Shown one piece after another: positions 1 through 64,000 of a stretch of DNA of 64,000 bases. How positions within the stretch are numbered: position 1 is the stretch's first letter; each line of letters begins with the position of its first letter. Location: contig JAUIMB010000001.1 of assembly GCA_030432635.1 (NCBI GenBank), positions 124,001 through 188,000 on the forward strand, in the 5' to 3' direction. Origin of the DNA: Bacteroidia bacterium (GTDB taxonomy: Bacteria > Bacteroidota > Bacteroidia > Flavobacteriales > Flavobacteriaceae). The position numbers and the translations under genes were made by a program. The notes beneath the pieces were generated by a model. The model had not been told where the DNA came from. It saw only the letters and a list, made by a program, of their open reading frames with translations, and made no database searches.

Positions 1-75
1 AACATCATGTTCTTTGTTTTGAGCAAAGCAAAAAAAGCTACAACATGCTATTACAAAGAAGAATCTCATACAATA

Positions 76-891
76 CTATTGATTGCCTAAAATAATAGGC
101 ATTCCTGAATCACCAGAACCAATGATTACCACTTTACTGTTTGGGGATTCTGCCAATTTATTGGTCGCTTCAATACCTTTATCCTGAAGAATCTTATCCG
201 TTAGTGAAGCGCTTAGGATTTTGTTAGCATCAGCTTTTCCTTGTGCTTCAATACGTTGACGTTCGGCTTCCTTTTGGGCTGTAACCAACCTAAACTCATA
301 TTCCAACGATTCTTGTTCTTGTTTTAGTTTTCGTTCGATTGCTTCTTTAATCGTAGGTGGTAACGTAACATCCCTTACCAAGATTTCATCGAGTACAATA
401 AATTGGTCGTCTACGATTTTCTTGGTCTCTTCAAATATTTCTTTTTGGATAGCATCCCTTTTACTTGAATACAATTGTTCTGGTGTGTAGCGTCCAACAA
501 CACTTCGTGCAGCCGAACGAATGGTTGGCAAAATGATGCGTTGCAAATAATTTTCACCAATTTCTTGATGAAGCTTACCTAAGTTTTTTTCATCGGGTTT
601 GTACCATGCAGAAGCATCAAGTTGAATGTCCAACCCATTGGATGATAATACCTTCATTTTTTCGAAAATTTCCTGACGTCGTACTTCATAAACATAAACC
701 TTGTTCCATGGTGCAATGATATGAAACCCTTCTCCTAGTGGTGGTTCGTCGGTAACGACACCTCCTCCAAAGGTTTTATATAATACACCTGCTTCACCAG
801 AACCAATTGTTACGGCAGATTTTGCAAGTAAAATAATAAGTACGATCGCAGCAAAAATAACAGGCACTGCAATTTTAGGTAGCTTTTCCAT
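76..891 (-). CDS. SPFH/Band 7 (prohibitin-like) membrane protein
   Basis: The 271-residue protein has one N-terminal hydrophobic helix (about residues 6-25). An SPFH/Band 7 domain follows, and then a charged, Glu/Lys/Gln-rich coiled-coil segment (about 185-225, containing KLKQEQESLEYEFRLV). This is the usual layout of prohibitin, HflC and stomatin relatives, which form membrane-anchored rings and often modulate FtsH-type proteolysis. The C-terminal tail is short and Gly/Ser rich. The ATG start leaves the membrane anchor complete. It lies 15 nt downstream of the VWA-like gene on the same strand, so co-transcription is possible. Family assignment is firm; the client or partner is not visible from sequence. 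Confidence 0.88.
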   Translation of the reverse strand: MEKLPKIAVPVIFAAIVLIILLAKSAVTIGSGEAGVLYKTFGGGVVTDEPPLGEGFHIIAPWNKVYVYEVRRQEIFEKMKVLSSNGLDIQLDASAWYKPDEKNLGKLHQEIGENYLQRIILPTIRSAARSVVGRYTPEQLYSSKRDAIQKEIFEETKKIVDDQFIVLDEILVRDVTLPPTIKEAIERKLKQEQESLEYEFRLVTAQKEAERQRIEAQGKADANKILSASLTDKILQDKGIEATNKLAESPNSKVVIIGSGDSGMPIILGNQ

Positions 892-906
892 AGTATGTTG
901 TTGTTT

Positions 907-2940
907 TTAAGTTAGTCCGTTGTATTTTCTAATAAACCATTCCGCAGCAAGGCTCAACGCAATAAGTCCGAGTAGATATTTCCAGTCGATTAAAGGTACG
1001 ATTTTTTTAGTGCTTTTTTGAATCGTAGCAAATCGCTTATCGGTTAGTAAATCATCAATAACCTGTGATGTGTTATCAATAAAATATGATTGACCCTTAC
1101 TGTTGGTCGCCAAGCTTTCAAGTTTTGTTACATTGGCATTCAGGAATTGTTGCTCGACATTGTAATCTAGTATTTTGAGCGCTCCAGATTTAGAGATATT
1201 TTCATTATTGACGTTCACTGTAAAGTTATAATCACCAGCTTCCAAACCACTAAGGTCCACTTCATAATTGTTGTTTTTTAATATAAAAGGAAAGGATTTG
1301 ATTGCTTCAGTGTCTTTGTTCTTTAATGTAATATTCAGATTGGCATTGTCTTCAAACTCATAGTTTTTATTGAAAAACTGAGCCGTGATGTTGACATTGT
1401 CATTTCCGTTGTAAAATGATTCGTAGTTCACATTCAGTCTTGTACGACGTTTATTTGTGCTTAGGTATTGTACAAGCTTTCCAATGAAATTATCAAAAGT
1501 ATTAAACGAATTTTCATTGAGATACGCTTGGGCTCGCCAACGCCAAATACCTTCTCCCAATAACAAGGCTTCTCTTCTATCGTTTATTTCAAAAGTGGCC
1601 AATAAAGGTTCTTCCAATTGGTTGCCATTAACGGTTTTGTACAAAATGGTTTCATATGGAATATTGAATGCGGTCTCGCCAAATTCTGATTGTAAAGGTG
1701 GAAATTCGTTAAAATTCAAATGGTCTACAATAAAGGTGGCGTAATTTTGATTTAGCGTTGGTTGATATGCCTCTTTCTGATTGGTTTGTTGCTGTTTGTA
1801 GTTATTCTGAAGTTCATTCAAAAGTGCCCAATTGGTCTTTGCTCCAGCCACAACAATCTTATTGAGCTTGAGCTTGTCAATTTCAGAAAAAAGAGCCTTA
1901 AAATTACTGGTTGGTTGATATACGATGACCAGTTGAAAGTCATTTGGCGCCTTCAGAAATTCTAGAGTAGAAACGATTTTCGCCTGACGTTGTTCATTAC
2001 TCTCTATCGATTTTTTAAGCGCTCCCAAATCTGGATGCAAAATATCAGAGACGATGGCAACATTGGTTTTTTGGTCTATTACTTCAACCGCAAAATTCTT
2101 ACTGTTATTGATGGTGTTTTTTTCATTGTCTAGAGGAAGCACTTGAGCACTATAACTGGTTACGCCAACTCGGTTTGCAGGTAAAGTCAGATTTACAATT
2201 TGGGACGTTTCTGTCTTACTGAAGGTTAATGGCTTTGAAAACACAGTGGAGTTACCTACCGAAATGCGAAGTTGTGTATTCACCGTCGTATTTCCATTGT
2301 AAGTTGCAATGACTTCCACTGGAAACTTATTTTTCAGGTAAGCATAGCGGTTAACGTTCAGCTGCTGTATTTTCAAATCGGTATAGGTCGTAGTGTCACC
2401 TAATATGATTGGAAACACAGGCTGTTTATACCGTTTTGTCATGTAAGCATAATCATTACCGTAGGTTTGATTTCCATCGGAAATGAGCAATGTTGGCGCT
2501 ATTGAGTTATGATAGACTTCCGATAACCGTTGAAATACTAATGCCAAATTGGATTGCTTTTCATTAAAGGTTAGTGAGTCTGTTGGTCGTATGTCTTTGC
2601 CAAAACTATAGAACTCCAAGTTGAAATTCTCGTTGAGTTGGGCATTGGATTTAAGGGAATTGATAAAATCCTGAGTCGAATTTGCTTGATCGAGGTAATT
2701 AATCGATTCAGAATTATCAACGGCTATAACAAGATTAGGCTTTTCGTTATAATAGGTGATACTGTCAAATTTCGGGTTGATCGACAGCATAAAAACCGAT
2801 GCATAAGTTATAAAGCGTAAAGCGGTCAAAACCAAAGCACGTTTACCCTTGATTCTTGATTTATAGCCATACTGAAAAAGCGCTAATAACAGCGCTATGA
2901 TTCCAGATATAACGATATATGTTATGGTTTCTGTTTGCAT
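907..2940 (-). CDS. VWA-like membrane protein
   Basis: The 677-residue protein has two N-terminal transmembrane helices (about 7-25 and 38-57). An extracytoplasmic region with a von Willebrand A-like beginning follows (the NLVIAVDNSESINYL segment near residue 70 supplies a DxSxS MIDAS-like motif). A long beta-rich section comes next, and a final helix near residues 652-670 ends in Arg/Lys. This matches the BatA-like or 'VWA domain-containing' membrane proteins common in Bacteroidota, thought to act in envelope integrity or complex assembly. It is immediately upstream of the SPFH gene on the same strand. No catalytic motif was seen and the specific function is unknown. Confidence 0.75.
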   Translation of the reverse strand: MQTETITYIVISGIIALLLALFQYGYKSRIKGKRALVLTALRFITYASVFMLSINPKFDSITYYNEKPNLVIAVDNSESINYLDQANSTQDFINSLKSNAQLNENFNLEFYSFGKDIRPTDSLTFNEKQSNLALVFQRLSEVYHNSIAPTLLISDGNQTYGNDYAYMTKRYKQPVFPIILGDTTTYTDLKIQQLNVNRYAYLKNKFPVEVIATYNGNTTVNTQLRISVGNSTVFSKPLTFSKTETSQIVNLTLPANRVGVTSYSAQVLPLDNEKNTINNSKNFAVEVIDQKTNVAIVSDILHPDLGALKKSIESNEQRQAKIVSTLEFLKAPNDFQLVIVYQPTSNFKALFSEIDKLKLNKIVVAGAKTNWALLNELQNNYKQQQTNQKEAYQPTLNQNYATFIVDHLNFNEFPPLQSEFGETAFNIPYETILYKTVNGNQLEEPLLATFEINDRREALLLGEGIWRWRAQAYLNENSFNTFDNFIGKLVQYLSTNKRRTRLNVNYESFYNGNDNVNITAQFFNKNYEFEDNANLNITLKNKDTEAIKSFPFILKNNNYEVDLSGLEAGDYNFTVNVNNENISKSGALKILDYNVEQQFLNANVTKLESLATNSKGQSYFIDNTSQVIDDLLTDKRFATIQKSTKKIVPLIDWKYLLGLIALSLAAEWFIRKYNGLT

Positions 2941-3037
2941 AATTAAACTTACAATTACGATTTCAGAATTTCGCTTTTCTGTATCTTATCCTCACACATC
3001 AATTCAAAATCGCCAATTGTAAATTTTTCATCATATA

Positions 3038-3784
3038 TTAAGTTAGCATTCCACCATCAACATTAAGTGTTTGCCCAGTTACATAAGCACTCATGTCACT
3101 TGCTAAAAATACGCAGGCATTGGCAATATCTTCAGGTGTTCCTCCACGCTTTAACGGAATTGAATTACGCCATCCAGCGACCGTATCTTCATCGAGTTTA
3201 GCGGTCATTTCAGTTTCGATAAAACCAGGAGCGATGACGTTACTTCGAATGTTTCTTGAGCCCAATTCCAAGGCCACAGATTTTGAAAATCCGATAATAC
3301 CAGCTTTGGATGCAGCATAATTGGTTTGACCAGCATTACCTTTCACACCAACAACCGAACTCATATTGATAATAGAGCCATTGCGCTGCTTTAGCATGGT
3401 ACGCTGTACCGCTTTTGTCATATTGAATACCGATTTCAAGTTAACTTCAATTACCTTATCGAAATCCTCCTCACCCATTCGCATTAAAAGGTTGTCTTTG
3501 GTGATGCCTGCATTATTGACCAAGATGTCTATACTTCCAAATTCGGCGAGCACCTCTTCGGCAAGTTTTTGGGCATCTTCAAAACTAGCTGCATTGCTTT
3601 GATAACCTTTGGCTTTTATACCTTTGGAATTCAATTCGCTTTCCAAGGCATTTGCCGCTTCTACTGATGAACTGTAGGTGAATGCAACATTGGCTCCATG
3701 TTGTGCAAAAACTTCAGCAATCCCTTTTCCAATGCCTCGACTGGCACCAGTGATGATTGCGGTTTTTCCTTCGAGTAACTTCAT
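3038..3784 (-). CDS. fabG: 3-oxoacyl-ACP reductase FabG
   Basis: This 248-residue classical short-chain dehydrogenase matches FabG in length and motifs. The nucleotide-binding TGASRGIG lies at residues 12-19, NNAG at 90-93, and the catalytic Ser143, Tyr156 and Lys160 (YAASK) are all present. FabG uses NADPH to reduce beta-ketoacyl-ACP in cytoplasmic type II fatty acid synthesis. The C-terminal part (PEDIANACVFLASD, VTGQTLNVDGG) is also typical. It stands alone between the VWA-like gene and a strong terminator, with a TATATTTG -7 motif about 26 nt before the start. Other SDR reductases share the fold, but the FabG signature is very close. Confidence 0.93.
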   Translation of the reverse strand: MKLLEGKTAIITGASRGIGKGIAEVFAQHGANVAFTYSSSVEAANALESELNSKGIKAKGYQSNAASFEDAQKLAEEVLAEFGSIDILVNNAGITKDNLLMRMGEEDFDKVIEVNLKSVFNMTKAVQRTMLKQRNGSIINMSSVVGVKGNAGQTNYAASKAGIIGFSKSVALELGSRNIRSNVIAPGFIETEMTAKLDEDTVAGWRNSIPLKRGGTPEDIANACVFLASDMSAYVTGQTLNVDGGMLT

Positions 3785-3809
3785 CTTCTTATTTTTAAAA
3801 GTTGGTTTT

Positions 3810-3817
3810 CAAATATA
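3810..3817 (-). promoter_or_regulatory. Putative flavobacterial -7 element for fabG
   Basis: The minus strand reads TATATTTG, an exact match to the Bacteroidota -7 consensus TAnnTTTG, about 26 nt upstream of the fabG start. No TTG -33 element was found at the usual spacing, so this is a weak call. Confidence 0.35.
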
Positions 3818-3842
3818 GCAAATACAAGTTACGACGACATTA

Positions 3843-3872
3843 AAAAACCTCACAAAATGTTGTGAGGTTTTT
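3843..3872 (-). terminator. Rho-independent terminator after the M16 peptidase gene
   Basis: A perfect inverted repeat has its arms at 3843-3855 and 3860-3872 with a 4-nt loop. The core is CCTCACAA/TTGTGAGG flanked by A5 and T5, so it can work on either strand. It lies 31 nt beyond the M16 stop codon and separates that gene from fabG. Confidence 0.85.
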
Positions 3873-3902
3873 AACATTGTTACTTGTGCTATGTCAAACG
3901 AT

Positions 3903-6875
3903 TTACATTTTGATTTCTTCGGGTTGTTCATAATTGAAAAGATAATCGACATCCATTTCTTGAACCTTGCCTAATTTGCTTAAGGCTTTAAAATCGATAT
4001 CTTTTTTATTTCCAATTACCATGACATTATAGGTTTCTCCCTTGATGTTCTCATTAAAGAATGTCTTTAGGTCTTCCATGGTCATGTTTTTAATGGTGTT
4101 ATAAATTTCCTCTCGATTATCGTTGTCGATCCCTAATTTTTTAAGACGCTCGTAATTCCAAAAGATGTTGGATTTTGTGATACGTTGAGCAGCCAATTTT
4201 TTTAAGGTAGATTCTTTTGCTGCGTTAAACTGCTCTTCGGCTTCTGGCATGTTGGTCATTAAGTCCATCATGGCATCAACAGCCTGAGGCATTTTGTTAG
4301 CTTGTGTACCGATATAGGCCATCACATAATTTGAATCTTCCATTTTATTGGCAGTACTGTAGCTTGAAAACGCTGAATACGCCAAGGATTTAGACTCTCG
4401 GATTTCTTGGAAAACGATAGATGACAAACCGCTACCAAAATAGGTGTTGAATAAGGTGGATGCCGCCATGTTTTCTGCTTTAAACGGTTCTCCTTTTGCC
4501 AAGAACAGCATTTCAGATTGCACCATGTCAAAATCAACAAAGTACACATTACCACCCGTTTCTTTTTCTAGATAAGCCATGGCTTCAGGATATCCATTTA
4601 ATTGATCAGAAACCTTATGGTTGGCATTTAAGGCAGCGACAGCAGCTTCCATATCTTTTCCATAGTAGAAAATGCGTTGCTCATAATTTTTCATCCCTTT
4701 TATGATCTCTACCAATTCCGCAGGATCCATAGCATTCAATTCAGAAATCTGGAAAATGTTTCTCAAACGGGAATTTTCACCATATTTTCCGAAGTTCATT
4801 AAACCACTCCAAAGAATGCTTCCTTTTTGGGTTTTGTTATCCTTTCTTCCTTTGGCAATAGACTCCACATATTTGTCATAAGCTTCTTGGTCAGGAACAG
4901 CATTGTTCCATAAGTGTTCTAAAAGCTCTAAGCCTTTTGGCAGGTTCTCTTTGATACCGCTGAGTCCGACATAAGTGGTCTCTGCTCCTGCACTGACATA
5001 ATAGTTAATACCTAATTTGTAAAACTCCTTTTTCAGTTCTTCGGCAGAATATTTGTCAGTTCCCAAATACTCCATATATCCTGCAGCAAGTCCTAATTTT
5101 TTATCATTATCACTTCCCATATCAAAAATGATATTCATATTGAATAAATCATTTCTTTCATTATTAATATAGGACACTTCGATTCCGTTATCAGTTTGGG
5201 TTTGTTTGATTTCCTTTTTGTAATCAATGAACTTTGGCTGTAGCGGCTCAGATTCGATAGCATTGAAGTTTACTAAATAATCGGAACTTTTCTCTCTATT
5301 TAAATTTACAGGTGTGATGCCTGGATTCTCTACTTTGACGATGTTAGGATCTTCACCTTGTCGCTTATAGGTCACTACATAATTGTCTTTATAGAACCCA
5401 TTGGCAAAGTCTACCAATTCTTGCTTAGTGATCTTTCTTAAGTCATCTAAAAACGCTACACGCCCTTTCCAGTCCAGTTCTTTGATAAAGGCTTCAACAT
5501 ACATGTTGGCCAAAGCTGTATTGTTCTCATATTGTTGTGTTTCATTTAATTTAAGGTCGTTGATAACAGCATCCAACATCCATTCATCAAATTCACCAGT
5601 TTTTAATTTTTCAACTTGTTCCAACAACAATGCTTTAACATCATCCAAGGTTTGACCTTCTTTTGGTGTTCCTGTGAAAGTGTGATAGCCATATTCCTTT
5701 AAGAACGTCGGTGAACATCCAGCGCGTTGTACCACTTGTTTTTGATTAAGGTTAAGGTCAATTAATCCAGCCGTTCCATTTGCTAGAATCATATCGCACA
5801 TGGTTACTAACTTTTCTTCTTCGGTTCCAGCAGCATCTGTTCTAAACGCAATTGAGATATTTTCAGCAGTTGGTCCAAAAACTTCCTTAGTTATAGGCTG
5901 TGTAATTGGATCTTCTTTAGGTAATGTAGGATGCACAACTTCTTTTCTCTCAAATTTTCCGAAGGCATTATTGACCTCTTTTATGGTTGTGTCAAAATCA
6001 AAATCACCGACTAAAACCATGGCCATATTATTTGGCACATAATACTTGTCAAAATAATTATGAATATCAACCATTGAAGGATTTTTAAGGTGTTCACCTA
6101 TACCGATCGTCGTTTGCTGGCCGTAAGGATGATTTGGAAACAGGCCATCCAACATAGCTGCATAGCGTTTTCTGAAATCGTTGTCCTGACCTCTATTGAA
6201 TTCTTCAAAAACCGCTTCAAGTTCAGTGTGGAACAATCTTAAGACCAACTGACTGAAACGCTCGCTTTCAACGGTAAGCCATTTTTTAAGTTCGTTAGCA
6301 GGAATTTTATTAACGTAAACGGTTTGCTCAAACCAGGTGTAAGCATTGGTTCCAGTAGCACCAAGTGAGGCTACCATTTTGTCATATTCGTTAGCGATGC
6401 TGTGGTTGGAAGCCTCGAGAGAAACTTCATCAATTTGTTTGTATATGGCCTTTTTCTTTTCGGGATCGGTTTCGGCTCTGTGTTGCTCGTATAATTCAGA
6501 AATACGATCTAAATATTCCTTTTCCTTTTCCCAGTCTGCCGTACCAATTTCATCAGTACCTTTAAATACCATGTGCTCCAAATAATGCGCTAGTCCTGTA
6601 GATTCCTTTGGATCATAATTAGATCCAGCTCGAACTGCAATATACGTTTGGATTTTTGGCTCATCACTATTTTTGCTGAGATAGACCTTAAGGCCATTGT
6701 CCAAGGTATACAATCGTAAACCTGTTGGGTCGTTGGCTACGGTTTCATAGGTAAGGCCATTGGCATCCGTTTTGGATTCGATGGCATACGCCATGTCTTT
6801 TGATGTGTTATCTTTCTTGCAATTGTAAGCCAAGCTCACAAGAATCAATAGCATAACTAACTTGATGTGTTTCAT
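3903..6875 (-). CDS. M16 family zinc metallopeptidase, lipoprotein-like
   Basis: The 990-residue protein contains the inverted zinc motif HxxEH (HYLEH, residues 97-101) that defines the M16 (pitrilysin/insulinase) family. The acidic segment EAVFEEFNRG further on probably carries the third metal ligand. The length fits a full four-lobe single-chain peptidase, with an active N-terminal half and an inactive C-terminal half. The N-terminus is hydrophobic and followed by Cys19 and Lys-Lys, suggesting a lipoprotein, although the -1 residue (Asn) is unusual for a lipobox. It probably degrades peptides in the periplasm or at the outer membrane. It lies downstream of sucD but is separated from it by a terminator. 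Confidence 0.9.
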   Translation of the reverse strand: MKHIKLVMLLILVSLAYNCKKDNTSKDMAYAIESKTDANGLTYETVANDPTGLRLYTLDNGLKVYLSKNSDEPKIQTYIAVRAGSNYDPKESTGLAHYLEHMVFKGTDEIGTADWEKEKEYLDRISELYEQHRAETDPEKKKAIYKQIDEVSLEASNHSIANEYDKMVASLGATGTNAYTWFEQTVYVNKIPANELKKWLTVESERFSQLVLRLFHTELEAVFEEFNRGQDNDFRKRYAAMLDGLFPNHPYGQQTTIGIGEHLKNPSMVDIHNYFDKYYVPNNMAMVLVGDFDFDTTIKEVNNAFGKFERKEVVHPTLPKEDPITQPITKEVFGPTAENISIAFRTDAAGTEEEKLVTMCDMILANGTAGLIDLNLNQKQVVQRAGCSPTFLKEYGYHTFTGTPKEGQTLDDVKALLLEQVEKLKTGEFDEWMLDAVINDLKLNETQQYENNTALANMYVEAFIKELDWKGRVAFLDDLRKITKQELVDFANGFYKDNYVVTYKRQGEDPNIVKVENPGITPVNLNREKSSDYLVNFNAIESEPLQPKFIDYKKEIKQTQTDNGIEVSYINNERNDLFNMNIIFDMGSDNDKKLGLAAGYMEYLGTDKYSAEELKKEFYKLGINYYVSAGAETTYVGLSGIKENLPKGLELLEHLWNNAVPDQEAYDKYVESIAKGRKDNKTQKGSILWSGLMNFGKYGENSRLRNIFQISELNAMDPAELVEIIKGMKNYEQRIFYYGKDMEAAVAALNANHKVSDQLNGYPEAMAYLEKETGGNVYFVDFDMVQSEMLFLAKGEPFKAENMAASTLFNTYFGSGLSSIVFQEIRESKSLAYSAFSSYSTANKMEDSNYVMAYIGTQANKMPQAVDAMMDLMTNMPEAEEQFNAAKESTLKKLAAQRITKSNIFWNYERLKKLGIDNDNREEIYNTIKNMTMEDLKTFFNENIKGETYNVMVIGNKKDIDFKALSKLGKVQEMDVDYLFNYEQPEEIKM

Positions 6876-6895
6876 ATCTTAGTTGATTAATTAGT

Positions 6896-6932
6896 AAAAA
6901 AAATTCCGTTGAACAAGTTACAGTCAACGGAA
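6896..6932 (-). terminator. Rho-independent terminator after sucD
   Basis: The arms TTCCGTTGA (6904-6912) and TCAACGGAA (6924-6932) flank an 11-nt loop. On the minus strand the stem is followed directly by eight Ts (complement of 6896-6903). It lies about 47 nt past the sucD stop and just before the M16 gene. Confidence 0.85.
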
Positions 6933-6978
6933 TAATAACGAAATGCTTTTGTGTTTATTTTAACATGATTATAGTTTA

Positions 6979-7851
6979 TTAAGCCATAACCTCTGCTACT
7001 TTCTTTCCAATTTCGGCAGGCGAATCCACAACGTGTATACCACAGGCACGCATAATTTTCTTTTTAGCTTGTGCAGTATCGTCACTTCCTCCAACGATCG
7101 CTCCAGCGTGACCCATGGTTCGTCCAGCAGGAGCTGTTTCACCAGCAATAAAGCCTACTACTGGCTTTTTGCTACCACTATTTTTATACCAATTTGCAGC
7201 ATCCGCTTCCAATTGTCCTCCAATTTCACCTATCATGACAACGGCTTCAGTTTCTGGATCATTGATCAAAAGTTCAACCGCTTCCTTAGTGGTCGTACCA
7301 ATGATAGGATCACCACCAATACCAATGGCTGTAGTAATGCCTAAGCCTTGTTTAACTACTTGATCTGCCGCTTCGTATGTTAACGTACCTGATTTTGAAA
7401 CAATACCTACTTTTCCTTTTTTGAAAACAAAACCAGGCATGATGCCTACTTTGGCTTCTTCTGGCGTGATTACACCAGGACAATTAGGACCAACCAAACG
7501 GCAATCCCTATTCTTGATATAGTCAGCAGCCTTGATCATATCACCAACAGGAATACCTTCGGTAATTGTGATAATGACTTTTATTCCAGCGTCAGCAGCT
7601 TCCATTATAGCATCGGCAGCAAATGCAGGTGGTACAAAAATAATTGTGGTGTCTGCTCCAACTTCCTTGACAGCTTCTTCAACAGTATTGAATACAGGTT
7701 TGTCTAAGTGTACTTGACCACCTTTTCCAGGAGTAACACCTCCAACGACATTGGTTCCGTATTCAATCATTTGACCAGCGTGAAAAGTACCTTCACTACC
7801 TGTAAAACCTTGTACGATTATTTTTGAATCCTTATTAACTAGAACGCTCAT
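6979..7851 (-). CDS. sucD: Succinyl-CoA synthetase alpha subunit
   Basis: The 290-residue protein has the CoA-binding Rossmann start ([13 protein letters not shown]), the central [12 protein letters not shown] block and the phosphohistidine segment GHAGAIVGG with the histidine at about residue 248. With SucC it interconverts succinyl-CoA and succinate with nucleotide triphosphate formation in the TCA cycle. SucC is not in the window; separate sucC and sucD loci are common in Bacteroidota. It follows the lpx/efp genes on the same strand after a 166-nt gap and ends at a strong terminator. Confidence 0.96.
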
Positions 7852-8017
7852 TTGTTTGTTTTTTTAACAAGTTGACTTCAGAAAGTGCTCTAAAACCAAC
7901 ATTTATGACTATTGATTAAAATTGAATTTATGTATTGAAACCTTAATTTCCCATTCAGATTTGCGATGACAAAAATAAGGGTTTACCAATGATTTTTAAA
8001 AGAATTTAAACTTTAAT

Positions 8018-8407
8018 TTAGGCAAAGGAATTTAAACTTTCGACACTGTGATCTGCAAGCTGACTAATTTCAAACCCTCTATACAATTTACCATCCTTTG
8101 TTTCCCATATAGAAATGAAATGTGCAATTGGATCTTCTTTTTCTTCTCTTTCTATAGACGTGGCATAAATGGTATAGCGAGCAGTAATGGTAGTATTATC
8201 CTCAAGGATATGACTCAGACGATATGAGAATGAATGGAATGATTGCTTTATGCCCAATACAATTTCGGAGATATCATCGAAGTTCATGACCCGATAACCT
8301 TTAGTACTGTGCCATTTAACTTTACAATCTTTGTGAAAGTATTGCATGACATCATCCTGAGCCACATCTGAACTGTAAAGCGCCTTAACTATTTCTTTTG
8401 CTGACAT
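8018..8407 (-). CDS. NTF2-like (SnoaL-type) small protein
   Basis: The 129-residue protein has the alpha+beta composition of the NTF2-like superfamily. An N-terminal helix (IVKALYSSD) is followed by a strand pair around KVKWHSTKGYRVMNFDDI. A sheet-rich half (ITARYTIYATSIE, IAHFISIWETKDGKLYRGFEISQ) then ends in the typical 'W.....G.I......' pattern. Members range from small-molecule isomerases to ligand-binding proteins, and nothing visible fixes the substrate. It starts 1 nt after the upstream LpxD-like gene stops, so it is probably translated from the same transcript. Confidence 0.7.
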   Translation of the reverse strand: MSAKEIVKALYSSDVAQDDVMQYFHKDCKVKWHSTKGYRVMNFDDISEIVLGIKQSFHSFSYRLSHILEDNTTITARYTIYATSIEREEKEDPIAHFISIWETKDGKLYRGFEISQLADHSVESLNSFA

Positions 8408-8408
8408 G

Positions 8409-9344
8409 CTATTGGTTTTTTAGTTTTTCGAGAATTTCAGGAATCTTTCTAATGGCAGCAATTTCCTTGTATTTACTTCTGAAGTCATCAGCTGGGATGC
8501 CAAAATAGCTTTTATGGCCTTCCAACGATTTACTCACACCTGCTTTTGCTGAAATCACTGCTTTGGTTCCAATGGTGATTCCACTGGTGATTCCTACTTG
8601 TCCCCAAATTGTAACTTCATCCTCAATAACAACACATCCTGCAATTCCTACTTGGGATGCGATTAAACACTTTTTTCCGATTACGGTATCGTGTCCAACT
8701 TGAATTTGATTATCTAATTTTGAACCTTCCCCTATAATTGTATCTGCAGTTACTCCCTTATCGATGGTACAACCAGCTCCAATATCGACATTGTCTTTTA
8801 TTACGACTCGTCCACCAGACTTCAGTTGGTCAAAACCTTCAGGTCTATTTTTGTAATAGAAGGCACTTGCACCTAAAATTGTTCCTGCATGAATGGTCAC
8901 GTTGTCTCCAATAACAGTGTCATCATAGATGCTCACATTGGAATGAATCACACAATTATTACCAATAGTAACATTGTTACCAATAAAGCAATTGGGTTGA
9001 ATGATTGTGTTTTCTCCAACTTTTGACGAGTTAGAGATTGGGATATTGGAGGATTGAAACGGTTTAAAATGAAGCGTTAGTTTATTAAAATCGCGAAAAG
9101 GATCCTCACTAATGAGCAAGGCCTTACCTTCAGGGCAATCGACTTTTTTATTGATAAGAACAATTGTTGCCGCAGAATCTAGGGCTTTATCATAATATTT
9201 GGGATGATCGACAAATACGATGTCTCCAGGTTCGACGACATGAATTTCATTCATTCCCAAAACTGGAAAGTCGTCTGCACCAACATAATCAGCCGAAATT
9301 AAGAGCGCAATATCTTTAAGTGCATATGGCTTAGGGAACTTCAT
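8409..9344 (-). CDS. LpxD-like left-handed beta-helix acyltransferase (second copy)
   Basis: The 311-residue protein has an N-terminal uridine-binding-like domain (about 1-95). Many hexapeptide repeats (I/V-G-x-x-x-x) follow, for example IGDNVTIHAGTILGASAFYY and VGHDTVIGKKCLIASQVGIAG; the latter matches the LpxD region around its catalytic His. It is shorter than, and divergent from, the canonical LpxD at 12249-13277. It could be a UDP-3-O-acyl-glucosamine N-acyltransferase isozyme or act on another sugar nucleotide. It sits directly downstream of efp (8 nt) in the lipid A operon. The fold is certain, the substrate inferred. Confidence 0.8.
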   Translation of the reverse strand: MKFPKPYALKDIALLISADYVGADDFPVLGMNEIHVVEPGDIVFVDHPKYYDKALDSAATIVLINKKVDCPEGKALLISEDPFRDFNKLTLHFKPFQSSNIPISNSSKVGENTIIQPNCFIGNNVTIGNNCVIHSNVSIYDDTVIGDNVTIHAGTILGASAFYYKNRPEGFDQLKSGGRVVIKDNVDIGAGCTIDKGVTADTIIGEGSKLDNQIQVGHDTVIGKKCLIASQVGIAGCVVIEDEVTIWGQVGITSGITIGTKAVISAKAGVSKSLEGHKSYFGIPADDFRSKYKEIAAIRKIPEILEKLKNQ

Positions 9345-9352
9345 TCTGAATT

Positions 9353-9919
9353 TTACTCTTTAATACGTTCTTTATAGGTGCCCTTTTCGGTTTCAATCTT
9401 TATTTTATCACCTTCATTGATAAACAAAGGTACATTAACTGTTGCGCCAGTTTCAACTGTAGCTGGTTTGGTTGCATTTGTTGCTGTATTACCTTTAACT
9501 CCAGGTTCTGTATGGGTAACTTCAAGGATAACACTTCCTGGCATTTCCACAGATAACGGCATGTTGTCTTCCGTGTTGATCAAAACCGTAACGACTTCCC
9601 CTTCTTTCATCAATTCAGGTCTGTCTAAAGCAGCTTCCAATAATCTGATCTGTGTGTAATCGGCTTCATTCATAAAATGGTAAAATTCACCATCATTGTA
9701 GAGGTACTGAAACTTGTGTGTTTCAACACGTACATCGTCGATTTTATGTCCTGCAGAAAAGGTGTTGTCAATCACTTTTCCTGTCGTTACACTTTTTAAT
9801 TTAGTTCTCACAAATGCAGGACCCTTTCCAGGTTTTACATGAAGGAACTCAATAATTTTGTAGATGTCATGATTATATCTTATACATAAACCATTGCGTA
9901 TGTCTGATGTGTTTGCCAT
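9353..9919 (-). CDS. efp: Elongation factor P
   Basis: The 188-residue protein has the three-barrel EF-P layout: an N-terminal KOW-like domain with the tip loop PGKGPAF (Lys32), a middle OB domain and a C-terminal OB domain with the conserved GDKIKIETEKGTYKERI ending. EF-P relieves ribosome stalling at polyproline stretches. Lys32 is at the position that some bacteria modify; no epmA or epmB is present here. It lies inside the lpx operon, which is a common Bacteroidota arrangement. Confidence 0.96.
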   Translation of the reverse strand: MANTSDIRNGLCIRYNHDIYKIIEFLHVKPGKGPAFVRTKLKSVTTGKVIDNTFSAGHKIDDVRVETHKFQYLYNDGEFYHFMNEADYTQIRLLEAALDRPELMKEGEVVTVLINTEDNMPLSVEMPGSVILEVTHTEPGVKGNTATNATKPATVETGATVNVPLFINEGDKIKIETEKGTYKERIKE

Positions 9920-9976
9920 ATTTTATGTTTAACTGTGTTTAGTATTTAATTGCTGAGTTGTTTACAGGAACAACTG

Positions 9977-10762
9977 TTAATTTGATTTAAAATAGCCTTT
10001 CATGATACCACGATGTGAATTCTTGATGAATTGCAGTATCTCATCACGTTCAGGAGTGGCTTCCATTTCGGCTTCAATTAAATCAGAAGCCTGTGTATTG
10101 TTATAGTTCTTTTGGTATAAAATTCTGTAGATATCTTGGATCTCCCTGATTTTTTCTGTGGAAAAGCCTCGTCGACGCAATCCAACAGAGTTGATTCCAA
10201 CATAGGATAAAGGTTCTCGAGCAGCTTTAACATAAGGCGGAACGTCCTTTCGTACCAATGAACCTCCAGTCACAAAAGCGTGATTTCCTATAGAACAAAA
10301 TTGATGTACTGCAGTCATTCCTGCAAGTACAACATAATCACCTACTGTAATATGTCCAGCCAATGTGCTGTTGTTGGAAAAAATACAATTATTGCCCACA
10401 ATACAGTCATGTGCAACATGGCAGTAAGCCATAATGAGACAGTTGTCACCAATGACCGTTTTCATTTTATCTGTCGTCCCTCTATTTATCGTAACACACT
10501 CTCTTATAGTAGTGTTATCTCCTATTATCGTATGTGTATCTTCATCATTGTATTTCAAATCTTGTGGTACCGCTGAAATCACAGAACCAGGAAAAATATT
10601 ACAGTTTTTACCTATACGTGCACCTTCCATAATGGTTACGTTACTTCCTATCCAAGACCCTTCTCCAATGGTAACATTATTATAAATAGTTGTGAAGGGT
10701 TCAATCACGACATTCTTGGCGATCTTTGCACCTGGATGTACGTAGGCTAAAGGTTGGTTCAT
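9977..10762 (-). CDS. lpxA: Acyl-ACP:UDP-N-acetylglucosamine O-acyltransferase
   Basis: The 261-residue protein consists of hexapeptide repeats followed by a helical C-terminal domain, as in LpxA. The AHDCIVGNN segment carries the catalytic His-Asp. IGNHAFVTGGSLVRKDVPPYVKAAREPLSYVGINSVGLRRRGF is characteristic of the family but is cited here only by its position, about residues 163-205. LpxA transfers an R-3-hydroxyacyl chain to the 3-OH of UDP-GlcNAc, the first step of lipid A synthesis. It follows lpxC/fabZ after about 90 nt. Confidence 0.96.
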   Translation of the reverse strand: MNQPLAYVHPGAKIAKNVVIEPFTTIYNNVTIGEGSWIGSNVTIMEGARIGKNCNIFPGSVISAVPQDLKYNDEDTHTIIGDNTTIRECVTINRGTTDKMKTVIGDNCLIMAYCHVAHDCIVGNNCIFSNNSTLAGHITVGDYVVLAGMTAVHQFCSIGNHAFVTGGSLVRKDVPPYVKAAREPLSYVGINSVGLRRRGFSTEKIREIQDIYRILYQKNYNNTQASDLIEAEMEATPERDEILQFIKNSHRGIMKGYFKSN

Positions 10763-10855
10763 TTTCGTAATTTTATGTTTGATAAATAGGAAAAAAAGTG
10801 TTCACCTATACTATTTTCGATTCTAAATGAAACATATGGTTGGGCTCGTTTCATA

Positions 10856-12262
10856 TTACTTTACTTTTGAAATTTGCGCCATCAATTCAGCTTCAGCACA
10901 TAGTTTTCCATTAGAATACGCATAACCTTGCATATGACAGATGCCACGACGAATTGGAGTAATCAAGTCACATTTAAAGATAAGCGTGTCTCCAGGAACT
11001 ACTTTTTGCTTGAATTTTACCTTGTCGATTTTCATGAAGAACGTAAGGTAGTTCTCTGGATCAGGTACTGTACTTAACACTAGGATCCCTCCTGTTTGTG
11101 CCATGGCTTCTACGATAAGCACGCCAGGCATCACAGGCGCTCCTGGAAAATGTCCTCTAAAGAACTCTTCGTTCATAGTTACATTTTTCATACCAATGAC
11201 ATGGGATTCAGATAGCTCATAAACCTTATCCAATAATAGAAACGGTTGACGATGTGGCAGCATTTCCATAATTTGGATCACATCCATGATTGGAGGTTGA
11301 TTCAAATCAATTTGCGGAACATTATTGCGACGCTCATTTTTAATGATTTTGGATAATTTCTTTGCGAACTGTGTATTGACAAAATGACCAGGTTTGTTGG
11401 CAATTACCTTACCTTTGATTCTTGTACCTACCAATGCCAAGTCACCAACTACGTCCAAAAGCTTATGTCTTGCTGCTTCATTTGGATGATGTAACGTGAG
11501 GTTGTCTAGTATACCGTTAGGTTTCACCGCTATGGAATCTTTTTTGAAAGCCACTCGTAAACGTTCCATGGTATCAGGCGACAATTCTTTGTCGACATAA
11601 ACTATGGCATTGTTTAGATCTCCTCCTTTTATGAGTCCGTTTTCCAAAAGGGTCTCAAGTTCGTGTAAGAAACTGAATGTTCTGGAATCGGAAATATCGT
11701 CTTTAAAATCGGAAATTGTATTAAGTGTAGCATTTTGGGTACCAAGGACCTTCGTTCCAAAGTCGACCATAGTCGTTACTTGATACTCTTTTGAAGGCAT
11801 CACGATAATTTCACTTCCAGATTCCTCATCCGAATAAGACACCACATCAGACACTACATATTCTTCTCTAAAATCATCTTGTTCTGTAATGCCTGCTTGT
11901 TCCAGTGCTTCAACAAAAAACTTGGAAGAACCGTCCATAATTGGAGGTTCAGAAGCATTCAATTCAATAATAGCATTATCTATATCCAGGCCTACCAAAG
12001 CAGCTAAAACATGTTCAGATGTTTGAATGGTAACACCATTTTTCTCCAAGCATGTACCTCGTTGAGTGTTCGTGACATAATTAGCATCTGCTTCAATCAC
12101 AGGAGCTCCTTCTAGATCGACACGTTTAAATGAAAAACCGTTATTTACAGGTGCTGGACAAAAAGTTAAGGTCACATCCTTTCCTGTATGCAATCCCACT
12201 CCATTTAGTGTCACTTGCTTTTCAATAGTTCGTTGCTTAACGTCAGTTTTAATTATTGCCAT
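10856..12262 (-). CDS. lpxC/fabZ: Bifunctional LpxC deacetylase / FabZ dehydratase
   Basis: This 468-residue fusion is typical of Bacteroidota. Residues 1 to about 300 are LpxC, the zinc amidase that deacetylates UDP-3-O-acyl-GlcNAc; the motifs [28 protein letters not shown] and [14 protein letters not shown] are visible. Residues of about 320-468 are FabZ, the 3-hydroxyacyl-ACP dehydratase, with [13 protein letters not shown] and [12 protein letters not shown] (His371). Joining the two ties lipid A commitment to the shared hydroxyacyl-ACP pool. The ATG overlaps the end of lpxD by 14 nt, indicating translational coupling. Confidence 0.96.
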
Positions 12263-13277
12263 TTAATTTCTTTTCTATTTCATTGATATCCCTAACAATC
12301 TTTGGAAGATTCTTAAAGTATACATAAGATTTATTATAGTCACCGTAATTCAGGGCTGGAGAACCTTGTAAGACCTCATTGTCTTTTACGTTACGGCCAA
12401 TACCAGATTGTGCTTGTATTTTGACATTGTTTCCAATGGTAATGTGACCAACAATACCAACTTGGCCACCTATTTGACAATTCTCACCAATTTTAGTTGA
12501 GCCAGCGATACCTGTTTGGGCAGCAATAACTGTGTTTTTGCCAATTTCAACATTATGGGCAATTTGAATTTGATTATCCAACTTCACACCCTTTCTAATG
12601 ACAGTTGAGCCTAAAGTTGCACGATCAATAGTCGTTGCTGCTCCAACATCAACAAAATCTTCAACAATGACATTTCCCGTTTGTGGTACCTTGTTATACT
12701 CGCCTTTTTCATTTGGCGTAAATCCAAATCCGTCTGCACCAATAATAGCGCCAGAGTTAATCACACAATGATTTCCTACGACACATTCAGAATAAATTTT
12801 GGCTCCAGCAAAAACAATGGTATTCTCACCAATGGTCACATTATCACCTATATAACTGCCAGGAAAAATCTTTACACCATTGCCTATAGTCACATTATCA
12901 CCAATATAGCTAAAGGCGCCAACATAGATATCATCACCCATGGATACAGAATCAGAAATATGTGTTGGTTGTTCTATTCCGTGTTTATTGAGTTTTACCT
13001 TGTTGTAGTATTCAAGTAATTTTGAAAAGGATTTATAAGCGTCATCTACCTTAATCAAGGTTGTGTTGATTTCATATTCAGGTTCAAATGTCTTGTTTAC
13101 AATGGTAATCGACGCTTTTGTTGAATAGATGAATGACTTGTATTTCGGATTTGCCAGAAAGGTCAAGGAGCCTTCTGTACCCTCTTCGATCTTTGAAAGT
13201 TTGGAAACCTCAATCTCAGGATTTCCTACGATATCACCTTCTAAAATACCAGCTATTTGTTCTGCCGTAAAGTTCAT
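12249..13277 (-). CDS. lpxD: UDP-3-O-acylglucosamine N-acyltransferase
   Basis: The protein contains the N-terminal LpxD domain ([17 protein letters not shown]), a long hexapeptide-repeat helix and the catalytic-type segment [22 protein letters not shown]. LpxD adds the second hydroxyacyl chain, to the 2-amino group, in lipid A synthesis. An ATG at 13337 would add 20 residues ([20 protein letters not shown]) that do not resemble the family. The ATG at 13277, giving [10 protein letters not shown] and 342 residues, fits usual LpxD length and is used here. It is the first gene of the lpx operon and overlaps lpxC/fabZ. Confidence 0.94.
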
Positions 13278-13416
13278 TCCCGCAAAAATAGGAAAAATGT
13301 CGAAAATATTGGCAGTTGTTTTTCTGATTTGTAGCAAACCCGAATAGAAGTATCACGCACAGTTCTAATTCTTTAAAGCACAGTCACAGTAATGGCCATA
13401 TTTTATATGCTCATAA

Positions 13417-14637
13417 CTATTTAGGATAACAGATATAATATTTGGTCGTTGGCTTTGAAAGGGCCTTGATATTAAATTGATCGGAAGCTTTTGCAATATC
13501 CACAACTTTACCCGATTTCTGTAAAATTTTAATGCCTTGTAATTTTGAATGATAAGCCTGATTGGAAATGGCATCGATAAAGACAAAATATTCGGCTTCA
13601 TAACTTGAAATACCATACTTTTCCATAAGCTGATTGATATGTTTGTCCAACAAAGAAGATTTGATTGGCTTGTTTTTAAGTTTAATCTTCAGGAGGTTAC
13701 GATTGATGATCATGCTACATAAATGCCTTAAAACAAAATCGTCATGGTTTTGCCAGACTTTCATTGCTGAAATGATATCAGTATCATCCAACATAAAGAA
13801 GGTTTCCAAGATGTCATCATCAAAATGCTTTTCAGTAATTTCGTTTTTAAGGAAAAAGGACAAGGCCTTACTTGCCTCTAGTTTAACACCAGCATTTGTA
13901 AGTTCCTTGGCACGTTTAAGAACCCTAGTCAAAAGTTGCTCAGCCACCAATCCTGTTTTATGCAGATACACTTGCCAATACATAAAACGTCTGGCTATCA
14001 AGAATTTTTCGACACTATAAATACCTTTCTCTTCAACCACAAGCTTATCATTATCAACGTTTAACATGGTGATAAGACGCTCACTATTGATGTTTCCCTC
14101 TGCGACACCTGTATAAAAACTATCACGCTTCAGGTAATCGGCTCTGTCCATATCCAACTGACTAGAAATGAGCTCACATAAAAACGGGCGATGGTATTTG
14201 CCTTTAAAAATTTGGATTGCAAGCGTTAAACTTCCGTTAAATTCCTCATTCAGTTTCTGCATAAATTTCATCGAAATTTCCTCATGCGAAATGCCTTCCA
14301 CAATGCTGTGTTCCATGGCATGCGAAAATGGTCCATGTCCAATGTCGTGTAATAAAATGGCAATGTAGAGGGCCTTTTCTTCCTCAACGGAAATCATAAC
14401 ATCCTTAAAACGAAGGACATTCACTGCCTTTTGCATCAGGTGCATGCATCCAATGGCATGTTGAAACCGTGTATGATGTGCACCAGGATACACAAGATAG
14501 GACAAACCCATTTGTGAAATACGACGGAGTCTTTGAAAATATTTATGCTCTATAAGGTCGAAAATTTCCGAATTTGGAATAGTAATAAATCCGTAAATTG
14601 GGTCGTTAAAGATTTTAAGTTTGTTGTTGGTCTTCAA
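13417..14637 (-). CDS. HD-domain phosphohydrolase (dGTPase-like)
   Basis: The 406-residue cytoplasmic protein has a metal-binding HD signature. His residues occur in HHTRFQHAIGCMHLM and the paired HD in ILLHDIGHGPFSHAMEHS, as in SpoT- or dGTPase-like deoxyribonucleoside triphosphohydrolases. The N-terminus (IFNDPIYGFITIP) is typical of the Bacteroidota 'HD domain-containing protein' group. It probably hydrolyses a nucleotide; the substrate is not determined. It is transcribed divergently from porX with only 31 nt between the starts, so their promoters must overlap the coding sequences. Confidence 0.82.
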   Translation of the reverse strand: MKTNNKLKIFNDPIYGFITIPNSEIFDLIEHKYFQRLRRISQMGLSYLVYPGAHHTRFQHAIGCMHLMQKAVNVLRFKDVMISVEEEKALYIAILLHDIGHGPFSHAMEHSIVEGISHEEISMKFMQKLNEEFNGSLTLAIQIFKGKYHRPFLCELISSQLDMDRADYLKRDSFYTGVAEGNINSERLITMLNVDNDKLVVEEKGIYSVEKFLIARRFMYWQVYLHKTGLVAEQLLTRVLKRAKELTNAGVKLEASKALSFFLKNEITEKHFDDDILETFFMLDDTDIISAMKVWQNHDDFVLRHLCSMIINRNLLKIKLKNKPIKSSLLDKHINQLMEKYGISSYEAEYFVFIDAISNQAYHSKLQGIKILQKSGKVVDIAKASDQFNIKALSKPTTKYYICYPK

Positions 14638-14659
14638 ACGCGCTACTTTTTAATTTAAA

Positions 14660-14667
14660 CAAATATA
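14660..14667 (-). promoter_or_regulatory. Putative -7 element for the HD-domain gene
   Basis: The minus strand reads TATATTTG, an exact TAnnTTTG match, about 23 nt before the HD-domain start and touching the porX start region. No -33 TTG was found at standard spacing. Confidence 0.35.
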
Positions 14668-14668
14668 C

Positions 14669-16222
14669 ATGAACACTATAAATATTCTTTGGGTTGATGA
14701 CGAAATCGATCTTTTAAAACCACATATCATCTTTTTAGAACAAAAGCAATATAAGGTAACTACTTGCCAAAGTGGTACTGAAGCCATAGAAATAATTGAT
14801 GACACCAATTTTGATATTGTATTTTTAGATGAAAACATGCCAGGTCTCACAGGGTTGGAAACCTTGAACGAAATCAAGGAAAAACGTTCTAATCTTCCAG
14901 TGGTAATGATTACAAAAAGTGAGGAAGAGTATATTATGGAAGAAGCCATAGGAAACAAAATTGCGGATTACTTGATCAAACCGGTAAATCCAAATCAAAT
15001 TTTGTTGAGTTTAAAGAAGAACCTAGACCATTCGCGATTGGTATCAGAGAAAATGACCTCAAATTATCAGCAGGAATTCAGGAAAATCGCAATGGATTTA
15101 TCCATGGTCAATTCGTTTGAAGAATGGAGTGAGCTCTATCAAAAATTGATTTATTGGGAATTGCAATTGGAAGATATTGAGGATGTGAGTATGACCGAAA
15201 TATTGGAATCACAGAAAAATGAAGCCAATGTGCAGTTTGGTAAATTTATAGACAAGAATTACGCTTCGTGGTTTGAGCCAAATACAGATGCGCCAACTTT
15301 GTCCCATAATTTGTTCAAGGATCGCGTTGTTCCTCAATTGAGTAAAGAGCAGCCGACGTTGCTCATTGTTATTGACAATCTTCGTTATGACCAATGGAAG
15401 GCTTTTGAACCGATCATTAACAATTACTATAAAAAAGATACGGAAACGCCTTTTTATAGTATACTACCAACAGCAACACAATATGCCAGAAATGCAATTT
15501 TTTCAGGGTTAATGCCAGCAGATATGGAAAAACTGCATCCCGATCTTTGGAAAAATGACATTGATGAAGGCGGTAAAAACCTACATGAAGCTGAATTTCT
15601 TGAAGCCCAATTGAAACGTTTGGGACTACAACACTTAAAAACAGAATACCATAAGATTACTAATCTCAAATCTGGAAAAAAGCTAGTTGAGAATTTCAAG
15701 ACTCTAAAGGACAATGATCTTTCAGTTGTCGTGTATAATTTTGTCGATATGCTTTCACATTCAAAAACTGAAATGGAAGTTGTTAAGGAGTTGGCTTCAA
15801 ATGATAAAGCCTATCGCTCACTTACAGTAAGCTGGTTTAAGAATTCTCCATTATTAGAAATGATCCAGCAAGCACAACACATGGGATTTAAGTTAATTTT
15901 GACAACAGACCATGGCACCATAAATGTAAAAAACCCATCAAAAGTAATAGGTGATCGTGACACCAGTTTAAACCTTCGATACAAAACAGGTCGCAGTTTA
16001 ACCTATGAAGAGCGGGAAGTTTTGGTAGCCAAGGATCCAAAAGCGATACATTTACCTGCAATTACCATGAGCAGTTCTTTTATTTTTGCAAAAAGCGATT
16101 ACTTCTTGGCCTATCCAAACAACTACAATCATTATGTGAGTTACTATCGCAATACCTATCAGCATGGTGGTGTGTCATTGGAAGAAATGATCATTCCATT
16201 TGTAGTGATGAACCCGAAATAA
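14669..16222 (+). CDS. porX: PorX-type response regulator with PglZ/alkaline phosphatase-like domain
   Basis: The 517-residue protein has an N-terminal CheY-like receiver with acidic residues at 10-12, phosphoacceptor Asp54 (FLDENMPG), Thr82 and Lys104. A helical linker leads to a large C-terminal PglZ-like domain of the alkaline phosphatase superfamily (IVIDNLRYDQWKAF, TTDHGTINVKNP, HGGVSLEEMIIP). This is the PorX architecture; in gliding and pathogenic Bacteroidota PorX partners with kinase PorY to control the type IX secretion system. PorY is not in the window. Two T9SS-type cargo proteins are encoded 5-20 kb away, in line with an active T9SS. Confidence 0.92.
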   Translation: MNTINILWVDDEIDLLKPHIIFLEQKQYKVTTCQSGTEAIEIIDDTNFDIVFLDENMPGLTGLETLNEIKEKRSNLPVVMITKSEEEYIMEEAIGNKIADYLIKPVNPNQILLSLKKNLDHSRLVSEKMTSNYQQEFRKIAMDLSMVNSFEEWSELYQKLIYWELQLEDIEDVSMTEILESQKNEANVQFGKFIDKNYASWFEPNTDAPTLSHNLFKDRVVPQLSKEQPTLLIVIDNLRYDQWKAFEPIINNYYKKDTETPFYSILPTATQYARNAIFSGLMPADMEKLHPDLWKNDIDEGGKNLHEAEFLEAQLKRLGLQHLKTEYHKITNLKSGKKLVENFKTLKDNDLSVVVYNFVDMLSHSKTEMEVVKELASNDKAYRSLTVSWFKNSPLLEMIQQAQHMGFKLILTTDHGTINVKNPSKVIGDRDTSLNLRYKTGRSLTYEEREVLVAKDPKAIHLPAITMSSSFIFAKSDYFLAYPNNYNHYVSYYRNTYQHGGVSLEEMIIPFVVMNPK

Positions 16223-16284
16223 GCAGGTTTTGTATGTTTTTTTCTAGGAATTCTAATTGTTAATAATTCCATATACTGCAAAAA

Positions 16285-16330
16285 AATCCGATGAAATACT
16301 CAATTTTTTAGTTTTTTCGGATTATTTTTT
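16285..16330 (+). terminator. Possible terminator after porX
   Basis: AATCCGA (16285-16291) pairs with TCGGATT (16317-16323), the adjacent A and T tracts can extend the stem, and a run of Ts follows. The loop is long, so confidence is moderate. Confidence 0.5.
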
Positions 16331-16379
16331 ATAATATTGCGTCTAAACCAAGGTCAAATACTTTTGGTAACCCCTAATT

Positions 16380-16844
16380 ATGTCGAAGCTTTTAGACATC
16401 ACGTATAGTTTAGACGATATTGACTCGGTATCTAAGCAAATTTTAGATCGAGTAACATCGAAAACCATTTTGTTTTATGGCGATATGGGTGTTGGCAAAA
16501 CCACATTAATCAAGTCTTTGGTGAGATCATTGGGAAGTGATGACGAGGTGAGTAGTCCTACATTCTCCATCGTTAATGAATATGCCATTAATGACCATTC
16601 CATCTATCATTTTGATTGTTATCGAATTGAAGATGAAGAAGAAGCACTTAATTTTGGTTTCGAGGACTATTTAGATCCCTCAAGTTGGGTGTTTATAGAG
16701 TGGCCAGAGCGTATACAAAATTTACTACCTAGTGATTCAAACAGTATAAAAATATCATTTAAAAACGAAGCTTTTAGATCCCTCTACATTAGCGAAAATC
16801 GAATATTAACCCCAAATTCAGTGAAAGAACAGTATAATTATTGA
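16380..16844 (+). CDS. tsaE: tRNA threonylcarbamoyladenosine biosynthesis ATPase TsaE
   Basis: The 154-residue protein has a Walker A motif GDMGVGKTT (residues 34-42), the SSPTFSIVNEY block and the HFDCYRIEDEEEALNFGFEDYL and WPERI segments that mark TsaE. With TsaB and TsaD it makes the t6A37 modification of ANN-decoding tRNAs. It is slightly longer than usual because of a short C-terminal tail (about 20 residues). It follows porX on the same strand after 157 nt that include a possible terminator. Confidence 0.94.
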   Translation: MSKLLDITYSLDDIDSVSKQILDRVTSKTILFYGDMGVGKTTLIKSLVRSLGSDDEVSSPTFSIVNEYAINDHSIYHFDCYRIEDEEEALNFGFEDYLDPSSWVFIEWPERIQNLLPSDSNSIKISFKNEAFRSLYISENRILTPNSVKEQYNY

Positions 16845-16964
16845 AATTAATGTAGCAGCCTGACATCGCGTCATAGTTGGAAATTACGGAAAAACCGTAA
16901 GCAAAAGGTGATTGAGAGCGTTTTTTTAACACTCGTTTTAACGACTTACATTATAAGGACATCT

Positions 16965-16972
16965 TATATTTG
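16965..16972 (+). promoter_or_regulatory. Putative -7 element before the short exported peptide gene
   Basis: TATATTTG matches the flavobacterial -7 consensus and lies 28 nt before the ATG at 17001. No TTG was found at the -33 position. Confidence 0.4.
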
Positions 16973-17000
16973 AGTAATTAATTAATTTAATCCCTTTATT

Positions 17001-17144
17001 ATGAAAACTAAAAAGTACGTTTTAGCTATCGCTATTTTCGGTGGAATGCTGTTCACTGCTCAGGCAACTGATCTAATTAATATAGATGGACAAGTTAAGA
17101 CTGAAATTGACAAAAGAAAACTTAAAATCCGTACACACGGATAA
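17001..17144 (+). CDS. Short predicted exported peptide (47 aa), unknown function
   Basis: The ORF encodes a Lys-rich start and a hydrophobic core (YVLAIAIFGGMLFTAQA) resembling a Sec signal peptide with AQA as a possible cleavage site. About 25 mostly charged residues remain, ending KIRTHG. It has its own -7 motif upstream. Its last 59 nt overlap, in another frame, the start of the membrane protein at 17086. It may be a real secreted peptide, a leader that couples translation of the next gene, or the remnant of a frameshifted gene. No homologue can be named from sequence alone. Confidence 0.5.
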   Translation: MKTKKYVLAIAIFGGMLFTAQATDLINIDGQVKTEIDKRKLKIRTHG

Positions 17145-17640
17145 TAAGAGAAACAATCAAGGTATTTTAATTGGGAGTATAATCGCTACGTTTATAGCGG
17201 CTACTCCCTTTTTCTTTTATCTTTATGAATACGTTCCAGAAACGCCTACTTGGGAGACTTTTTTATTTACTTATGAAAGTAGTTTTTATGGGGATGCAAA
17301 AATTGGAGTATGGTCAATTTTAATGAAATTAATTCCATTGTTGTTACTATTTCTATGGTTTTTTACTTGTAGACACTGGTGGTACCATGCACTTCTAGTA
17401 CCTATTGCGATGTATTCATATCAAATTTTTGGAGCCATAAATGAGGATATGGTATTTTTTGATGAGTTCCAGTTGTTATATTTAGTACCTTTAATGGCAA
17501 TAGTTATCCCTTCTATTTACTTAATTCGGGCAAGAATGTTCAATAAAATCAATGATGCAGGAAAGACTATGGAAGAGTTGGAAGAAGAGTTTAGAATGAA
17601 ACCAAAAGGGATTTGGGGTACTGTTAAGCAATACTTTTGA
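17086..17640 (+). CDS. Uncharacterised four-helix membrane protein, paralogue 1
   Basis: The 184-residue protein has about four hydrophobic helices (about 28-48, 76-93, 98-113 and 127-147) and a charged C-terminal tail (KTMEELEEEFRMKP). Between helices 1 and 2 lies a conserved-looking loop with YVPETPTWETFLFT and SSFYGDAKIGVWS, and helix 2 ends FFTCRHWW. The same loop and WF-T-HWW signature recur in the two proteins at 18152-18769 and 18772-19383, so the three are paralogues. No enzymatic motif was seen. The only early ATG is at 17086, inside the preceding peptide ORF. Confidence 0.7.
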   Translation: MDKLRLKLTKENLKSVHTDNKRNNQGILIGSIIATFIAATPFFFYLYEYVPETPTWETFLFTYESSFYGDAKIGVWSILMKLIPLLLLFLWFFTCRHWWYHALLVPIAMYSYQIFGAINEDMVFFDEFQLLYLVPLMAIVIPSIYLIRARMFNKINDAGKTMEELEEEFRMKPKGIWGTVKQYF

Positions 17641-17660
17641 TCTTTATGATAAGCATGTTT

Positions 17661-17692
17661 AAAGTATGATTAGTTTAATCATACTTTTTTTT
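17661..17692 (+). terminator. Rho-independent terminator after paralogue 1
   Basis: A perfect 12-bp stem, AAAGTATGATTA (17661-17672) and TAATCATACTTT (17676-17687), has a 3-nt loop and is followed by a T run. It lies 20 nt past the stop at 17640. Confidence 0.9.
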
Positions 17693-17730
17693 ATCTATAT
17701 TCTAAACTTATTCATTTAAATAAAAACAAT

Positions 17731-17738
17731 TATTTTTG
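17731..17738 (+). promoter_or_regulatory. Putative -7 element for the HTH gene
   Basis: TATTTTTG fits TAnnTTTG and lies 45 nt before the ATG at 17784; no -33 TTG is evident. Confidence 0.35.
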
Positions 17739-17783
17739 TGTAATTGACAAAATCAAATACTCTAATCCTAACCCTAATTAATT

Positions 17784-18140
17784 ATGAGTAAAACAGTACA
17801 TCGTATCATGCAGGTCATTGCTGCCTTGAACATGAGTGCCAGGCAATTTGATATCTCTATCGGAACTGCCAATGGTTATATTCTGCGAATGGAAAAAAAC
17901 AATGCCTCAGTAGGCAGTGATGTGATAGAACGCATCATTAAAAAATATCCGCAGGTCAATTTGGTATGGTTGATGACAGGGAAAGGAGAGATGTTCTTGG
18001 AAGAATCATCCAACCAAAAAAGTAAAAGTTCAAAAGAGATTGAGTCATATATAAATGAGAAGCTAAAATATAAATTATCTAATGATAAAAAGGAGCTTTT
18101 GAATGAAATATTGAAAGAGATAAAATCTGTAGATGATTAA
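17784..18140 (+). CDS. Phage-repressor-like helix-turn-helix protein
   Basis: The 118-residue protein starts with an HTH region (residues about 5-60: RIMQVIAALNMSARQFDISI, then GTANGYILRMEKNNASVGS). It then has the block IIKKYPQVNLVWLMTGKGEMF, which is typical of CI-like/XRE repressor N-terminal domains in Bacteroidota. The rest is a Lys/Glu-rich tail (about 75-118) that could form a coiled coil. No peptidase (LexA-like) domain is present. It probably binds DNA and may regulate the flanking membrane protein genes, which lie on both sides within 150 nt; that role is inferred from position only. Confidence 0.72.
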   Translation: MSKTVHRIMQVIAALNMSARQFDISIGTANGYILRMEKNNASVGSDVIERIIKKYPQVNLVWLMTGKGEMFLEESSNQKSKSSKEIESYINEKLKYKLSNDKKELLNEILKEIKSVDD

Positions 18141-18151
18141 AAATTAGTGTA

Positions 18152-18769
18152 TCACAAACTATTAAGTCGTTCTCTTAGTGAAAGAAGTTTAATGAGGTAT
18201 TCTTTTTGACTCAAGTTAGGCTTCATTGAGTCCAAAATTGCTAATTCATGTTTCACAGATTCATATGTTTCTACTTTAAAATTTGATAATTTTTCTATTT
18301 CAGTATTTATTTCTTCATTTATGATAAGATGAGATTTATTTTTTTCTTGGAATTTTAATTTTTTGTTCAACCAAAATAATATTAAAAGGACTGGGAAAAT
18401 AATTGTTATCATTAAAGAAGATATCATAATTCCATTTTCGATATGATCAAACTTAGCCTCTAAAATTATCCTTGAAATTTTGCTTATTTCTACTAGTATT
18501 GGTAAAAATAAAATATACCTCCATTTCTTAAAAATAGTCAAAAACCATAAGCTTAAAATAAGAATAGTAAATATTCTGACTAATAACAACCAAACATAAT
18601 AATCAGCATTTTCATAATATCCAGCATCAATAGTGAAAAAGTATGTATTCCATTTTTGATTTTCAGGAACAAGGTTATATAGAAAGAAAAGAAACGGTGA
18701 GCTAACTATTATTGTCATAATAAAAAAGTCACTCTTTGTTCTTTTATTTTTTGCTACTTTAAATAACAT
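18152..18769 (-). CDS. Uncharacterised four-helix membrane protein, paralogue 2
   Basis: The 205-residue protein has about four hydrophobic helices in its first 140 residues. A Glu/Lys-rich cytoplasmic-looking tail ends in a short helical motif (LSQKEYLIKLLSLRERLNSL). It carries the family loop (LVPENQKWNTYFFT, AGYYENADYYVWLLL) and the LWFLT element seen in paralogue 1, but has KKW in place of HWW. It lies 2 nt downstream of paralogue 3 on the same strand, so the two form an operon convergent with the HTH gene. The region is visibly richer in A+T than neighbouring core genes. Function is unknown. Confidence 0.68.
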   Translation of the reverse strand: MLFKVAKNKRTKSDFFIMTIIVSSPFLFFLYNLVPENQKWNTYFFTIDAGYYENADYYVWLLLVRIFTILILSLWFLTIFKKWRYILFLPILVEISKISRIILEAKFDHIENGIMISSLMITIIFPVLLILFWLNKKLKFQEKNKSHLIINEEINTEIEKLSNFKVETYESVKHELAILDSMKPNLSQKEYLIKLLSLRERLNSL

Positions 18770-18771
18770 TC

Positions 18772-19383
18772 TTACATTATTTTATTGTAAAATTCACTTC
18801 TTATCTTCAATAATTCTTTCAAGTAATCTTCAGTGTTCCTATTCGATTTGCTAGATTTTAATTTCATGAACTTCTTTTCTATATCTAAAAGTTCATTTTT
18901 TTTTATGGAGTAAATTTCGAAAAAAGTTTTGTCAATTTTGTAATCGATTTTAGAGCGTATCTCCTTTGCTAAATGATATTTGTTTAATTTATTAGAAACA
19001 TACACAAGTATTAATATTATTGGAATAGTAACGGGCAAACTTGTAAAATACTCTATCTCATCATAATATTTTTGGTTGGGATTGAATGTACTTATTAGTT
19101 TTAACAATTCAATTGTAATTATTATCAAAATTGAAGGCTTCCACCAATGTTGACATGTTATATACCAAAGAGAGCTATAAGTAATTATTAATATCCTCAT
19201 TAATGAATAATGGACTAAACTTTTGACGTCGTAAAAACCACCTGTTCCAATTTTAAAAACTAATAAATCTATCTCAACAACATCGTGAGGTATATTTTGA
19301 ACTAAAAAATGTAACATGCTCATAATAATTACAATGGCAATTATCATAATATCTTTTACATTCTTAAACTTTAGATTTATCAT
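18772..19383 (-). CDS. Uncharacterised four-helix membrane protein, paralogue 3
   Basis: The 203-residue protein has the same architecture as paralogue 2: four hydrophobic helices, the loop with NIPHDVVEIDLLVFKIGTGG and FYDVKSL, and LWYITCQHWW at the end of helix 2. Its charged tail ends NTEDYLKELLKIRSEFYNKIM, echoing the paralogue 2 ending. It is the first gene of the two-gene unit and diverges from alanine dehydrogenase across about 90 nt. The high A+T content and the paralogue cluster suggest local duplication or transfer. Function is unknown. Confidence 0.68.
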   Translation of the reverse strand: MINLKFKNVKDIMIIAIVIIMSMLHFLVQNIPHDVVEIDLLVFKIGTGGFYDVKSLVHYSLMRILIITYSSLWYITCQHWWKPSILIIITIELLKLISTFNPNQKYYDEIEYFTSLPVTIPIILILVYVSNKLNKYHLAKEIRSKIDYKIDKTFFEIYSIKKNELLDIEKKFMKLKSSKSNRNTEDYLKELLKIRSEFYNKIM

Positions 19384-19475
19384 TAAATATCGACTATTAT
19401 CTATAACTAATATAAAAACTTATTTGCAATAAATGAATTTTTATTTGTAATTTGAATTACCAATACGTTGCCATA

Positions 19476-20675
19476 ATGAGTAAATCCTTATCGCCTTTTA
19501 CCAAAGCTCAATTACTGCCTCAGGAAGAAACCCTAGAAGTCTTTAAAACAAAAGGAGAATTATTTATCGGAATTCCTAAAGAAACACACTTTCAAGAAAA
19601 GCGTGTGTGCCTTACTCCTGATGCTGTTTCAGCCCTTGTGTCTAACGGTCATCGAGTCATGATCGAATCTGGTGCAGGCAAAGGCGCTAATTTTAGGGAT
19701 AAAACCTATAGTGAAGCTGGTGCAGAAATCACCAACGATACAGCCAAGGTCTTCTCCTGCCCTATTATTCTAAAAGTTGAGCCGCCTTCTCTTGACGAAA
19801 TCAAATTGATCAACCCTCAAACTTTATTGATTTCGGCTTTGCAGCTTAAAACCCAAACTAAAAAATATTTCGAAACCTTAGCTTCAAAGCGTATAACAGC
19901 TTTGGCATTTGAGTTTATAAAAGATGAAGATGGCGCCTATCCTGCTGTGAGATCTCTAAGTGAGATTGCAGGAACAGCTTCAATTTTGATTGCCTCCGAA
20001 TTACTATCAAATATCAATGGCGGAAATGGTCTCATGTTTGGCAATATCAGTGGTGTGCCTCCTACCGAAGTGGTCATCATTGGAGCAGGAACCGTTGGTG
20101 AGTTTGCGGCTCGTTCTGCAATCGGACTTGGTGCTAATGTGAAGGTTTTTGATAATTCCATTACCAAATTACGTTGTATTCAATCCAATTTGGGACGCAC
20201 AATTTATACGTCAACCATTCAGCCCAAAAATTTAGTTAAAGCACTAAAACGATGTGACATTGCCATTGGTGCTGTACGTGGGAAGAACCGCTCTCCTATT
20301 ATAGTAACTGAATCGATGGTAGATACCATGAAAGCTGGTGCTGTTGTTATCGATGTTAGTATTGATATGGGTGGATGCTTCGAAACAAGCCAAGTCACCA
20401 ATCACGACAAACCAACGTTTGAGCACAATGGTGTCATTCATTACTGTGTGCCTAATATTCCTGCGCGATATTCACGTTCAGCTTCAGTGTCAATCAGTAA
20501 CATATTTACACCTTATTTGTTAAAGATTGCTGAGGATGGTGGTATCGAAAATGCTATCCGTTTTGATCGTGGATTAAAAAATGGATTGTACTTTTACCAC
20601 GGAATTTTAACAAACAAATCTGTGGCCGATTGGTTTGACCTCGATTGCAGTGATGTAAATCTGTTAATCTTCTAA
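19476..20675 (+). CDS. ald: Alanine dehydrogenase
   Basis: The protein has the AlaDH/PNT N-terminal domain (GIPKETHFQEKRVCLTPDAV, with the substrate-binding Arg and Lys region) and a Rossmann domain with VVIIGAGTVGEFAARSAIGLGA. It ends in the family's C-terminal segment (YCVPNIPARYSRSASVSISN). It interconverts L-alanine and pyruvate with NAD and ammonia. A TTG at 19452 would give eight extra residues; the ATG at 19476 (MSKSLSPFTKAQ) is preferred, giving 399 residues. Flavobacterial alanine dehydrogenases of this longer type carry about 30 extra N-terminal residues, as here. Confidence 0.9.
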   Translation: MSKSLSPFTKAQLLPQEETLEVFKTKGELFIGIPKETHFQEKRVCLTPDAVSALVSNGHRVMIESGAGKGANFRDKTYSEAGAEITNDTAKVFSCPIILKVEPPSLDEIKLINPQTLLISALQLKTQTKKYFETLASKRITALAFEFIKDEDGAYPAVRSLSEIAGTASILIASELLSNINGGNGLMFGNISGVPPTEVVIIGAGTVGEFAARSAIGLGANVKVFDNSITKLRCIQSNLGRTIYTSTIQPKNLVKALKRCDIAIGAVRGKNRSPIIVTESMVDTMKAGAVVIDVSIDMGGCFETSQVTNHDKPTFEHNGVIHYCVPNIPARYSRSASVSISNIFTPYLLKIAEDGGIENAIRFDRGLKNGLYFYHGILTNKSVADWFDLDCSDVNLLIF

Positions 20676-20698
20676 TAAACTATTTTACTTCGTAACAC

Positions 20699-21070
20699 AT
20701 GAAATTGATTCACAGAATTGGTTACTATTTGGGTGGATTCTCAATAGGTTTGATTTTATTGGCGTTTTTTTTGGGTGGAAAAAAGGCATCCTGTGCCTAT
20801 GGTCCCAATGCACGAACAATTAAAAACATTAGTTTAAAAAAGCATGAATATTCAGATTCAGTTAAATCAATTATGAGGACTTATGAATTGGATTCGCTGG
20901 ATATTTCAGAGTTTATCGAATCGGGTCAAGTTAATTTCTCAAAAAGCGACACCAAATCTGAAGACTGCAAAACTTACCTGATAGAAAACGAATACAATGA
21001 AAAACAAATAGAACTTACAGTAAAAAATTGCGATTCAGTAGCAAGTCTCGAAAGTCTTATCATAAAATAA
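20699..21070 (+). CDS. Small membrane-anchored protein, unknown (possibly DUF4258-like)
   Basis: The 123-residue protein has one N-terminal hydrophobic helix (about 9-26, YYLGGFSIGLILLAFFLGG). A soluble domain follows with Cys at about 32 and two more near the C-terminus (EDCKTYL, VKNCDSV). The layout HEYSDSVKSIMRTYELD, then FIESGQVNFSKSD, then CKTYLIENEYNEKQIELTVKNCD resembles small Bacteroidota proteins annotated DUF4258, but this is from memory and not certain. It starts 23 nt after ald on the same strand, so it is probably co-transcribed. Confidence 0.65.
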   Translation: MKLIHRIGYYLGGFSIGLILLAFFLGGKKASCAYGPNARTIKNISLKKHEYSDSVKSIMRTYELDSLDISEFIESGQVNFSKSDTKSEDCKTYLIENEYNEKQIELTVKNCDSVASLESLIIK

Positions 21071-21112
21071 AAGCCATTGCTGATCATCTCAACAATGGCT
21101 TACACATTTTTT
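21071..21112 (+). terminator. Terminator between the small membrane protein gene and the giant repeat gene
   Basis: The arms AAGCCATTG (21071-21079) and CAATGGCTT (21093-21101) flank a 13-nt loop, and a T run follows (21107-21112). It lies between two convergent genes and probably ends both transcripts. Confidence 0.8.
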
Positions 21113-21122
21113 GTTTTTAGAT

Positions 21123-24100
21123 TTACTTAATGACAATTTTTTTGGTGATATGATTGTTGCCATACGTAAGTCTTAGCGCATATATACCACTTGTTAAATT
21201 TGAGACATCAATAGCTTTGTCAACTTCATTTCCATTCATCACGGCATTGTAAACTGCTCGACCATTTATATTTGTAATTGTCAGAACTTTTTGAGTGTCA
21301 ACTATATCTCCAACAATCTTAATACTCAGAAAACCACTTTCATGTTCTTGAAATACAACTAACTTCACTGGTTCAACCGAATCTCTTACGATAAGGCTTG
21401 ATACACTTGTAGTTGATGAACCAACTGCTACCGTAACGTCATCAGAACTGTGGCAACCTTTTCTGAAGCCTGTAACTGAATAGGTTGTCGATGATGACGG
21501 ATTTACAGTTATACTTTGTGTGGTTTCACCTGTACTCCATAAATAAGAGTCTGCTCCTGATGCCGTTAATATGGTTGATTCACCTGAAAGAATTGTAACG
21601 TCAGTGCCAGCATCAACCTGAACATTGTTAACACCAATTATTATGCTGTCCTGATCTTGGCTGTTTCCAGATTCACTGAATGCAGTCACAATATAAGTCG
21701 TCGTTACACTTGGTGATACGGTTATTACTGAAGTCGTCTCTCCAGTACTCCATAAATAGCTATGACCTCCTGTTGCAACTAGCGTAGTTGAAGAACCATA
21801 ACAAATGGTAAAATTCCCACCAGCAATATCTGCAACAACAGTTTCATTATACGGATCTTCTTCAACAAATACAGTGACTTCAGCCATGCCTTCACAGGTA
21901 TTGGAATAACCAATTACAAAATAGGTTGTGGTGTCATTAGGACTCACAGTTATACTTTGCGTTGTTTCTCCCGTACTCCATAAATAAGAATCGGCTCCTG
22001 TGGCTGTTAATGTTGTAGATTCACCTTCTTCTATACTTATATCATTTCCTGCATTTACATTTAAGGATTGGTTTACTGTTACCAAGACGTCATCTGTATT
22101 TGAACAATTTCTGTTTGATACTTCAACTGAATATAAAGTCGTCTCATTTGGACTAACAGTAATACTCTGAGTAGTTTCACCTGTACTCCATAAATACGAC
22201 TGCCCTTCTGAAGCTGTTAGGGTTGTACTACTTCCAACACAAATTGCTACATCTTCTCCAGCATTCACAATGCCATATACCGAAACAGTCACGCTATCTT
22301 GATCCTGAGTATTTCCAGATTCACTAAATGCTGTGACTGTATATGTTGTGGTTTCATTTGGACTGATACTTATAGCGGCTGATGTTTCACCAGTGCTCCA
22401 TAAGTAACTGGCACCTCCAGTTGCAACCAATACAGTTGTCGTACCTGCACAAATAGAAAAGTTTCCACCTGCAATATCAGCATCAACAGTTTCATTTGTA
22501 GAATTTTCAACAAATACCATAACGTCATCTGTTGCCTCACAACCATTTAAATATCCTGTAACTGTATATTGTGTGTTGCTACTCGGATTTACCGATATGC
22601 TGGCAGAAGTTTCACCCGTACTCCATAGATAGGTTTCTGCTCCTGAAGCTGTTAATGTCACACTGTTACCTTCGGTTATGGTAACATTATTTCCTGCATT
22701 TACACTTGGCAAAGGGTTTACCGTGACCGTAACGTCATCTTGGTCAGAATTAGCTTGGTTCTCTCCAAAAACCGTAACAGAATAAGTTGTTGTAGTTTCT
22801 GGGCTTACAGAAATACTCGCTGAAGTTTGACCAGTATTCCAAAGATATGAGGTTCCTCCTGATGCAGATAAGGTTGTGGATTCTCCACTACAAATAGTAA
22901 CATCAGGTCCAGCATTGGCTATGATGGATTCACTTTCAACAGTAACCACAATTTCGTCTGTAGCTTCACAGGTTCCAGAAAAACCAGTCACTGAGTAGGA
23001 AGATGTTGTACTTGGATTTACATTGATACTAGCACTTGTTTCACCTGTACTCCATAAATAGGTGTCTGCTCCTGATGCCGTTAATGTCACTGTTTGCCCT
23101 TGTGTTATTGTCATATCATCACCTGCATCGACATCCAATGTTTCATTTACAGTTACAATGACATCATCTGTACCTGTACAATACCTATCATATATTTCAA
23201 CAGTATAAACGGTTGTTTCACTTGGGCTAACGGTAATGCTCTGTGTTATTTCACCTGTACTCCACAAATACGATTGCCCTTCTGAAGCAGTTAGCGTTGT
23301 GCTACTTCCTAAACAAATCTCGATATCCTCACCTGCATTTGCATTGCCATAAACTGAAACAGTTACACTATCCTGAGCTTGATTTGTACCAGATTCACTA
23401 AATGCTGTCACTGTGTAGGTTGTGGTTTGGGTCGGACTTATGGCAATGACAGAAGATGTTTCACCAGTACTCCATAGATAACTCGATCCTCCAGTTGCAA
23501 CCAAAACCGTTGTTGCTCCAGCGCAAATTGAAAAATCACCTCCAGCGATATCAGCATTTACCGATTCATTGCCAGTATTTACATACACCGTAATTTGATC
23601 TGTCGCTTCACAACCATTCGATGATCCAGTCACAGAATAAGTTGTTGTTGTGTTAGGACTAACCGAAATACTTGAAGACGTTTGTCCAGTATTCCATTGG
23701 TATGAAATGGCACCAGAAACTGAAAGCGTAGCAGATTGCCCTTGTGAAATAGTGATGTCATTTCCTGCGTTGACCGATGGTAAAGGATTAACGTTAACCG
23801 TAACACTATCTGAATCTTGATTAGTGCCAGAAGAATTAAAAACAGTTACTGTATATACTGTTGTGCTAGACGGAGATACTTGTATGCTAGATGTAGTTGC
23901 TCCTGTATTCCATTCATATAAAGCACCACCTGAGGCTGTTAAAGTGATCACTTCGCCTTCACATATTGAGACATCAGGTCCTGCATTTGCGGTTACACTT
24001 TCCGTTTGAACAAAAACGGTGACCTCATCAGTAGCGTCACATCCATTTGCATATCCTGTAACTGTATATGTCGTGGTTGTATTCGGACTTACATTGATAC

Positions 24101-26969
24101 TAGAAGATGATTGACCTGAAGACCATAAGTACGATACAGCTCCAGACGCTGAAAGCGTTGTTGTTTCACCTTGAACAATTGTAACATCATTACCTGCATT
24201 GACTTCTGGATTTGGATTGACTTTTACAGTTACATTATCTGTATCTGAACAGCCATTGTTGAAAACCTCAACAGTGTATGTTGTCGTGATGTTTGGACTA
24301 ACGGTAATACTTTGCGTAGTTGCTCCTGAGCTCCATTGATAAGATGTTCCTCCTTGAGCTGTAAGAGTTGCTGAACCTCCTTGACATATTTCAACATCTG
24401 GACCAGCGTTGGCAATTACTTCATCAACAACGCTAATTACAATACTGTCTTGATCCTGAGTATTTCCCGATGCACTGAAAGCCGTGACTGTGTATGTAGA
24501 AGTTTCAGAAGGTGAAACGATAATACTTGAAGTCGTTTCGCCAGTACTCCATAAATAGCTGTTTCCACCTGTAGCTGTTAAAACTGTTGACTTACCAAAA
24601 CATAGATTTTCACTTTCAGCACTAATATTAGCATTAACAGCAACTTCCTCGACAAAAACAGTGACATTATCAGTTGCACTGCAACCATTTGAGGTTCCCG
24701 TAACTGAATACGTTGTCGTACTATTTGGACTAACAGTTATGCTAGCCGTGGTTTGTCCAGTACTCCATTGATAGGTATTGGCTCCAGAAGCAGTCAAGGT
24801 AATTGATTCTCCAACATTTATGGACTGGTTAGCTCCTGCTTCTATATTGGGAGTATTGACTGTAATAGTTACAGAGTCTTGATCTTGGGAGTTTCCTGAA
24901 GCACTGAATGCGGTAACTGTATATGTTGAAGTTTCCGTTGGAGTAATAGTAATGCTTGAAGTAGTAGCTCCTGTGTTCCAAAGGTAAGTTGCACCACCTG
25001 TAGCAACTAAGGTTGTAGTTACTCCACTACATACTGAAAAATCACCTCCTGCAATATCGGCATTAACATTCTCATTGTTGCTTTGTACATAAACCGTAAC
25101 ATTATCTGTGTCTTCACAATTATTTGAAGTACCGCTAACCATGTAAGTAGTGGTGTTAGTCGGACTTACAGTAATGCTAGATGTTGTTTGTCCAGTATTC
25201 CATGAGTATGAATTTGCTCCACTTGCTGTGAGTGTAACAGATTCACCTAAATTTATGGTTTGATCTTGACCAGCGTTTACTGTAGGTGTATCAACGACAT
25301 AAACTGTAATTTCATCTTGAGCCGTTTCACCATTGCTAAATTGAGCAGTAACATAATATACTTTAGAGTATTCAGGTGATACGGTAATACTCGCTGTTGT
25401 TGCACCAGTATTCCATAGGTAAGAATCGGCTTCAGAAGCGGTTAAGGTGATACTTTTTCCTTCGCAAATCGTATTGTCTAATTGATTTGAAGTAATGGTT
25501 ACTTCGTTATCAACAATAACATCAGAACCAGGACCATCTACACCATTTAGGAATTCCTCCAAATCTGTATAGCCATCACCATCAAAATCCTGTGTTCCAT
25601 TTCTTGATAAAGTTCCGAAAGTATTAAGTTCCCATAAATCGGCCATACCATCATCATCAGTATCATAATCATTTGGGTGAAGGTTTATAGGTTCAGCAGT
25701 CACGGATTGATGAAAATTGATATAACTTGGTTTATCTACAATGTCGGTTGGTGGATACGAAAAGATTTCAGATATACCATTCATTACATTCATTACGTAA
25801 GTAGCATCTACATTGTCTCGAAAAACGCCAAACCCACCATCACTTTTGAGATACTTGTTTGCACCTGCATTCTCAGGAACATTTTGGATAACATCCTCTG
25901 CGTTCAATATGTTTGGTGCCGCACCTAATAATGGAAATGGTGTAGTCTTTCTGAAGTCAAGATGCCCAGCATCAAATTGATTTATTCCAGCGTATGCACC
26001 ACCTGTAATATCGAATCTATGGACATACAACTTCCAGTCATCTTCTGATTCGGTAAGAAATGATGGATAAATGTTTCCATCGGTATAGATTCTTATATTA
26101 GAACGTTGACTTTGGCTTCCGATATCTAACCAATTAATAGAGCTATCATAGCCACTGGGATCTCCCGTATTTATACCACTTTGGTAGTAGTTGTTAATTT
26201 CATTGAGTTTAGCGTTGTCTCTCGAGGAAACTACCATTAAATGGGAATACCAATTGTGAACCACATTGTTAATGACATCAGTCCTAATAGCATTAATGTT
26301 AGGGAATCTATGGCTAATATTATACCAAACATTACTCAAGATGCTAAAATTATCAGAAACTGAACTACCACTATCTCCAGCTAACATTCCAGTAGCACTT
26401 TCTCCTAAAATACAATTTTGAACAGTGATGTTTTTTGAATTTCCCCTTAAACTGAAAGCCTCATCGCCTCCCCAAGAAACGGAACAGTGGTCTACGATAA
26501 AGTTTGAACAGTTATAAGCGTTAAGGGCATCAACAATACCACTTGAATCATAGTCTGGTCTAAACCTTAAATATCTCAGAATGACGTTATCTATATTTTG
26601 AAAGTAGACAGGTTTTCCTGTTATCGTAATACCGCCAGAAGGAGCTGATTGTCCAGCAATTGTAAGATTACTCGAATATACATTCAAGTCGTTTGTAAGC
26701 TCAATGGTACCACTAACATCAAAAACAATCGTTCTGTTTGATTGGCTAACGGCATCCCTAAAACTCCCAGGACCACTATTGTTAAGGTTTGTAACGTGAT
26801 ACAAATTCCCATTCCTACCTCCAACAGCATAAGCAGCAGCTCCATTTGCCGTAGGAAAAGCCTTTTGCTGTCCAAATCCGGTAACCGAAAAAGTCAATAG
26901 GAATAAAAAGTGTAAAAATATAGGTTTAAGGCGTAGATTGAGGGATTTTGTTAGGTTTAGAGTTACCAT
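21123..26969 (-). CDS. Giant T9SS-type secreted protein: pectate-lyase-like beta-helix plus 19 Ig-like modules
   Basis: The 1948-residue protein has a signal peptide (about 1-34) and a right-handed beta-helix related to polysaccharide lyase family 1 (about 35-430; GSFRDAVSQSNRTIVFDVSGT, RYLRFRPDYDSSG, DHCSVSWGGDEAFSLRG). An Asp/Gly-rich thrombospondin-3-like calcium segment follows (about 440-475; DTDDDGMADLWE, DFDGDGYTDLEEFLNG). Then come 19 Ig-like modules of about 72 residues (about 480-1851; SYLWSTGETTQSITVSP type). It ends in a type A T9SS sorting domain (TSGIYALRLTY, KKIVIK). It is probably exported through the T9SS and anchored or released at the surface, where the helix could bind or cleave acidic polysaccharide. 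Catalytic residues could not be confirmed by eye. Confidence 0.85.
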   Translation of the reverse strand: MVTLNLTKSLNLRLKPIFLHFLFLLTFSVTGFGQQKAFPTANGAAAYAVGGRNGNLYHVTNLNNSGPGSFRDAVSQSNRTIVFDVSGTIELTNDLNVYSSNLTIAGQSAPSGGITITGKPVYFQNIDNVILRYLRFRPDYDSSGIVDALNAYNCSNFIVDHCSVSWGGDEAFSLRGNSKNITVQNCILGESATGMLAGDSGSSVSDNFSILSNVWYNISHRFPNINAIRTDVINNVVHNWYSHLMVVSSRDNAKLNEINNYYQSGINTGDPSGYDSSINWLDIGSQSQRSNIRIYTDGNIYPSFLTESEDDWKLYVHRFDITGGAYAGINQFDAGHLDFRKTTPFPLLGAAPNILNAEDVIQNVPENAGANKYLKSDGGFGVFRDNVDATYVMNVMNGISEIFSYPPTDIVDKPSYINFHQSVTAEPINLHPNDYDTDDDGMADLWELNTFGTLSRNGTQDFDGDGYTDLEEFLNGVDGPGSDVIVDNEVTITSNQLDNTICEGKSITLTASEADSYLWNTGATTASITVSPEYSKVYYVTAQFSNGETAQDEITVYVVDTPTVNAGQDQTINLGESVTLTASGANSYSWNTGQTTSSITVSPTNTTTYMVSGTSNNCEDTDNVTVYVQSNNENVNADIAGGDFSVCSGVTTTLVATGGATYLWNTGATTSSITITPTETSTYTVTAFSASGNSQDQDSVTITVNTPNIEAGANQSINVGESITLTASGANTYQWSTGQTTASITVSPNSTTTYSVTGTSNGCSATDNVTVFVEEVAVNANISAESENLCFGKSTVLTATGGNSYLWSTGETTSSIIVSPSETSTYTVTAFSASGNTQDQDSIVISVVDEVIANAGPDVEICQGGSATLTAQGGTSYQWSSGATTQSITVSPNITTTYTVEVFNNGCSDTDNVTVKVNPNPEVNAGNDVTIVQGETTTLSASGAVSYLWSSGQSSSSINVSPNTTTTYTVTGYANGCDATDEVTVFVQTESVTANAGPDVSICEGEVITLTASGGALYEWNTGATTSSIQVSPSSTTVYTVTVFNSSGTNQDSDSVTVNVNPLPSVNAGNDITISQGQSATLSVSGAISYQWNTGQTSSSISVSPNTTTTYSVTGSSNGCEATDQITVYVNTGNESVNADIAGGDFSICAGATTVLVATGGSSYLWSTGETSSVIAISPTQTTTYTVTAFSESGTNQAQDSVTVSVYGNANAGEDIEICLGSSTTLTASEGQSYLWSTGEITQSITVSPSETTVYTVEIYDRYCTGTDDVIVTVNETLDVDAGDDMTITQGQTVTLTASGADTYLWSTGETSASINVNPSTTSSYSVTGFSGTCEATDEIVVTVESESIIANAGPDVTICSGESTTLSASGGTSYLWNTGQTSASISVSPETTTTYSVTVFGENQANSDQDDVTVTVNPLPSVNAGNNVTITEGNSVTLTASGAETYLWSTGETSASISVNPSSNTQYTVTGYLNGCEATDDVMVFVENSTNETVDADIAGGNFSICAGTTTVLVATGGASYLWSTGETSAAISISPNETTTYTVTAFSESGNTQDQDSVTVSVYGIVNAGEDVAICVGSSTTLTASEGQSYLWSTGETTQSITVSPNETTLYSVEVSNRNCSNTDDVLVTVNQSLNVNAGNDISIEEGESTTLTATGADSYLWSTGETTQSITVSPNDTTTYFVIGYSNTCEGMAEVTVFVEEDPYNETVVADIAGGNFTICYGSSTTLVATGGHSYLWSTGETTSVITVSPSVTTTYIVTAFSESGNSQDQDSIIIGVNNVQVDAGTDVTILSGESTILTASGADSYLWSTGETTQSITVNPSSSTTYSVTGFRKGCHSSDDVTVAVGSSTTSVSSLIVRDSVEPVKLVVFQEHESGFLSIKIVGDIVDTQKVLTITNINGRAVYNAVMNGNEVDKAIDVSNLTSGIYALRLTYGNNHITKKIVIK
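21415..25530 (-). repeat. Tandem array encoding 19 Ig-like modules
   Basis: Nineteen consecutive units of about 215 bp each encode modules with the pattern LTASGADSYLWSTGETT, then ITVSP, TTTYTVT, a TD-element and a closing VTVxV strand. Three subtypes can be told apart: A (EICxG and NxCxxTD), B (no first Cys, NGCEATD) and C (ICxG, AFSxSGNxQDQDS). From unit 6 the order is A-B-C-B-C, A-B-C-B-C, A-B-C-B, a super-repeat of about 1.07 kb. Matching unit starts are visible near 22231 and 23305. Confidence 0.9.
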
Positions 26970-27363
26970 TTTTAGGATTAAATAATTTGTAATGAATTAA
27001 TAGTTTAGCAATTTTTACGTACTCCAAAGTGTAAATGTGTTACAACGGAAATTGTCGCCTGAAAAACAAAATCCATCTCAATACTAACAGTAATTACAAA
27101 AGTTATTCATCACAAATAAGTCATGACAAGCAAAAGGCTCATCCAACTGGATTTCTTAAATCCAGTCACAACTTAAAATCCATAAAACAAACCATTAGTC
27201 ATCACAATACAATTAAGTATTGCGTATAATTTAAATGGTTGTTTGAGATAGATTGGTGGGCAATGAATCAACTATATTTTGGTATACAGATTGATATACG
27301 ATGAAATCACAAAAAAAGACGTTAAACGGTTGGCTTTTTTTGTAAAATCATTTTTTTGACGAG

Positions 27364-27393
27364 CAAATATACATATAATCGATTGTTAGTCAA
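27364..27393 (-). promoter_or_regulatory. Flavobacterial promoter for the 1948-residue giant protein
   Basis: The minus strand has TTGAC at the -33 position (TTG at 27393-27391), 19 nt of spacer and TATATTTG at -7 (27371-27364). This fits the published Bacteroidota consensus TTG-N17-23-TAnnTTTG and is the most complete promoter seen in the window. The predicted transcript starts near 27357, leaving a leader of about 388 nt. Confidence 0.6.
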
Positions 27394-27470
27394 ATATTTG
27401 AGCAAAAATTTAAACTTAAAATAAACTTTTGTTTATTTTCTGCGCGTTCTATTGTGAAGGTAAAACTATA

Positions 27471-27495
27471 AGGCACAGCATTAAGCGCTGTGCCT
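27471..27495 (-). terminator. Terminator after the 2363-residue giant gene
   Basis: A perfect 9-bp stem, AGGCACAGC (27471-27479) and GCTGTGCCT (27487-27495), has a 7-nt loop and lies 35 nt past the stop codon. The following minus-strand T tract (TATAGTTTTACC) is only moderate. Confidence 0.7.
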
Positions 27496-27529
27496 ATTGG
27501 GACTAAAAACAGTTTAAGAATATATTGTG

Positions 27530-30500
27530 TTATCTAATAGGGAATTTTTTTACCAAGCGTGTGTCATCATAATTGAACCTCACCATATAAATTCCACGCG
27601 AAAAAAGATCTGTTGGTATTTCCCTAGTCATTTGAGGCTGTGTTTGAAACTCATCATCTCTTTTGAACTTTTCATCATACAGTACGTGGCCATTCATGTC
27701 GTATATCGATATGCCTTTGGCAATAAAATCTTGTAAACCATCGATTCTTATTTTTAGTATCTCTGTTTCAGGATCTTGATAAACAAAAAATCCAAATTCG
27801 CCTTCTTCAATTGGTGGAACTTCTTCTATGGTACAATCTTCGACATAGACCATAACTGTTGCTTCATCACTATCTAGTGCATTATAGGCCAATACTGAAT
27901 ATTCAGTATCTTCATCCGGAGACACCTCAATACTTTGGGTGGTCTCGCCTGTATTCCAAAGATATTCTTCACCACCTGTTGCAGTGAGTGTTACCGTTTC
28001 TCCAGAACAAATAATCATATCTTCACCTGCATCTGCAATAACATGCCCAACCACATCCACCAAGACTGACTTCGTATCTTCACAATCATTGATATAACCA
28101 GTAACTTCATAAGTTGTTGTGACCGAAGGGCTTACTGCGATGTTAGGTTGTGTAGCACCATTGCTCCATAGATATGTATTGGCACCAGTGGCAGATAAAG
28201 TTATAAATTCGCCTTCCAATATCATTAGGTTGTCACCATTGGTCACAACAACATCTGGATTTGGATCAACTTCTACAGTAACATTGGCACTTCCTTGGGC
28301 TTCTCCTTGGAAAACTGTAACCGAATAGGTTTGGGTAGTTGCAGGATTTACAGTGATACTTTGGGTGGTTTCTCCTGTACTCCATAAATAACTATCACCT
28401 TCGGTTGCTGTTAAAGTGGTTTCATAGCCTTCACAAATCGTTCGGTCAGCTCCTGCACTAGCTTCAAAATCGGAAGGTTCTACAGTCACTGTAACATCAT
28501 CTGTTGTTTCACACCCATTGGAGAAACCAGTTACAGTGTATGTTGTTGTTGTATTTGGTGAGACATTGATATTGGCAGCTGTTTCACCTGTGCTCCATAA
28601 GTAGCTGTCTGCTCCAGAGGCTGTAAGTGTTATGGATTCACCATCGAAAATCGTGACATCATCACCAGCATTCGTTTCAGGTAAATCATTAACACTTACA
28701 GTGACAGAATCTTCATCAGAAACAGTTTGGGTAGCGTTATAAACAATAACCGAATAGGTTGTAGTCATAATGGGATTTACTGTAATGCTTGATGTTGTTT
28801 CTCCTGTATTCCAAAGGTAACTTGACCCTCCAGTTGCAGTCAATGTAGTGCTTTCACCTAAGCAAATGGCCACATCATCTCCTGCATTTGCATTTATATT
28901 CTCAGTTTGGACAGTAACAATAACTTCATCAGTAGCCTCACAACCATTCGTAAACCCTGTAACAGAATAGGTTGTTGTACTATTTGGAGACACATTAATG
29001 CTGGCTGTTGTTTCACCTGTACTCCACAAATAAGTATCTGCTCCAGTCGCTGTCAAGTTTGTAAATTCACCATCAAAAATTGTGACATCATCACCAGCAT
29101 TCGTTACAGGTAAGTCATTAACAGTGACAGTGACAGAATCTTCATCAGAAGCCGTTTGCGCTGTATTAAATACTGTTACCGAGTATGTTGTTGTGGCATT
29201 TGGGTTGACTGTAATAATAGCAGTCGTTTCACCAGTGTTCCATAGATAACTCGATCCTCCTGAGGCTGTAAGGGTTGTGCTTTCACCAAAACAGATCGAT
29301 ACGTCTTCACCTGCATTAGCTGTCACACTTTCTAATTGAACAGAAACAACAACTTCGTCGGTTGCTTCACAGCCATTGGAAAATCCGGTTACAGAATATA
29401 TTGTTGTATTATTTGGAGATACATTAATACTAGTGGTAGTTTCACCAGTACTCCATAAATAAGTATCAGCACCAGATGCTGTTAAGGTCGTAGATTCCCC
29501 TTCAGTTATTGTAATGTCTTCACCAGCATAGACTGATGGTAACGGATTGACAGTAATCAAGACATCATCTATACTCGAACAATCATCGTTAAAGACTTCC
29601 ACGGAATATAGGGTCGTTTCTGTAGGATTTACAGAGATTGAAGCATTAGTTTCACCATTGCTCCATAGGTAGGATGTTCCTCCTGATGCTGTTAAGATTG
29701 TCGATTCTCCAGAACAAATAACTTGGTCCTCACCAGCATTGGCTACTGGATTGTCGAATACAGTGATGGTAATACTGTCATCATCTTGATTGCTTCCAGA
29801 TGGACTAAATGCAGTGACGGTATACACAGTGTTTTGTGTTGGGGAAACTTCAATGCTTGGAGTTGTTTCACCTGTACTCCATAAATAACTTGCTCCACCA
29901 GTAGCTGTCAATATCACAGTAGTCCCTTCACAAATCGAAAAATCACCACCGAGAATTTCAGCTATTACTGTTTCAGTAATTATCTCCACAGTCACGTCGT
30001 CGGTGGCTTCACAACCATTCAAAAATCCAGTAACAGTATAGATTGTTGTTTCTGAAGGTGCAACTGAAATGGATGCTGTCGTTTCACCAGTACTCCATAA
30101 ATAGGTGTCAGCTCCAGATGCTGTTAGTGTAGTACTTTCACCCTCAAGAATGCCAACATTTTCACCAGCATCTACACTTGGAAGTGGGTTAACCGTAACT
30201 ATGACATCATCGGTCTCCGTGCAATTTCCATCTGAAACTTGAACAGAATATATTGAAGTGGTTGTTGGGTTAACAGTAATGCTTTGTGATGTTTCACCAG
30301 TATTCCATAGATATGTTGAACCTCCTGAAGCTGTTAATGTGGTATCACTTCCAAAACAGATTTCAACATCCAATCCAGCATTAGCCAGTGGTAACGCATT
30401 TACCGTAACTACAACATCATCTTGATCTTGATTGTTACCTGAAGGGCTATAAGCGGTTACGGTATAAGTCGTTGAATCTAAAGGAGACACCTCAATACTC

Positions 30501-33500
30501 GCTGTTGTTTCACCAGTACTCCATAGATAAGTTGTACCTCCTGAAGCCGTTAAGGTTGTAGTTTCCCCTTCACAGATTTCAACATCAATTCCAGCATTGG
30601 CATCGACATCATCGTTCAGAACGGTTACTACAACTTCATCGGTGGCTTCGCAACTATCAACATATCCAATTACAGTATATGTAGTCGTTGTATTAGGAGA
30701 AACCGTAATACTTTGTGTCGTTTCTCCTGTGTTCCATAGATAACTATCAGCTCCTGAAGCCGTTAATGTTGTGGATTCGCCATCAAATATAGTAGTGTCA
30801 ATACCAGCATTAACATTTGGAAGTGGAATTACAGAAACCTCAACATCATCGAATGCACTGCAGGTACCATCTGATACTTGAACCGAATAGATTGTTGTTT
30901 CAGAAGGATTTACTGTGATACTCTGCGATGTTTCTCCAGTGTTCCAAAGGTATGAAACACCACCTGTTGCCGTGAGCGTTGTAGTGTTCCCTGAGCAAAT
31001 TGACACGTCATCACCAGCATTGGCATTTGGTAGTGGGTTTACGAAGACTACCACATCGTCTTGATCTTGGTTGTTTCCAGAAGGACTAAATGCAGTAACG
31101 GTATATGTTGTAGTTTCCGTAGGAGTGACATCAATACTTTCTGTTGTTTCTCCAGTGTTCCATAGATAGGTAGCACCACCTGAGGCTGTTAGTGTTATAG
31201 TTTCGCCTGTACATACATCAACATCCTCTCCAGCATTTGCAGTCACGTCGTCATTCAATACCGTAACAAGAATATCATCAGTCGCTTCACAACCATTGAA
31301 GTATCCTGTTACAGAATATGTAGTGGTGTCATTTGGAGATACTTCAATACTTTCAGTAGTTTCACCAGTATTCCATAAATAGGTGTCAGCTCCAGAAGCC
31401 GTTAATGTTGTAGATTCTCCATCAAAAATAGTGACATCATTTCCTGCGCTTAAATCTGGTAACGATAGCACTGTGACTTGCACGTCATCCATACTAGAAC
31501 AGTTGCTGTCAAAAACTTCAACAGAATACACAGTTGTTGTTGTTGGACTAACTGCAATATCTTGTGTGGTTTCTCCTGTATTCCAAAGGTATGAAGAACC
31601 ACCTGAAGCGGATAAAATCGTTTCATTTCCGAGGCATATCTCGACATCAATACCAGCATTAGCAACTGGTAAAGGATTGACCGTTACGGTTACCTCGTCT
31701 TGATCTTGATTAATTCCTGAAGGACTAAATGCCGTTAGGGTATACGTTGTCGTTTCTGTTGGTGAAACTTCAATAGTTTCGCTAGTTTCACCAGTATTCC
31801 AAAGATATGTTGTCCCTCCAGAAGCGGTCAATATTGTGGTTTCTCCAAGACAGATATCTACATCAGCACCTGCATCAGCATTGGCTTCATCCATAATAAC
31901 GGTAACTAGAACCTCACTTGAGTTTTCACACCCATTTACAAACCCAGTTACTGAGTAATTGGTAGTTTCACTTGGTGATACTGTAATGCTTGATGTGGTT
32001 TCTCCTGTATTCCATAAATAGGTATCCGCACCAGAGGCTGTTAAAATTGTACTTTCGCCTTCGATTATAGTAACATCCTCACCTGCATCAACGACTGGAA
32101 TTGGATTAACCGTGATTTCAATATCATCAGTTGAAGCACAATTGTTTTCAAAAACTTCTACAGTATAAATTGAGGTTTCTGTTGGATTAACTGTAATGCT
32201 TTGGGTTGTTTCTCCTGTATTCCATAGATAACTAGAGCCTCCTGAAGCCGTTAAAGTTATGGAATCTCCTAAGCAAATTTCTGCGTTGGTTCCAGCATCT
32301 GCTACTGGTATTTCATTGACTGTTACGGTGACATCATCTTGATCTTCATTATTGCCTGATGGACTGTAAGCCGTTACAGTGTAAGTTGTAGTAGTCGTTG
32401 GAGACACATCGATAGTTGGAGTGGTTTCACCTGTACTCCAAAGGTAGGTTGTTCCTCCGGTTGCTGTTAGTGTGATAGTAGTTCCATTACAAATATCAAC
32501 GTCAGAACCTGCATTGACAGCAACGCTGTCATCTAGCAAAAAAACAGTAACGTTATCTGTGCTTTGACAACCATTTGTTGTTCCTGTGACAGCATATGAC
32601 GTATCTAAAAGTGGATTTACCTGAATGGTTTGTGTGGTTTCACCTGTACTCCATAAATAAGAGTCTGCTCCTGTAGCTGTTAATGTTGCTGTTTCTCCTT
32701 CAAAAATTGTTTGGTCTTCTCCAGCATCAACATTTGGAATGGAGTTAACAGTTACTGTAACTGCATCGGTAGAAACACATTCATTCTCTGTTACTTCAAC
32801 ACTATAAGTCGTTGTTGTATTTGGGTTTACTGTAATTGATTGTGTGGTTTCTCCCGTTGACCACTCATATGATATTCCTCCTGAAGCGGTTAAGGTGACC
32901 TCAGTCCCCAAACAGGTTTCAATGTCATCACCTGCATTTGCAATAGGCAACGGATTAACTGTAATAGTGATCTCAGCTTCTGTCGTACTTCCGTCAGAAT
33001 GAATTCCTGTAACCGTGTAGGTTGTCGTTACTTCTGGTGAGACAGTAATACTTGTGGAAGTCTCTCCAGCGTTATCCCATATGTAAGAATTTGCATCAGC
33101 AGCGGTTAAAGTAACATCTTCTCCAAAACAGATGGTGTTATCACTATCATCTGAGCTTACAGCTACTTGGTTTCCTGAAGTTTCAGGTGCATCAACACCA
33201 TTCAGAAATTCTTCTAAATCCGTATAACCGTTATTGTTGGTGTCTTCTGTACCATTATGTGATAATGTACCGTACATGTTCATTTCCCATATATCTGCCA
33301 TACCATCATTATCTGTATCGTAACTAGATGGTCTCGTGTTGATTGGTGTGCTAGTCACAGAATTATGAAAATTCACATAGCTAGGCTTACTTACGATAGC
33401 TGTTGGTGGATATGAATAGAACTCTGAAGTGTTATTAATTACATGGTTTACATAAGTGTTATCGATCGCATCCCAAGCCGTTTGAACAACGCCATTGTCG

Positions 33501-34621
33501 TCCATATACTTATTAGCTCCAGCATTCAATGGCACGTAGGCCAGAGCTTCTTCAGCAGTCATGATGTCTGGTGCTTCACCTAAAAACTCAAAAGGTGATG
33601 ATACCTGAAAGTCTGTTTGTGCTTGATCCCATTGACTTGTTCCTGCATAGGCACCACTAGTAACATTAAATCGATGCACATACAAATCCCAGTCGTTTTG
33701 AGCCTCAGTCAAAACCGAAGGATATACGTTTCCATCTGTAAAAATACGAATGTTGGAGCGCTGACTTGCATAACCGATATCCAACCAATTCACTGAATAT
33801 GGTGGAGTTGAAGTTGTAACACCTCTTTGGTAAAAATTATTGATTTCATTTAATTGCGCACCATCACGATTGGATACAACCATTAAACGAGAATACCAAT
33901 TATGGACAACGTTATTGATAACATCTGTTCTTGTGACATTTACATTAGGAAATCTATGGCTGATATTATACCAAAGGTTTCCAATGACACTAAAGTTGTC
34001 AGAACTCATGTTGCCACTTTCTCCAGCTAACATACCTGTGGCACTTTCTGCAAAAATGCAGTTTTTAATAGTTACGTCGGCAGATGTACCTCTTAGGCTG
34101 AAAGCTTCATCTCCACCCCAGGAAACTGAACAATGATCAACAATAATATCACGGCAATTGTATGCGTTTAAAGCATCAACCGAACCACTGGAGTCGTAAT
34201 TCGGTCTAAAGCGTAAATATCTTAAGATTATGTTTTGATTATTCTGAATGTGAACAAAGCTTCCGGTAATTGTAATTCCTCCTTCAGGTGCTGTTTGACC
34301 TGCAATTGTTAGGTTACTAGCGGTAATGGATAGATCATAGGTCAGTTCGATGGTACCACTTACATCAAATACAATTGTTCTGTTGGAACCACTTACAGCA
34401 TCCCTGAAACTGCCTGGACCACTATTATTGAGGTTTGTTACGTGATAGACACTTCCTCCTCGTCCTCCTGAGACGTAGGCTCCTGCTCCACTTGCCGAAG
34501 GGAATGCAAGCTGTTGGGCATTTGAATTTGAGTATGAAAGACCAATAAATACAAATACTGTATATCTTCCATAAGTTAGTAACATGCCAAAGGCATGAAG
34601 TAGGTTATTTAGGGATTTCAT
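27530..34621 (-). CDS. Giant T9SS-type secreted protein: pectate-lyase-like beta-helix plus 25 Ig-like modules
   Basis: The 2363-residue paralogue of the preceding giant protein has the same order of parts. There is a signal peptide (about 1-35), a PL1-like beta-helix (about 36-440; GSFRDAVSGSNRTIVFDVSGT, DHCSVSWGGDEAFSLRG) and a thrombospondin-3-like calcium segment (about 445-480; DTDNDGMADIWE). Next are 25 Ig-like modules of about 71 residues (about 485-2264), and finally a T9SS sorting domain (FSRGIYMVRFNYDD, KKFPIR). The beta-helix halves are closely similar between the two proteins, while the arrays differ in number and order of units. It probably forms a long stalk that displays the helix or tethers it to the surface. 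Length exceeds 7 kb, so assembly collapse should be considered for repeat number. Confidence 0.85.
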   Translation of the reverse strand: MKSLNNLLHAFGMLLTYGRYTVFVFIGLSYSNSNAQQLAFPSASGAGAYVSGGRGGSVYHVTNLNNSGPGSFRDAVSGSNRTIVFDVSGTIELTYDLSITASNLTIAGQTAPEGGITITGSFVHIQNNQNIILRYLRFRPNYDSSGSVDALNAYNCRDIIVDHCSVSWGGDEAFSLRGTSADVTIKNCIFAESATGMLAGESGNMSSDNFSVIGNLWYNISHRFPNVNVTRTDVINNVVHNWYSRLMVVSNRDGAQLNEINNFYQRGVTTSTPPYSVNWLDIGYASQRSNIRIFTDGNVYPSVLTEAQNDWDLYVHRFNVTSGAYAGTSQWDQAQTDFQVSSPFEFLGEAPDIMTAEEALAYVPLNAGANKYMDDNGVVQTAWDAIDNTYVNHVINNTSEFYSYPPTAIVSKPSYVNFHNSVTSTPINTRPSSYDTDNDGMADIWEMNMYGTLSHNGTEDTNNNGYTDLEEFLNGVDAPETSGNQVAVSSDDSDNTICFGEDVTLTAADANSYIWDNAGETSTSITVSPEVTTTYTVTGIHSDGSTTEAEITITVNPLPIANAGDDIETCLGTEVTLTASGGISYEWSTGETTQSITVNPNTTTTYSVEVTENECVSTDAVTVTVNSIPNVDAGEDQTIFEGETATLTATGADSYLWSTGETTQTIQVNPLLDTSYAVTGTTNGCQSTDNVTVFLLDDSVAVNAGSDVDICNGTTITLTATGGTTYLWSTGETTPTIDVSPTTTTTYTVTAYSPSGNNEDQDDVTVTVNEIPVADAGTNAEICLGDSITLTASGGSSYLWNTGETTQSITVNPTETSIYTVEVFENNCASTDDIEITVNPIPVVDAGEDVTIIEGESTILTASGADTYLWNTGETTSSITVSPSETTNYSVTGFVNGCENSSEVLVTVIMDEANADAGADVDICLGETTILTASGGTTYLWNTGETSETIEVSPTETTTYTLTAFSPSGINQDQDEVTVTVNPLPVANAGIDVEICLGNETILSASGGSSYLWNTGETTQDIAVSPTTTTVYSVEVFDSNCSSMDDVQVTVLSLPDLSAGNDVTIFDGESTTLTASGADTYLWNTGETTESIEVSPNDTTTYSVTGYFNGCEATDDILVTVLNDDVTANAGEDVDVCTGETITLTASGGATYLWNTGETTESIDVTPTETTTYTVTAFSPSGNNQDQDDVVVFVNPLPNANAGDDVSICSGNTTTLTATGGVSYLWNTGETSQSITVNPSETTIYSVQVSDGTCSAFDDVEVSVIPLPNVNAGIDTTIFDGESTTLTASGADSYLWNTGETTQSITVSPNTTTTYTVIGYVDSCEATDEVVVTVLNDDVDANAGIDVEICEGETTTLTASGGTTYLWSTGETTASIEVSPLDSTTYTVTAYSPSGNNQDQDDVVVTVNALPLANAGLDVEICFGSDTTLTASGGSTYLWNTGETSQSITVNPTTTSIYSVQVSDGNCTETDDVIVTVNPLPSVDAGENVGILEGESTTLTASGADTYLWSTGETTASISVAPSETTIYTVTGFLNGCEATDDVTVEIITETVIAEILGGDFSICEGTTVILTATGGASYLWSTGETTPSIEVSPTQNTVYTVTAFSPSGSNQDDDSITITVFDNPVANAGEDQVICSGESTILTASGGTSYLWSNGETNASISVNPTETTLYSVEVFNDDCSSIDDVLITVNPLPSVYAGEDITITEGESTTLTASGADTYLWSTGETTTSINVSPNNTTIYSVTGFSNGCEATDEVVVSVQLESVTANAGEDVSICFGESTTLTASGGSSYLWNTGETTAIITVNPNATTTYSVTVFNTAQTASDEDSVTVTVNDLPVTNAGDDVTIFDGEFTNLTATGADTYLWSTGETTASINVSPNSTTTYSVTGFTNGCEATDEVIVTVQTENINANAGDDVAICLGESTTLTATGGSSYLWNTGETTSSITVNPIMTTTYSVIVYNATQTVSDEDSVTVSVNDLPETNAGDDVTIFDGESITLTASGADSYLWSTGETAANINVSPNTTTTYTVTGFSNGCETTDDVTVTVEPSDFEASAGADRTICEGYETTLTATEGDSYLWSTGETTQSITVNPATTQTYSVTVFQGEAQGSANVTVEVDPNPDVVVTNGDNLMILEGEFITLSATGANTYLWSNGATQPNIAVSPSVTTTYEVTGYINDCEDTKSVLVDVVGHVIADAGEDMIICSGETVTLTATGGEEYLWNTGETTQSIEVSPDEDTEYSVLAYNALDSDEATVMVYVEDCTIEEVPPIEEGEFGFFVYQDPETEILKIRIDGLQDFIAKGISIYDMNGHVLYDEKFKRDDEFQTQPQMTREIPTDLFSRGIYMVRFNYDDTRLVKKFPIR
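27830..33165 (-). repeat. Tandem array encoding 25 Ig-like modules
   Basis: Twenty-five consecutive units of about 213 bp encode Ig-like modules of the same A, B and C subtypes as the neighbouring gene. Units 2 to 19 run as six A-B-C triplets, a super-repeat of about 640 bp. Equivalent linker positions are visible near 29531, 30180, 30820, 31452 and 32097. The last six units are B-C-B-C-B-C. Confidence 0.9.
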
Positions 34622-35107
34622 TAAATTGGGGCTTTAATATGGCAGCAATCTATATAATAAATTCTTATAAATACGTTTAAAGTAATAATAATTCGATATA
34701 ATGTATTTTTATGAAGTAAAATTCTTACTTATTACGAATTTTCTGCATTCAAAACATCTAAATTTGACGAATTATAAATACATTTTGATGTACGGTTGTC
34801 GATGAATTATGGATTACGTCGATAATTTTTTAACATTATTTTCCTCAATTCCTACATAAAATTCAGAAATTGCCCACAATTAATGTTGATAATTATGACA
34901 CTTCAAGATGGATTTTGAAAATGTTTTAAATGATAGCCTCATAAGTTCCACTCACTCTTGATTATCGTTAAAAATTGTATTTTCATCAATTATATGACCA
35001 AATTCCAATTCAATTTCACATCTTTGGTCTCATAAAATCTGGCATTCATTAAAATGCCTTATCTTGAACCCAAATCTTTTAACTTATCAATTATAACCGC
35101 AATCTAA
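34622..35107. other. 486-bp intergenic region before the polysaccharide cluster
   Basis: The region is very A+T rich and holds no supported gene. It must contain divergent promoters, but no full TTG-N19-TAnnTTTG pair was found. A small hairpin (GGCATT at 35041-35046, AATGCC at 35053-35058) lies about 50 nt before the first cluster gene. Confidence 0.5.
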
Positions 35108-36301
35108 TTGAACCATTCGAATAGCATAAATAAGTTAATAACCTTCCTATTCATTTTAAGTCTCGCCTTAAGTTTGATCTTTGTCTATTTTGCTCAAGAG
35201 CGTGTATATCGACGCATGACTTTTGGTGTTTTATCATTAGGTTCAGAAAGATTTATTAGAGAGATTTCTGTAGCATTGATTTTTGTTACCGTGATTTTGA
35301 ATTTAATCGACGCCAAATCAAAGTATCTTGCAAAGTTGTTTGTCGCCTATTTACTTCTTGTGATATATGTGTCCATAAATTATTTGGTGACTGGTCCTGG
35401 CATTGGAAACCTTACTGGACTTATGGATATTAAAGGTGTAGGGACATGGATTTGCTTTGGGTTGATATTTGTAAGTTTTGATGATCATAGGTATGCACTT
35501 TTTAAGAAGCTTTTGATTGTTTCGGTGATCGTCATTTCGATTTTTGTGTTTTTTAACTTAGTTAAATACGGAATTGGTTTGTTTAGAGGTCAAGCGCTTG
35601 CACGTTATCGGGTTTTTGCAACAAATTTAGTATGGATTGTTCCTTATGTTTTTTTAACGCTTAAGAACAACAAAAAGCTTATGCCTCTGAGGATTTTCGC
35701 TATTTTTATTGGAATCTCAACAGCATTGGTCACACAAACAAGATCGTTCCTATTGATTTATCTCATCGTTTTCATATTTGACTATTTCCATACCGAAAAG
35801 CGCACTTTTTATATGATTGGTGGCGTAATTGTCGGATTGCTTTTTACATATATCTTACTGAATACTGAAGCTCTGAGTACATCTTTGGAATTATTGCAGC
35901 AACGTGGGACAAACGATACAAGAACTAATCAATTGGCAGCATTCCTTAGCCAGATTAATTTTTTTGAACTTATTGTTGGAACAGGCTTTGAATCCGAATG
36001 GGACTTTAACGGAAAACCTTATGAATATCTTGATAATCAATGGTTGTTATTCATTTGGTGGGCTGGGTTTATTCCGGCATTGATGTACTTCTACCTAACT
36101 GCTGTTATTCCGTTTACCATGTTGATAAAAAAAGGTCAGGATTATGAAACGAAAGTTGAGGCATTTATTTTGATTATTTGGACTTTGGGATGTGCAGGAT
36201 TAGCCATTTATTCTTCGATGTCTGTTGATTTCTTTTTCTTTATTATATGTGTCATACAGGGACGTCTCCTCTACAAATACAGCATGCGTCGTGAATATTG
36301 A
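35108..36301 (+). CDS. O-antigen ligase/polymerase-like (Wzy-type) membrane protein
   Basis: The 397-residue protein is strongly hydrophobic with roughly ten transmembrane helices and one larger extracytoplasmic loop near residues 255-310 (QQRGTNDTRTNQLAAFLSQI, then IVGTGFESEWDFNG). This is the general plan of Wzy polymerases and WaaL ligases, which act on undecaprenyl-linked glycans at the outer face of the inner membrane. The start is TTG, directly after an in-frame TAA; the next in-frame ATG (residue 36) would remove the first helix. Next to a flippase and sugar transferase genes, a polymerase role is more likely. Confidence 0.72.
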   Translation: MNHSNSINKLITFLFILSLALSLIFVYFAQERVYRRMTFGVLSLGSERFIREISVALIFVTVILNLIDAKSKYLAKLFVAYLLLVIYVSINYLVTGPGIGNLTGLMDIKGVGTWICFGLIFVSFDDHRYALFKKLLIVSVIVISIFVFFNLVKYGIGLFRGQALARYRVFATNLVWIVPYVFLTLKNNKKLMPLRIFAIFIGISTALVTQTRSFLLIYLIVFIFDYFHTEKRTFYMIGGVIVGLLFTYILLNTEALSTSLELLQQRGTNDTRTNQLAAFLSQINFFELIVGTGFESEWDFNGKPYEYLDNQWLLFIWWAGFIPALMYFYLTAVIPFTMLIKKGQDYETKVEAFILIIWTLGCAGLAIYSSMSVDFFFFIICVIQGRLLYKYSMRREY

Positions 36302-37523
36302 TAAGGATACCATAAATAAAATCATTACCCTATACGGAACCACGATTATTGGTGTTGGCTTAGGATTTGTCGTAAGCGTTTTTAATACGCGTGTGTTAGG
36401 CAAGGAAGCCTTTGGTGATTTTAAGTTTATTGAAACCGTATTCCGTTTTTTGGCAAGTCTTGTTTCTGTAGGTGTTTTTGTATCCATTACACGAATGCTA
36501 GCCATCGCTAAAGATAAAACCTATACGCAAAACCTATTAGGCTTTTTCGTTTTGGCTTTGGCTGGAGCTGGAATTATCGGCATTGTTTTATTGGTTGTTT
36601 TTTCATTTTTGGAACCGATTTGGTTTTCCGACAACCTAGGTCCTATATATCGGAAATACGCTGTTCTCATCTTTGCCATCTTAGGAAATATAGCTTTGCG
36701 AGAGATTTTGAAAGGCCTCAACAAGATCTACACGATTTCAATCTTAAACGCCATTCCCGCAATCCTGTATTTAACAGTAGCTTATGTTTACAACCTCAAC
36801 AATCCGTTGTATATGGAAGATATTCTTTTGCTATTATACGGACTGCAATTGATTTTTATTATAGTAATAGTATTTAAGCTAAAACCGTCTTTTAATATAA
36901 AAAAAGCGCTAGTTAAGGATGTCATACACGAAAACAACACCAATGGAAGACCTATTTATTACGGAAGCCTTGCTGGTGTTGCTACAGCACATATTGTTGG
37001 ATTTTCACTTTCATACTATATCGATAATATACAAGTAGGCTTCTTCACTTTGGCCATGACTGTCTGCTCTCCATTGATTATGGTGCCTTCCGTTTTAGGT
37101 ACAGTGCTTTTTAAAAAGTTCGCAAACTTCGACTATATTCCAAGAAAAGTGATTATTTTTTCTATTTTAGCTGCTGTTTTTGCCCTAATAGTATTTTATG
37201 TCTGTATCGAAAGAGTATTCCTCTTATTTTATTCTGAAGACTTTTCTCCTACGATAGAAATTTCAAAAATATTAATATTGGGTTTTTTGCTTCATGGTTT
37301 TGGAGATTTGATAAACAGGTTTTTAGGAGCAAAAGGAAAAGGCAAATTATTGCGAAACGCAGCGTTTGTTGTAGGGATCGTAAACGTATTGGGTTATACC
37401 ATACTGGTTAAGTTCTTTGGTGTTACTGGAGCCATTATCACCAAAATTTTTGCAAGTGCAACTTATCTGTTTATGATGTATTACTATTATACTAAATTCA
37501 TTAAAACAAATACATATGTTTGA
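36291..37523 (+). CDS. Wzx-type polysaccharide flippase
   Basis: The polytopic protein of about 410 residues has 12 or so predicted helices and the MOP-superfamily N-terminus (ITLYGTTIIGVGLGFVVSVFNTRVLGKEAFGDF). It would move undecaprenyl-pyrophosphate-linked repeat units across the inner membrane. The longest reading frame opens at a TTG (36225) well inside the previous gene. The GTG at 36291, giving VNIDKDTINKIITLYG, overlaps the previous stop by 11 nt, gives a normal N-terminus and is preferred. It overlaps capE by 8 nt, indicating tight coupling. Confidence 0.82.
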   Translation: MNIDKDTINKIITLYGTTIIGVGLGFVVSVFNTRVLGKEAFGDFKFIETVFRFLASLVSVGVFVSITRMLAIAKDKTYTQNLLGFFVLALAGAGIIGIVLLVVFSFLEPIWFSDNLGPIYRKYAVLIFAILGNIALREILKGLNKIYTISILNAIPAILYLTVAYVYNLNNPLYMEDILLLLYGLQLIFIIVIVFKLKPSFNIKKALVKDVIHENNTNGRPIYYGSLAGVATAHIVGFSLSYYIDNIQVGFFTLAMTVCSPLIMVPSVLGTVLFKKFANFDYIPRKVIIFSILAAVFALIVFYVCIERVFLLFYSEDFSPTIEISKILILGFLLHGFGDLINRFLGAKGKGKLLRNAAFVVGIVNVLGYTILVKFFGVTGAIITKIFASATYLFMMYYYYTKFIKTNTYV

Positions 37524-38529
37524 AGGAAAGACATTATTAATTACTGGTGGAACAGGTTCTTTCGGTAATGCCGTTTTAAATCGTTTTCTTAATACAGATA
37601 TTAAGGAAATCCGAATTTTCAGTCGAGATGAAAAGAAGCAGGATGATATGCGAAATCGACTTCAAAATGACAAAGTGAAGTTCTACATTGGTGATGTTAG
37701 GGATTTCAATAGCATTGATCGTGCGATGAGTGGCGTAGATTATGTATTCCATGCAGCTGCCCTAAAACAAGTACCTTCATGTGAATTCTTTCCTATTGAA
37801 GCGGCTAAAACCAATGTGTTTGGCACACAAAACACGATCGACGCTGCAATTAAGAACAACGTGGGCAAGGTAATCTGCTTAAGTACAGACAAAGCAGCTT
37901 ATCCAATTAATGCCATGGGAATTAGCAAGGCTTTGATGGAAAAGGTCGCCATTGCTGCCTCTAGAAACATTTCAGATGACACTACAACAGTTTGCCTTAC
38001 GCGCTATGGAAATGTCATGGCTTCAAGAGGTTCTGTAATCCCATTGTTTGTGAACCAGATTAAAAGCGGATTGCCTTTAACGGTTACCGATCCTAATATG
38101 ACACGCTTTTTAATGTCCTTGGAAGATGCTGTGAACCTGGTCCTGTTTGCATTTACCAACGGAAATCAAGGTGATTTATTCGTCAACAAGGCACCAGCAA
38201 GTACCATAGGTGATTTGGCCAAGGCCATAAAGGATATATTTAGGGCTTCAAATGATATTAAGATTATTGGTACGCGTCATGGTGAAAAACTATATGAAAC
38301 CTTGTGTACTCGAGAGGAAATGCTCAAAGCTGAGGATATGGGTGACTTCTATAGAATTCCAGCAGATAATCGTGACCTAAATTATAACCGTTACTTCTCT
38401 GAAGGGGAAACAGATATTAGCGATATTGAGGATTATCATTCGCATAATACCACACAACTAACGGAAGATGGTTTAAAGCAAACACTTTTGAATCTTAACT
38501 TTATTAAAGAGAGTTTAAATGACATCTAA
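37516..38529 (+). CDS. capE: UDP-N-acetylglucosamine 4,6-dehydratase (CapE/FnlA type)
   Basis: The 337-residue extended SDR has GGTGSFG (residues 11-17) for NAD(P) binding. Its active-site region reads LSTDKAAYPINAMGISKALMEK, where Met replaces the usual catalytic Tyr, as is normal in the CapE/FlaA1 group. It converts UDP-GlcNAc to a 4-keto-6-deoxy L-sugar nucleotide, with inversion at C5 in CapE. With CapF and CapG directly downstream, the product is predicted to be UDP-N-acetyl-L-fucosamine. It overlaps the flippase and the following cupin gene. Confidence 0.9.
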   Translation: MFEGKTLLITGGTGSFGNAVLNRFLNTDIKEIRIFSRDEKKQDDMRNRLQNDKVKFYIGDVRDFNSIDRAMSGVDYVFHAAALKQVPSCEFFPIEAAKTNVFGTQNTIDAAIKNNVGKVICLSTDKAAYPINAMGISKALMEKVAIAASRNISDDTTTVCLTRYGNVMASRGSVIPLFVNQIKSGLPLTVTDPNMTRFLMSLEDAVNLVLFAFTNGNQGDLFVNKAPASTIGDLAKAIKDIFRASNDIKIIGTRHGEKLYETLCTREEMLKAEDMGDFYRIPADNRDLNYNRYFSEGETDISDIEDYHSHNTTQLTEDGLKQTLLNLNFIKESLNDI

Positions 38530-38950
38530 TGTGGGACTTATAAAAGGAAACAGCTTTACTGATGACAGAGGAACCGTTCATTTTGTGAATGATTTTTCCA
38601 TGGAATCAGTTGTGCGTTTGTATGAAATCAGTCCTAAGGATACATCAATCATTAGAGCTTGGCAAGCCCATAAGGAAGAATGCAAATGGTTCTATTGTAC
38701 GAAAGGATCCTTTAAAGTAAATGTGGTGAAGATTGACGATTTTGACAACCCTTCTGAAGATTTGACAGTCAATTCATTCGAGCTCAACGCATCACATCCA
38801 GAGGTGTTGTTCATTCCTGGTGGCTATGCGAATGGATTTAAGGCGATGTCTGAGAATTCAAAGCTCATGGTGTTTTCAAATTTTGGTCTGGATGCTTCAA
38901 AACAAGACGATTATAGGTACGACACAAATAAATGGATAAAAAACTGGTAA
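38519..38950 (+). CDS. WxcM/FdtA-like cupin, sugar-nucleotide modifying
   Basis: The 143-residue single-domain cupin resembles the dTDP-sugar 3,4-ketoisomerase/epimerase group (GNSFTDDRGTVHFVNDF, RAWQAHKEECKWFYCTKGSFKVNVV, FIPGGYANGFKAM). It overlaps capE by 11 nt and sits 4 nt before capF, so it belongs to the same operon. CapE, CapF and CapG should suffice for UDP-L-FucNAc, so this cupin may assist epimerisation of the labile keto intermediate or create a branch product. That role is an inference; the family assignment is moderately secure. Confidence 0.7.
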   Translation: MTSNVGLIKGNSFTDDRGTVHFVNDFSMESVVRLYEISPKDTSIIRAWQAHKEECKWFYCTKGSFKVNVVKIDDFDNPSEDLTVNSFELNASHPEVLFIPGGYANGFKAMSENSKLMVFSNFGLDASKQDDYRYDTNKWIKNW

Positions 38951-38954
38951 CATT

Positions 38955-40088
38955 ATGATAAGTATTGGAATCACAGGTCAAGCTGGATTTATTGGGAACC
39001 ATCTTTACACTACACTTAGTCTTGATGAGACGGTTCAATTAGTGCCTTTTGATAGAAACTTTTTTCAAAAGGATGCGCTTTTAGATGGCTTTGTGTCTAC
39101 TTGTGATGTTATTATACATTTAGCAGCCATGAATCGTCATGACGATCCTCAAGTTATTTATGATACCAATGTTGATCTTGTGTCTAAGCTTGTATCAGCG
39201 TGTGAGCGCACACAATCACATCCGCATATTCTGTTCTCCTCCTCTACTCAAGAGCTTAAGGATAATCTCTACGGAAAGTCTAAAAAGGAAGGAAAAGCCA
39301 TTTTGGAAACATGGGCAGTGAATTCTGATGGAAAAATAACATCACTGACCATTCCAAATGTTTTTGGCCCTTTTGGAAAACCAAATTACAACTCCTTTAT
39401 TGCGACCTTTTGTCATAAATTAACTCATGGTGAAACACCTGAAGTTCACGTCGATTCTGAAGTCAACTTAATTTATGTCAACGAATTGGTAGCAACGTTT
39501 ATAGGTGTCATCAAAGGCGACATTGAAACTTCAGAGTTCAATACCTCGTGCTATGAATATCATGTTCCGCATACGACTTCACGAAAGGTTTCCAATATTT
39601 TAAACCTTCTAGTTTCATTTAAGGATAATTACTTGGACAATGGTGTATTTCCGTCACTAGAAGATCCTTTTGAAAAAGCCCTTTTCAATACGTTTAGATG
39701 TTATGTTCCTCAAGAACATTATCCTGTTAAGTTCCAAAAGCATACCGATCCTAGAGGAAGTTTTGTTGAGATTGCTCGTACCAATACCAGCGGACAATTT
39801 TCGTTTTCCACAACAGTTCCAGGAATTACAAGGGGAAATCATTTTCATACAAGAAAAGCAGAACGTTTTGCCGTAATCAGTGGTAAGGCGCTAATTCAAT
39901 TGCGACGCATTGGAACAGAAGATGTGATCGATTATTATTTGGATGGAAACGAACCAGCATACGTCGATATGCCAATTTGGTATACACACAACATCAAAAA
40001 TATAGGAGATACCGAACTAGTCACTTTATTCTGGATCAACGAACCATACAATCCAGAAGATGCAGATACTTATTTTGAAAATGTATAA
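38955..40088 (+). CDS. capF: CapF: bifunctional epimerase/reductase for UDP-L-FucNAc synthesis
   Basis: The 377-residue two-domain protein has an N-terminal SDR (GITGQAGFIGNHL, residues about 4-16) that performs the NADPH-dependent C4 reduction. Its C-terminal metal cupin (GNHFHTRKAERFAVISGKAL) performs C3 epimerisation, the organisation known for CapF. The product is UDP-2-acetamido-2,6-dideoxy-L-talose. The catalytic region YGKSKKEGKA supplies Tyr and Lys. It lies between the cupin and capG with spacers of 3-4 nt. Confidence 0.92.
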   Translation: MISIGITGQAGFIGNHLYTTLSLDETVQLVPFDRNFFQKDALLDGFVSTCDVIIHLAAMNRHDDPQVIYDTNVDLVSKLVSACERTQSHPHILFSSSTQELKDNLYGKSKKEGKAILETWAVNSDGKITSLTIPNVFGPFGKPNYNSFIATFCHKLTHGETPEVHVDSEVNLIYVNELVATFIGVIKGDIETSEFNTSCYEYHVPHTTSRKVSNILNLLVSFKDNYLDNGVFPSLEDPFEKALFNTFRCYVPQEHYPVKFQKHTDPRGSFVEIARTNTSGQFSFSTTVPGITRGNHFHTRKAERFAVISGKALIQLRRIGTEDVIDYYLDGNEPAYVDMPIWYTHNIKNIGDTELVTLFWINEPYNPEDADTYFENV

Positions 40089-40091
40089 GTC

Positions 40092-41225
40092 ATGAAGAAA
40101 TTAAAAATTATGACGGTTGTCGGAACACGACCAGAGATTATTAGACTGTCTTGCGTTATTCTTGCGCTCGATAGTAACGAAGCCATTGATCATGTGTTAG
40201 TGCATACAGGTCAGAACTATGATTACGAACTTAATGAAATATTCTTTGACGACCTTGGGTTGCGTAAACCAGACCATTTTCTGAATGCGGCCAAAGGATC
40301 TGCCACTGAAACCATAGGTCAGATTTTAATTAATATCGATCCTATTCTTGAAGATGAGCAACCTGACGCCTTTTTGGTGTTAGGCGATACCAATAGCTGT
40401 TTGGCAGCAATCACGGCAAAAAAACGTAAAATTCCTGTCTTTCACATGGAAGCCGGAAACAGATGCTTCGACCAACGCGTCCCTGAAGAAACCAATCGAC
40501 GCATTGTGGATCATTTGGCAGATATCAATTTGACTTATAGTGATATCGCAAGGGAATATTTGCTACGTGAAGGGCTTCCTGCTGACCGTGTCATCAAAAC
40601 TGGCAGTCCGATGTTTGAAGTCCTCAATAAATATCTCGATAAAATTGAAAACTCGGATGTTTTGGAACGATTGGGATTAGAGGATGGCAAGTATTTCGTC
40701 GTATCTGCGCATCGAGAGGAAAATATCAGTAGTGATGTTAATTTCGCCTCGCTTATAGAAAGCCTAAACACCATTGCAGATACTTATAAATTTCCGATAA
40801 TCGTATCTACCCATCCACGAACACGCAATATGATCAATGCAAAATCGGTTAAGGTTCGTGATGAGGTTAAATTTATGAAGCCTTTAGGGTTTAGTGACTA
40901 TAATGCTTTACAACGGAATGCCTTTGCAGTGTTATCAGATAGTGGCACCATTTCAGAGGAATCCTCTATCTTAAACTTTCCAGCCCTTAACATTAGGGAA
41001 GCGCATGAACGACCTGAAGCAATGGAAGAGGCTTCAGTTATGATGGTTGGCTTAAAAGCGGAACGTATCTTACAAGGCTTGGCGGCTTTAAAAGTACAGG
41101 ATAGAAATCCAAATCGAAATTTCAGGCTTGTTGCAGATTACAGTATGCCTAACGTGAGTGAAAAAGTCGTTCGCATCATTATTTCCTATATCGATTATGT
41201 CAATCGCGTAGTCTGGTCTAAATAA
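40092..41225 (+). CDS. capG: CapG: UDP-sugar 2-epimerase (WecB superfamily)
   Basis: The 377-residue protein belongs to the non-hydrolysing UDP-GlcNAc 2-epimerase superfamily (VVGTRPEIIRLS, HTGQNYDYELNEIFF, VLGDTNSCLAA, HMEAGNRCFDQRVPEETNRRI split across residues about 110-135). The GTRPEIIRLS form, instead of GTRPEAIK, is the version seen in CapG/FnlC. It would complete UDP-N-acetyl-L-fucosamine by C2 epimerisation of the CapF product. It follows capF by 3 nt. Confidence 0.9.
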   Translation: MKKLKIMTVVGTRPEIIRLSCVILALDSNEAIDHVLVHTGQNYDYELNEIFFDDLGLRKPDHFLNAAKGSATETIGQILINIDPILEDEQPDAFLVLGDTNSCLAAITAKKRKIPVFHMEAGNRCFDQRVPEETNRRIVDHLADINLTYSDIAREYLLREGLPADRVIKTGSPMFEVLNKYLDKIENSDVLERLGLEDGKYFVVSAHREENISSDVNFASLIESLNTIADTYKFPIIVSTHPRTRNMINAKSVKVRDEVKFMKPLGFSDYNALQRNAFAVLSDSGTISEESSILNFPALNIREAHERPEAMEEASVMMVGLKAERILQGLAALKVQDRNPNRNFRLVADYSMPNVSEKVVRIIISYIDYVNRVVWSK

Positions 41226-41235
41226 AGAAAAGACA

Positions 41236-42444
41236 TTGAAGAAAGGCGTTTTTATATATAGTAATTTCGATTTTTCGGTCAAAAATGCTGGTGTCACTCG
41301 TATGAAGTATTATGCGCAAGCCATTGCAAATACAAACACTTCTGTGTATTTAGTGTCATGTAGCACATCGGCAATTAATGAGCAGGCGTTCAAGGAAATA
41401 TATCCAAATGTTTTCATTTTAGACAACAACACTTTAACTTCTAGTTTTTCAGGAACCTATACCTTCATCAAGAATTTATACCAGTTTTCCAAAAAAGCGA
41501 CACAACAGCAAGCGTATCTCTTCTACCCATCTCCATTAGTCTATTTGGAGGTCATTGCGATGTATTATCTAAAATTCTTAAAGAAGTGTACGGTATTTTA
41601 TGAACTCAATGAAATCAGGAAATACACATCGACCTTCCATGAATCGATGAGTTTAACTCGTCCAATGTATTCGGTAAAAAAACTCATTTACAAAACAACC
41701 TTTTCAGCAATGGAAGGACTTTTGAGGTTTTATGATGGTCTCATCTGTATTTCGACCGCTATTGAAACCTACGGAAAGCGTTTTAACTCAACGACTATAA
41801 GAATTCCGATTCTAACCAATCCGAATTTAGAAAAGGAATTCACTAATGAGACCTATTGTAATGCTGAAAGTTTTAATATTGGATTTTCAGGAAGCATCCA
41901 CCCTATAAAGGAAAATCTGAATAACTTCTTTCAGGTTTTGGGACGATTGCATAAATCTGGATATAAATTTACCTTGAACCTTTGCGGACCAATAAAGAAA
42001 GTGCATCAAACAGAGTTATTTGATAAGCTTGCTGAATTCTTGAACATCAAGACTTCCATAAATTATTACGGTAATCTGGATGCCAAAAATTTGTCTACGT
42101 TTTTGAATCAGCAGCAATTGTTAGTTATCCCAAGAGGATTTACGCCTCAGAACAATTATGGATTTTCGACAAAGTTGTCAGATTACTTAGATCATGCAAA
42201 ACCAGTATTGGTTACCGATGTAAGTGATAATAAACACTTCATTAGGGATGGTGTCAACGGATTTATTGTGCCAACTGATGATAACGACAAAATGTTCGAG
42301 AAATTAGCGTTTATCATAGAGAATTATGATGAAATGCACGAAGCAATTCAACAACGAGCGACTGAAACTTCAAGACAACATTTCTACTTCAAGAATTTTC
42401 ATGATAGTTTTCATTCGTTTTTTTTTAATTCTGAAAGCGTCTGA
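41236..42444 (+). CDS. Glycosyltransferase, GT4-like
   Basis: The 402-residue protein has a GT-B fold pattern. The N-terminal acceptor half starts KKGVFIYSNFDFSVKNAGVTRMKYYAQ. The C-terminal donor half has IGFSGSIHPIKENLNNFFQVL and the family block PRGFTPQNNYGFSTKLSDYLDHAKPVLVTD near residues 295-325. It probably transfers one sugar of the repeat unit on the cytoplasmic face. The start is TTG, 10 nt after capG; no in-frame ATG is available before the conserved N-terminal strand. Donor and acceptor are unknown. Confidence 0.78.
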   Translation: MKKGVFIYSNFDFSVKNAGVTRMKYYAQAIANTNTSVYLVSCSTSAINEQAFKEIYPNVFILDNNTLTSSFSGTYTFIKNLYQFSKKATQQQAYLFYPSPLVYLEVIAMYYLKFLKKCTVFYELNEIRKYTSTFHESMSLTRPMYSVKKLIYKTTFSAMEGLLRFYDGLICISTAIETYGKRFNSTTIRIPILTNPNLEKEFTNETYCNAESFNIGFSGSIHPIKENLNNFFQVLGRLHKSGYKFTLNLCGPIKKVHQTELFDKLAEFLNIKTSINYYGNLDAKNLSTFLNQQQLLVIPRGFTPQNNYGFSTKLSDYLDHAKPVLVTDVSDNKHFIRDGVNGFIVPTDDNDKMFEKLAFIIENYDEMHEAIQQRATETSRQHFYFKNFHDSFHSFFFNSESV

Positions 42445-42481
42445 AGTTTCAAAAAGAATGATATGAGCCATAGACCCTAAA

Positions 42482-43630
42482 ATGAAGAAAAAGAAAGTTT
42501 GCATATTGACGATAAGTTTAGCCATGGGTGGCGCAGAGCGTGTTATAAGTCTGCTGCTTAAACCGTTGGTGAAGGATTATGAAGTGACCTTGGTATTGCT
42601 TTCTGAAAACATTGAGTATGACGTTCCTGATGGTCTTGATATTGTTTGTTTGGGCGAACGCTATAGCTTATCGAATAAGTCACCCTTCTCAAAATTGAAG
42701 GGAATGGCACAGTTTGTTCGCCAATACCGTTCATTGGCAAAACAAAAAAAGTTTGATGTGGTGATATCATTTCTTGCGCTACCCAACATCATCAATGCCA
42801 TGGTGAGTTCTAAATTAAGGCATCGTCCAAAAGTAATCATTAGTGAACGTTGTTATCCTTCAAAGATGTACGAGAACAATAAGTTTGCTATGAAAATCGC
42901 AAGAACATTCTATCCAAAGTACTACAATAAGGCTGATGTGCTCTTTTCGAATTCCACACATATCAACGAAGATTTGAAAGCAAATTTTGGTGTTAACATA
43001 CCGATTGAGCTGATCTACAATCCAATTGAAATCGACAACAACAAATTAAACAGCAACGTAACTTCTGACCTATTTAGCATCATTAATGTTGGCAGTCACG
43101 TTCCTGTAAAAAATCAAAAGTTGCTACTGAAAGCTTTGGCACATCTAGATACTGAATATAAATTGACCATACTTGGTAGTGGTGAATTGACGCCATCGTT
43201 GATGGACTTTTCAAAATCTAAAAACTTGAATGATAGGGTTGGTTTACCAGGAAAAGTATCTAATGTCAAGGATTATTTGCGTAAGAGTGATTGCTTTGTA
43301 CTGTCTTCAAATACGGAAGGTTTTCCAAATGTATTATTGGAAGCTATGGCTGTAGGACTCCCAGTGATTTCAACAAATTGCCTATCTGGACCTCTGGAAA
43401 TCCTAAATGACAATGAACCAATAACCATTACAAAAGGTGAGTTCTATTTGGCGAAGTACGGTATTTTGATTAATGTTGATGATGATATCGCATTGTCCAA
43501 GGCAATTCAATATTATAAAAACAACCATGAAGAGCGCCTAAAATTCAGTGAACTTGGCTATCAGAAAGCAAAATCATATGATCTTCCAGAGATCTACAAA
43601 CAAGTTAAATTATTAATCGACAATACATAA
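42482..43630 (+). CDS. Glycosyltransferase, GT4 family
   Basis: The 382-residue GT-B enzyme has the GT4 N-terminal motif LTISLAMGGAERVISLLLKP. Its donor-binding half contains INVGSHVPVKNQKLLLKALA, LGSGEL and SSNTEGFPNVLLEAMAVGLPVISTN, including the E-x7-E type element (EGFPNVLLE). Such enzymes add hexoses or hexosamines to lipid-linked glycans. It sits between another glycosyltransferase and the asparagine synthase gene in the polysaccharide operon. Linkage specificity cannot be read from sequence. Confidence 0.88.
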   Translation: MKKKKVCILTISLAMGGAERVISLLLKPLVKDYEVTLVLLSENIEYDVPDGLDIVCLGERYSLSNKSPFSKLKGMAQFVRQYRSLAKQKKFDVVISFLALPNIINAMVSSKLRHRPKVIISERCYPSKMYENNKFAMKIARTFYPKYYNKADVLFSNSTHINEDLKANFGVNIPIELIYNPIEIDNNKLNSNVTSDLFSIINVGSHVPVKNQKLLLKALAHLDTEYKLTILGSGELTPSLMDFSKSKNLNDRVGLPGKVSNVKDYLRKSDCFVLSSNTEGFPNVLLEAMAVGLPVISTNCLSGPLEILNDNEPITITKGEFYLAKYGILINVDDDIALSKAIQYYKNNHEERLKFSELGYQKAKSYDLPEIYKQVKLLIDNT

Positions 43631-43637
43631 AGGGATT

Positions 43638-45536
43638 ATGTGTGGAATAAACGGAGTCATTTTCAAGGCAGAGCAAGATGCAAGTACTGTAACACAAGTG
43701 CTTACCAAAATGAACGATTTAATCATTCATCGTGGTCCAGATGATGATGGTGTTTATAATGCCACACATCAGCAGTATGCTGTTGGTATGGGTATGAGGC
43801 GTTTGTCAATTATTGACTTGAGTACTGGAGATCAACCAATGTATTCACAAGACAAATCGATAAGCATCGTATTTAATGGTGAAATATACAATTTCCAAGT
43901 ATTGAAACGTCAGTTGGAAGATCAAGGTGTGCAGTTTTCCACAACGAGTGATACCGAAGTTATTTTAAAACTGTATGAAGCCCATGGTACAGATGCTTTT
44001 GCAATGCTTGATGGCATGTTCGGATTGAGTATTCACGATAAAAACATAAACAAGGTATATATTGCTAGGGATTTCTTCGGAGAGAAACCGCTATATTATA
44101 CCAATACGAATTCTAATTTCTTTTGGGCTTCCGAGTTGAAGTCCATTACTAATTGTTTGACTTCAAAACCGAATATCTGTAAAGAGGGTTTAAATCTCTA
44201 CTTTAGATTAACCTACATCCCTGCACCATATACCATTTATGAAGGTGTTTCCAAGTTGGAAGCTAACAATTATATCGCATATGATTTAAACAATTTTGAA
44301 TTCACTATCCATCAAATCCATGATACGACTCCAAAGCCAAAATCAAAACTTTCATTTGAAGCGGCAAAAAAGGAAGTCAATGAGCGAGTATTCAAAAGTG
44401 TTGAATCGCGTTCGATTTCCGATGTGCCTTTAGGTACTTTCCTTTCAGGAGGTGTGGATTCTTCCGTGGTATCCCATTGTTTGTCTCAAATTAGTGATAG
44501 TAAGATTGATACCTTTTCCATCGGATTTGAAAAAGCCTCATTCGATGAAACCGATAAATCTAGAGTGGTTGCAAAACTCATCAACAGTAATCATCATGAA
44601 TTCATTATCAACGAATCGGATTTAAGTGAAAATATTGATGAAATTTTACTCAATTTTGATGAACCTTTTGCCGACTCCTCTTCGCTCCCAACCTATTTGG
44701 TATCTAACAAAACGAAGGCCTACGTTAAAGTAGCCTTAACTGGAGATGGAGGTGATGAAGTGTTTGGAGGTTATAATAAATATTACATTGGAAAACTAAA
44801 TAAACGCTATACTTCAGTGGTGCCCAAATTTGTACATGATGGTGTCAAATCAATTACTTCGGCAACACTTAAGCAGAAAGATGATAGTCGAGGATTTAAG
44901 TATAGAATAAATAAGTTGGTCAATGCGATTGATTATGAGGATAATCATTATTGGGATATCATTTCCCTAGGATTAACGACAGATGACATTAATACCTTGT
45001 TAGTTGACGACTATCAGAAGCAACAGATTTTCAGTTATTACAAATCAAAAACAGGCATTGCCAATCCGAGGTCATTGAATGATTTCAGAACCATTGATCG
45101 TCATGTGAGCCTTGAAGGAGATATGTTGGTCAAGGTAGATCGAACGAGTATGTTGAATTCCTTGGAATGTAGAGCACCATTTTTAAATCGAGGGCTCTTT
45201 GATTTTACTATGACCTTACCTGAAGACTATTTATTAAAAAAGTGGAGTAAAAAGCATATTCTAAAAGAAGCTTTCAAGGACGTTTTTCCTGAAGGGTTTT
45301 TAGAAAAATCAAAGCAAGGCTTTGGTGTTCCTGTTGGTGATTGGTTAAGAAGCGGACTCAAAAAGGAGCTTTTGGGTTATGCGGAAACCTCTTTATTGAA
45401 AAGGCAAGGCATTTTTAATGTAGATAACATCACAAAATTAGTTCAAAACCACGTTAATGGCAAAGCAGATAATACTTTCAAGGTTTGGTCGTTTTTTTGC
45501 TTTCAAAAATGGTATGTGACCACATATAATCACTAG
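43638..45536 (+). CDS. asnB: Asparagine synthase (glutamine-hydrolysing)
   Basis: The 632-residue protein starts MCGINGV with the Cys2 nucleophile of class II glutamine amidotransferases. A PP-loop synthetase domain follows with SGGVDSS at about residues 270-276 and the ALTGDGGDEVFGGY block. Its classical reaction makes asparagine from aspartate with glutamine as nitrogen donor. Copies inside polysaccharide clusters often amidate carboxyl groups of uronic acids or amino-acid substituents, which is the more likely role here. It is 7 nt after a glycosyltransferase gene and 24 nt before another. Confidence 0.88.
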   Translation: MCGINGVIFKAEQDASTVTQVLTKMNDLIIHRGPDDDGVYNATHQQYAVGMGMRRLSIIDLSTGDQPMYSQDKSISIVFNGEIYNFQVLKRQLEDQGVQFSTTSDTEVILKLYEAHGTDAFAMLDGMFGLSIHDKNINKVYIARDFFGEKPLYYTNTNSNFFWASELKSITNCLTSKPNICKEGLNLYFRLTYIPAPYTIYEGVSKLEANNYIAYDLNNFEFTIHQIHDTTPKPKSKLSFEAAKKEVNERVFKSVESRSISDVPLGTFLSGGVDSSVVSHCLSQISDSKIDTFSIGFEKASFDETDKSRVVAKLINSNHHEFIINESDLSENIDEILLNFDEPFADSSSLPTYLVSNKTKAYVKVALTGDGGDEVFGGYNKYYIGKLNKRYTSVVPKFVHDGVKSITSATLKQKDDSRGFKYRINKLVNAIDYEDNHYWDIISLGLTTDDINTLLVDDYQKQQIFSYYKSKTGIANPRSLNDFRTIDRHVSLEGDMLVKVDRTSMLNSLECRAPFLNRGLFDFTMTLPEDYLLKKWSKKHILKEAFKDVFPEGFLEKSKQGFGVPVGDWLRSGLKKELLGYAETSLLKRQGIFNVDNITKLVQNHVNGKADNTFKVWSFFCFQKWYVTTYNH

Positions 45537-45560
45537 TGTCTTAATGACACAAGCCCTATC

Positions 45561-46709
45561 ATGAAAAAACTCATTCGCATTACTACAGTTCCATCGTCAT
45601 TACGGACACTCTTAAAAGGGCAGTTACGTTTTATGGGTGCGCATTATGAGGTCATTGGAGTTTCTGGTGATGGAGACGCCTTAGCTGAAGTACGAGAAAA
45701 TGAAGGCATCAAAACGCATGTGGTAGAAATGACGCGTACCATTACGCCACTCAAAGATCTAAAGGCAACCTATCAACTCTACAAGTTCTTCAAACGGGAA
45801 AAGCCATTTATCGTTCATACCCATACACCAAAAGCAGGAACTGTTGGTATGCTTGCAGCTAAATTGGCTGGCGTGCCACATCGTCTGCATACAATTGCTG
45901 GATTGCCATTACTGGAAGTGGAAGGAACCAAACGTAAGATTCTTGATGCTGTTGAGAGGTTTACTTACACATGTGCGACTCATGTCCTGCCAAATTCGTT
46001 CGTCATTAAGGATATTGTCATTGCCAATAAATACACGAAGCCATCCAAGTTGACGGTCATAGGCAACGGTAGTTCTAATGGCATTGACATAAAGCATTAC
46101 GATAGCGCGCACATTTCCGAAGTACAACAAAAGGCTTTAAGACATGAACTTGGCATAAGTGATTCTGATATCGTTTTTATCTTTATCGGCAGAGTTGTGA
46201 AGGATAAAGGTATTAATGAATTGGTCCAGGCATTTAATCGATTGTCGTCTAGAAATCCGAATAGTAAATTACTGCTTGTTGGCAGAAAGGAAGATCACTT
46301 GGATCCCTTACTTCCTGAGAGTGAAAGCATCATTAAAAATAATAACTGTATTTTAGCGGTTGGTGTCCAAAAGGATATCAGACCCTATGTTGCGATTTCG
46401 CATGTGTTAACCTTTCCAAGTTACCGAGAAGGGTTTCCCAATGTGGTATTGCAATGCAGTAGTATGAATTTGCCTTGCATTGTATCCAATATTAATGGTT
46501 GCAATGAAATTATTGAGCATGATGTCAATGGTTTAATCATTCCAAAAAAAGATGAGAAAGCACTTGAACATGCCATGCAATATATGATCGATAATCCTGA
46601 AAAACGTCAAGATATGGTGTTGCATTCGAGATCGAGAATTATAGAGCGATTTCAACAGGAATTTGTTTGGAACGAATTATTGGAATTTTATAAAAGCCTC
46701 AAATTATGA
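45561..46709 (+). CDS. Glycosyltransferase, GT4 family (paralogue a)
   Basis: The 382-residue GT-B enzyme has IVHTHTPKAGTVGMLAAKLAG in the acceptor half and FIGRVVKDKGINELVQAF plus PSYREGFPNVVLQ in the donor half. These motifs match the CapM/PglA-like GT4 enzymes that extend a lipid-linked sugar. The whole sequence is clearly related to the gene at 49736-50875: both start with a VTT-x-x-SLR/KDLLxGQLRFM region and share long blocks throughout. It overlaps the PglC-like gene by 4 nt (ATGA), suggesting the two act in sequence. Confidence 0.9.
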   Translation: MKKLIRITTVPSSLRTLLKGQLRFMGAHYEVIGVSGDGDALAEVRENEGIKTHVVEMTRTITPLKDLKATYQLYKFFKREKPFIVHTHTPKAGTVGMLAAKLAGVPHRLHTIAGLPLLEVEGTKRKILDAVERFTYTCATHVLPNSFVIKDIVIANKYTKPSKLTVIGNGSSNGIDIKHYDSAHISEVQQKALRHELGISDSDIVFIFIGRVVKDKGINELVQAFNRLSSRNPNSKLLLVGRKEDHLDPLLPESESIIKNNNCILAVGVQKDIRPYVAISHVLTFPSYREGFPNVVLQCSSMNLPCIVSNINGCNEIIEHDVNGLIIPKKDEKALEHAMQYMIDNPEKRQDMVLHSRSRIIERFQQEFVWNELLEFYKSLKL

Positions 46710-47326
46710 AATTGTACAAAACCCTAATAAAGCCCTTTTTTGATAGACTTCTGGCTACGATCGGCTTTATCATTCTGTTTCCGATTTTTATTGTGGTATG
46801 GTCTATACTAATGGTTTCAAATCGTGGTTCTGCTTTTTTTTATCAGCAACGTCCTGGAAAGAATGAACGCATCTTTAAAATCATTAAGTTCAAGACCATG
46901 AACGACAAAACGGATAGTAATGGTGAACTTCTTCCAGCGCAACAACGATTGACCAAGACAGGTATCTTCATTAGGAAGCATTCATTAGATGAAATTCCAC
47001 AACTTCTTAATGTCATCAAGGGTGACATGAGTTTAATTGGCCCAAGACCGCTTTTAACCAAATATCTTGAGGTCTATAACGATTTTCAAAAACAACGTCA
47101 TCTTATCAAGCCTGGTATCACTGGTTGGGCTCAGGTCAATGGTAGAAATGCCATTAGTTGGGAACAGAAGTTTGAATATGATGTGTACTACGTTAAGCAT
47201 ATGAACTTTCTTTTAGATTTAAAAATACTTGTACTTACAGTTTATAAAGTATTTAAGAAAGACGGTATCTACAATGCAGATAATGATATTGTTCCAGATT
47301 TCACAGGAACTAAAACCGAAAATTAA
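46706..47326 (+). CDS. PglC-like undecaprenyl-phosphate sugar-1-phosphate transferase
   Basis: The 206-residue protein is a small phosphoglycosyltransferase. It has an N-terminal membrane hairpin (about 14-35), then FYQQRPGKNERIFKIIKFKTMND, TKTGIFIRKHSLDEIPQLLNV and the GDMSLIGPRPLL motif. It lacks the extra N-terminal membrane domain of WcaJ/WbaP. It would start the repeat unit by moving a sugar-1-phosphate onto undecaprenyl phosphate. It is coupled to the upstream GT4 gene and abuts the ATP-grasp gene with no gap. Confidence 0.92.
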   Translation: MKLYKTLIKPFFDRLLATIGFIILFPIFIVVWSILMVSNRGSAFFYQQRPGKNERIFKIIKFKTMNDKTDSNGELLPAQQRLTKTGIFIRKHSLDEIPQLLNVIKGDMSLIGPRPLLTKYLEVYNDFQKQRHLIKPGITGWAQVNGRNAISWEQKFEYDVYYVKHMNFLLDLKILVLTVYKVFKKDGIYNADNDIVPDFTGTKTEN

Positions 47327-48355
47327 ATGAACCTAAATCTATTATTTACTTGTGCAGGTAGACGCAATTACCTCATTAATTATTTTAAGGAAGCGGTTGG
47401 TACGCAAGGCAAGATATTTGCTGCAGATATGACGCTTTCTGCTCCAGCTATGGTCGATGCCGATGTTGCGATTTTAGTGCCCAATATTTATGACAAAGAC
47501 TACATCCAAAATTTGAAGTCCATAATCCAGGAGCATGATATCAAAGCTGTTATATCGCTAAATGATCTTGAATTACCAATCCTTTCAAAGCATAAAGCAG
47601 AACTCGAAGAGTGTGGTGCAATAGTCATTGTGTCCAACGAGGAGGTTATCGATGTTTCATTTGATAAATTAAAGACCTTTGACTTTTTAAACGACATTGG
47701 ATTACATACACCAAAAACCTACGCAACCTTAGATGATGTGAAGCGTGCTCTAGCCAATAAGGAAATCCAATTTCCTTTAGTCGTTAAGCCACGTTGGGGA
47801 AGTGCTTCCATTGGAATTGATTTCCCTGAATCTATGGAAGAACTAGATTTGGCGTATAAGCTTCAGCAATTAAAACTCAAAAAATCCATACTAAACACTA
47901 TAAGCCTCAATGACTATGATCATGCCATTTTAATCCAGGAACAAATCGATGGCGTAGAATATGGTATGGATATCGTCAATGATTTTGATGGTAAGTATTA
48001 TGGAACTTTTGCTCGTGAAAAATACAGCATGCGTGGTGGAGAAACCGATAAGGCCATTTCAAAAATTGATGAGCGATTCGAAAAATTAGGAGAACACATT
48101 TCAACACATCTTAAGCATTTAGGGAGCTTGGATTGTGATATCTTCGTCACCGAAGATAAATTATATGTGCTCGAACTAAATCCTAGGTTTGGTGGTGGTT
48201 ATCCGTTTTCTCATGAAGCCGGAATTAATACTGCTGCAATTTATATTGAATGGCTAAAAGGGAACAAAGAGGTTAGCCATTTAAATAATTTTGAACCTGA
48301 AAGACTTTTCTCCAAGTGCGATCGCCTTATCGAAATAAAGAATTCAGGTCTTTGA
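47327..48355 (+). CDS. ATP-grasp ligase (carbamoyl-phosphate-synthase-like)
   Basis: The 342-residue protein has the ATP-grasp layout. It has an N-terminal Rossmann-like part (LLFTCAGRRNYLINYF, NDLELPILSKHK), a nucleotide-binding lobe (FPLVVKPRWGSASIGI) and the metal-binding end (YVLELNPRFGGGYPFSHEAG). Such enzymes form amide or ester bonds using an acyl phosphate. In a polysaccharide operon it may link an amino acid to a sugar or to another amino acid. It starts directly after the PglC-like gene. The substrate is unknown. Confidence 0.82.
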   Translation: MNLNLLFTCAGRRNYLINYFKEAVGTQGKIFAADMTLSAPAMVDADVAILVPNIYDKDYIQNLKSIIQEHDIKAVISLNDLELPILSKHKAELEECGAIVIVSNEEVIDVSFDKLKTFDFLNDIGLHTPKTYATLDDVKRALANKEIQFPLVVKPRWGSASIGIDFPESMEELDLAYKLQQLKLKKSILNTISLNDYDHAILIQEQIDGVEYGMDIVNDFDGKYYGTFAREKYSMRGGETDKAISKIDERFEKLGEHISTHLKHLGSLDCDIFVTEDKLYVLELNPRFGGGYPFSHEAGINTAAIYIEWLKGNKEVSHLNNFEPERLFSKCDRLIEIKNSGL

Positions 48356-48639
48356 TGTTATACTTCGTCTGTAAGATTAACCGATTAAATTGATATAACA
48401 ATAAAATAATGTCATGCCTATGGTCATAGACTAATGAATTTACTATATTTGAACAGCAATCTGTTATACATTTTTTTGTAAACACGTGTCCCTATCACTT
48501 CGAGAACAGAAATCAACATTTTGCATAATTCTAGTATAACTCAAAACAAGTGAAAATTAGCTAACAAAAATAAATTACCAGAAAATCAACCAAAAAAACT
48601 AATAATCGATTTCCTGAATTTATGTATTAAATCATAAAT
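48356..48639. other. 284-bp intergenic region with a putative -7 element
   Basis: No gene was found. TATATTTG at 48444-48451 matches the flavobacterial -7 consensus but has no TTG at -33 and lies about 190 nt before the next ATG, so a separate promoter for the FemAB-like gene is possible but weak. Confidence 0.35.
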
Positions 48640-49659
48640 ATGATTGAAATTATTAAAACCAAAAATGAGTGGGACACATTTCTTGATAAAGTAGACTGTT
48701 TTGACTTTTATCATACCTATGACTACCATAAATTATCGTTACAACCAGATGAGGAGTGTATACTCATTACTTATAGTGATGGTAACAAACTTATAGGATC
48801 ACCATTTATTTCCAGGCCAATACCCAATAGTAATTACAGGGACCTTACTTCGGTATATGGCTATGCAGGACCAGTATCTAAAAACATTGACGACAGTTTT
48901 GACACTGAAAAATTCTCAAAGGCTTTGAATGAATGTTTGCGAGACCAAAATATGGTCGCGGTATTTAGTAGGTTGAATCCCTACATAAGTTTTCAGCATA
49001 ACATCCTAAAGGATATTGGACAAATAGATCATGTTGGAAAAATAGTGAATATTGACCTGACAGCACCATTGGATATCCAAAGGCAAAAGTATCAACGTCG
49101 AATTAAAGGTCAAATCAACAAAGCACGACGTCTCTGTACTATTAAAAAGGCTGAAACCAAAGAAGAGGTCCTTAAATTTATTGAGATCTACTATGAAAAT
49201 ATGGACAGGGTCGAGGCCAGGAGTTCGTACTATTTTGACAATGCTTACTTTTTCAATTTTATAGAAAGCGAAAGTTTAAACCTAGACATTTTGCTAGCAA
49301 CACTCAATGAGACCAATGAGATTATTGCAGGAGTAATGTTTGTCAAAACAAATAACATTGTTCAGTACCATCTTTCAGGTTCTAAGGAAGCCTATTTAGA
49401 CCTAGCACCAGTAAAGCTCCTTATCGATGAAATGAGAATACAAGCGACTAATGAAGGAGGTTATGACCATTTCAATTTAGGTGGTGGCTATGGTAGTCAG
49501 AATGATTCATTGCTTCGGTTCAAACTATCATTTTCAAAACAGATGAATGAGTTTTGTGTTTGGAAGCATATTGTAAATAAAAAAGTCTATGATGAATTGG
49601 CTTGTTCGAAAGCATCAAAACAGCAAGATTACTTTCCGCAGTATAGAAATCCAAATTAG
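48640..49659 (+). CDS. FemAB/GNAT-like acyltransferase
   Basis: The 339-residue protein has the double-GNAT plan of the FemAB/BioF2-like group. It contains a central basic segment (QRQKYQRRIKGQINKARRLC), then EVLKFIEIYYENMDRV. The second GNAT half includes GVMFVKTNNIVQYHLSGSKE and HFNLGGGYGSQNDSLLRFKLSFS. Members use aminoacyl-tRNA or acyl-CoA to modify peptidoglycan or surface glycans. Near the ATP-grasp ligase it may add an amino acid or acyl group to the polysaccharide. The donor is not visible. Confidence 0.75.
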   Translation: MIEIIKTKNEWDTFLDKVDCFDFYHTYDYHKLSLQPDEECILITYSDGNKLIGSPFISRPIPNSNYRDLTSVYGYAGPVSKNIDDSFDTEKFSKALNECLRDQNMVAVFSRLNPYISFQHNILKDIGQIDHVGKIVNIDLTAPLDIQRQKYQRRIKGQINKARRLCTIKKAETKEEVLKFIEIYYENMDRVEARSSYYFDNAYFFNFIESESLNLDILLATLNETNEIIAGVMFVKTNNIVQYHLSGSKEAYLDLAPVKLLIDEMRIQATNEGGYDHFNLGGGYGSQNDSLLRFKLSFSKQMNEFCVWKHIVNKKVYDELACSKASKQQDYFPQYRNPN

Positions 49660-49735
49660 AATGTACGACCAAACGTATTCGTTTTTTAGTCGCTATATTT
49701 AACGGCTTTTAACTTACCCAAATTTAATCGAGTTA

Positions 49736-50875
49736 ATGAAAAAAATAGTTCGAGTTACCACAATTGCTGATTCCCTAAAGGATTTACTTGAAGGCCAACT
49801 TCGTTTTATGAATCAACATTATGAGGTGATTGGTGTATCTGGTGATGGTGACTCTTTGCGAGCAGTGAGAGCAAACGAAGGCGTGAGGACAGAAGTAGTC
49901 GAAATGACAAGGACCATCTCTCCTATCAAGGATCTTAAAGCCGTTTATCAGTTGTATAAAATTCTTAAAAAGGAAAAACCGCATATCGTCCACACACATA
50001 CACCTAAAGCAGGAACTATAGGGATGTTAGCTGCAAAATTAGCTGGCGTAAAACATCGGTTTCATACAGTTGCAGGAATGCCTTTATTGGTAGTCAATGG
50101 CCCAAAACGATTCCTCTTAAACATCGTTGAAAAGTTTACTTATGCTTGCGCTACAAAGGTGTTCCCAAATTCTTTTGGCTTAAAGGAAATTATAATCTCG
50201 GAAGGATTCACTACAAAAAGCAAATTGAAGGTTATAGGAAAAGGTAGCAGTAATGGTATCGATATCGATTACTTTGATCGCAATCGTTTTAGTAAAGATG
50301 AACAAAACAAGCTGAAGCGTGAACTTGAAATCAAAGACGAATTTGTATTTACTTTTGTCGGTAGATTGGTGTCTGACAAAGGTGTCAACGAATTAGTGAC
50401 TGCCTTTGATTCAATAAATAAAGATTATAATGCTAAATTGGTATTGGTTGGATGGCGAGAAGAACAATTGGATCCGTTACTTCAAGAAACAGAAACCATA
50501 ATTCAGAAAAATAGTAATATCATAGAAGTTGGTTATCAACCAGATGTTAGACCGTTTTACACTATCGCAGATGCCTTGGTATTTCCTAGTTATAGAGAAG
50601 GATTCCCTAATGTTGTATTACAAGCAGGTGCAATGCATGTACCTAGCATTGTCAGTGATATTAATGGTTGCAATGAAATCATTAGAAATGGTGAAAATGG
50701 AATCATTATTCCTGTTAAGGATGTAAATGCCATTGAAACTGCCATGAAGCATTTTATCAATACTCCTGAAGAAGTTCAGGACATGAAAACTAAATCCAGA
50801 CAGATTATTGTTGATAATTACAGGCACGAGTATATCTGGGAAGCACTATTGAAAGAATATCAAAATGCAAATTAG
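49736..50875 (+). CDS. Glycosyltransferase, GT4 family (paralogue b)
   Basis: The 379-residue GT-B enzyme is closely related along its whole length to the gene at 45561-46709. Shared blocks include YEVIGVSGDGD, IVHTHTPKAGTxGMLAAKLAGV, the GSSNGIDI segment and FPSYREGFPNVVLQ. It keeps all GT4 motifs, so it appears functional. It lies at the 3' end of the polysaccharide cluster with no further sugar gene directly behind it. The duplication may have given a second linkage specificity. Confidence 0.9.
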   Translation: MKKIVRVTTIADSLKDLLEGQLRFMNQHYEVIGVSGDGDSLRAVRANEGVRTEVVEMTRTISPIKDLKAVYQLYKILKKEKPHIVHTHTPKAGTIGMLAAKLAGVKHRFHTVAGMPLLVVNGPKRFLLNIVEKFTYACATKVFPNSFGLKEIIISEGFTTKSKLKVIGKGSSNGIDIDYFDRNRFSKDEQNKLKRELEIKDEFVFTFVGRLVSDKGVNELVTAFDSINKDYNAKLVLVGWREEQLDPLLQETETIIQKNSNIIEVGYQPDVRPFYTIADALVFPSYREGFPNVVLQAGAMHVPSIVSDINGCNEIIRNGENGIIIPVKDVNAIETAMKHFINTPEEVQDMKTKSRQIIVDNYRHEYIWEALLKEYQNAN

Positions 50876-51200
50876 ATCTTTGTATACATTACTCTCATTC
50901 CAATCCAAATAAGGCTGATTCTGTTAAATTATAGGTATTGGTTTGATTATTAATTATTTATCACTATTTTCAACTAACAATTAGTCCTCTTCTTATCTTA
51001 ACTTCAACTTATTGGCTATTGCTCAAATTGTATGGGTGTTAATGGTTAATGTTTTGGTATCATAATTAGCGAAAAACTCTCCTCAATCAATAATACACGT
51101 TATTATTGATGTTGTCGCTAATAACTTGGCAACATTGTTCACGATGAATTCACTGTCCATTTACTCAAAATATAGATGAATCGTCTTAAAATTATTGAAA
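50876..51200. other. 325-bp intergenic region with a nested inverted repeat
   Basis: No gene is supported. The region contains a two-level inverted repeat at 51065-51122, described separately, and is otherwise A+T rich. It probably marks the border between the polysaccharide cluster and the NRPS/PKS region. Confidence 0.6.
51065..51122. repeat. Nested inverted repeat (two coaxial stems)
   Basis: The outer arms ATTAGCGA (51065-51072) and TCGCTAAT (51115-51122) are perfect 8-bp complements. The inner arms ATCAATAATA (51086-51095) and TATTATTGAT (51101-51110) are perfect 10-bp complements with a 5-nt loop CACGT. No T run follows, so it is not an ordinary terminator. It lies about 80 nt before the cupin-like gene. 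Confidence 0.65.
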
Positions 51201-52064
51201 ATGAAGTCTTATGCCAACATCACCGAAATTGACCGACGACGTGGTCTATCTGACAAGGAGTTCTATAATACTTATGTAAAGAACTCATTGCCAGTGGTTG
51301 TTAGTGATATCGCTAATTGGACAACCAAGGAAAAGTTCAGTATAGATTATTTTAAATCCAATTATAACCACCTCACCAGAACGGTCGATGGGAAAACCTA
51401 TACCCTTTCGGAAATAATTGATTTGTGCAAAGCATCAACACCAGAAAACAAGGCACCTTATCCCAATATTTTCAATGTAGAGCAAGATTTTCCTGAGTAC
51501 CTTGACGATATCACTGAATTGTTTTACGGTAAATCCAATAGGTTACAGAGTTGGCTATTGCCTAGTTTTATTGCCAAACGTACAAATCAGCGTGAACTGT
51601 TCTTCGGTGGTAAAGGATGCTCCTTCCCTACACTACATATTGATTATTTGGGCGTGCATACACAACTCACGCAAATTATTGGTGAAAAGGATTTCATTTT
51701 ATATGCACCAGACCAAACGCAATATCTATATCCTGATGATAAAGTCCATACCCATAGTCCTGTCAATATTATGGCGCCAGACTATGAAAAATACCCATTG
51801 TTCAAACATGCCAAGCCATTGAAGATTACATTAAAACCTGGCGATACTTTGTTTATACCTTCAGGTTGGTGGCACACGACATACATTCATAACTTTAATC
51901 TTACCTATGCTATTGATCACGTCAATGCCTTCAATTGGAAAACGTTTATGGATGAAAGTTATATTGCAGCCAAGCAACGATATCCAAAGCTAGCTTGGAG
52001 TGTTAAGGTGTATCAAGCATTCATGGGAAAAATATTCAATATCAAGGAATCAATTTTTAACTAA
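51201..52064 (+). CDS. JmjC/cupin_8-like Fe(II)/2-oxoglutarate-type oxygenase
   Basis: The 287-residue protein has the JmjC-like core. The HxD pair is at His146 and Asp148 (LHIDYLGVHTQ), followed by FILYAPDQTQYLYPD, and the distal His225 is in FIPSGWWHTTY. These are the usual iron ligands, so activity is plausible. Known relatives hydroxylate amino-acid side chains in proteins or small molecules. A TTG at 51195 would add two residues; the ATG at 51201 (MKSYANITE) is preferred. Lying between polysaccharide and NRPS genes, it could hydroxylate a peptide product, but this is inferred. Confidence 0.78.
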   Translation: MKSYANITEIDRRRGLSDKEFYNTYVKNSLPVVVSDIANWTTKEKFSIDYFKSNYNHLTRTVDGKTYTLSEIIDLCKASTPENKAPYPNIFNVEQDFPEYLDDITELFYGKSNRLQSWLLPSFIAKRTNQRELFFGGKGCSFPTLHIDYLGVHTQLTQIIGEKDFILYAPDQTQYLYPDDKVHTHSPVNIMAPDYEKYPLFKHAKPLKITLKPGDTLFIPSGWWHTTYIHNFNLTYAIDHVNAFNWKTFMDESYIAAKQRYPKLAWSVKVYQAFMGKIFNIKESIFN

Positions 52065-52144
52065 TTCATTTATATTTACTTCAAATTGCTTTTAAAGACA
52101 ACCTTTTGCGATCTTAACAGTAACACTACCTTTACTTTATATCT

Positions 52145-52942
52145 ATGAAAGAATTTATCAGGAAATACGAAATTTGGATTTTTTTGGTTTTCGGACCTTT
52201 TTTTAATGCCTTTTTCGTCCTGGCTAGATCCCAAAAACTAATACATCCATTCGTTTATAATCATGGTCGTTTCTGTGTGCTATTGCTATTTTTGATAATC
52301 CTTGTGAATTACACTAGAGGTATCGAAGGTGTTAAGAATATTTTTAAACCAATGCTAAATTGGAGAGTACATATCAAATGGTACATATTTGGACTCCTAT
52401 TTGCATTTTCTATCGGTATCATAACCCAAATGATTAGAGGCTTTATTGATGGTAAGGAACTCACGGAAATGATCACGATAAGATTTAACATTCCTTTTCG
52501 TGGTGTTATAGTATTGTTGCTCTGGGCATTTTTGGGCGAAGTTGTTTGGGTGAGTTATTGCATACGAGAATTGTCCAAACATGTAAAACCTTTTTATGCC
52601 AGTCAGATTGTTGGTGTATCATGGACATTATGGTTTATCCCAATAGTGATTCTGGGCGAAGGTGTGCTACCAGGAATACCAATTATTCCTTTGGCTATAT
52701 TTATGCTGGGAATTGCAGGAATGTGCATGGTTGTATATGGAAACTCTAGAAGTGGTGTTTGTGTGCTCCTTCTGCAATTTATGGTAAATATCAGTTTGAA
52801 TATTTTGTTGCTTTCTCCTACAAGAGGTGGTATTCCTACATTTACAACTTATGCCATTGTATACTTCATTGTCATGCTAATTTTTATGTATTTCATGAAT
52901 CCAATTCGTAAAATGCGACCAGCATTAACCCAAAAGCACTAA
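52145..52942 (+). CDS. CPBP-like membrane protein with degenerate protease motifs
   Basis: The 265-residue protein has about seven or eight transmembrane helices and the layout of CPBP (Abi/CAAX-type) intramembrane proteases. The first catalytic motif, normally EExxxR, reads GEVVWVSYCIREL, with the second Glu missing. The second motif, normally with a His in WxxWHxP, reads WTLWFIPIV, with Phe in place of His. It is therefore probably not a protease and may have a binding or transport-related role. It starts 81 nt after the cupin-like gene on the same strand. Confidence 0.62.
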   Translation: MKEFIRKYEIWIFLVFGPFFNAFFVLARSQKLIHPFVYNHGRFCVLLLFLIILVNYTRGIEGVKNIFKPMLNWRVHIKWYIFGLLFAFSIGIITQMIRGFIDGKELTEMITIRFNIPFRGVIVLLLWAFLGEVVWVSYCIRELSKHVKPFYASQIVGVSWTLWFIPIVILGEGVLPGIPIIPLAIFMLGIAGMCMVVYGNSRSGVCVLLLQFMVNISLNILLLSPTRGGIPTFTTYAIVYFIVMLIFMYFMNPIRKMRPALTQKH

Positions 52943-53087
52943 ATGCCTTTTATCGAAGTATTTATGAGACTTTAGGTTTTTTTACTAATTTCAGCAAAAA
53001 TATATGGTATTGTGATTATCACTAAAGCATTATCAAGTATTTTTTATAGCTATTAATTTTTAAATAAGGTCGTAAATACAATCGAAT

Positions 53088-53924
53088 ATGATTCGCAAAC
53101 TTGCATTACTTTTAGGGAACATACTTATCTTTCTAAGGCCTAGTAAGGCAAAGGAACTTTCTGAAAACAGAATAACTCTGGTTCATAAAAACAAAAAGTA
53201 CTTGAGCATGCAAGAGCGTTTAATGCGCTATGCCTTGGTCAAGCGATTGGACAAAATTAAAGATCACGATACTATTGCCGAGCAAAATCGGAAATTTTGG
53301 GAAGACAATAGCGCTGTTGAGCTTTTTAACGAAACTGAAGATACATTTCAATCGGACTTTCTGCCACACTGTACCTTTATTTTTGAAAAACTAAAAACAG
53401 AATTGGCCAACCAACCTGAAAGTTTTAAAACTATTGTTGAAATTGGAACAGGAAATGGTGATGTGCTCAATTATTTAAGTGAACAATTTCCTGAGGTAGA
53501 AAAACTAATAGGAATTGATCTGAGTCAGCATCAAATCGATCTCAATACCGAAAGATTCAAGACCAATAAAAAACTAGAGTTTGTAGCAGCAGATGCCTAC
53601 GATTGGGTCAATAATCATGGAAAGGGCAATGCCATTTATGTATCATCAAGAGGAGTATTGGAATATTTTCTAGAGGAAAGATTACAAGAGCTACTGACAA
53701 ATATTAAGCGATTAGGTCCTATTTTCTTTGTAGCCATTGAGCCTAATGGTGCAGATCATGATTTTGAAACACAGCCCAATACACAATTATATGGTAATGA
53801 GCCTTCATTTTCCCATAATTATCCGCTCCTGTTCGAAAATGCTGGCTTTAGTCTGTGGCATTTTTCCCAAAAACCTTGGCATAATGGTGGCAATTTGCAA
53901 ACCTTTGTTGGCGCAAAGAGCTAA
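53088..53924 (+). CDS. Class I SAM-dependent methyltransferase
   Basis: The 278-residue protein has a Rossmann-type SAM-binding motif IVEIGTGNGDVLNYL (about residues 116-130), the acidic ribose-binding segment LIGIDLSQHQIDLN and the later block FVAADAYDW. The N-terminal 85 residues are basic and helical and may contact the substrate or membrane. It lies 326 nt before the first NRPS/PKS gene on the same strand and could be a tailoring enzyme; it could equally serve the polysaccharide. The target atom is unknown. Confidence 0.8.
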   Translation: MIRKLALLLGNILIFLRPSKAKELSENRITLVHKNKKYLSMQERLMRYALVKRLDKIKDHDTIAEQNRKFWEDNSAVELFNETEDTFQSDFLPHCTFIFEKLKTELANQPESFKTIVEIGTGNGDVLNYLSEQFPEVEKLIGIDLSQHQIDLNTERFKTNKKLEFVAADAYDWVNNHGKGNAIYVSSRGVLEYFLEERLQELLTNIKRLGPIFFVAIEPNGADHDFETQPNTQLYGNEPSFSHNYPLLFENAGFSLWHFSQKPWHNGGNLQTFVGAKS

Positions 53925-54250
53925 AAAACGTTCAAGTTGTTGATATTTAATTTTTTAAATAAAAAAACAAAAGTATATTGCAGTACATTTAAAATGGTTG
54001 GTTAATGCGCTTTTTTTGGCTAAAATTGGAGTTGTGTTCATCCGAAAAACAGTGTCTTTTAACTAATATTTTTCTTGAGCGCAAAATTTAGTTATATGTT
54101 AGCTTCTCTCAATTTATTAGTCCCCAAAAATCCCTCAAAATTAGATTAATGAGTATAGAAGATTAGATGTAATAATCTAGATTTTTAATATACTGCCTTG
54201 AATGAATATCATTGTTAAATGAGTATATTTAATGTAAACTAATTTGAGAA
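53925..54250. other. 326-bp intergenic region before the NRPS/PKS genes
   Basis: No gene was found. It contains a small hairpin followed by Ts (AGATTA at 54160-54165, TAATCT at 54173-54178), which could be a weak terminator. A near -7 motif TATATTTA lies about 25 nt before the megasynthase ATG. The promoter is not certain. Confidence 0.45.
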
Positions 54251-57200
54251 ATGAAGATGCCTAATTCTACATATTCACTTTTTGAGGAAGCAGCCAAACA
54301 ATACCCAAATCATGTTGCTGTTATTTCCGACAAGGAAAGTCTCACCTACAGTCAATTAGAACACAAGGTGTTAGAGGTATATCAGCTGATTGCCAATCAT
54401 GCTGAACAAGAATATATTATCGCCTTATCCACAACTCGTAACATCGATCAAATTGTATTTGTATTGGCTATTTTGAAAGCTGGTAAGGCATACCTACCTA
54501 TCGATTTTAAATATCCTAAAAAGCGTATTCAAAGCATAGTCAACAATTCTAAGGTTAATTTTTGTTTGACTACAACCAACGAGAATCAACTAGCTGAAGA
54601 TGCAGGAATGATGCTTCTTAATGGCAATCCAAATAAAAATGTAGCGTTGAAAACGCAGCCAGAAATGGCCAAAAACGCAGCTTACATCTTATACACTTCT
54701 GGATCAACTGGAGAACCTAAAGGTGTGTGCATGGGACAAAAACCAACCATTAATCTAGTACAATGGCAGCATAAGCATTCCGAAGCTAACGAAGGAAGTA
54801 AAACCCTTCAGTTTGCTCCTTTAAGTTTCGATGTGTCATTTCAGGAGATCATGTGTACATTAAGCAATGGTGGTTGCTTGGTATTGATTACTGAAACACA
54901 GCGACTGGATATGGTTTCCCTCGTCAATTGGATTGAGAAACATACTGTCAATCGCTTGTTCTTACCCTTTGTGGCTTTACAAGCTTTGGCTGAAACAGCC
55001 GTAAGTTTGAATTTGTATCCTAAGAGTTTGAATGAGATTATGACTGCAGGTGAGCAATTAAAAATCACTTCAGAACTGCAGACCTTTTTCTCAAAATTGA
55101 ATAATTGCAAACTATACAACCAATATGGACCTACCGAATGTCATGTGGTAACAGAGTTGAAACTAGAAGGTGATCCTAAATCATGGCCTGCGCTTCCGAA
55201 TATTGGAAAGGCCATTGACAATACGACCATTTATATTTTAGATAAAGATCAAAACATTGTTACAAATGGAGAGGCTGGTGAGTTATGTATTACTGGTGAT
55301 TGCCTTGCTGAAGGTTATCTAGGCAATGAGGCTTTAACTTACGAACGCTTTTCAACCTTGACACTTCCTGATTCGACCAAAATACGAATGTATCGCACTG
55401 GAGATGTCGCTAAGTTCTTGCCAGATGGCAATATTGAGTTTTTGGGTCGTGAGGATGAACAGGTTAAAATCAGTGGTCATCGAATCGAGTTAGGGGAAGT
55501 TGAAATCGCACTGGGAAAACTGCCTAATATCAAACAGGCTGTTGTTATTGCTAGTACTCATTTTTCGGCTCAACCACAGCTTATTTCGTATTTACAGTCT
55601 GATGACAATTCCTTGAAGGATGACCCGAATTTCAGGGATCAAGTAAGTACTGTACTTCCAGATTATATGTTGCCAAACTATTATGTCTGGGTTGATGAGT
55701 TTCCAAAGACATCCAGCGGCAAAGTCAATAAAAAAGCATTGCCACTTCCAGAATATAAGCGACCAAGCTCTGCTCCTGTTTATAAAAAACCTAAAACTGA
55801 CATTGAAAAGCATATTGCTCAAACGTGGACAGATATACTTCGAATTCCAAAAATTGGAGTGGCAGATAACTTTTTTGAAATGGGAGGCACCTCTCTCCTG
55901 GCCCAAAAAACGGTTTCTGCATTGCGCTTAAGTTATCAATATGAAGTTCCAATTATAAAGCTTTATCAGCATCCAACAATTGCTGAACTGGCCAATTTCC
56001 TAGAGCCTAAGAAGGATACAATTTCTAGAAAGACAATTAAAAGTAGAAGACGTCAAGGCTCTTCAGATATTGCTGTTGTTGGCATGGCTGGACGTTTTCC
56101 TGGTGCAAATACCATTCAGGATTTATGGGAAGTCTTAAGGGACGGAAAGGATACCATTTCATTTTTCACTCCTGAAGAATTAGACCCTTCAATTCCAAAG
56201 GCTATAAAAAACGATCCGTTGTACGTTCCTGCACGTGGTATCTTACCATCTGCTAAGGAATTTGATGCAGCCTTTTTTGGTATCAATCCGAAGGTAGCCG
56301 AAGCCATGGATCCACAACAACGGATATTTTTGGAAATCGCTTGGGAAGTTTTAGAGCAATCAGGTCATTTGCCAGAACATTATGATGGCACCATTGGTGT
56401 CTATGCAGGAACTGGGATGAATACCTATTACAAAAACAATATTCTACCGAATTCAAAAGTCATGGACAGAATTGGCAGTTTCCTTGCCGATACGTTCAAC
56501 GAAAAGGATTACATCGCATCCAGAACTGCATACCAACTCAATTTAAAAGGTCCTGCAGTGAGTGTGCATTCTGCATGTTCAACGTCTTCACTTGCTATTG
56601 CTCAAGCAGTTGAGGCTATTAGAAGTGGACAATGTGATGTGGCCTTAGCAGGTGGTTCCAGTGTTACAGCTCCAATCCATATTGGGCATTTGTACCAAGA
56701 AGGCTCTATTATGAGTCCTGATGGTCGATGCAGACCTTTTGATGAAAATGCCAGAGGAACGATTTTTAGTGATGGTGCTGGAGTTTTATTATTAAAACGT
56801 TTGGAAGATGCTGAAGAAGATGGTGATATCATTCATGCCGTCATCAAAGGAATTGGCGTGAATAACGATGGTGGAAATAAAGGGAGTTTTACGGCTCCTA
56901 GTACAGAAGGACAAGCCGATGCCATTTCTAGAGCGCTTCTAGATGCTGATATTGATCCTTCGGAAATTAGCTATATTGAAACACACGGAACAGCAACTCC
57001 TGTAGGTGATCCTATTGAAATAGAAGGTTTAAAACTTGCTTTTGGTGAGCAAGAGCGCAACGGTTTTTGTGCGATAGGCTCCATTAAAAGTAATATGGGA
57101 CATCTCACAGGTGCAGCTGGTGCAGCTGGTGTTATAAAGACGATTTTAGCACTGAAGCATCGTCAAATTCCTGCCTCCTTAGGTTACGAAAATTCGAATC

Positions 57201-60200
57201 CAGCTATCGATTTTGAGAATAGTCCCTTTTATGTCAATGACACATTAAATCCTTGGGATGTTGATGGCAAGCGTAAAGCTGGAATTAGCTCCTTTGGTGT
57301 TGGTGGCACAAATGTTCATATCATTGTTGAAGAGTACATACCGCAAACTGTCACTTCAAGTAAAGGTAGGCCCTTACAACTCTTGGCTTGGTCTGCAAAG
57401 TCTCAAAGCAGCCTTCATGGTTATCAAAAAGCATTGGGTGAATTCTTGGAAACTTCCGTAGATATAGACTTATACGATGTATCCTATAGTTTAACCAATA
57501 CAAGAGCAACATTTGCTGAACGAAGCTTTGTAGTGTCTGCTACGACTCAAGAAGCTATCGATAAGCTATCGAATGCAAATGCTATCGACATCAAGTCCAA
57601 TACGTTGAAAACCGAACCTGGTGAACTAGCATTCTTATTTCCTGGTCAAGGATCTCAATATCTTCAAATGGGTAAAGCACTTTATGAAACAGAGGTCGTT
57701 TTCAAAACAGCTGTTGATACTTGTGCTGAACTATTGCAGCCAGAGTTAAAACTAGATATAAGGGAAATCATCTATCCGAAGGAAAATTCCAAAGCATCAG
57801 AAGAACAACTGAAGGATACACAGTATACACAACCAGCGCTATTTGTTATTGAATACGCACTTTCACAATTGTGGATGAGTTGGGGAATTAAACCAACATT
57901 GGTTTGTGGCCATAGCATTGGTGAATTCGTAGCAGCACACTTAGCAGGTGTATTCACTTTGAAGGATGCCTTGTTTTTAATTACAAGACGTGGTAAACTG
58001 GTAAGTGAGCTTCCTGGTGGAAGCATGTTGTCAATTCGAAAGAATTTGGATGAGGTGAAGGATTTAATTCCTGAGAACCTATCCGTTGCAGCCATAAATT
58101 CGGATCGTTTAATTGTGGTATCTGGTCCTGACGAGCCTATAGCAAACTTTGCAAAACAGTTAGATGAAGAAAGCATTGCGAATCGCTTGCTATTTACAAG
58201 TCATGCTTTCCATTCAACTATGATGGATCCTGTATTGGAAACCTTCGAAGCCGAAGTGCGTAAGATGACATTAAATGTTCCTAGATTACCGTTAGTATCA
58301 ACGGTTACTGGTGATTGGATAAAAGATGAAGAGGCAACAGACCCAAAATACTGGACAAATCACTTGAGGGCTGCAGTGAATTTCTCTGGAGCTATGGAAA
58401 CAGTATTAAATCTTGATGACCCAGTCCTTTTGGAAATTGGTCCTGGTCGCGCATTGACTACCTTGTCTAAGCAAAAAACCGGACTTAAATCTATGGCATC
58501 AATCTCAAGTTTGACCATTCCGGATGAGAATCAAACAGCTTACAATACGATATTATCTGCCCTTGGTGAACTATGGTCAAATGGTGTGGATATAGATTGG
58601 ACTGCATTTTATGAAGGTCAGAATAGACAGCATGTTTGGCTTCCTTCATATGTATTTGATCGTAAGCCTTGTTGGGTAGATCCTCCAACAACTCAAACTT
58701 TAAATAAAAATATACCTAATAACAATCATATGACTACAGAGGCTGTTCAACAACAACCTGTAGAAACTATACCAAACCAAAACACCCAAATTATGAGAAA
58801 GCCCATAATTCTTAACAAAATAGCAGAGATTGTAGAAGACAATTCTGGTATTGAGATTGAAGCGAGTGAATACAACCAGAGCTTTTTAGAACTTGGATTG
58901 GACTCGTTAGTGCTTACACAAATGGCGATTAATTTAAAAAATGAATTTAATACGCCAATTACCTTTAGACAACTGAATGGTGAATTAGGTTCTCCAGATT
59001 TGTTAGCGGCACATATTGATAAAGTGCTTCCAAAGGAAGAATTGGCTCCTGCTCCAGCCCCTATGTCAGCACCTGCTGTGACGACAACAAATGGTCCAAT
59101 ACAACAAATGCCAATGTCGCAACCAGTAACTAATTTGGGTTCTGGTGATCCAAATTCAGCATTGAGCCTTATTGCACAGCAAATACAATTGTTAGGTCAG
59201 CAAATACAATTAATGCAAGGGACAAATCAACCCGTAGCACCTTCAGTAATGAGCCACAAGGCTGCTCAAGCAACTCCAATGCCTTTGGTAAACCAACCTA
59301 CTTCCAATGATGAATTGTCTGAAGAAGAAAAGAAAGAACACGAAAAGCCTTTTGGTGCGTCTCCTAAAATCCAAAAACAATCCACTGGATTAAATAAGGA
59401 AAAACAAGCGTTTTTAGATGCACTTATTGATAGCTATAATCAGAAAACAGCAAGCAGTAAAGCCTATACGCAAAAGCATAGAGCTCAAATGTCTGACCCA
59501 AGAGTAGTAACGGGTTTCAAGCCTGAAACAAAAGAGCTGGTCTATCCATTAGTGGTAGACAAGTCCTCTGGAAGTCGACTTTGGGATATTGATGGCAATG
59601 AGTACCTGGATGTATTGAATAGTTTTGGTGCATGTCTATTTGGCCATCAGCCTGATTTTATCAAAAAGGCCATTAACGATCAGGTAGAAAAAGGGTTTGA
59701 GGTTGGTCCACAGCATCCATTGGCTGGTGAAGTTTGCGAATTATTATGCGAGTTTACCAATCAGGATCGTGCTGCTTTATGTAACACAGGATCTGAAGCT
59801 GTTTTAGGTGCTATGCGTATTGCGAGAACCGTTACAGGTCGCTCTTTAATTGTCGCTTTCTCTCGTTCCTATCACGGTATTAATGATGAAGTTATTGTTA
59901 GAGGATCGAAGAAATTAAAATCTTTTCCAGCCGCTTCGGGAATTTTACCAGAAGCTGTTAAGAACATGCTCATCTTGGATTATGGAACTGAAGAAAGTTT
60001 GGCTATTATTAAAGAACGTGCTCACGAAATTGCTGCGGTTTTAGTAGAACCTGTGCAAAGTCGTCGACCAGATTTTAGACCAATTGAATTCCTTAAGGAA
60101 GTTCGAAAGATTACTGAAGCATCAGAATCTGTATTGATCTTTGATGAAATCATAACTGGATTTAGAATGCATCCTGGAGGAACACAAGCGCTATTTGGCG

Positions 60201-60901
60201 TCAAAGCAGATTTAGGGACTTACGGAAAGGTTATTGGTGGTGGAATTTCGATTGGTGCTATCGTCGGTAATAAAAGATGTATGGATGCCCTAGATGGTGG
60301 CTATTGGTCGTATGGCGATGATTCCATTCCTGAAGCTGGAGTGACTTATTTCGCAGGAACGTTTGTGCGTCATCCATTAGCTTTGGCTACTTGTAAAGCG
60401 TCTTTGTTGCATATGAAGGAACAAGGTCCAACTCTGCAAGATGAACTCGCAAGAAAAACCGAACGTTTTGCTTCAGAATTGAATACTTACTTCAAATCAC
60501 ACAGTCTTCCTATGGAAATCGTGTATTATCGTTCACTTTGGAAATTGGTAATGCTTGAGGATGTCCCTTATGCTGAATTGTTCTTCGTATTAATGAGAGA
60601 ACGTGGCATTCATGTTTGGGACGGCTTCCCTTGCTATGTCACGGCTGCTTACACAGAAGATGATGTGACACGATTGATCAATACATCCATAGAATGTGTT
60701 GAAAGATTGTCTGAAGTCGGTATTCTTCAACCTGAAACCGTTGATGGGACTGTGCCTAAAAATGGTACGAAAACAATGACGAAGGATTTAAATCAGCCTC
60801 CTGTTCCTGGAGCACGTCTAGGTATGGATGAAAATGGAAATCCGGCTTGGTTTGTTGCTGACAAAAACAAAGTTGGCGAATACGTTCAAATAGATCTGTA
60901 A
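54251..60901 (+). CDS. Hybrid NRPS/PKS megasynthase: A-T-KS-AT-T-aminotransferase
   Basis: The 2216-residue protein starts with an adenylation domain (about 1-510; YTSGSTGEPKG from Tyr148, NQYGPTE, Lys in TSSGKVNKK). Next is a carrier (Ser548), a ketosynthase (about 603-1030; Cys776, His912, His951) and an acyltransferase (about 1128-1440; Ser1222 in GHSIGEF; HAFH at 1318-1321, the malonyl-type motif). A second carrier follows (Ser1552), then a Pro/Gln-rich linker and a class III PLP aminotransferase (about 1715-2150; Lys1993). There is no ketoreductase, so the beta-keto group should reach the aminotransferase intact, as in the mycosubtilin/iturin starter module. The lack of an N-terminal condensation domain marks it as the loading protein. 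All key residues appear intact. Confidence 0.93.
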   Translation: MKMPNSTYSLFEEAAKQYPNHVAVISDKESLTYSQLEHKVLEVYQLIANHAEQEYIIALSTTRNIDQIVFVLAILKAGKAYLPIDFKYPKKRIQSIVNNSKVNFCLTTTNENQLAEDAGMMLLNGNPNKNVALKTQPEMAKNAAYILYTSGSTGEPKGVCMGQKPTINLVQWQHKHSEANEGSKTLQFAPLSFDVSFQEIMCTLSNGGCLVLITETQRLDMVSLVNWIEKHTVNRLFLPFVALQALAETAVSLNLYPKSLNEIMTAGEQLKITSELQTFFSKLNNCKLYNQYGPTECHVVTELKLEGDPKSWPALPNIGKAIDNTTIYILDKDQNIVTNGEAGELCITGDCLAEGYLGNEALTYERFSTLTLPDSTKIRMYRTGDVAKFLPDGNIEFLGREDEQVKISGHRIELGEVEIALGKLPNIKQAVVIASTHFSAQPQLISYLQSDDNSLKDDPNFRDQVSTVLPDYMLPNYYVWVDEFPKTSSGKVNKKALPLPEYKRPSSAPVYKKPKTDIEKHIAQTWTDILRIPKIGVADNFFEMGGTSLLAQKTVSALRLSYQYEVPIIKLYQHPTIAELANFLEPKKDTISRKTIKSRRRQGSSDIAVVGMAGRFPGANTIQDLWEVLRDGKDTISFFTPEELDPSIPKAIKNDPLYVPARGILPSAKEFDAAFFGINPKVAEAMDPQQRIFLEIAWEVLEQSGHLPEHYDGTIGVYAGTGMNTYYKNNILPNSKVMDRIGSFLADTFNEKDYIASRTAYQLNLKGPAVSVHSACSTSSLAIAQAVEAIRSGQCDVALAGGSSVTAPIHIGHLYQEGSIMSPDGRCRPFDENARGTIFSDGAGVLLLKRLEDAEEDGDIIHAVIKGIGVNNDGGNKGSFTAPSTEGQADAISRALLDADIDPSEISYIETHGTATPVGDPIEIEGLKLAFGEQERNGFCAIGSIKSNMGHLTGAAGAAGVIKTILALKHRQIPASLGYENSNPAIDFENSPFYVNDTLNPWDVDGKRKAGISSFGVGGTNVHIIVEEYIPQTVTSSKGRPLQLLAWSAKSQSSLHGYQKALGEFLETSVDIDLYDVSYSLTNTRATFAERSFVVSATTQEAIDKLSNANAIDIKSNTLKTEPGELAFLFPGQGSQYLQMGKALYETEVVFKTAVDTCAELLQPELKLDIREIIYPKENSKASEEQLKDTQYTQPALFVIEYALSQLWMSWGIKPTLVCGHSIGEFVAAHLAGVFTLKDALFLITRRGKLVSELPGGSMLSIRKNLDEVKDLIPENLSVAAINSDRLIVVSGPDEPIANFAKQLDEESIANRLLFTSHAFHSTMMDPVLETFEAEVRKMTLNVPRLPLVSTVTGDWIKDEEATDPKYWTNHLRAAVNFSGAMETVLNLDDPVLLEIGPGRALTTLSKQKTGLKSMASISSLTIPDENQTAYNTILSALGELWSNGVDIDWTAFYEGQNRQHVWLPSYVFDRKPCWVDPPTTQTLNKNIPNNNHMTTEAVQQQPVETIPNQNTQIMRKPIILNKIAEIVEDNSGIEIEASEYNQSFLELGLDSLVLTQMAINLKNEFNTPITFRQLNGELGSPDLLAAHIDKVLPKEELAPAPAPMSAPAVTTTNGPIQQMPMSQPVTNLGSGDPNSALSLIAQQIQLLGQQIQLMQGTNQPVAPSVMSHKAAQATPMPLVNQPTSNDELSEEEKKEHEKPFGASPKIQKQSTGLNKEKQAFLDALIDSYNQKTASSKAYTQKHRAQMSDPRVVTGFKPETKELVYPLVVDKSSGSRLWDIDGNEYLDVLNSFGACLFGHQPDFIKKAINDQVEKGFEVGPQHPLAGEVCELLCEFTNQDRAALCNTGSEAVLGAMRIARTVTGRSLIVAFSRSYHGINDEVIVRGSKKLKSFPAASGILPEAVKNMLILDYGTEESLAIIKERAHEIAAVLVEPVQSRRPDFRPIEFLKEVRKITEASESVLIFDEIITGFRMHPGGTQALFGVKADLGTYGKVIGGGISIGAIVGNKRCMDALDGGYWSYGDDSIPEAGVTYFAGTFVRHPLALATCKASLLHMKEQGPTLQDELARKTERFASELNTYFKSHSLPMEIVYYRSLWKLVMLEDVPYAELFFVLMRERGIHVWDGFPCYVTAAYTEDDVTRLINTSIECVERLSEVGILQPETVDGTVPKNGTKTMTKDLNQPPVPGARLGMDENGNPAWFVADKNKVGEYVQIDL
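59177..59211 (+). repeat. Short direct repeat in the carrier-aminotransferase linker
   Basis: CAGCAAATACAATT occurs at 59177-59190 and again at 59198-59211, a 21-bp period. It encodes the repeated heptad-like QQIQLL/QQIQLM segment, which probably forms a short amphipathic helix in the linker. Confidence 0.7.
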
Positions 60902-60926
60902 CAGAATTTCGAGTAGATACTGCAAT

Positions 60927-63900
60927 ATGAAACAGGCTGTTCTAGACACAAATAACACTATCACTTTTGACCCGTTTAAAGGTCCGCAAATTGAGAAAGT
61001 AGTTCCAATCACGCAACCTCAAGCTGAAATTTGGATTTCGTGTACTATTGGAGGTGACGATGCCAGTAGAGCTTATAATGAATCCATTACTTTGGTTCTT
61101 GATGGTGAATTGAATACTGCTGCTCTGGATTTAGCCATTCAGCAATTGGCACAGCGTCACGAAGCAATTCGATCTATTTTTAGTGCCAATGGTCGTTATA
61201 TGAGTGTTCTTAAGTATGAACCTTTGCATATTGACCAACTTGATATTTCAAACCAAACAGAAGAAGAACAAAAAGAGTCACTGTCTCAGTATATAAAAGC
61301 TGAAGCTAACTACGTTTTTGATTTGGTTAATGGTCCGTTATTGAAAATGGGCTTAATCAAAACCAAAACTTTGGAGCACCATTTAGTCATCACTGGGCAC
61401 CATATCATTTGTGATGGTTGGTCTTTAGGCACTATATTATACGAGCTTGGCATATTATATTCTGCTAATGTCTCAGGCAAAGCTCCTTCCCTTCCTGAAG
61501 CAGATAGTTTTTCTGCCTTTGCTGATGAATTGCAATTATATGATGGCAGCGACGAACACCATAAAACAGTTAGGTTTTGGCTGGACCAATACAAGCATTC
61601 CATTCCTCAATTAAATTTACCTATAGATTATCCAAGACCAGAAATACGAACGCACAATAGTGAACGACTTGATTTTCCTTTGGATAAGAATTTGATTGCA
61701 GATTTCAAAAAAGTGGGCATCAAATCTGGATGTAGTTTTGTAACCTCATTGATGGCTGCTTTTGAAGTCCTACTCTACGTGCAAACTGGCCAGGATGATA
61801 TTGTGGTTGGTTTGCCTTCAGCTGGGCAAGCTGCAACAGGACAACAGCACCTAATCGGTCACTGTGTTAATTTATTACCATTAAGAAGTACCTTATCTTC
61901 AGAACAATCCTTCAGTGATTATTTAAAAGTAAGAAAGCTGGATATTTTTGATGCTTACGATCATCAGCAATTGAGTTTTGGTGAACTGCTTCAAGAGTTG
62001 CATATACAAAGAGATCCATCAAGGGTTCCATTAGTGCCTGTTGTGTTCAATATTGATATGGGAATGGATAGTAATGTTGGATTTGAAGGTTTAAATTTCG
62101 AATTACTGAGTAACCCAAGACATTACGAAACTTTTGAAATCTTTCTTAATGCCAGTGGTTCAGAAGATAGTTTCGTTTTGGAGTGGTCCTATAACACAAC
62201 ATTATTCAAGGCTGCTACCATCAAGGAAATGATGGTCACTTTTGAAAACATTCTCAAAAGAATCATTGAGAGTCCTGACATAAAACTTGGCGACATTATT
62301 GAAGTCGATCATTCAGCCTATGAAAAACTGAATGACACCTCTATGTCATATCCAAATTTGCCATTACATGAATTATTGGCAAAACAATCCAAAGTAACAC
62401 CTAAGAAAATTGCCTTAAAATTTGAAGACCATCAAATTTCCTATGAAAATCTTGAAAAACAAGCACATCAAATAGCGCATTATTTGAAGGACATTGGTAT
62501 TGGACCAAATGACCGTATCGCCGTTTTGGTACCAAGATCCATTAACCTAATTTCGATTTTGATGGGAATCATGGAATGTGGTGCCACTTACCTACCCTTA
62601 GATCCGAGTTACCCACGAAAACGCATTGAGTTTATGTTGGAAGATGCTGAAGCAAAATGCGTCATTACAACTGAAGCATTGGCTTCAACTTTAGAAACGC
62701 AATCGAAAACATTACGCGTAGATCAATTGTTTTCAAATAGTTCAGGATTCCCTCAAACACCTTTAGAACTGACGGTTGACAACTCAACAATTGCTTATAT
62801 ACTGTATACTTCAGGATCAACAGGAAAACCGAAAGGTGTTCAGGTTACACATAAAAACTTGGTCAATCTATTATACAGTTTCTTGGAGCAGCCAGGACTG
62901 AAAGATACCGATACATTTCTATCCATTACAACAATATCCTTTGATATTGCCATGGCAGAGTTGTTTGCTCCACTCTTAAGAGGCGCAACCTTAGTCTTGA
63001 CCAGCGAAGATACAGCAAAAGATACGCGGCTATTGCTTGACGTCATGAAAGATGAAAACATTACCATGATGCAAGCCACACCTGCAACTTGGCAAATGTT
63101 GTTGGACTCTGGGTGGAATGAGCATTTACCAATTAGAACCATCAGTACAGGTGAAGCCTTGCCAATGGCATTGGCCAAAAAGATCTTACCACAAGTAGAT
63201 GAACTTTGGAATTTATATGGCCCAACCGAAACGACAATATGGTCTGCATTCACTGAGATTAAGGATACAGATGAGTTGATTCCTATAGGTTATCCTATGG
63301 CAAACACGCAACTTTATATCCTAAATGAACAAGGAAAACTTATAGAACCTGGTAAGATTGGAGAATTGTGTATTGCTGGTGATGGTGTGACCAAAGGCTA
63401 TTGGAACAGACCAGAACTCACCTCAGAAAAATTTGTACCAAATCCTTTTAGTAACGATTCGAGTTCAAGACTTTATAAAACAGGTGATTTGGCTCGCCTG
63501 CTTCCTAACGGAAAAGTGCAGTGTTTAGGACGAATTGATCATCAGGTAAAGATTCGTGGCCAACGTATCGAATTGGGTGAAATCGAACAAGCCTTGGATA
63601 GCTTGGAAGGTGTTCAGTCTTCAGTTGTATTATTGAATGACGATCAATTGATAGCCAACTTGATTTCCTTGGAGGTCACCAATGAAAATACAGCACAAAT
63701 CAATCTGTGGAAGGAAACGCTAAAAGAGCATTTGCCTAAGCACATGATTCCGCAACGATTCCATTTGGTAAAGGAGTTTCCAACGACATTAAATGGAAAA
63801 ATTGACCGAAAGGTGTTGTTAAAACAACTCCCTAGCCAATCGGCTGTTTCAAACTATAGCGAACCAACAACAGCTTCAGAAAAAATGGTTGCCAATATTT

Positions 63901-64000
63901 GGCAGGAGGTTCTCGGTATAGCACATATTGGTATTGACAGTGATTTCTTTGAAATTGGAGGTCATTCCATTATTGGTGTTAAAGTAATGGCAAAGCTTGA
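60927..64000 (+). CDS. NRPS module C-A-T, 3'-truncated by the window end
   Basis: The reading frame opens at an ATG 25 nt after the megasynthase stop and stays open to the window end, giving about 1024 residues. It has a condensation domain (about 25-460; HHIICDG at 158-164), an adenylation domain (about 474-967; YTSGSTGKPKG from Tyr627, NLYGPTETT, final Lys in LNGKIDRK) and the start of a carrier (Ser1014 in GGHSIIG). It would condense the beta-amino acyl chain from the preceding protein with a second amino acid. No stop or thioesterase is reached, so at least part of the line lies outside the window. Confidence 0.93.
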   Translation, partial: MKQAVLDTNNTITFDPFKGPQIEKVVPITQPQAEIWISCTIGGDDASRAYNESITLVLDGELNTAALDLAIQQLAQRHEAIRSIFSANGRYMSVLKYEPLHIDQLDISNQTEEEQKESLSQYIKAEANYVFDLVNGPLLKMGLIKTKTLEHHLVITGHHIICDGWSLGTILYELGILYSANVSGKAPSLPEADSFSAFADELQLYDGSDEHHKTVRFWLDQYKHSIPQLNLPIDYPRPEIRTHNSERLDFPLDKNLIADFKKVGIKSGCSFVTSLMAAFEVLLYVQTGQDDIVVGLPSAGQAATGQQHLIGHCVNLLPLRSTLSSEQSFSDYLKVRKLDIFDAYDHQQLSFGELLQELHIQRDPSRVPLVPVVFNIDMGMDSNVGFEGLNFELLSNPRHYETFEIFLNASGSEDSFVLEWSYNTTLFKAATIKEMMVTFENILKRIIESPDIKLGDIIEVDHSAYEKLNDTSMSYPNLPLHELLAKQSKVTPKKIALKFEDHQISYENLEKQAHQIAHYLKDIGIGPNDRIAVLVPRSINLISILMGIMECGATYLPLDPSYPRKRIEFMLEDAEAKCVITTEALASTLETQSKTLRVDQLFSNSSGFPQTPLELTVDNSTIAYILYTSGSTGKPKGVQVTHKNLVNLLYSFLEQPGLKDTDTFLSITTISFDIAMAELFAPLLRGATLVLTSEDTAKDTRLLLDVMKDENITMMQATPATWQMLLDSGWNEHLPIRTISTGEALPMALAKKILPQVDELWNLYGPTETTIWSAFTEIKDTDELIPIGYPMANTQLYILNEQGKLIEPGKIGELCIAGDGVTKGYWNRPELTSEKFVPNPFSNDSSSRLYKTGDLARLLPNGKVQCLGRIDHQVKIRGQRIELGEIEQALDSLEGVQSSVVLLNDDQLIANLISLEVTNENTAQINLWKETLKEHLPKHMIPQRFHLVKEFPTTLNGKIDRKVLLKQLPSQSAVSNYSEPTTASEKMVANIWQEVLGIAHIGIDSDFFEIGGHSIIGVKVMAKL

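Follow-up and report, generated by a model that had tools for sequence, protein, structure and literature searches.

The closest described counterparts of the locus examined here are the MycA-type KS-AT-T-AMT proteins from the mycosubtilin and iturin lines of Bacillus, which share its in-line class III aminotransferase (AMT) and provide the closest solved AMT. MycA starts from a fatty acid, and the iturin and mycosubtilin synthetases possess a fatty acyl ligase loading domain and seven amino acid modules. The dolaproine unit of dolastatin 10, by comparison, derives from proline and one C2 extension, and is a 3-substituted 3-(pyrrolidin-2-yl)propanoyl group with a methoxy substituent and an alpha-methyl; the unit predicted below would carry an amine in place of the methoxy group. 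beta,gamma-Diamino acids, or aminostatine-like units, serve chemists as peptidomimetic units. A literature search by title and abstract, with subscription papers mostly outside its scope, returned neither a product of a Bacteroidota A-T-KS-AT-T-AMT line nor a biosynthetic route to a beta,gamma-diamino acid by PKS extension and transamination of an amino-acid starter, and we know of no assigned route by such logic.

Both the layout and the beta-amination idea are already in print: PMC3870968 locates the AMT of MycA where PKS and NRPS meet, and its Table 2 (2013) lists Pedobacter heparinus C6XWU5 as A-CP-KS-AT-CP-PLP1, with the predicted product Nrp-Mal-Gly-Pk and no named product. As judged from that table row, in which the A specificity is the generic Nrp, the P. 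heparinus protein has the same layout as the one described here and belongs to the same phylum. A vicinal diamine is also found in guadinomine, where it matters for activity according to the excerpted text of PMC6963908, although guadinomine comes from Streptomyces and has a different scaffold. In the accessible part of a survey of 2,680 genomes, NRPS-PKS hybrids made up 6.68% of clusters, gene sharing with MIBiG entries was mostly below 60%, and the clusters to which only a low similarity was reported include those of bacillomycin D and zwittermicin A (PMC10734526).

The present line lies in a 64 kb stretch of DNA (the window, which denotes the whole stretch analysed, contig positions 124001-188000) from the 3.5 Mb genome of a marine flavobacterium, probably a Psychroserpens, and is a complete, conserved and widespread orphan line in Bacteroidota. 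Unlike in the iturin and mycosubtilin synthetases, its loading domain scores above the cut-off for amino acid adenylation, and one NRPS module follows, then a TE. Loading by an amino-acid A-T in place of the fatty acid of MycA would give two vicinal nitrogens. New here are the retention of catalytic residues in the aligned proteins, the apparent repeated exchange of the loading domain, and a patchy neighbourhood of polysaccharide genes.

Domain architecture of the assembly line

Table 1. Features of the assembly line and its upstream neighbours, with positions in the window.
Feature	Position	Strand	Basis
Cupin_8/JmjC-type protein (possible hydroxylase)	51195..52064	+	Relatives in 14 of 88 distinct loci (including best 80 of 581)
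265 aa apparent multipass membrane protein, no Pfam match	52145..52942	+	Relatives in 19 of 88 distinct loci (including best 80 of 581)
SAM-dependent methyltransferase	53088..53924	+	Relatives in 33 of 88 distinct loci (including best 80 of 581)
ORF1, A-T-KS-AT-T-AMT, 2216 aa	54251..60901	+	Uninterrupted ORF; Pfam, TIGR01733, residue checks
Loading A domain (A1) with proline-type code DVQFMAQVV	54281..55723	+	Pfam, residues 11-491; code; pocket similarity
Carrier domain T1, Ser548	55814..56002	+	Pfam; residue check
Ketosynthase with C-terminal extension, C776/H912/H951	56063..57535	+	Pfam; residue check
Acyltransferase, GHSIGE and HAFH	57632..58516	+	Pfam; residue check
Carrier domain T2 around Ser1552	58793..58990 (limits approximate)	+	Second PP-binding stretch (Pfam); Ser1552
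Class III aminotransferase (AMT), K1993	59345..60733	+	Pfam; closest solved structure; residue check
ORF2, C-A-T-TE, 1332 aa	60927..64000, continues beyond the window (L002:12927-16925)	+	Contig read onward; Pfam
Condensation domain, HHxxxDG intact	60993..62327	+	Pfam; residue check
Second A domain (A2) with code DIAQITLIW, akin to the glycine code DILQLGxIW	62379..63800	+	Pfam; code

The sequence-only reading of this DNA had described a first protein of the order A-T-KS-AT-T-AMT, intact and free of KR, DH and ER domains, and this description is borne out. ORF1 is uninterrupted, its Pfam matches fall in the corresponding order (AMP-binding, residues 11-357; two PP-binding matches; ketoacyl-synt, 605-979; Acyl_transf_1, 1128-1422; Aminotran_3, 1764-2088), and the Pfam models for KR, DH and ER all lack a match in it. 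The catalytic residues are in place throughout, namely C776, H912 and H951 in the KS, S1222 and H1321 (with HAFH) in the AT, S548 and S1552 in the two T domains, and K1993 and D1965 in the AMT. The loading domain exceeds the cut-off of TIGR01733 (amino acid adenylation), with 364.7 against 317.4 bits, and is therefore of the amino-acid kind, and the GHSIGE and HAFH motifs of the AT form a malonyl signature.

A separate C-A-T protein had also been reported to follow ORF1. The protein is real, but when the contig is read past 64 kb, as had been suggested, its end proves to be C-A-T-TE. An Sfp-type phosphopantetheinyl transferase adjoins it on the 3' side, and further on lie a membrane acyltransferase of the MBOAT type and a protein of 306 aa that has no Pfam match. 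The TE end of ORF2 and the adjoining phosphopantetheinyl transferase together indicate that the line is complete. ORF1 begins with its own A domain, no other NRPS or PKS module is present among the upstream ORFs listed for 19-54 kb, and the whole genome contains one condensation domain match. Ketoreductase models found no match among the annotated neighbour genes, which form part of all neighbours.

Specificity of the adenylation domains

On GrsA numbering, the A1 code reads DVQFMAQVV. Compared with solved structures, the A1 pocket matches gramicidin S synthase 2 with 160 bits and tyrocidine synthase 2 with 145 bits, both of which activate proline. The other chains above 100 bits, LgrA (best domain 93) and 8xjz_C, each comprise two matched A domains, and the next single-domain chain scores 97 bits. 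In the available part of PMC9113097, a paper on lipopeptides, DVQFVAQVVK and DVQFVSQVMK are assigned to Pro and most other Pro codes have H at position 322, whereas A1 of the window has Q. As far as a code can predict, the loading domain A1 would probably select proline, in which case the gamma nitrogen would be that of the pyrrolidine ring.

Among the relatives, the A1 code was unreadable in 18 of 87 PKS genes. The 69 readable distinct codes, drawn from distinct loci that include the best 80 of 581 relatives, include 46 of the proline kind; the other 23 differ from it, as do DAMWLGIVC, DAEHIGEVT and DAQFIGVxW. Asp235, the residue holding the alpha-amino group, occurs in 168 of 168 codes, a circular result given that the search pattern demanded Asp at 235. 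This pattern missed 17 motif matches, and all 12 A domains inspected among them have Asp235; of the remaining five, four belong to loci similar to the inspected ones and one does not come from an A domain.

The A2 code of the window, DIAQITLIW, departs from the glycine code at positions 239 and 301. Codes resembling DILQ(L/I/F)G account for 50 of the 77 first A2 codes read, in a set that includes the best 80 of 581 relatives, and the accessible part of PMC12283262 gives DILQLGMIWK as Gly.

The aminotransferase and conservation of catalytic residues

The AMT belongs to class III (PF00202) in Pfam. Its closest solved structure is the MycA AMT 6kfu (residues 4-462, E 1.5e-113, by PDB sequences), and the two PDB matches at E<=1e-60 are both MycA sequences. 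The catalytic residues tested are identical in 89 of 89 PKS proteins longer than 2000 aa, K1993, D1965 and H1875 of the AMT among them, and likewise across the NRPS proteins with lengths of 1200-1420 aa (80 of 80); these counts take in 89 of 94 PKS and 80 of 86 NRPS proteins, the rest having been left out for length. The letters that flank these residues in the motifs show a single variable position per set: the HAFH Phe is kept in 88 of 89 PKS proteins, and the Trp after HHxxxDG in 77 of 80 NRPS proteins. The AMT region as a whole shows 78% mean column identity over 15 proteins. The AMT is a candidate in-line beta-aminotransferase of the MycA type, predicted to act on a beta-ketoacyl carrier substrate.

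Distribution of the line and exchange of its loading domain

Within the family, 397 genomes were sampled with the 517 aa AMT as query, and 17 gave a match; 15 of these, the source genome included, contain open frames of 1893-2474 aa at 66-100% identity. In the phylum sample, 18 of 395 genomes matched at E<=1e-100, weaker and differently built relatives among them, and in the genus sample 4 of 23 genomes gave a match, again counting the source genome. One genome of this genus shares its AMT coordinates with the uncultured Psychroserpens genome of locus L064, which makes Psychroserpens the probable genus of the window. A scan of named genomes yielded 80 loci, the best 80 of 581 confirmed relatives and as such biased to close relatives, from genera that include Winogradskyella, Maribacter, Gelidibacter, Flavobacterium, Mucilaginibacter, Pedobacter, Hymenobacter and Spirosoma. 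These 80, together with the 15 sampled genomes and minus seven duplicates, make 88 distinct loci; the duplicates are left out of the 88-locus counts and the KS tree, and are still contained in the gene clustering, the residue counts, the 80-locus polysaccharide counts and the initial code reading.

The PKS gene is present in 87 of the 88 distinct loci (including the best 80 of 581), 79 have a member of the NRPS gene cluster and 66 the phosphopantetheinyl transferase; these figures, like those for the three upstream neighbours in Table 1, are lower bounds given short flanks, early contig ends and longer NRPS variants that fall in other clusters. For loci fetched via the AMT and with limited flanks, the recurrence of the PKS and NRPS genes means that chance is not an issue. 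All 33 loci with relatives of the methyltransferase fall among those that were sorted by us, on their record titles, as Flavobacteriaceae. Dozens of Bacteroidota loci combine the same domain order in the first protein with a C-A-T-TE partner in the same locus. The earlier statement that the arrangement could not be matched to a named product therefore needs qualification: no named product has come to light, but the layout itself is found in these loci and in the table row cited above (PMC3870968, Table 2).

A quick KS tree (83 rows, LG+G4, with 25 of 80 inner branches weak) was labelled with the kind of A1 code. Over the 69 labelled rows, and counted without a shuffled control, at least 17 changes of A1 kind are required, or 13 if only proline and other are distinguished. 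The sister Flavobacterium rows L088 and L094, joined with 99% support, carry different A1 kinds. These changes are read as repeated exchange of the loading domain while the KS, AT and AMT stay.

Polysaccharide genes around the line

In the window, the line sits within a capsule-type locus, with Wza, Wzc and PglF-like genes downstream. Among the 80 named loci (the best of 581), 33 of 77 flanked loci contain at least one polysaccharide marker, compared with 0 of 40 control stretches, and of the 540 flanking genes that lie outside the cassette 82 match a marker, compared with 0 of 317 control genes; genes and loci in these counts are statistically non-independent. When only the 14 window-derived queries are used, 37 of 540 genes and 20 of 77 loci match (best 80 of 581), still against 0 of 40 control stretches. 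The flanks in this test were about 10 kb, and the 40 controls of 10 kb are 20 control stretches halved. By genus, again within the best 80 of 581, markers accompany the line in Mucilaginibacter (12/14), Pedobacter (6/8), Maribacter (6/8) and Psychroserpens (2/2), and are absent from Winogradskyella (0/9), Flavobacterium (0/4) and Gelidibacter (0/3); overall, a marker is present in 11 of 32 genera or unassigned loci.

With 20 kb flanks in 20 genomes, 66 of 676 genes match markers against 0 of 317 control genes, and 14 of the 20 genomes have at least two; once genes best matched by the three locus-derived glycosyltransferase queries are removed, 33 of 676 remain, against 0 of 317. Three of the 17 queries in this test were glycosyltransferases from the loci themselves, and one 20 kb control stretch was set against two flanks per genome. 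A Pfam tally of the same genomes finds Glycos_transf_2 in 23 of 140 nearest genes and in at most 2 of 149 control genes, though both this figure and the 66 of 676 are inflated, as 10 of the 20 genomes were picked with the glycosyltransferase pair already known. The two glycosyltransferases lie upstream in Mucilaginibacter and downstream in Pedobacter. A PF02563 (Wza) match occurs within about 20 kb of the AMT in at least 9 of the 30 genomes with AMT positions from the family, phylum and genus samples, four of the nine being of one genus.

The glycosyltransferase GT2b was considered as an obligate partner of the line and rejected, with GT2b present in 67 of 80 Mucilaginibacter genomes and the line in 34 of 80. 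The two lie about 20 kb or less apart in 16 of these 34 genomes, at two spacings only, so that their proximity is largely inherited. The MBOAT protein scores 147 bits against the DltB equivalog TIGR04091, under the cut-off of 375. We take the proximity of polysaccharide genes to the line to be genuine but patchy.

Proposed product and alternatives

An amino-acid A starter, one malonyl module and a MycA-like AMT without a reductive domain are most simply read as producing a beta,gamma-diamino acyl unit. Such a unit had been predicted by the sequence-only reading, and the prediction is kept on the strength of these same features, refined by the pyrrolidine nitrogen and by the TE end. A1 would load L-proline onto T1, and the KS would accept the prolyl group and condense it with AT-supplied malonyl on T2, which by the domain order would give 3-oxo-3-(pyrrolidin-2-yl)propanoyl-T2. 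By homology to MycA, the AMT would then replace the ketone with an amine to yield 3-amino-3-(pyrrolidin-2-yl)propanoyl-T2, presumably in one round of extension and amination in cis. The C domain would couple this diamino acyl unit to a small amino acid on T3 (of the glycine kind in most relatives, with an altered pocket here), and the TE would free the product in linear or cyclised form. Tailoring may follow through the methyltransferase and the Cupin_8 protein encoded nearby. If glycine is the partner, the linear product before tailoring is calculated as C9H17N3O3, 215.127 Da. To a stand-alone PKS-NRPS line of this kind, in which proline and malonate are joined and transaminated, a small amino acid is attached and the TE sets the product free, we assign a probability of roughly 0.58. 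Counted against the proline-diamino reading are a potential early cyclisation of the intermediate, at either the prolyl-beta-keto or the diamino stage, and the chance that a trans-acting enzyme takes part.

By the same logic, another alpha-amino acid might serve as the starter, and the unit would still be a beta,gamma-diamino acyl group. That 23 of the 69 readable distinct A1 codes (in the set including the best 80 of 581 relatives) are not of the proline kind, and that Asp235 is kept in all 12 inspected A domains missed by the code pattern, speak for this substitution; yet the window's own A1 code and pocket similarity indicate proline, and another starter is considered somewhat unlikely. The resemblance of the AMT to MycA would also suit a lipopeptide line with a fatty acyl starter, but a loading domain that passes the amino acid adenylation model and carries Asp235, in a genome with a single condensation domain match, makes such a line very improbable. 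It is likewise very unlikely that the AMT is inactive or bypassed, such that a beta-keto or cyclised product leaves, given the identity of K1993, D1965 and H1875 in all 89 PKS proteins and the 78% mean column identity of the region over 15 proteins.

A different fate for the product is conceivable, in which a released or carrier-bound diamino-acyl group decorates the cell-surface polysaccharide via a membrane acyltransferase and makes it cationic. The capsule-type locus around the line points in this direction, as do the downstream MBOAT protein with its DltB similarity and a protein with what we read as GDS and D-x-H motifs, and the presence of markers in 33 of the 77 flanked loci, with 0 of 40 in the controls (80 named loci, best of 581). 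In addition, one gene cluster has members in five Mucilaginibacter loci, where they lie between an NRPS end and the two glycosyltransferases; its one scanned member is Acyl_transf_3. However, 44 of the same 77 loci have no marker, most of 14 other Flavobacteriaceae neighbourhoods lack the capsule context of the window, and the MBOAT pair finds no further match in the gene set of the compared loci. The occurrence of GT2b in 67 of 80 Mucilaginibacter genomes against 34 of 80 for the line shows that the tie is not obligate, and polysaccharide loci may be mere insertion hot spots. Decoration is therefore regarded as doubtful, and more doubtful still is the wider proposal that a phylum-wide line with interchangeable starters makes beta,gamma-diamino acyl-glycine units as charged, strain-variable decorations of surface polysaccharide. 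Were the polysaccharide link functional, it would connect the modification of surface glycans with assembly lines for natural products. A line of just two proteins whose loading domains are swapped in nature would suit the making of diamino units and the study of starter-domain swaps.

Distant relatives and plasmid-borne loci

A plasmid of Rhizobium sp. SL42 carries a line (L203) that is alike in having a separate A-T protein, an annotated NRPS/type I PKS with AT motifs, an AMT, a C domain, a glycine-like A domain and a phosphopantetheinyl transferase, with a glycosyltransferase and a polysaccharide pyruvyl transferase nearby. It is unlike the present line in its AMT, which is 47% identical, in its phylum and in the split of its proteins, and the KS and T motif patterns found no match in it. 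A copper chelator was considered as the product and set aside: among the three annotated plasmid loci inspected, only that of Spirosoma linguale adjoins copper genes. The PKS gene of Spirosoma linguale is itself located on a plasmid. A Variovorax plasmid (L201) encodes an AMT that is 52% identical, together with a 2OG-Fe(II) oxygenase and TIGR04325 methyltransferases.

Surroundings of the assembly line

Beside the capsule-type locus of the window lie two very large repeat proteins, which carry numerous similar repeats and whose C-terminal tails have the appearance of a secretion sorting signal. The genes for Wza and a Wzc-like protein are found on this contig on the far side of the assembly line from the capsule-type locus.

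Features flanking the assembly line (L003, the contig past the window end)
Feature	Position	Strand	Description
Very large repeat protein	window 21123-26969	minus	1948 aa
Very large repeat protein	window 27530-34621	minus	2363 aa
Capsule-type locus	window 35108-50875		flippase, several glycosyltransferases, asparagine-synthase-like, PylC-like ATP-grasp, FemAB-like (some named by eye)
MBOAT protein and 306 aa protein	L003:1957-4337		shortly after phosphopantetheinyl transferase

Within the gene set of related loci, the MBOAT pair was without further match; the 306 aa protein carries GDS and D-x-H motifs.

Related loci

In the Flavobacterium loci L088 and L094, a first gene of C-A-T-TE size is followed by a second, and L088 has an additional one upstream of the PKS gene; these extra genes suggest that the lines are longer or alternative. 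Genes of one cluster of related genes recur as neighbours of the lines at L119, L122, L125, L133, L135 and in the sampled genome G209, and a domain scan of one member of that cluster, from L135, found a Pycsar effector transmembrane domain (PycTM).

Some relatives are plasmid-borne. On Spirosoma linguale plasmid pSLIN02 (L202), which carries the PKS gene, no NRPS gene is annotated within the 25 kb covered; multicopper oxidase and copper ATPase genes lie close to the PKS gene. The line on a Rhizobium sp. SL42 plasmid (L203) is a more distant relative, with A-T on its own protein, an aminotransferase (AMT) and a glycine-like A domain; glycosyltransferase and polysaccharide pyruvyl transferase genes lie near it.
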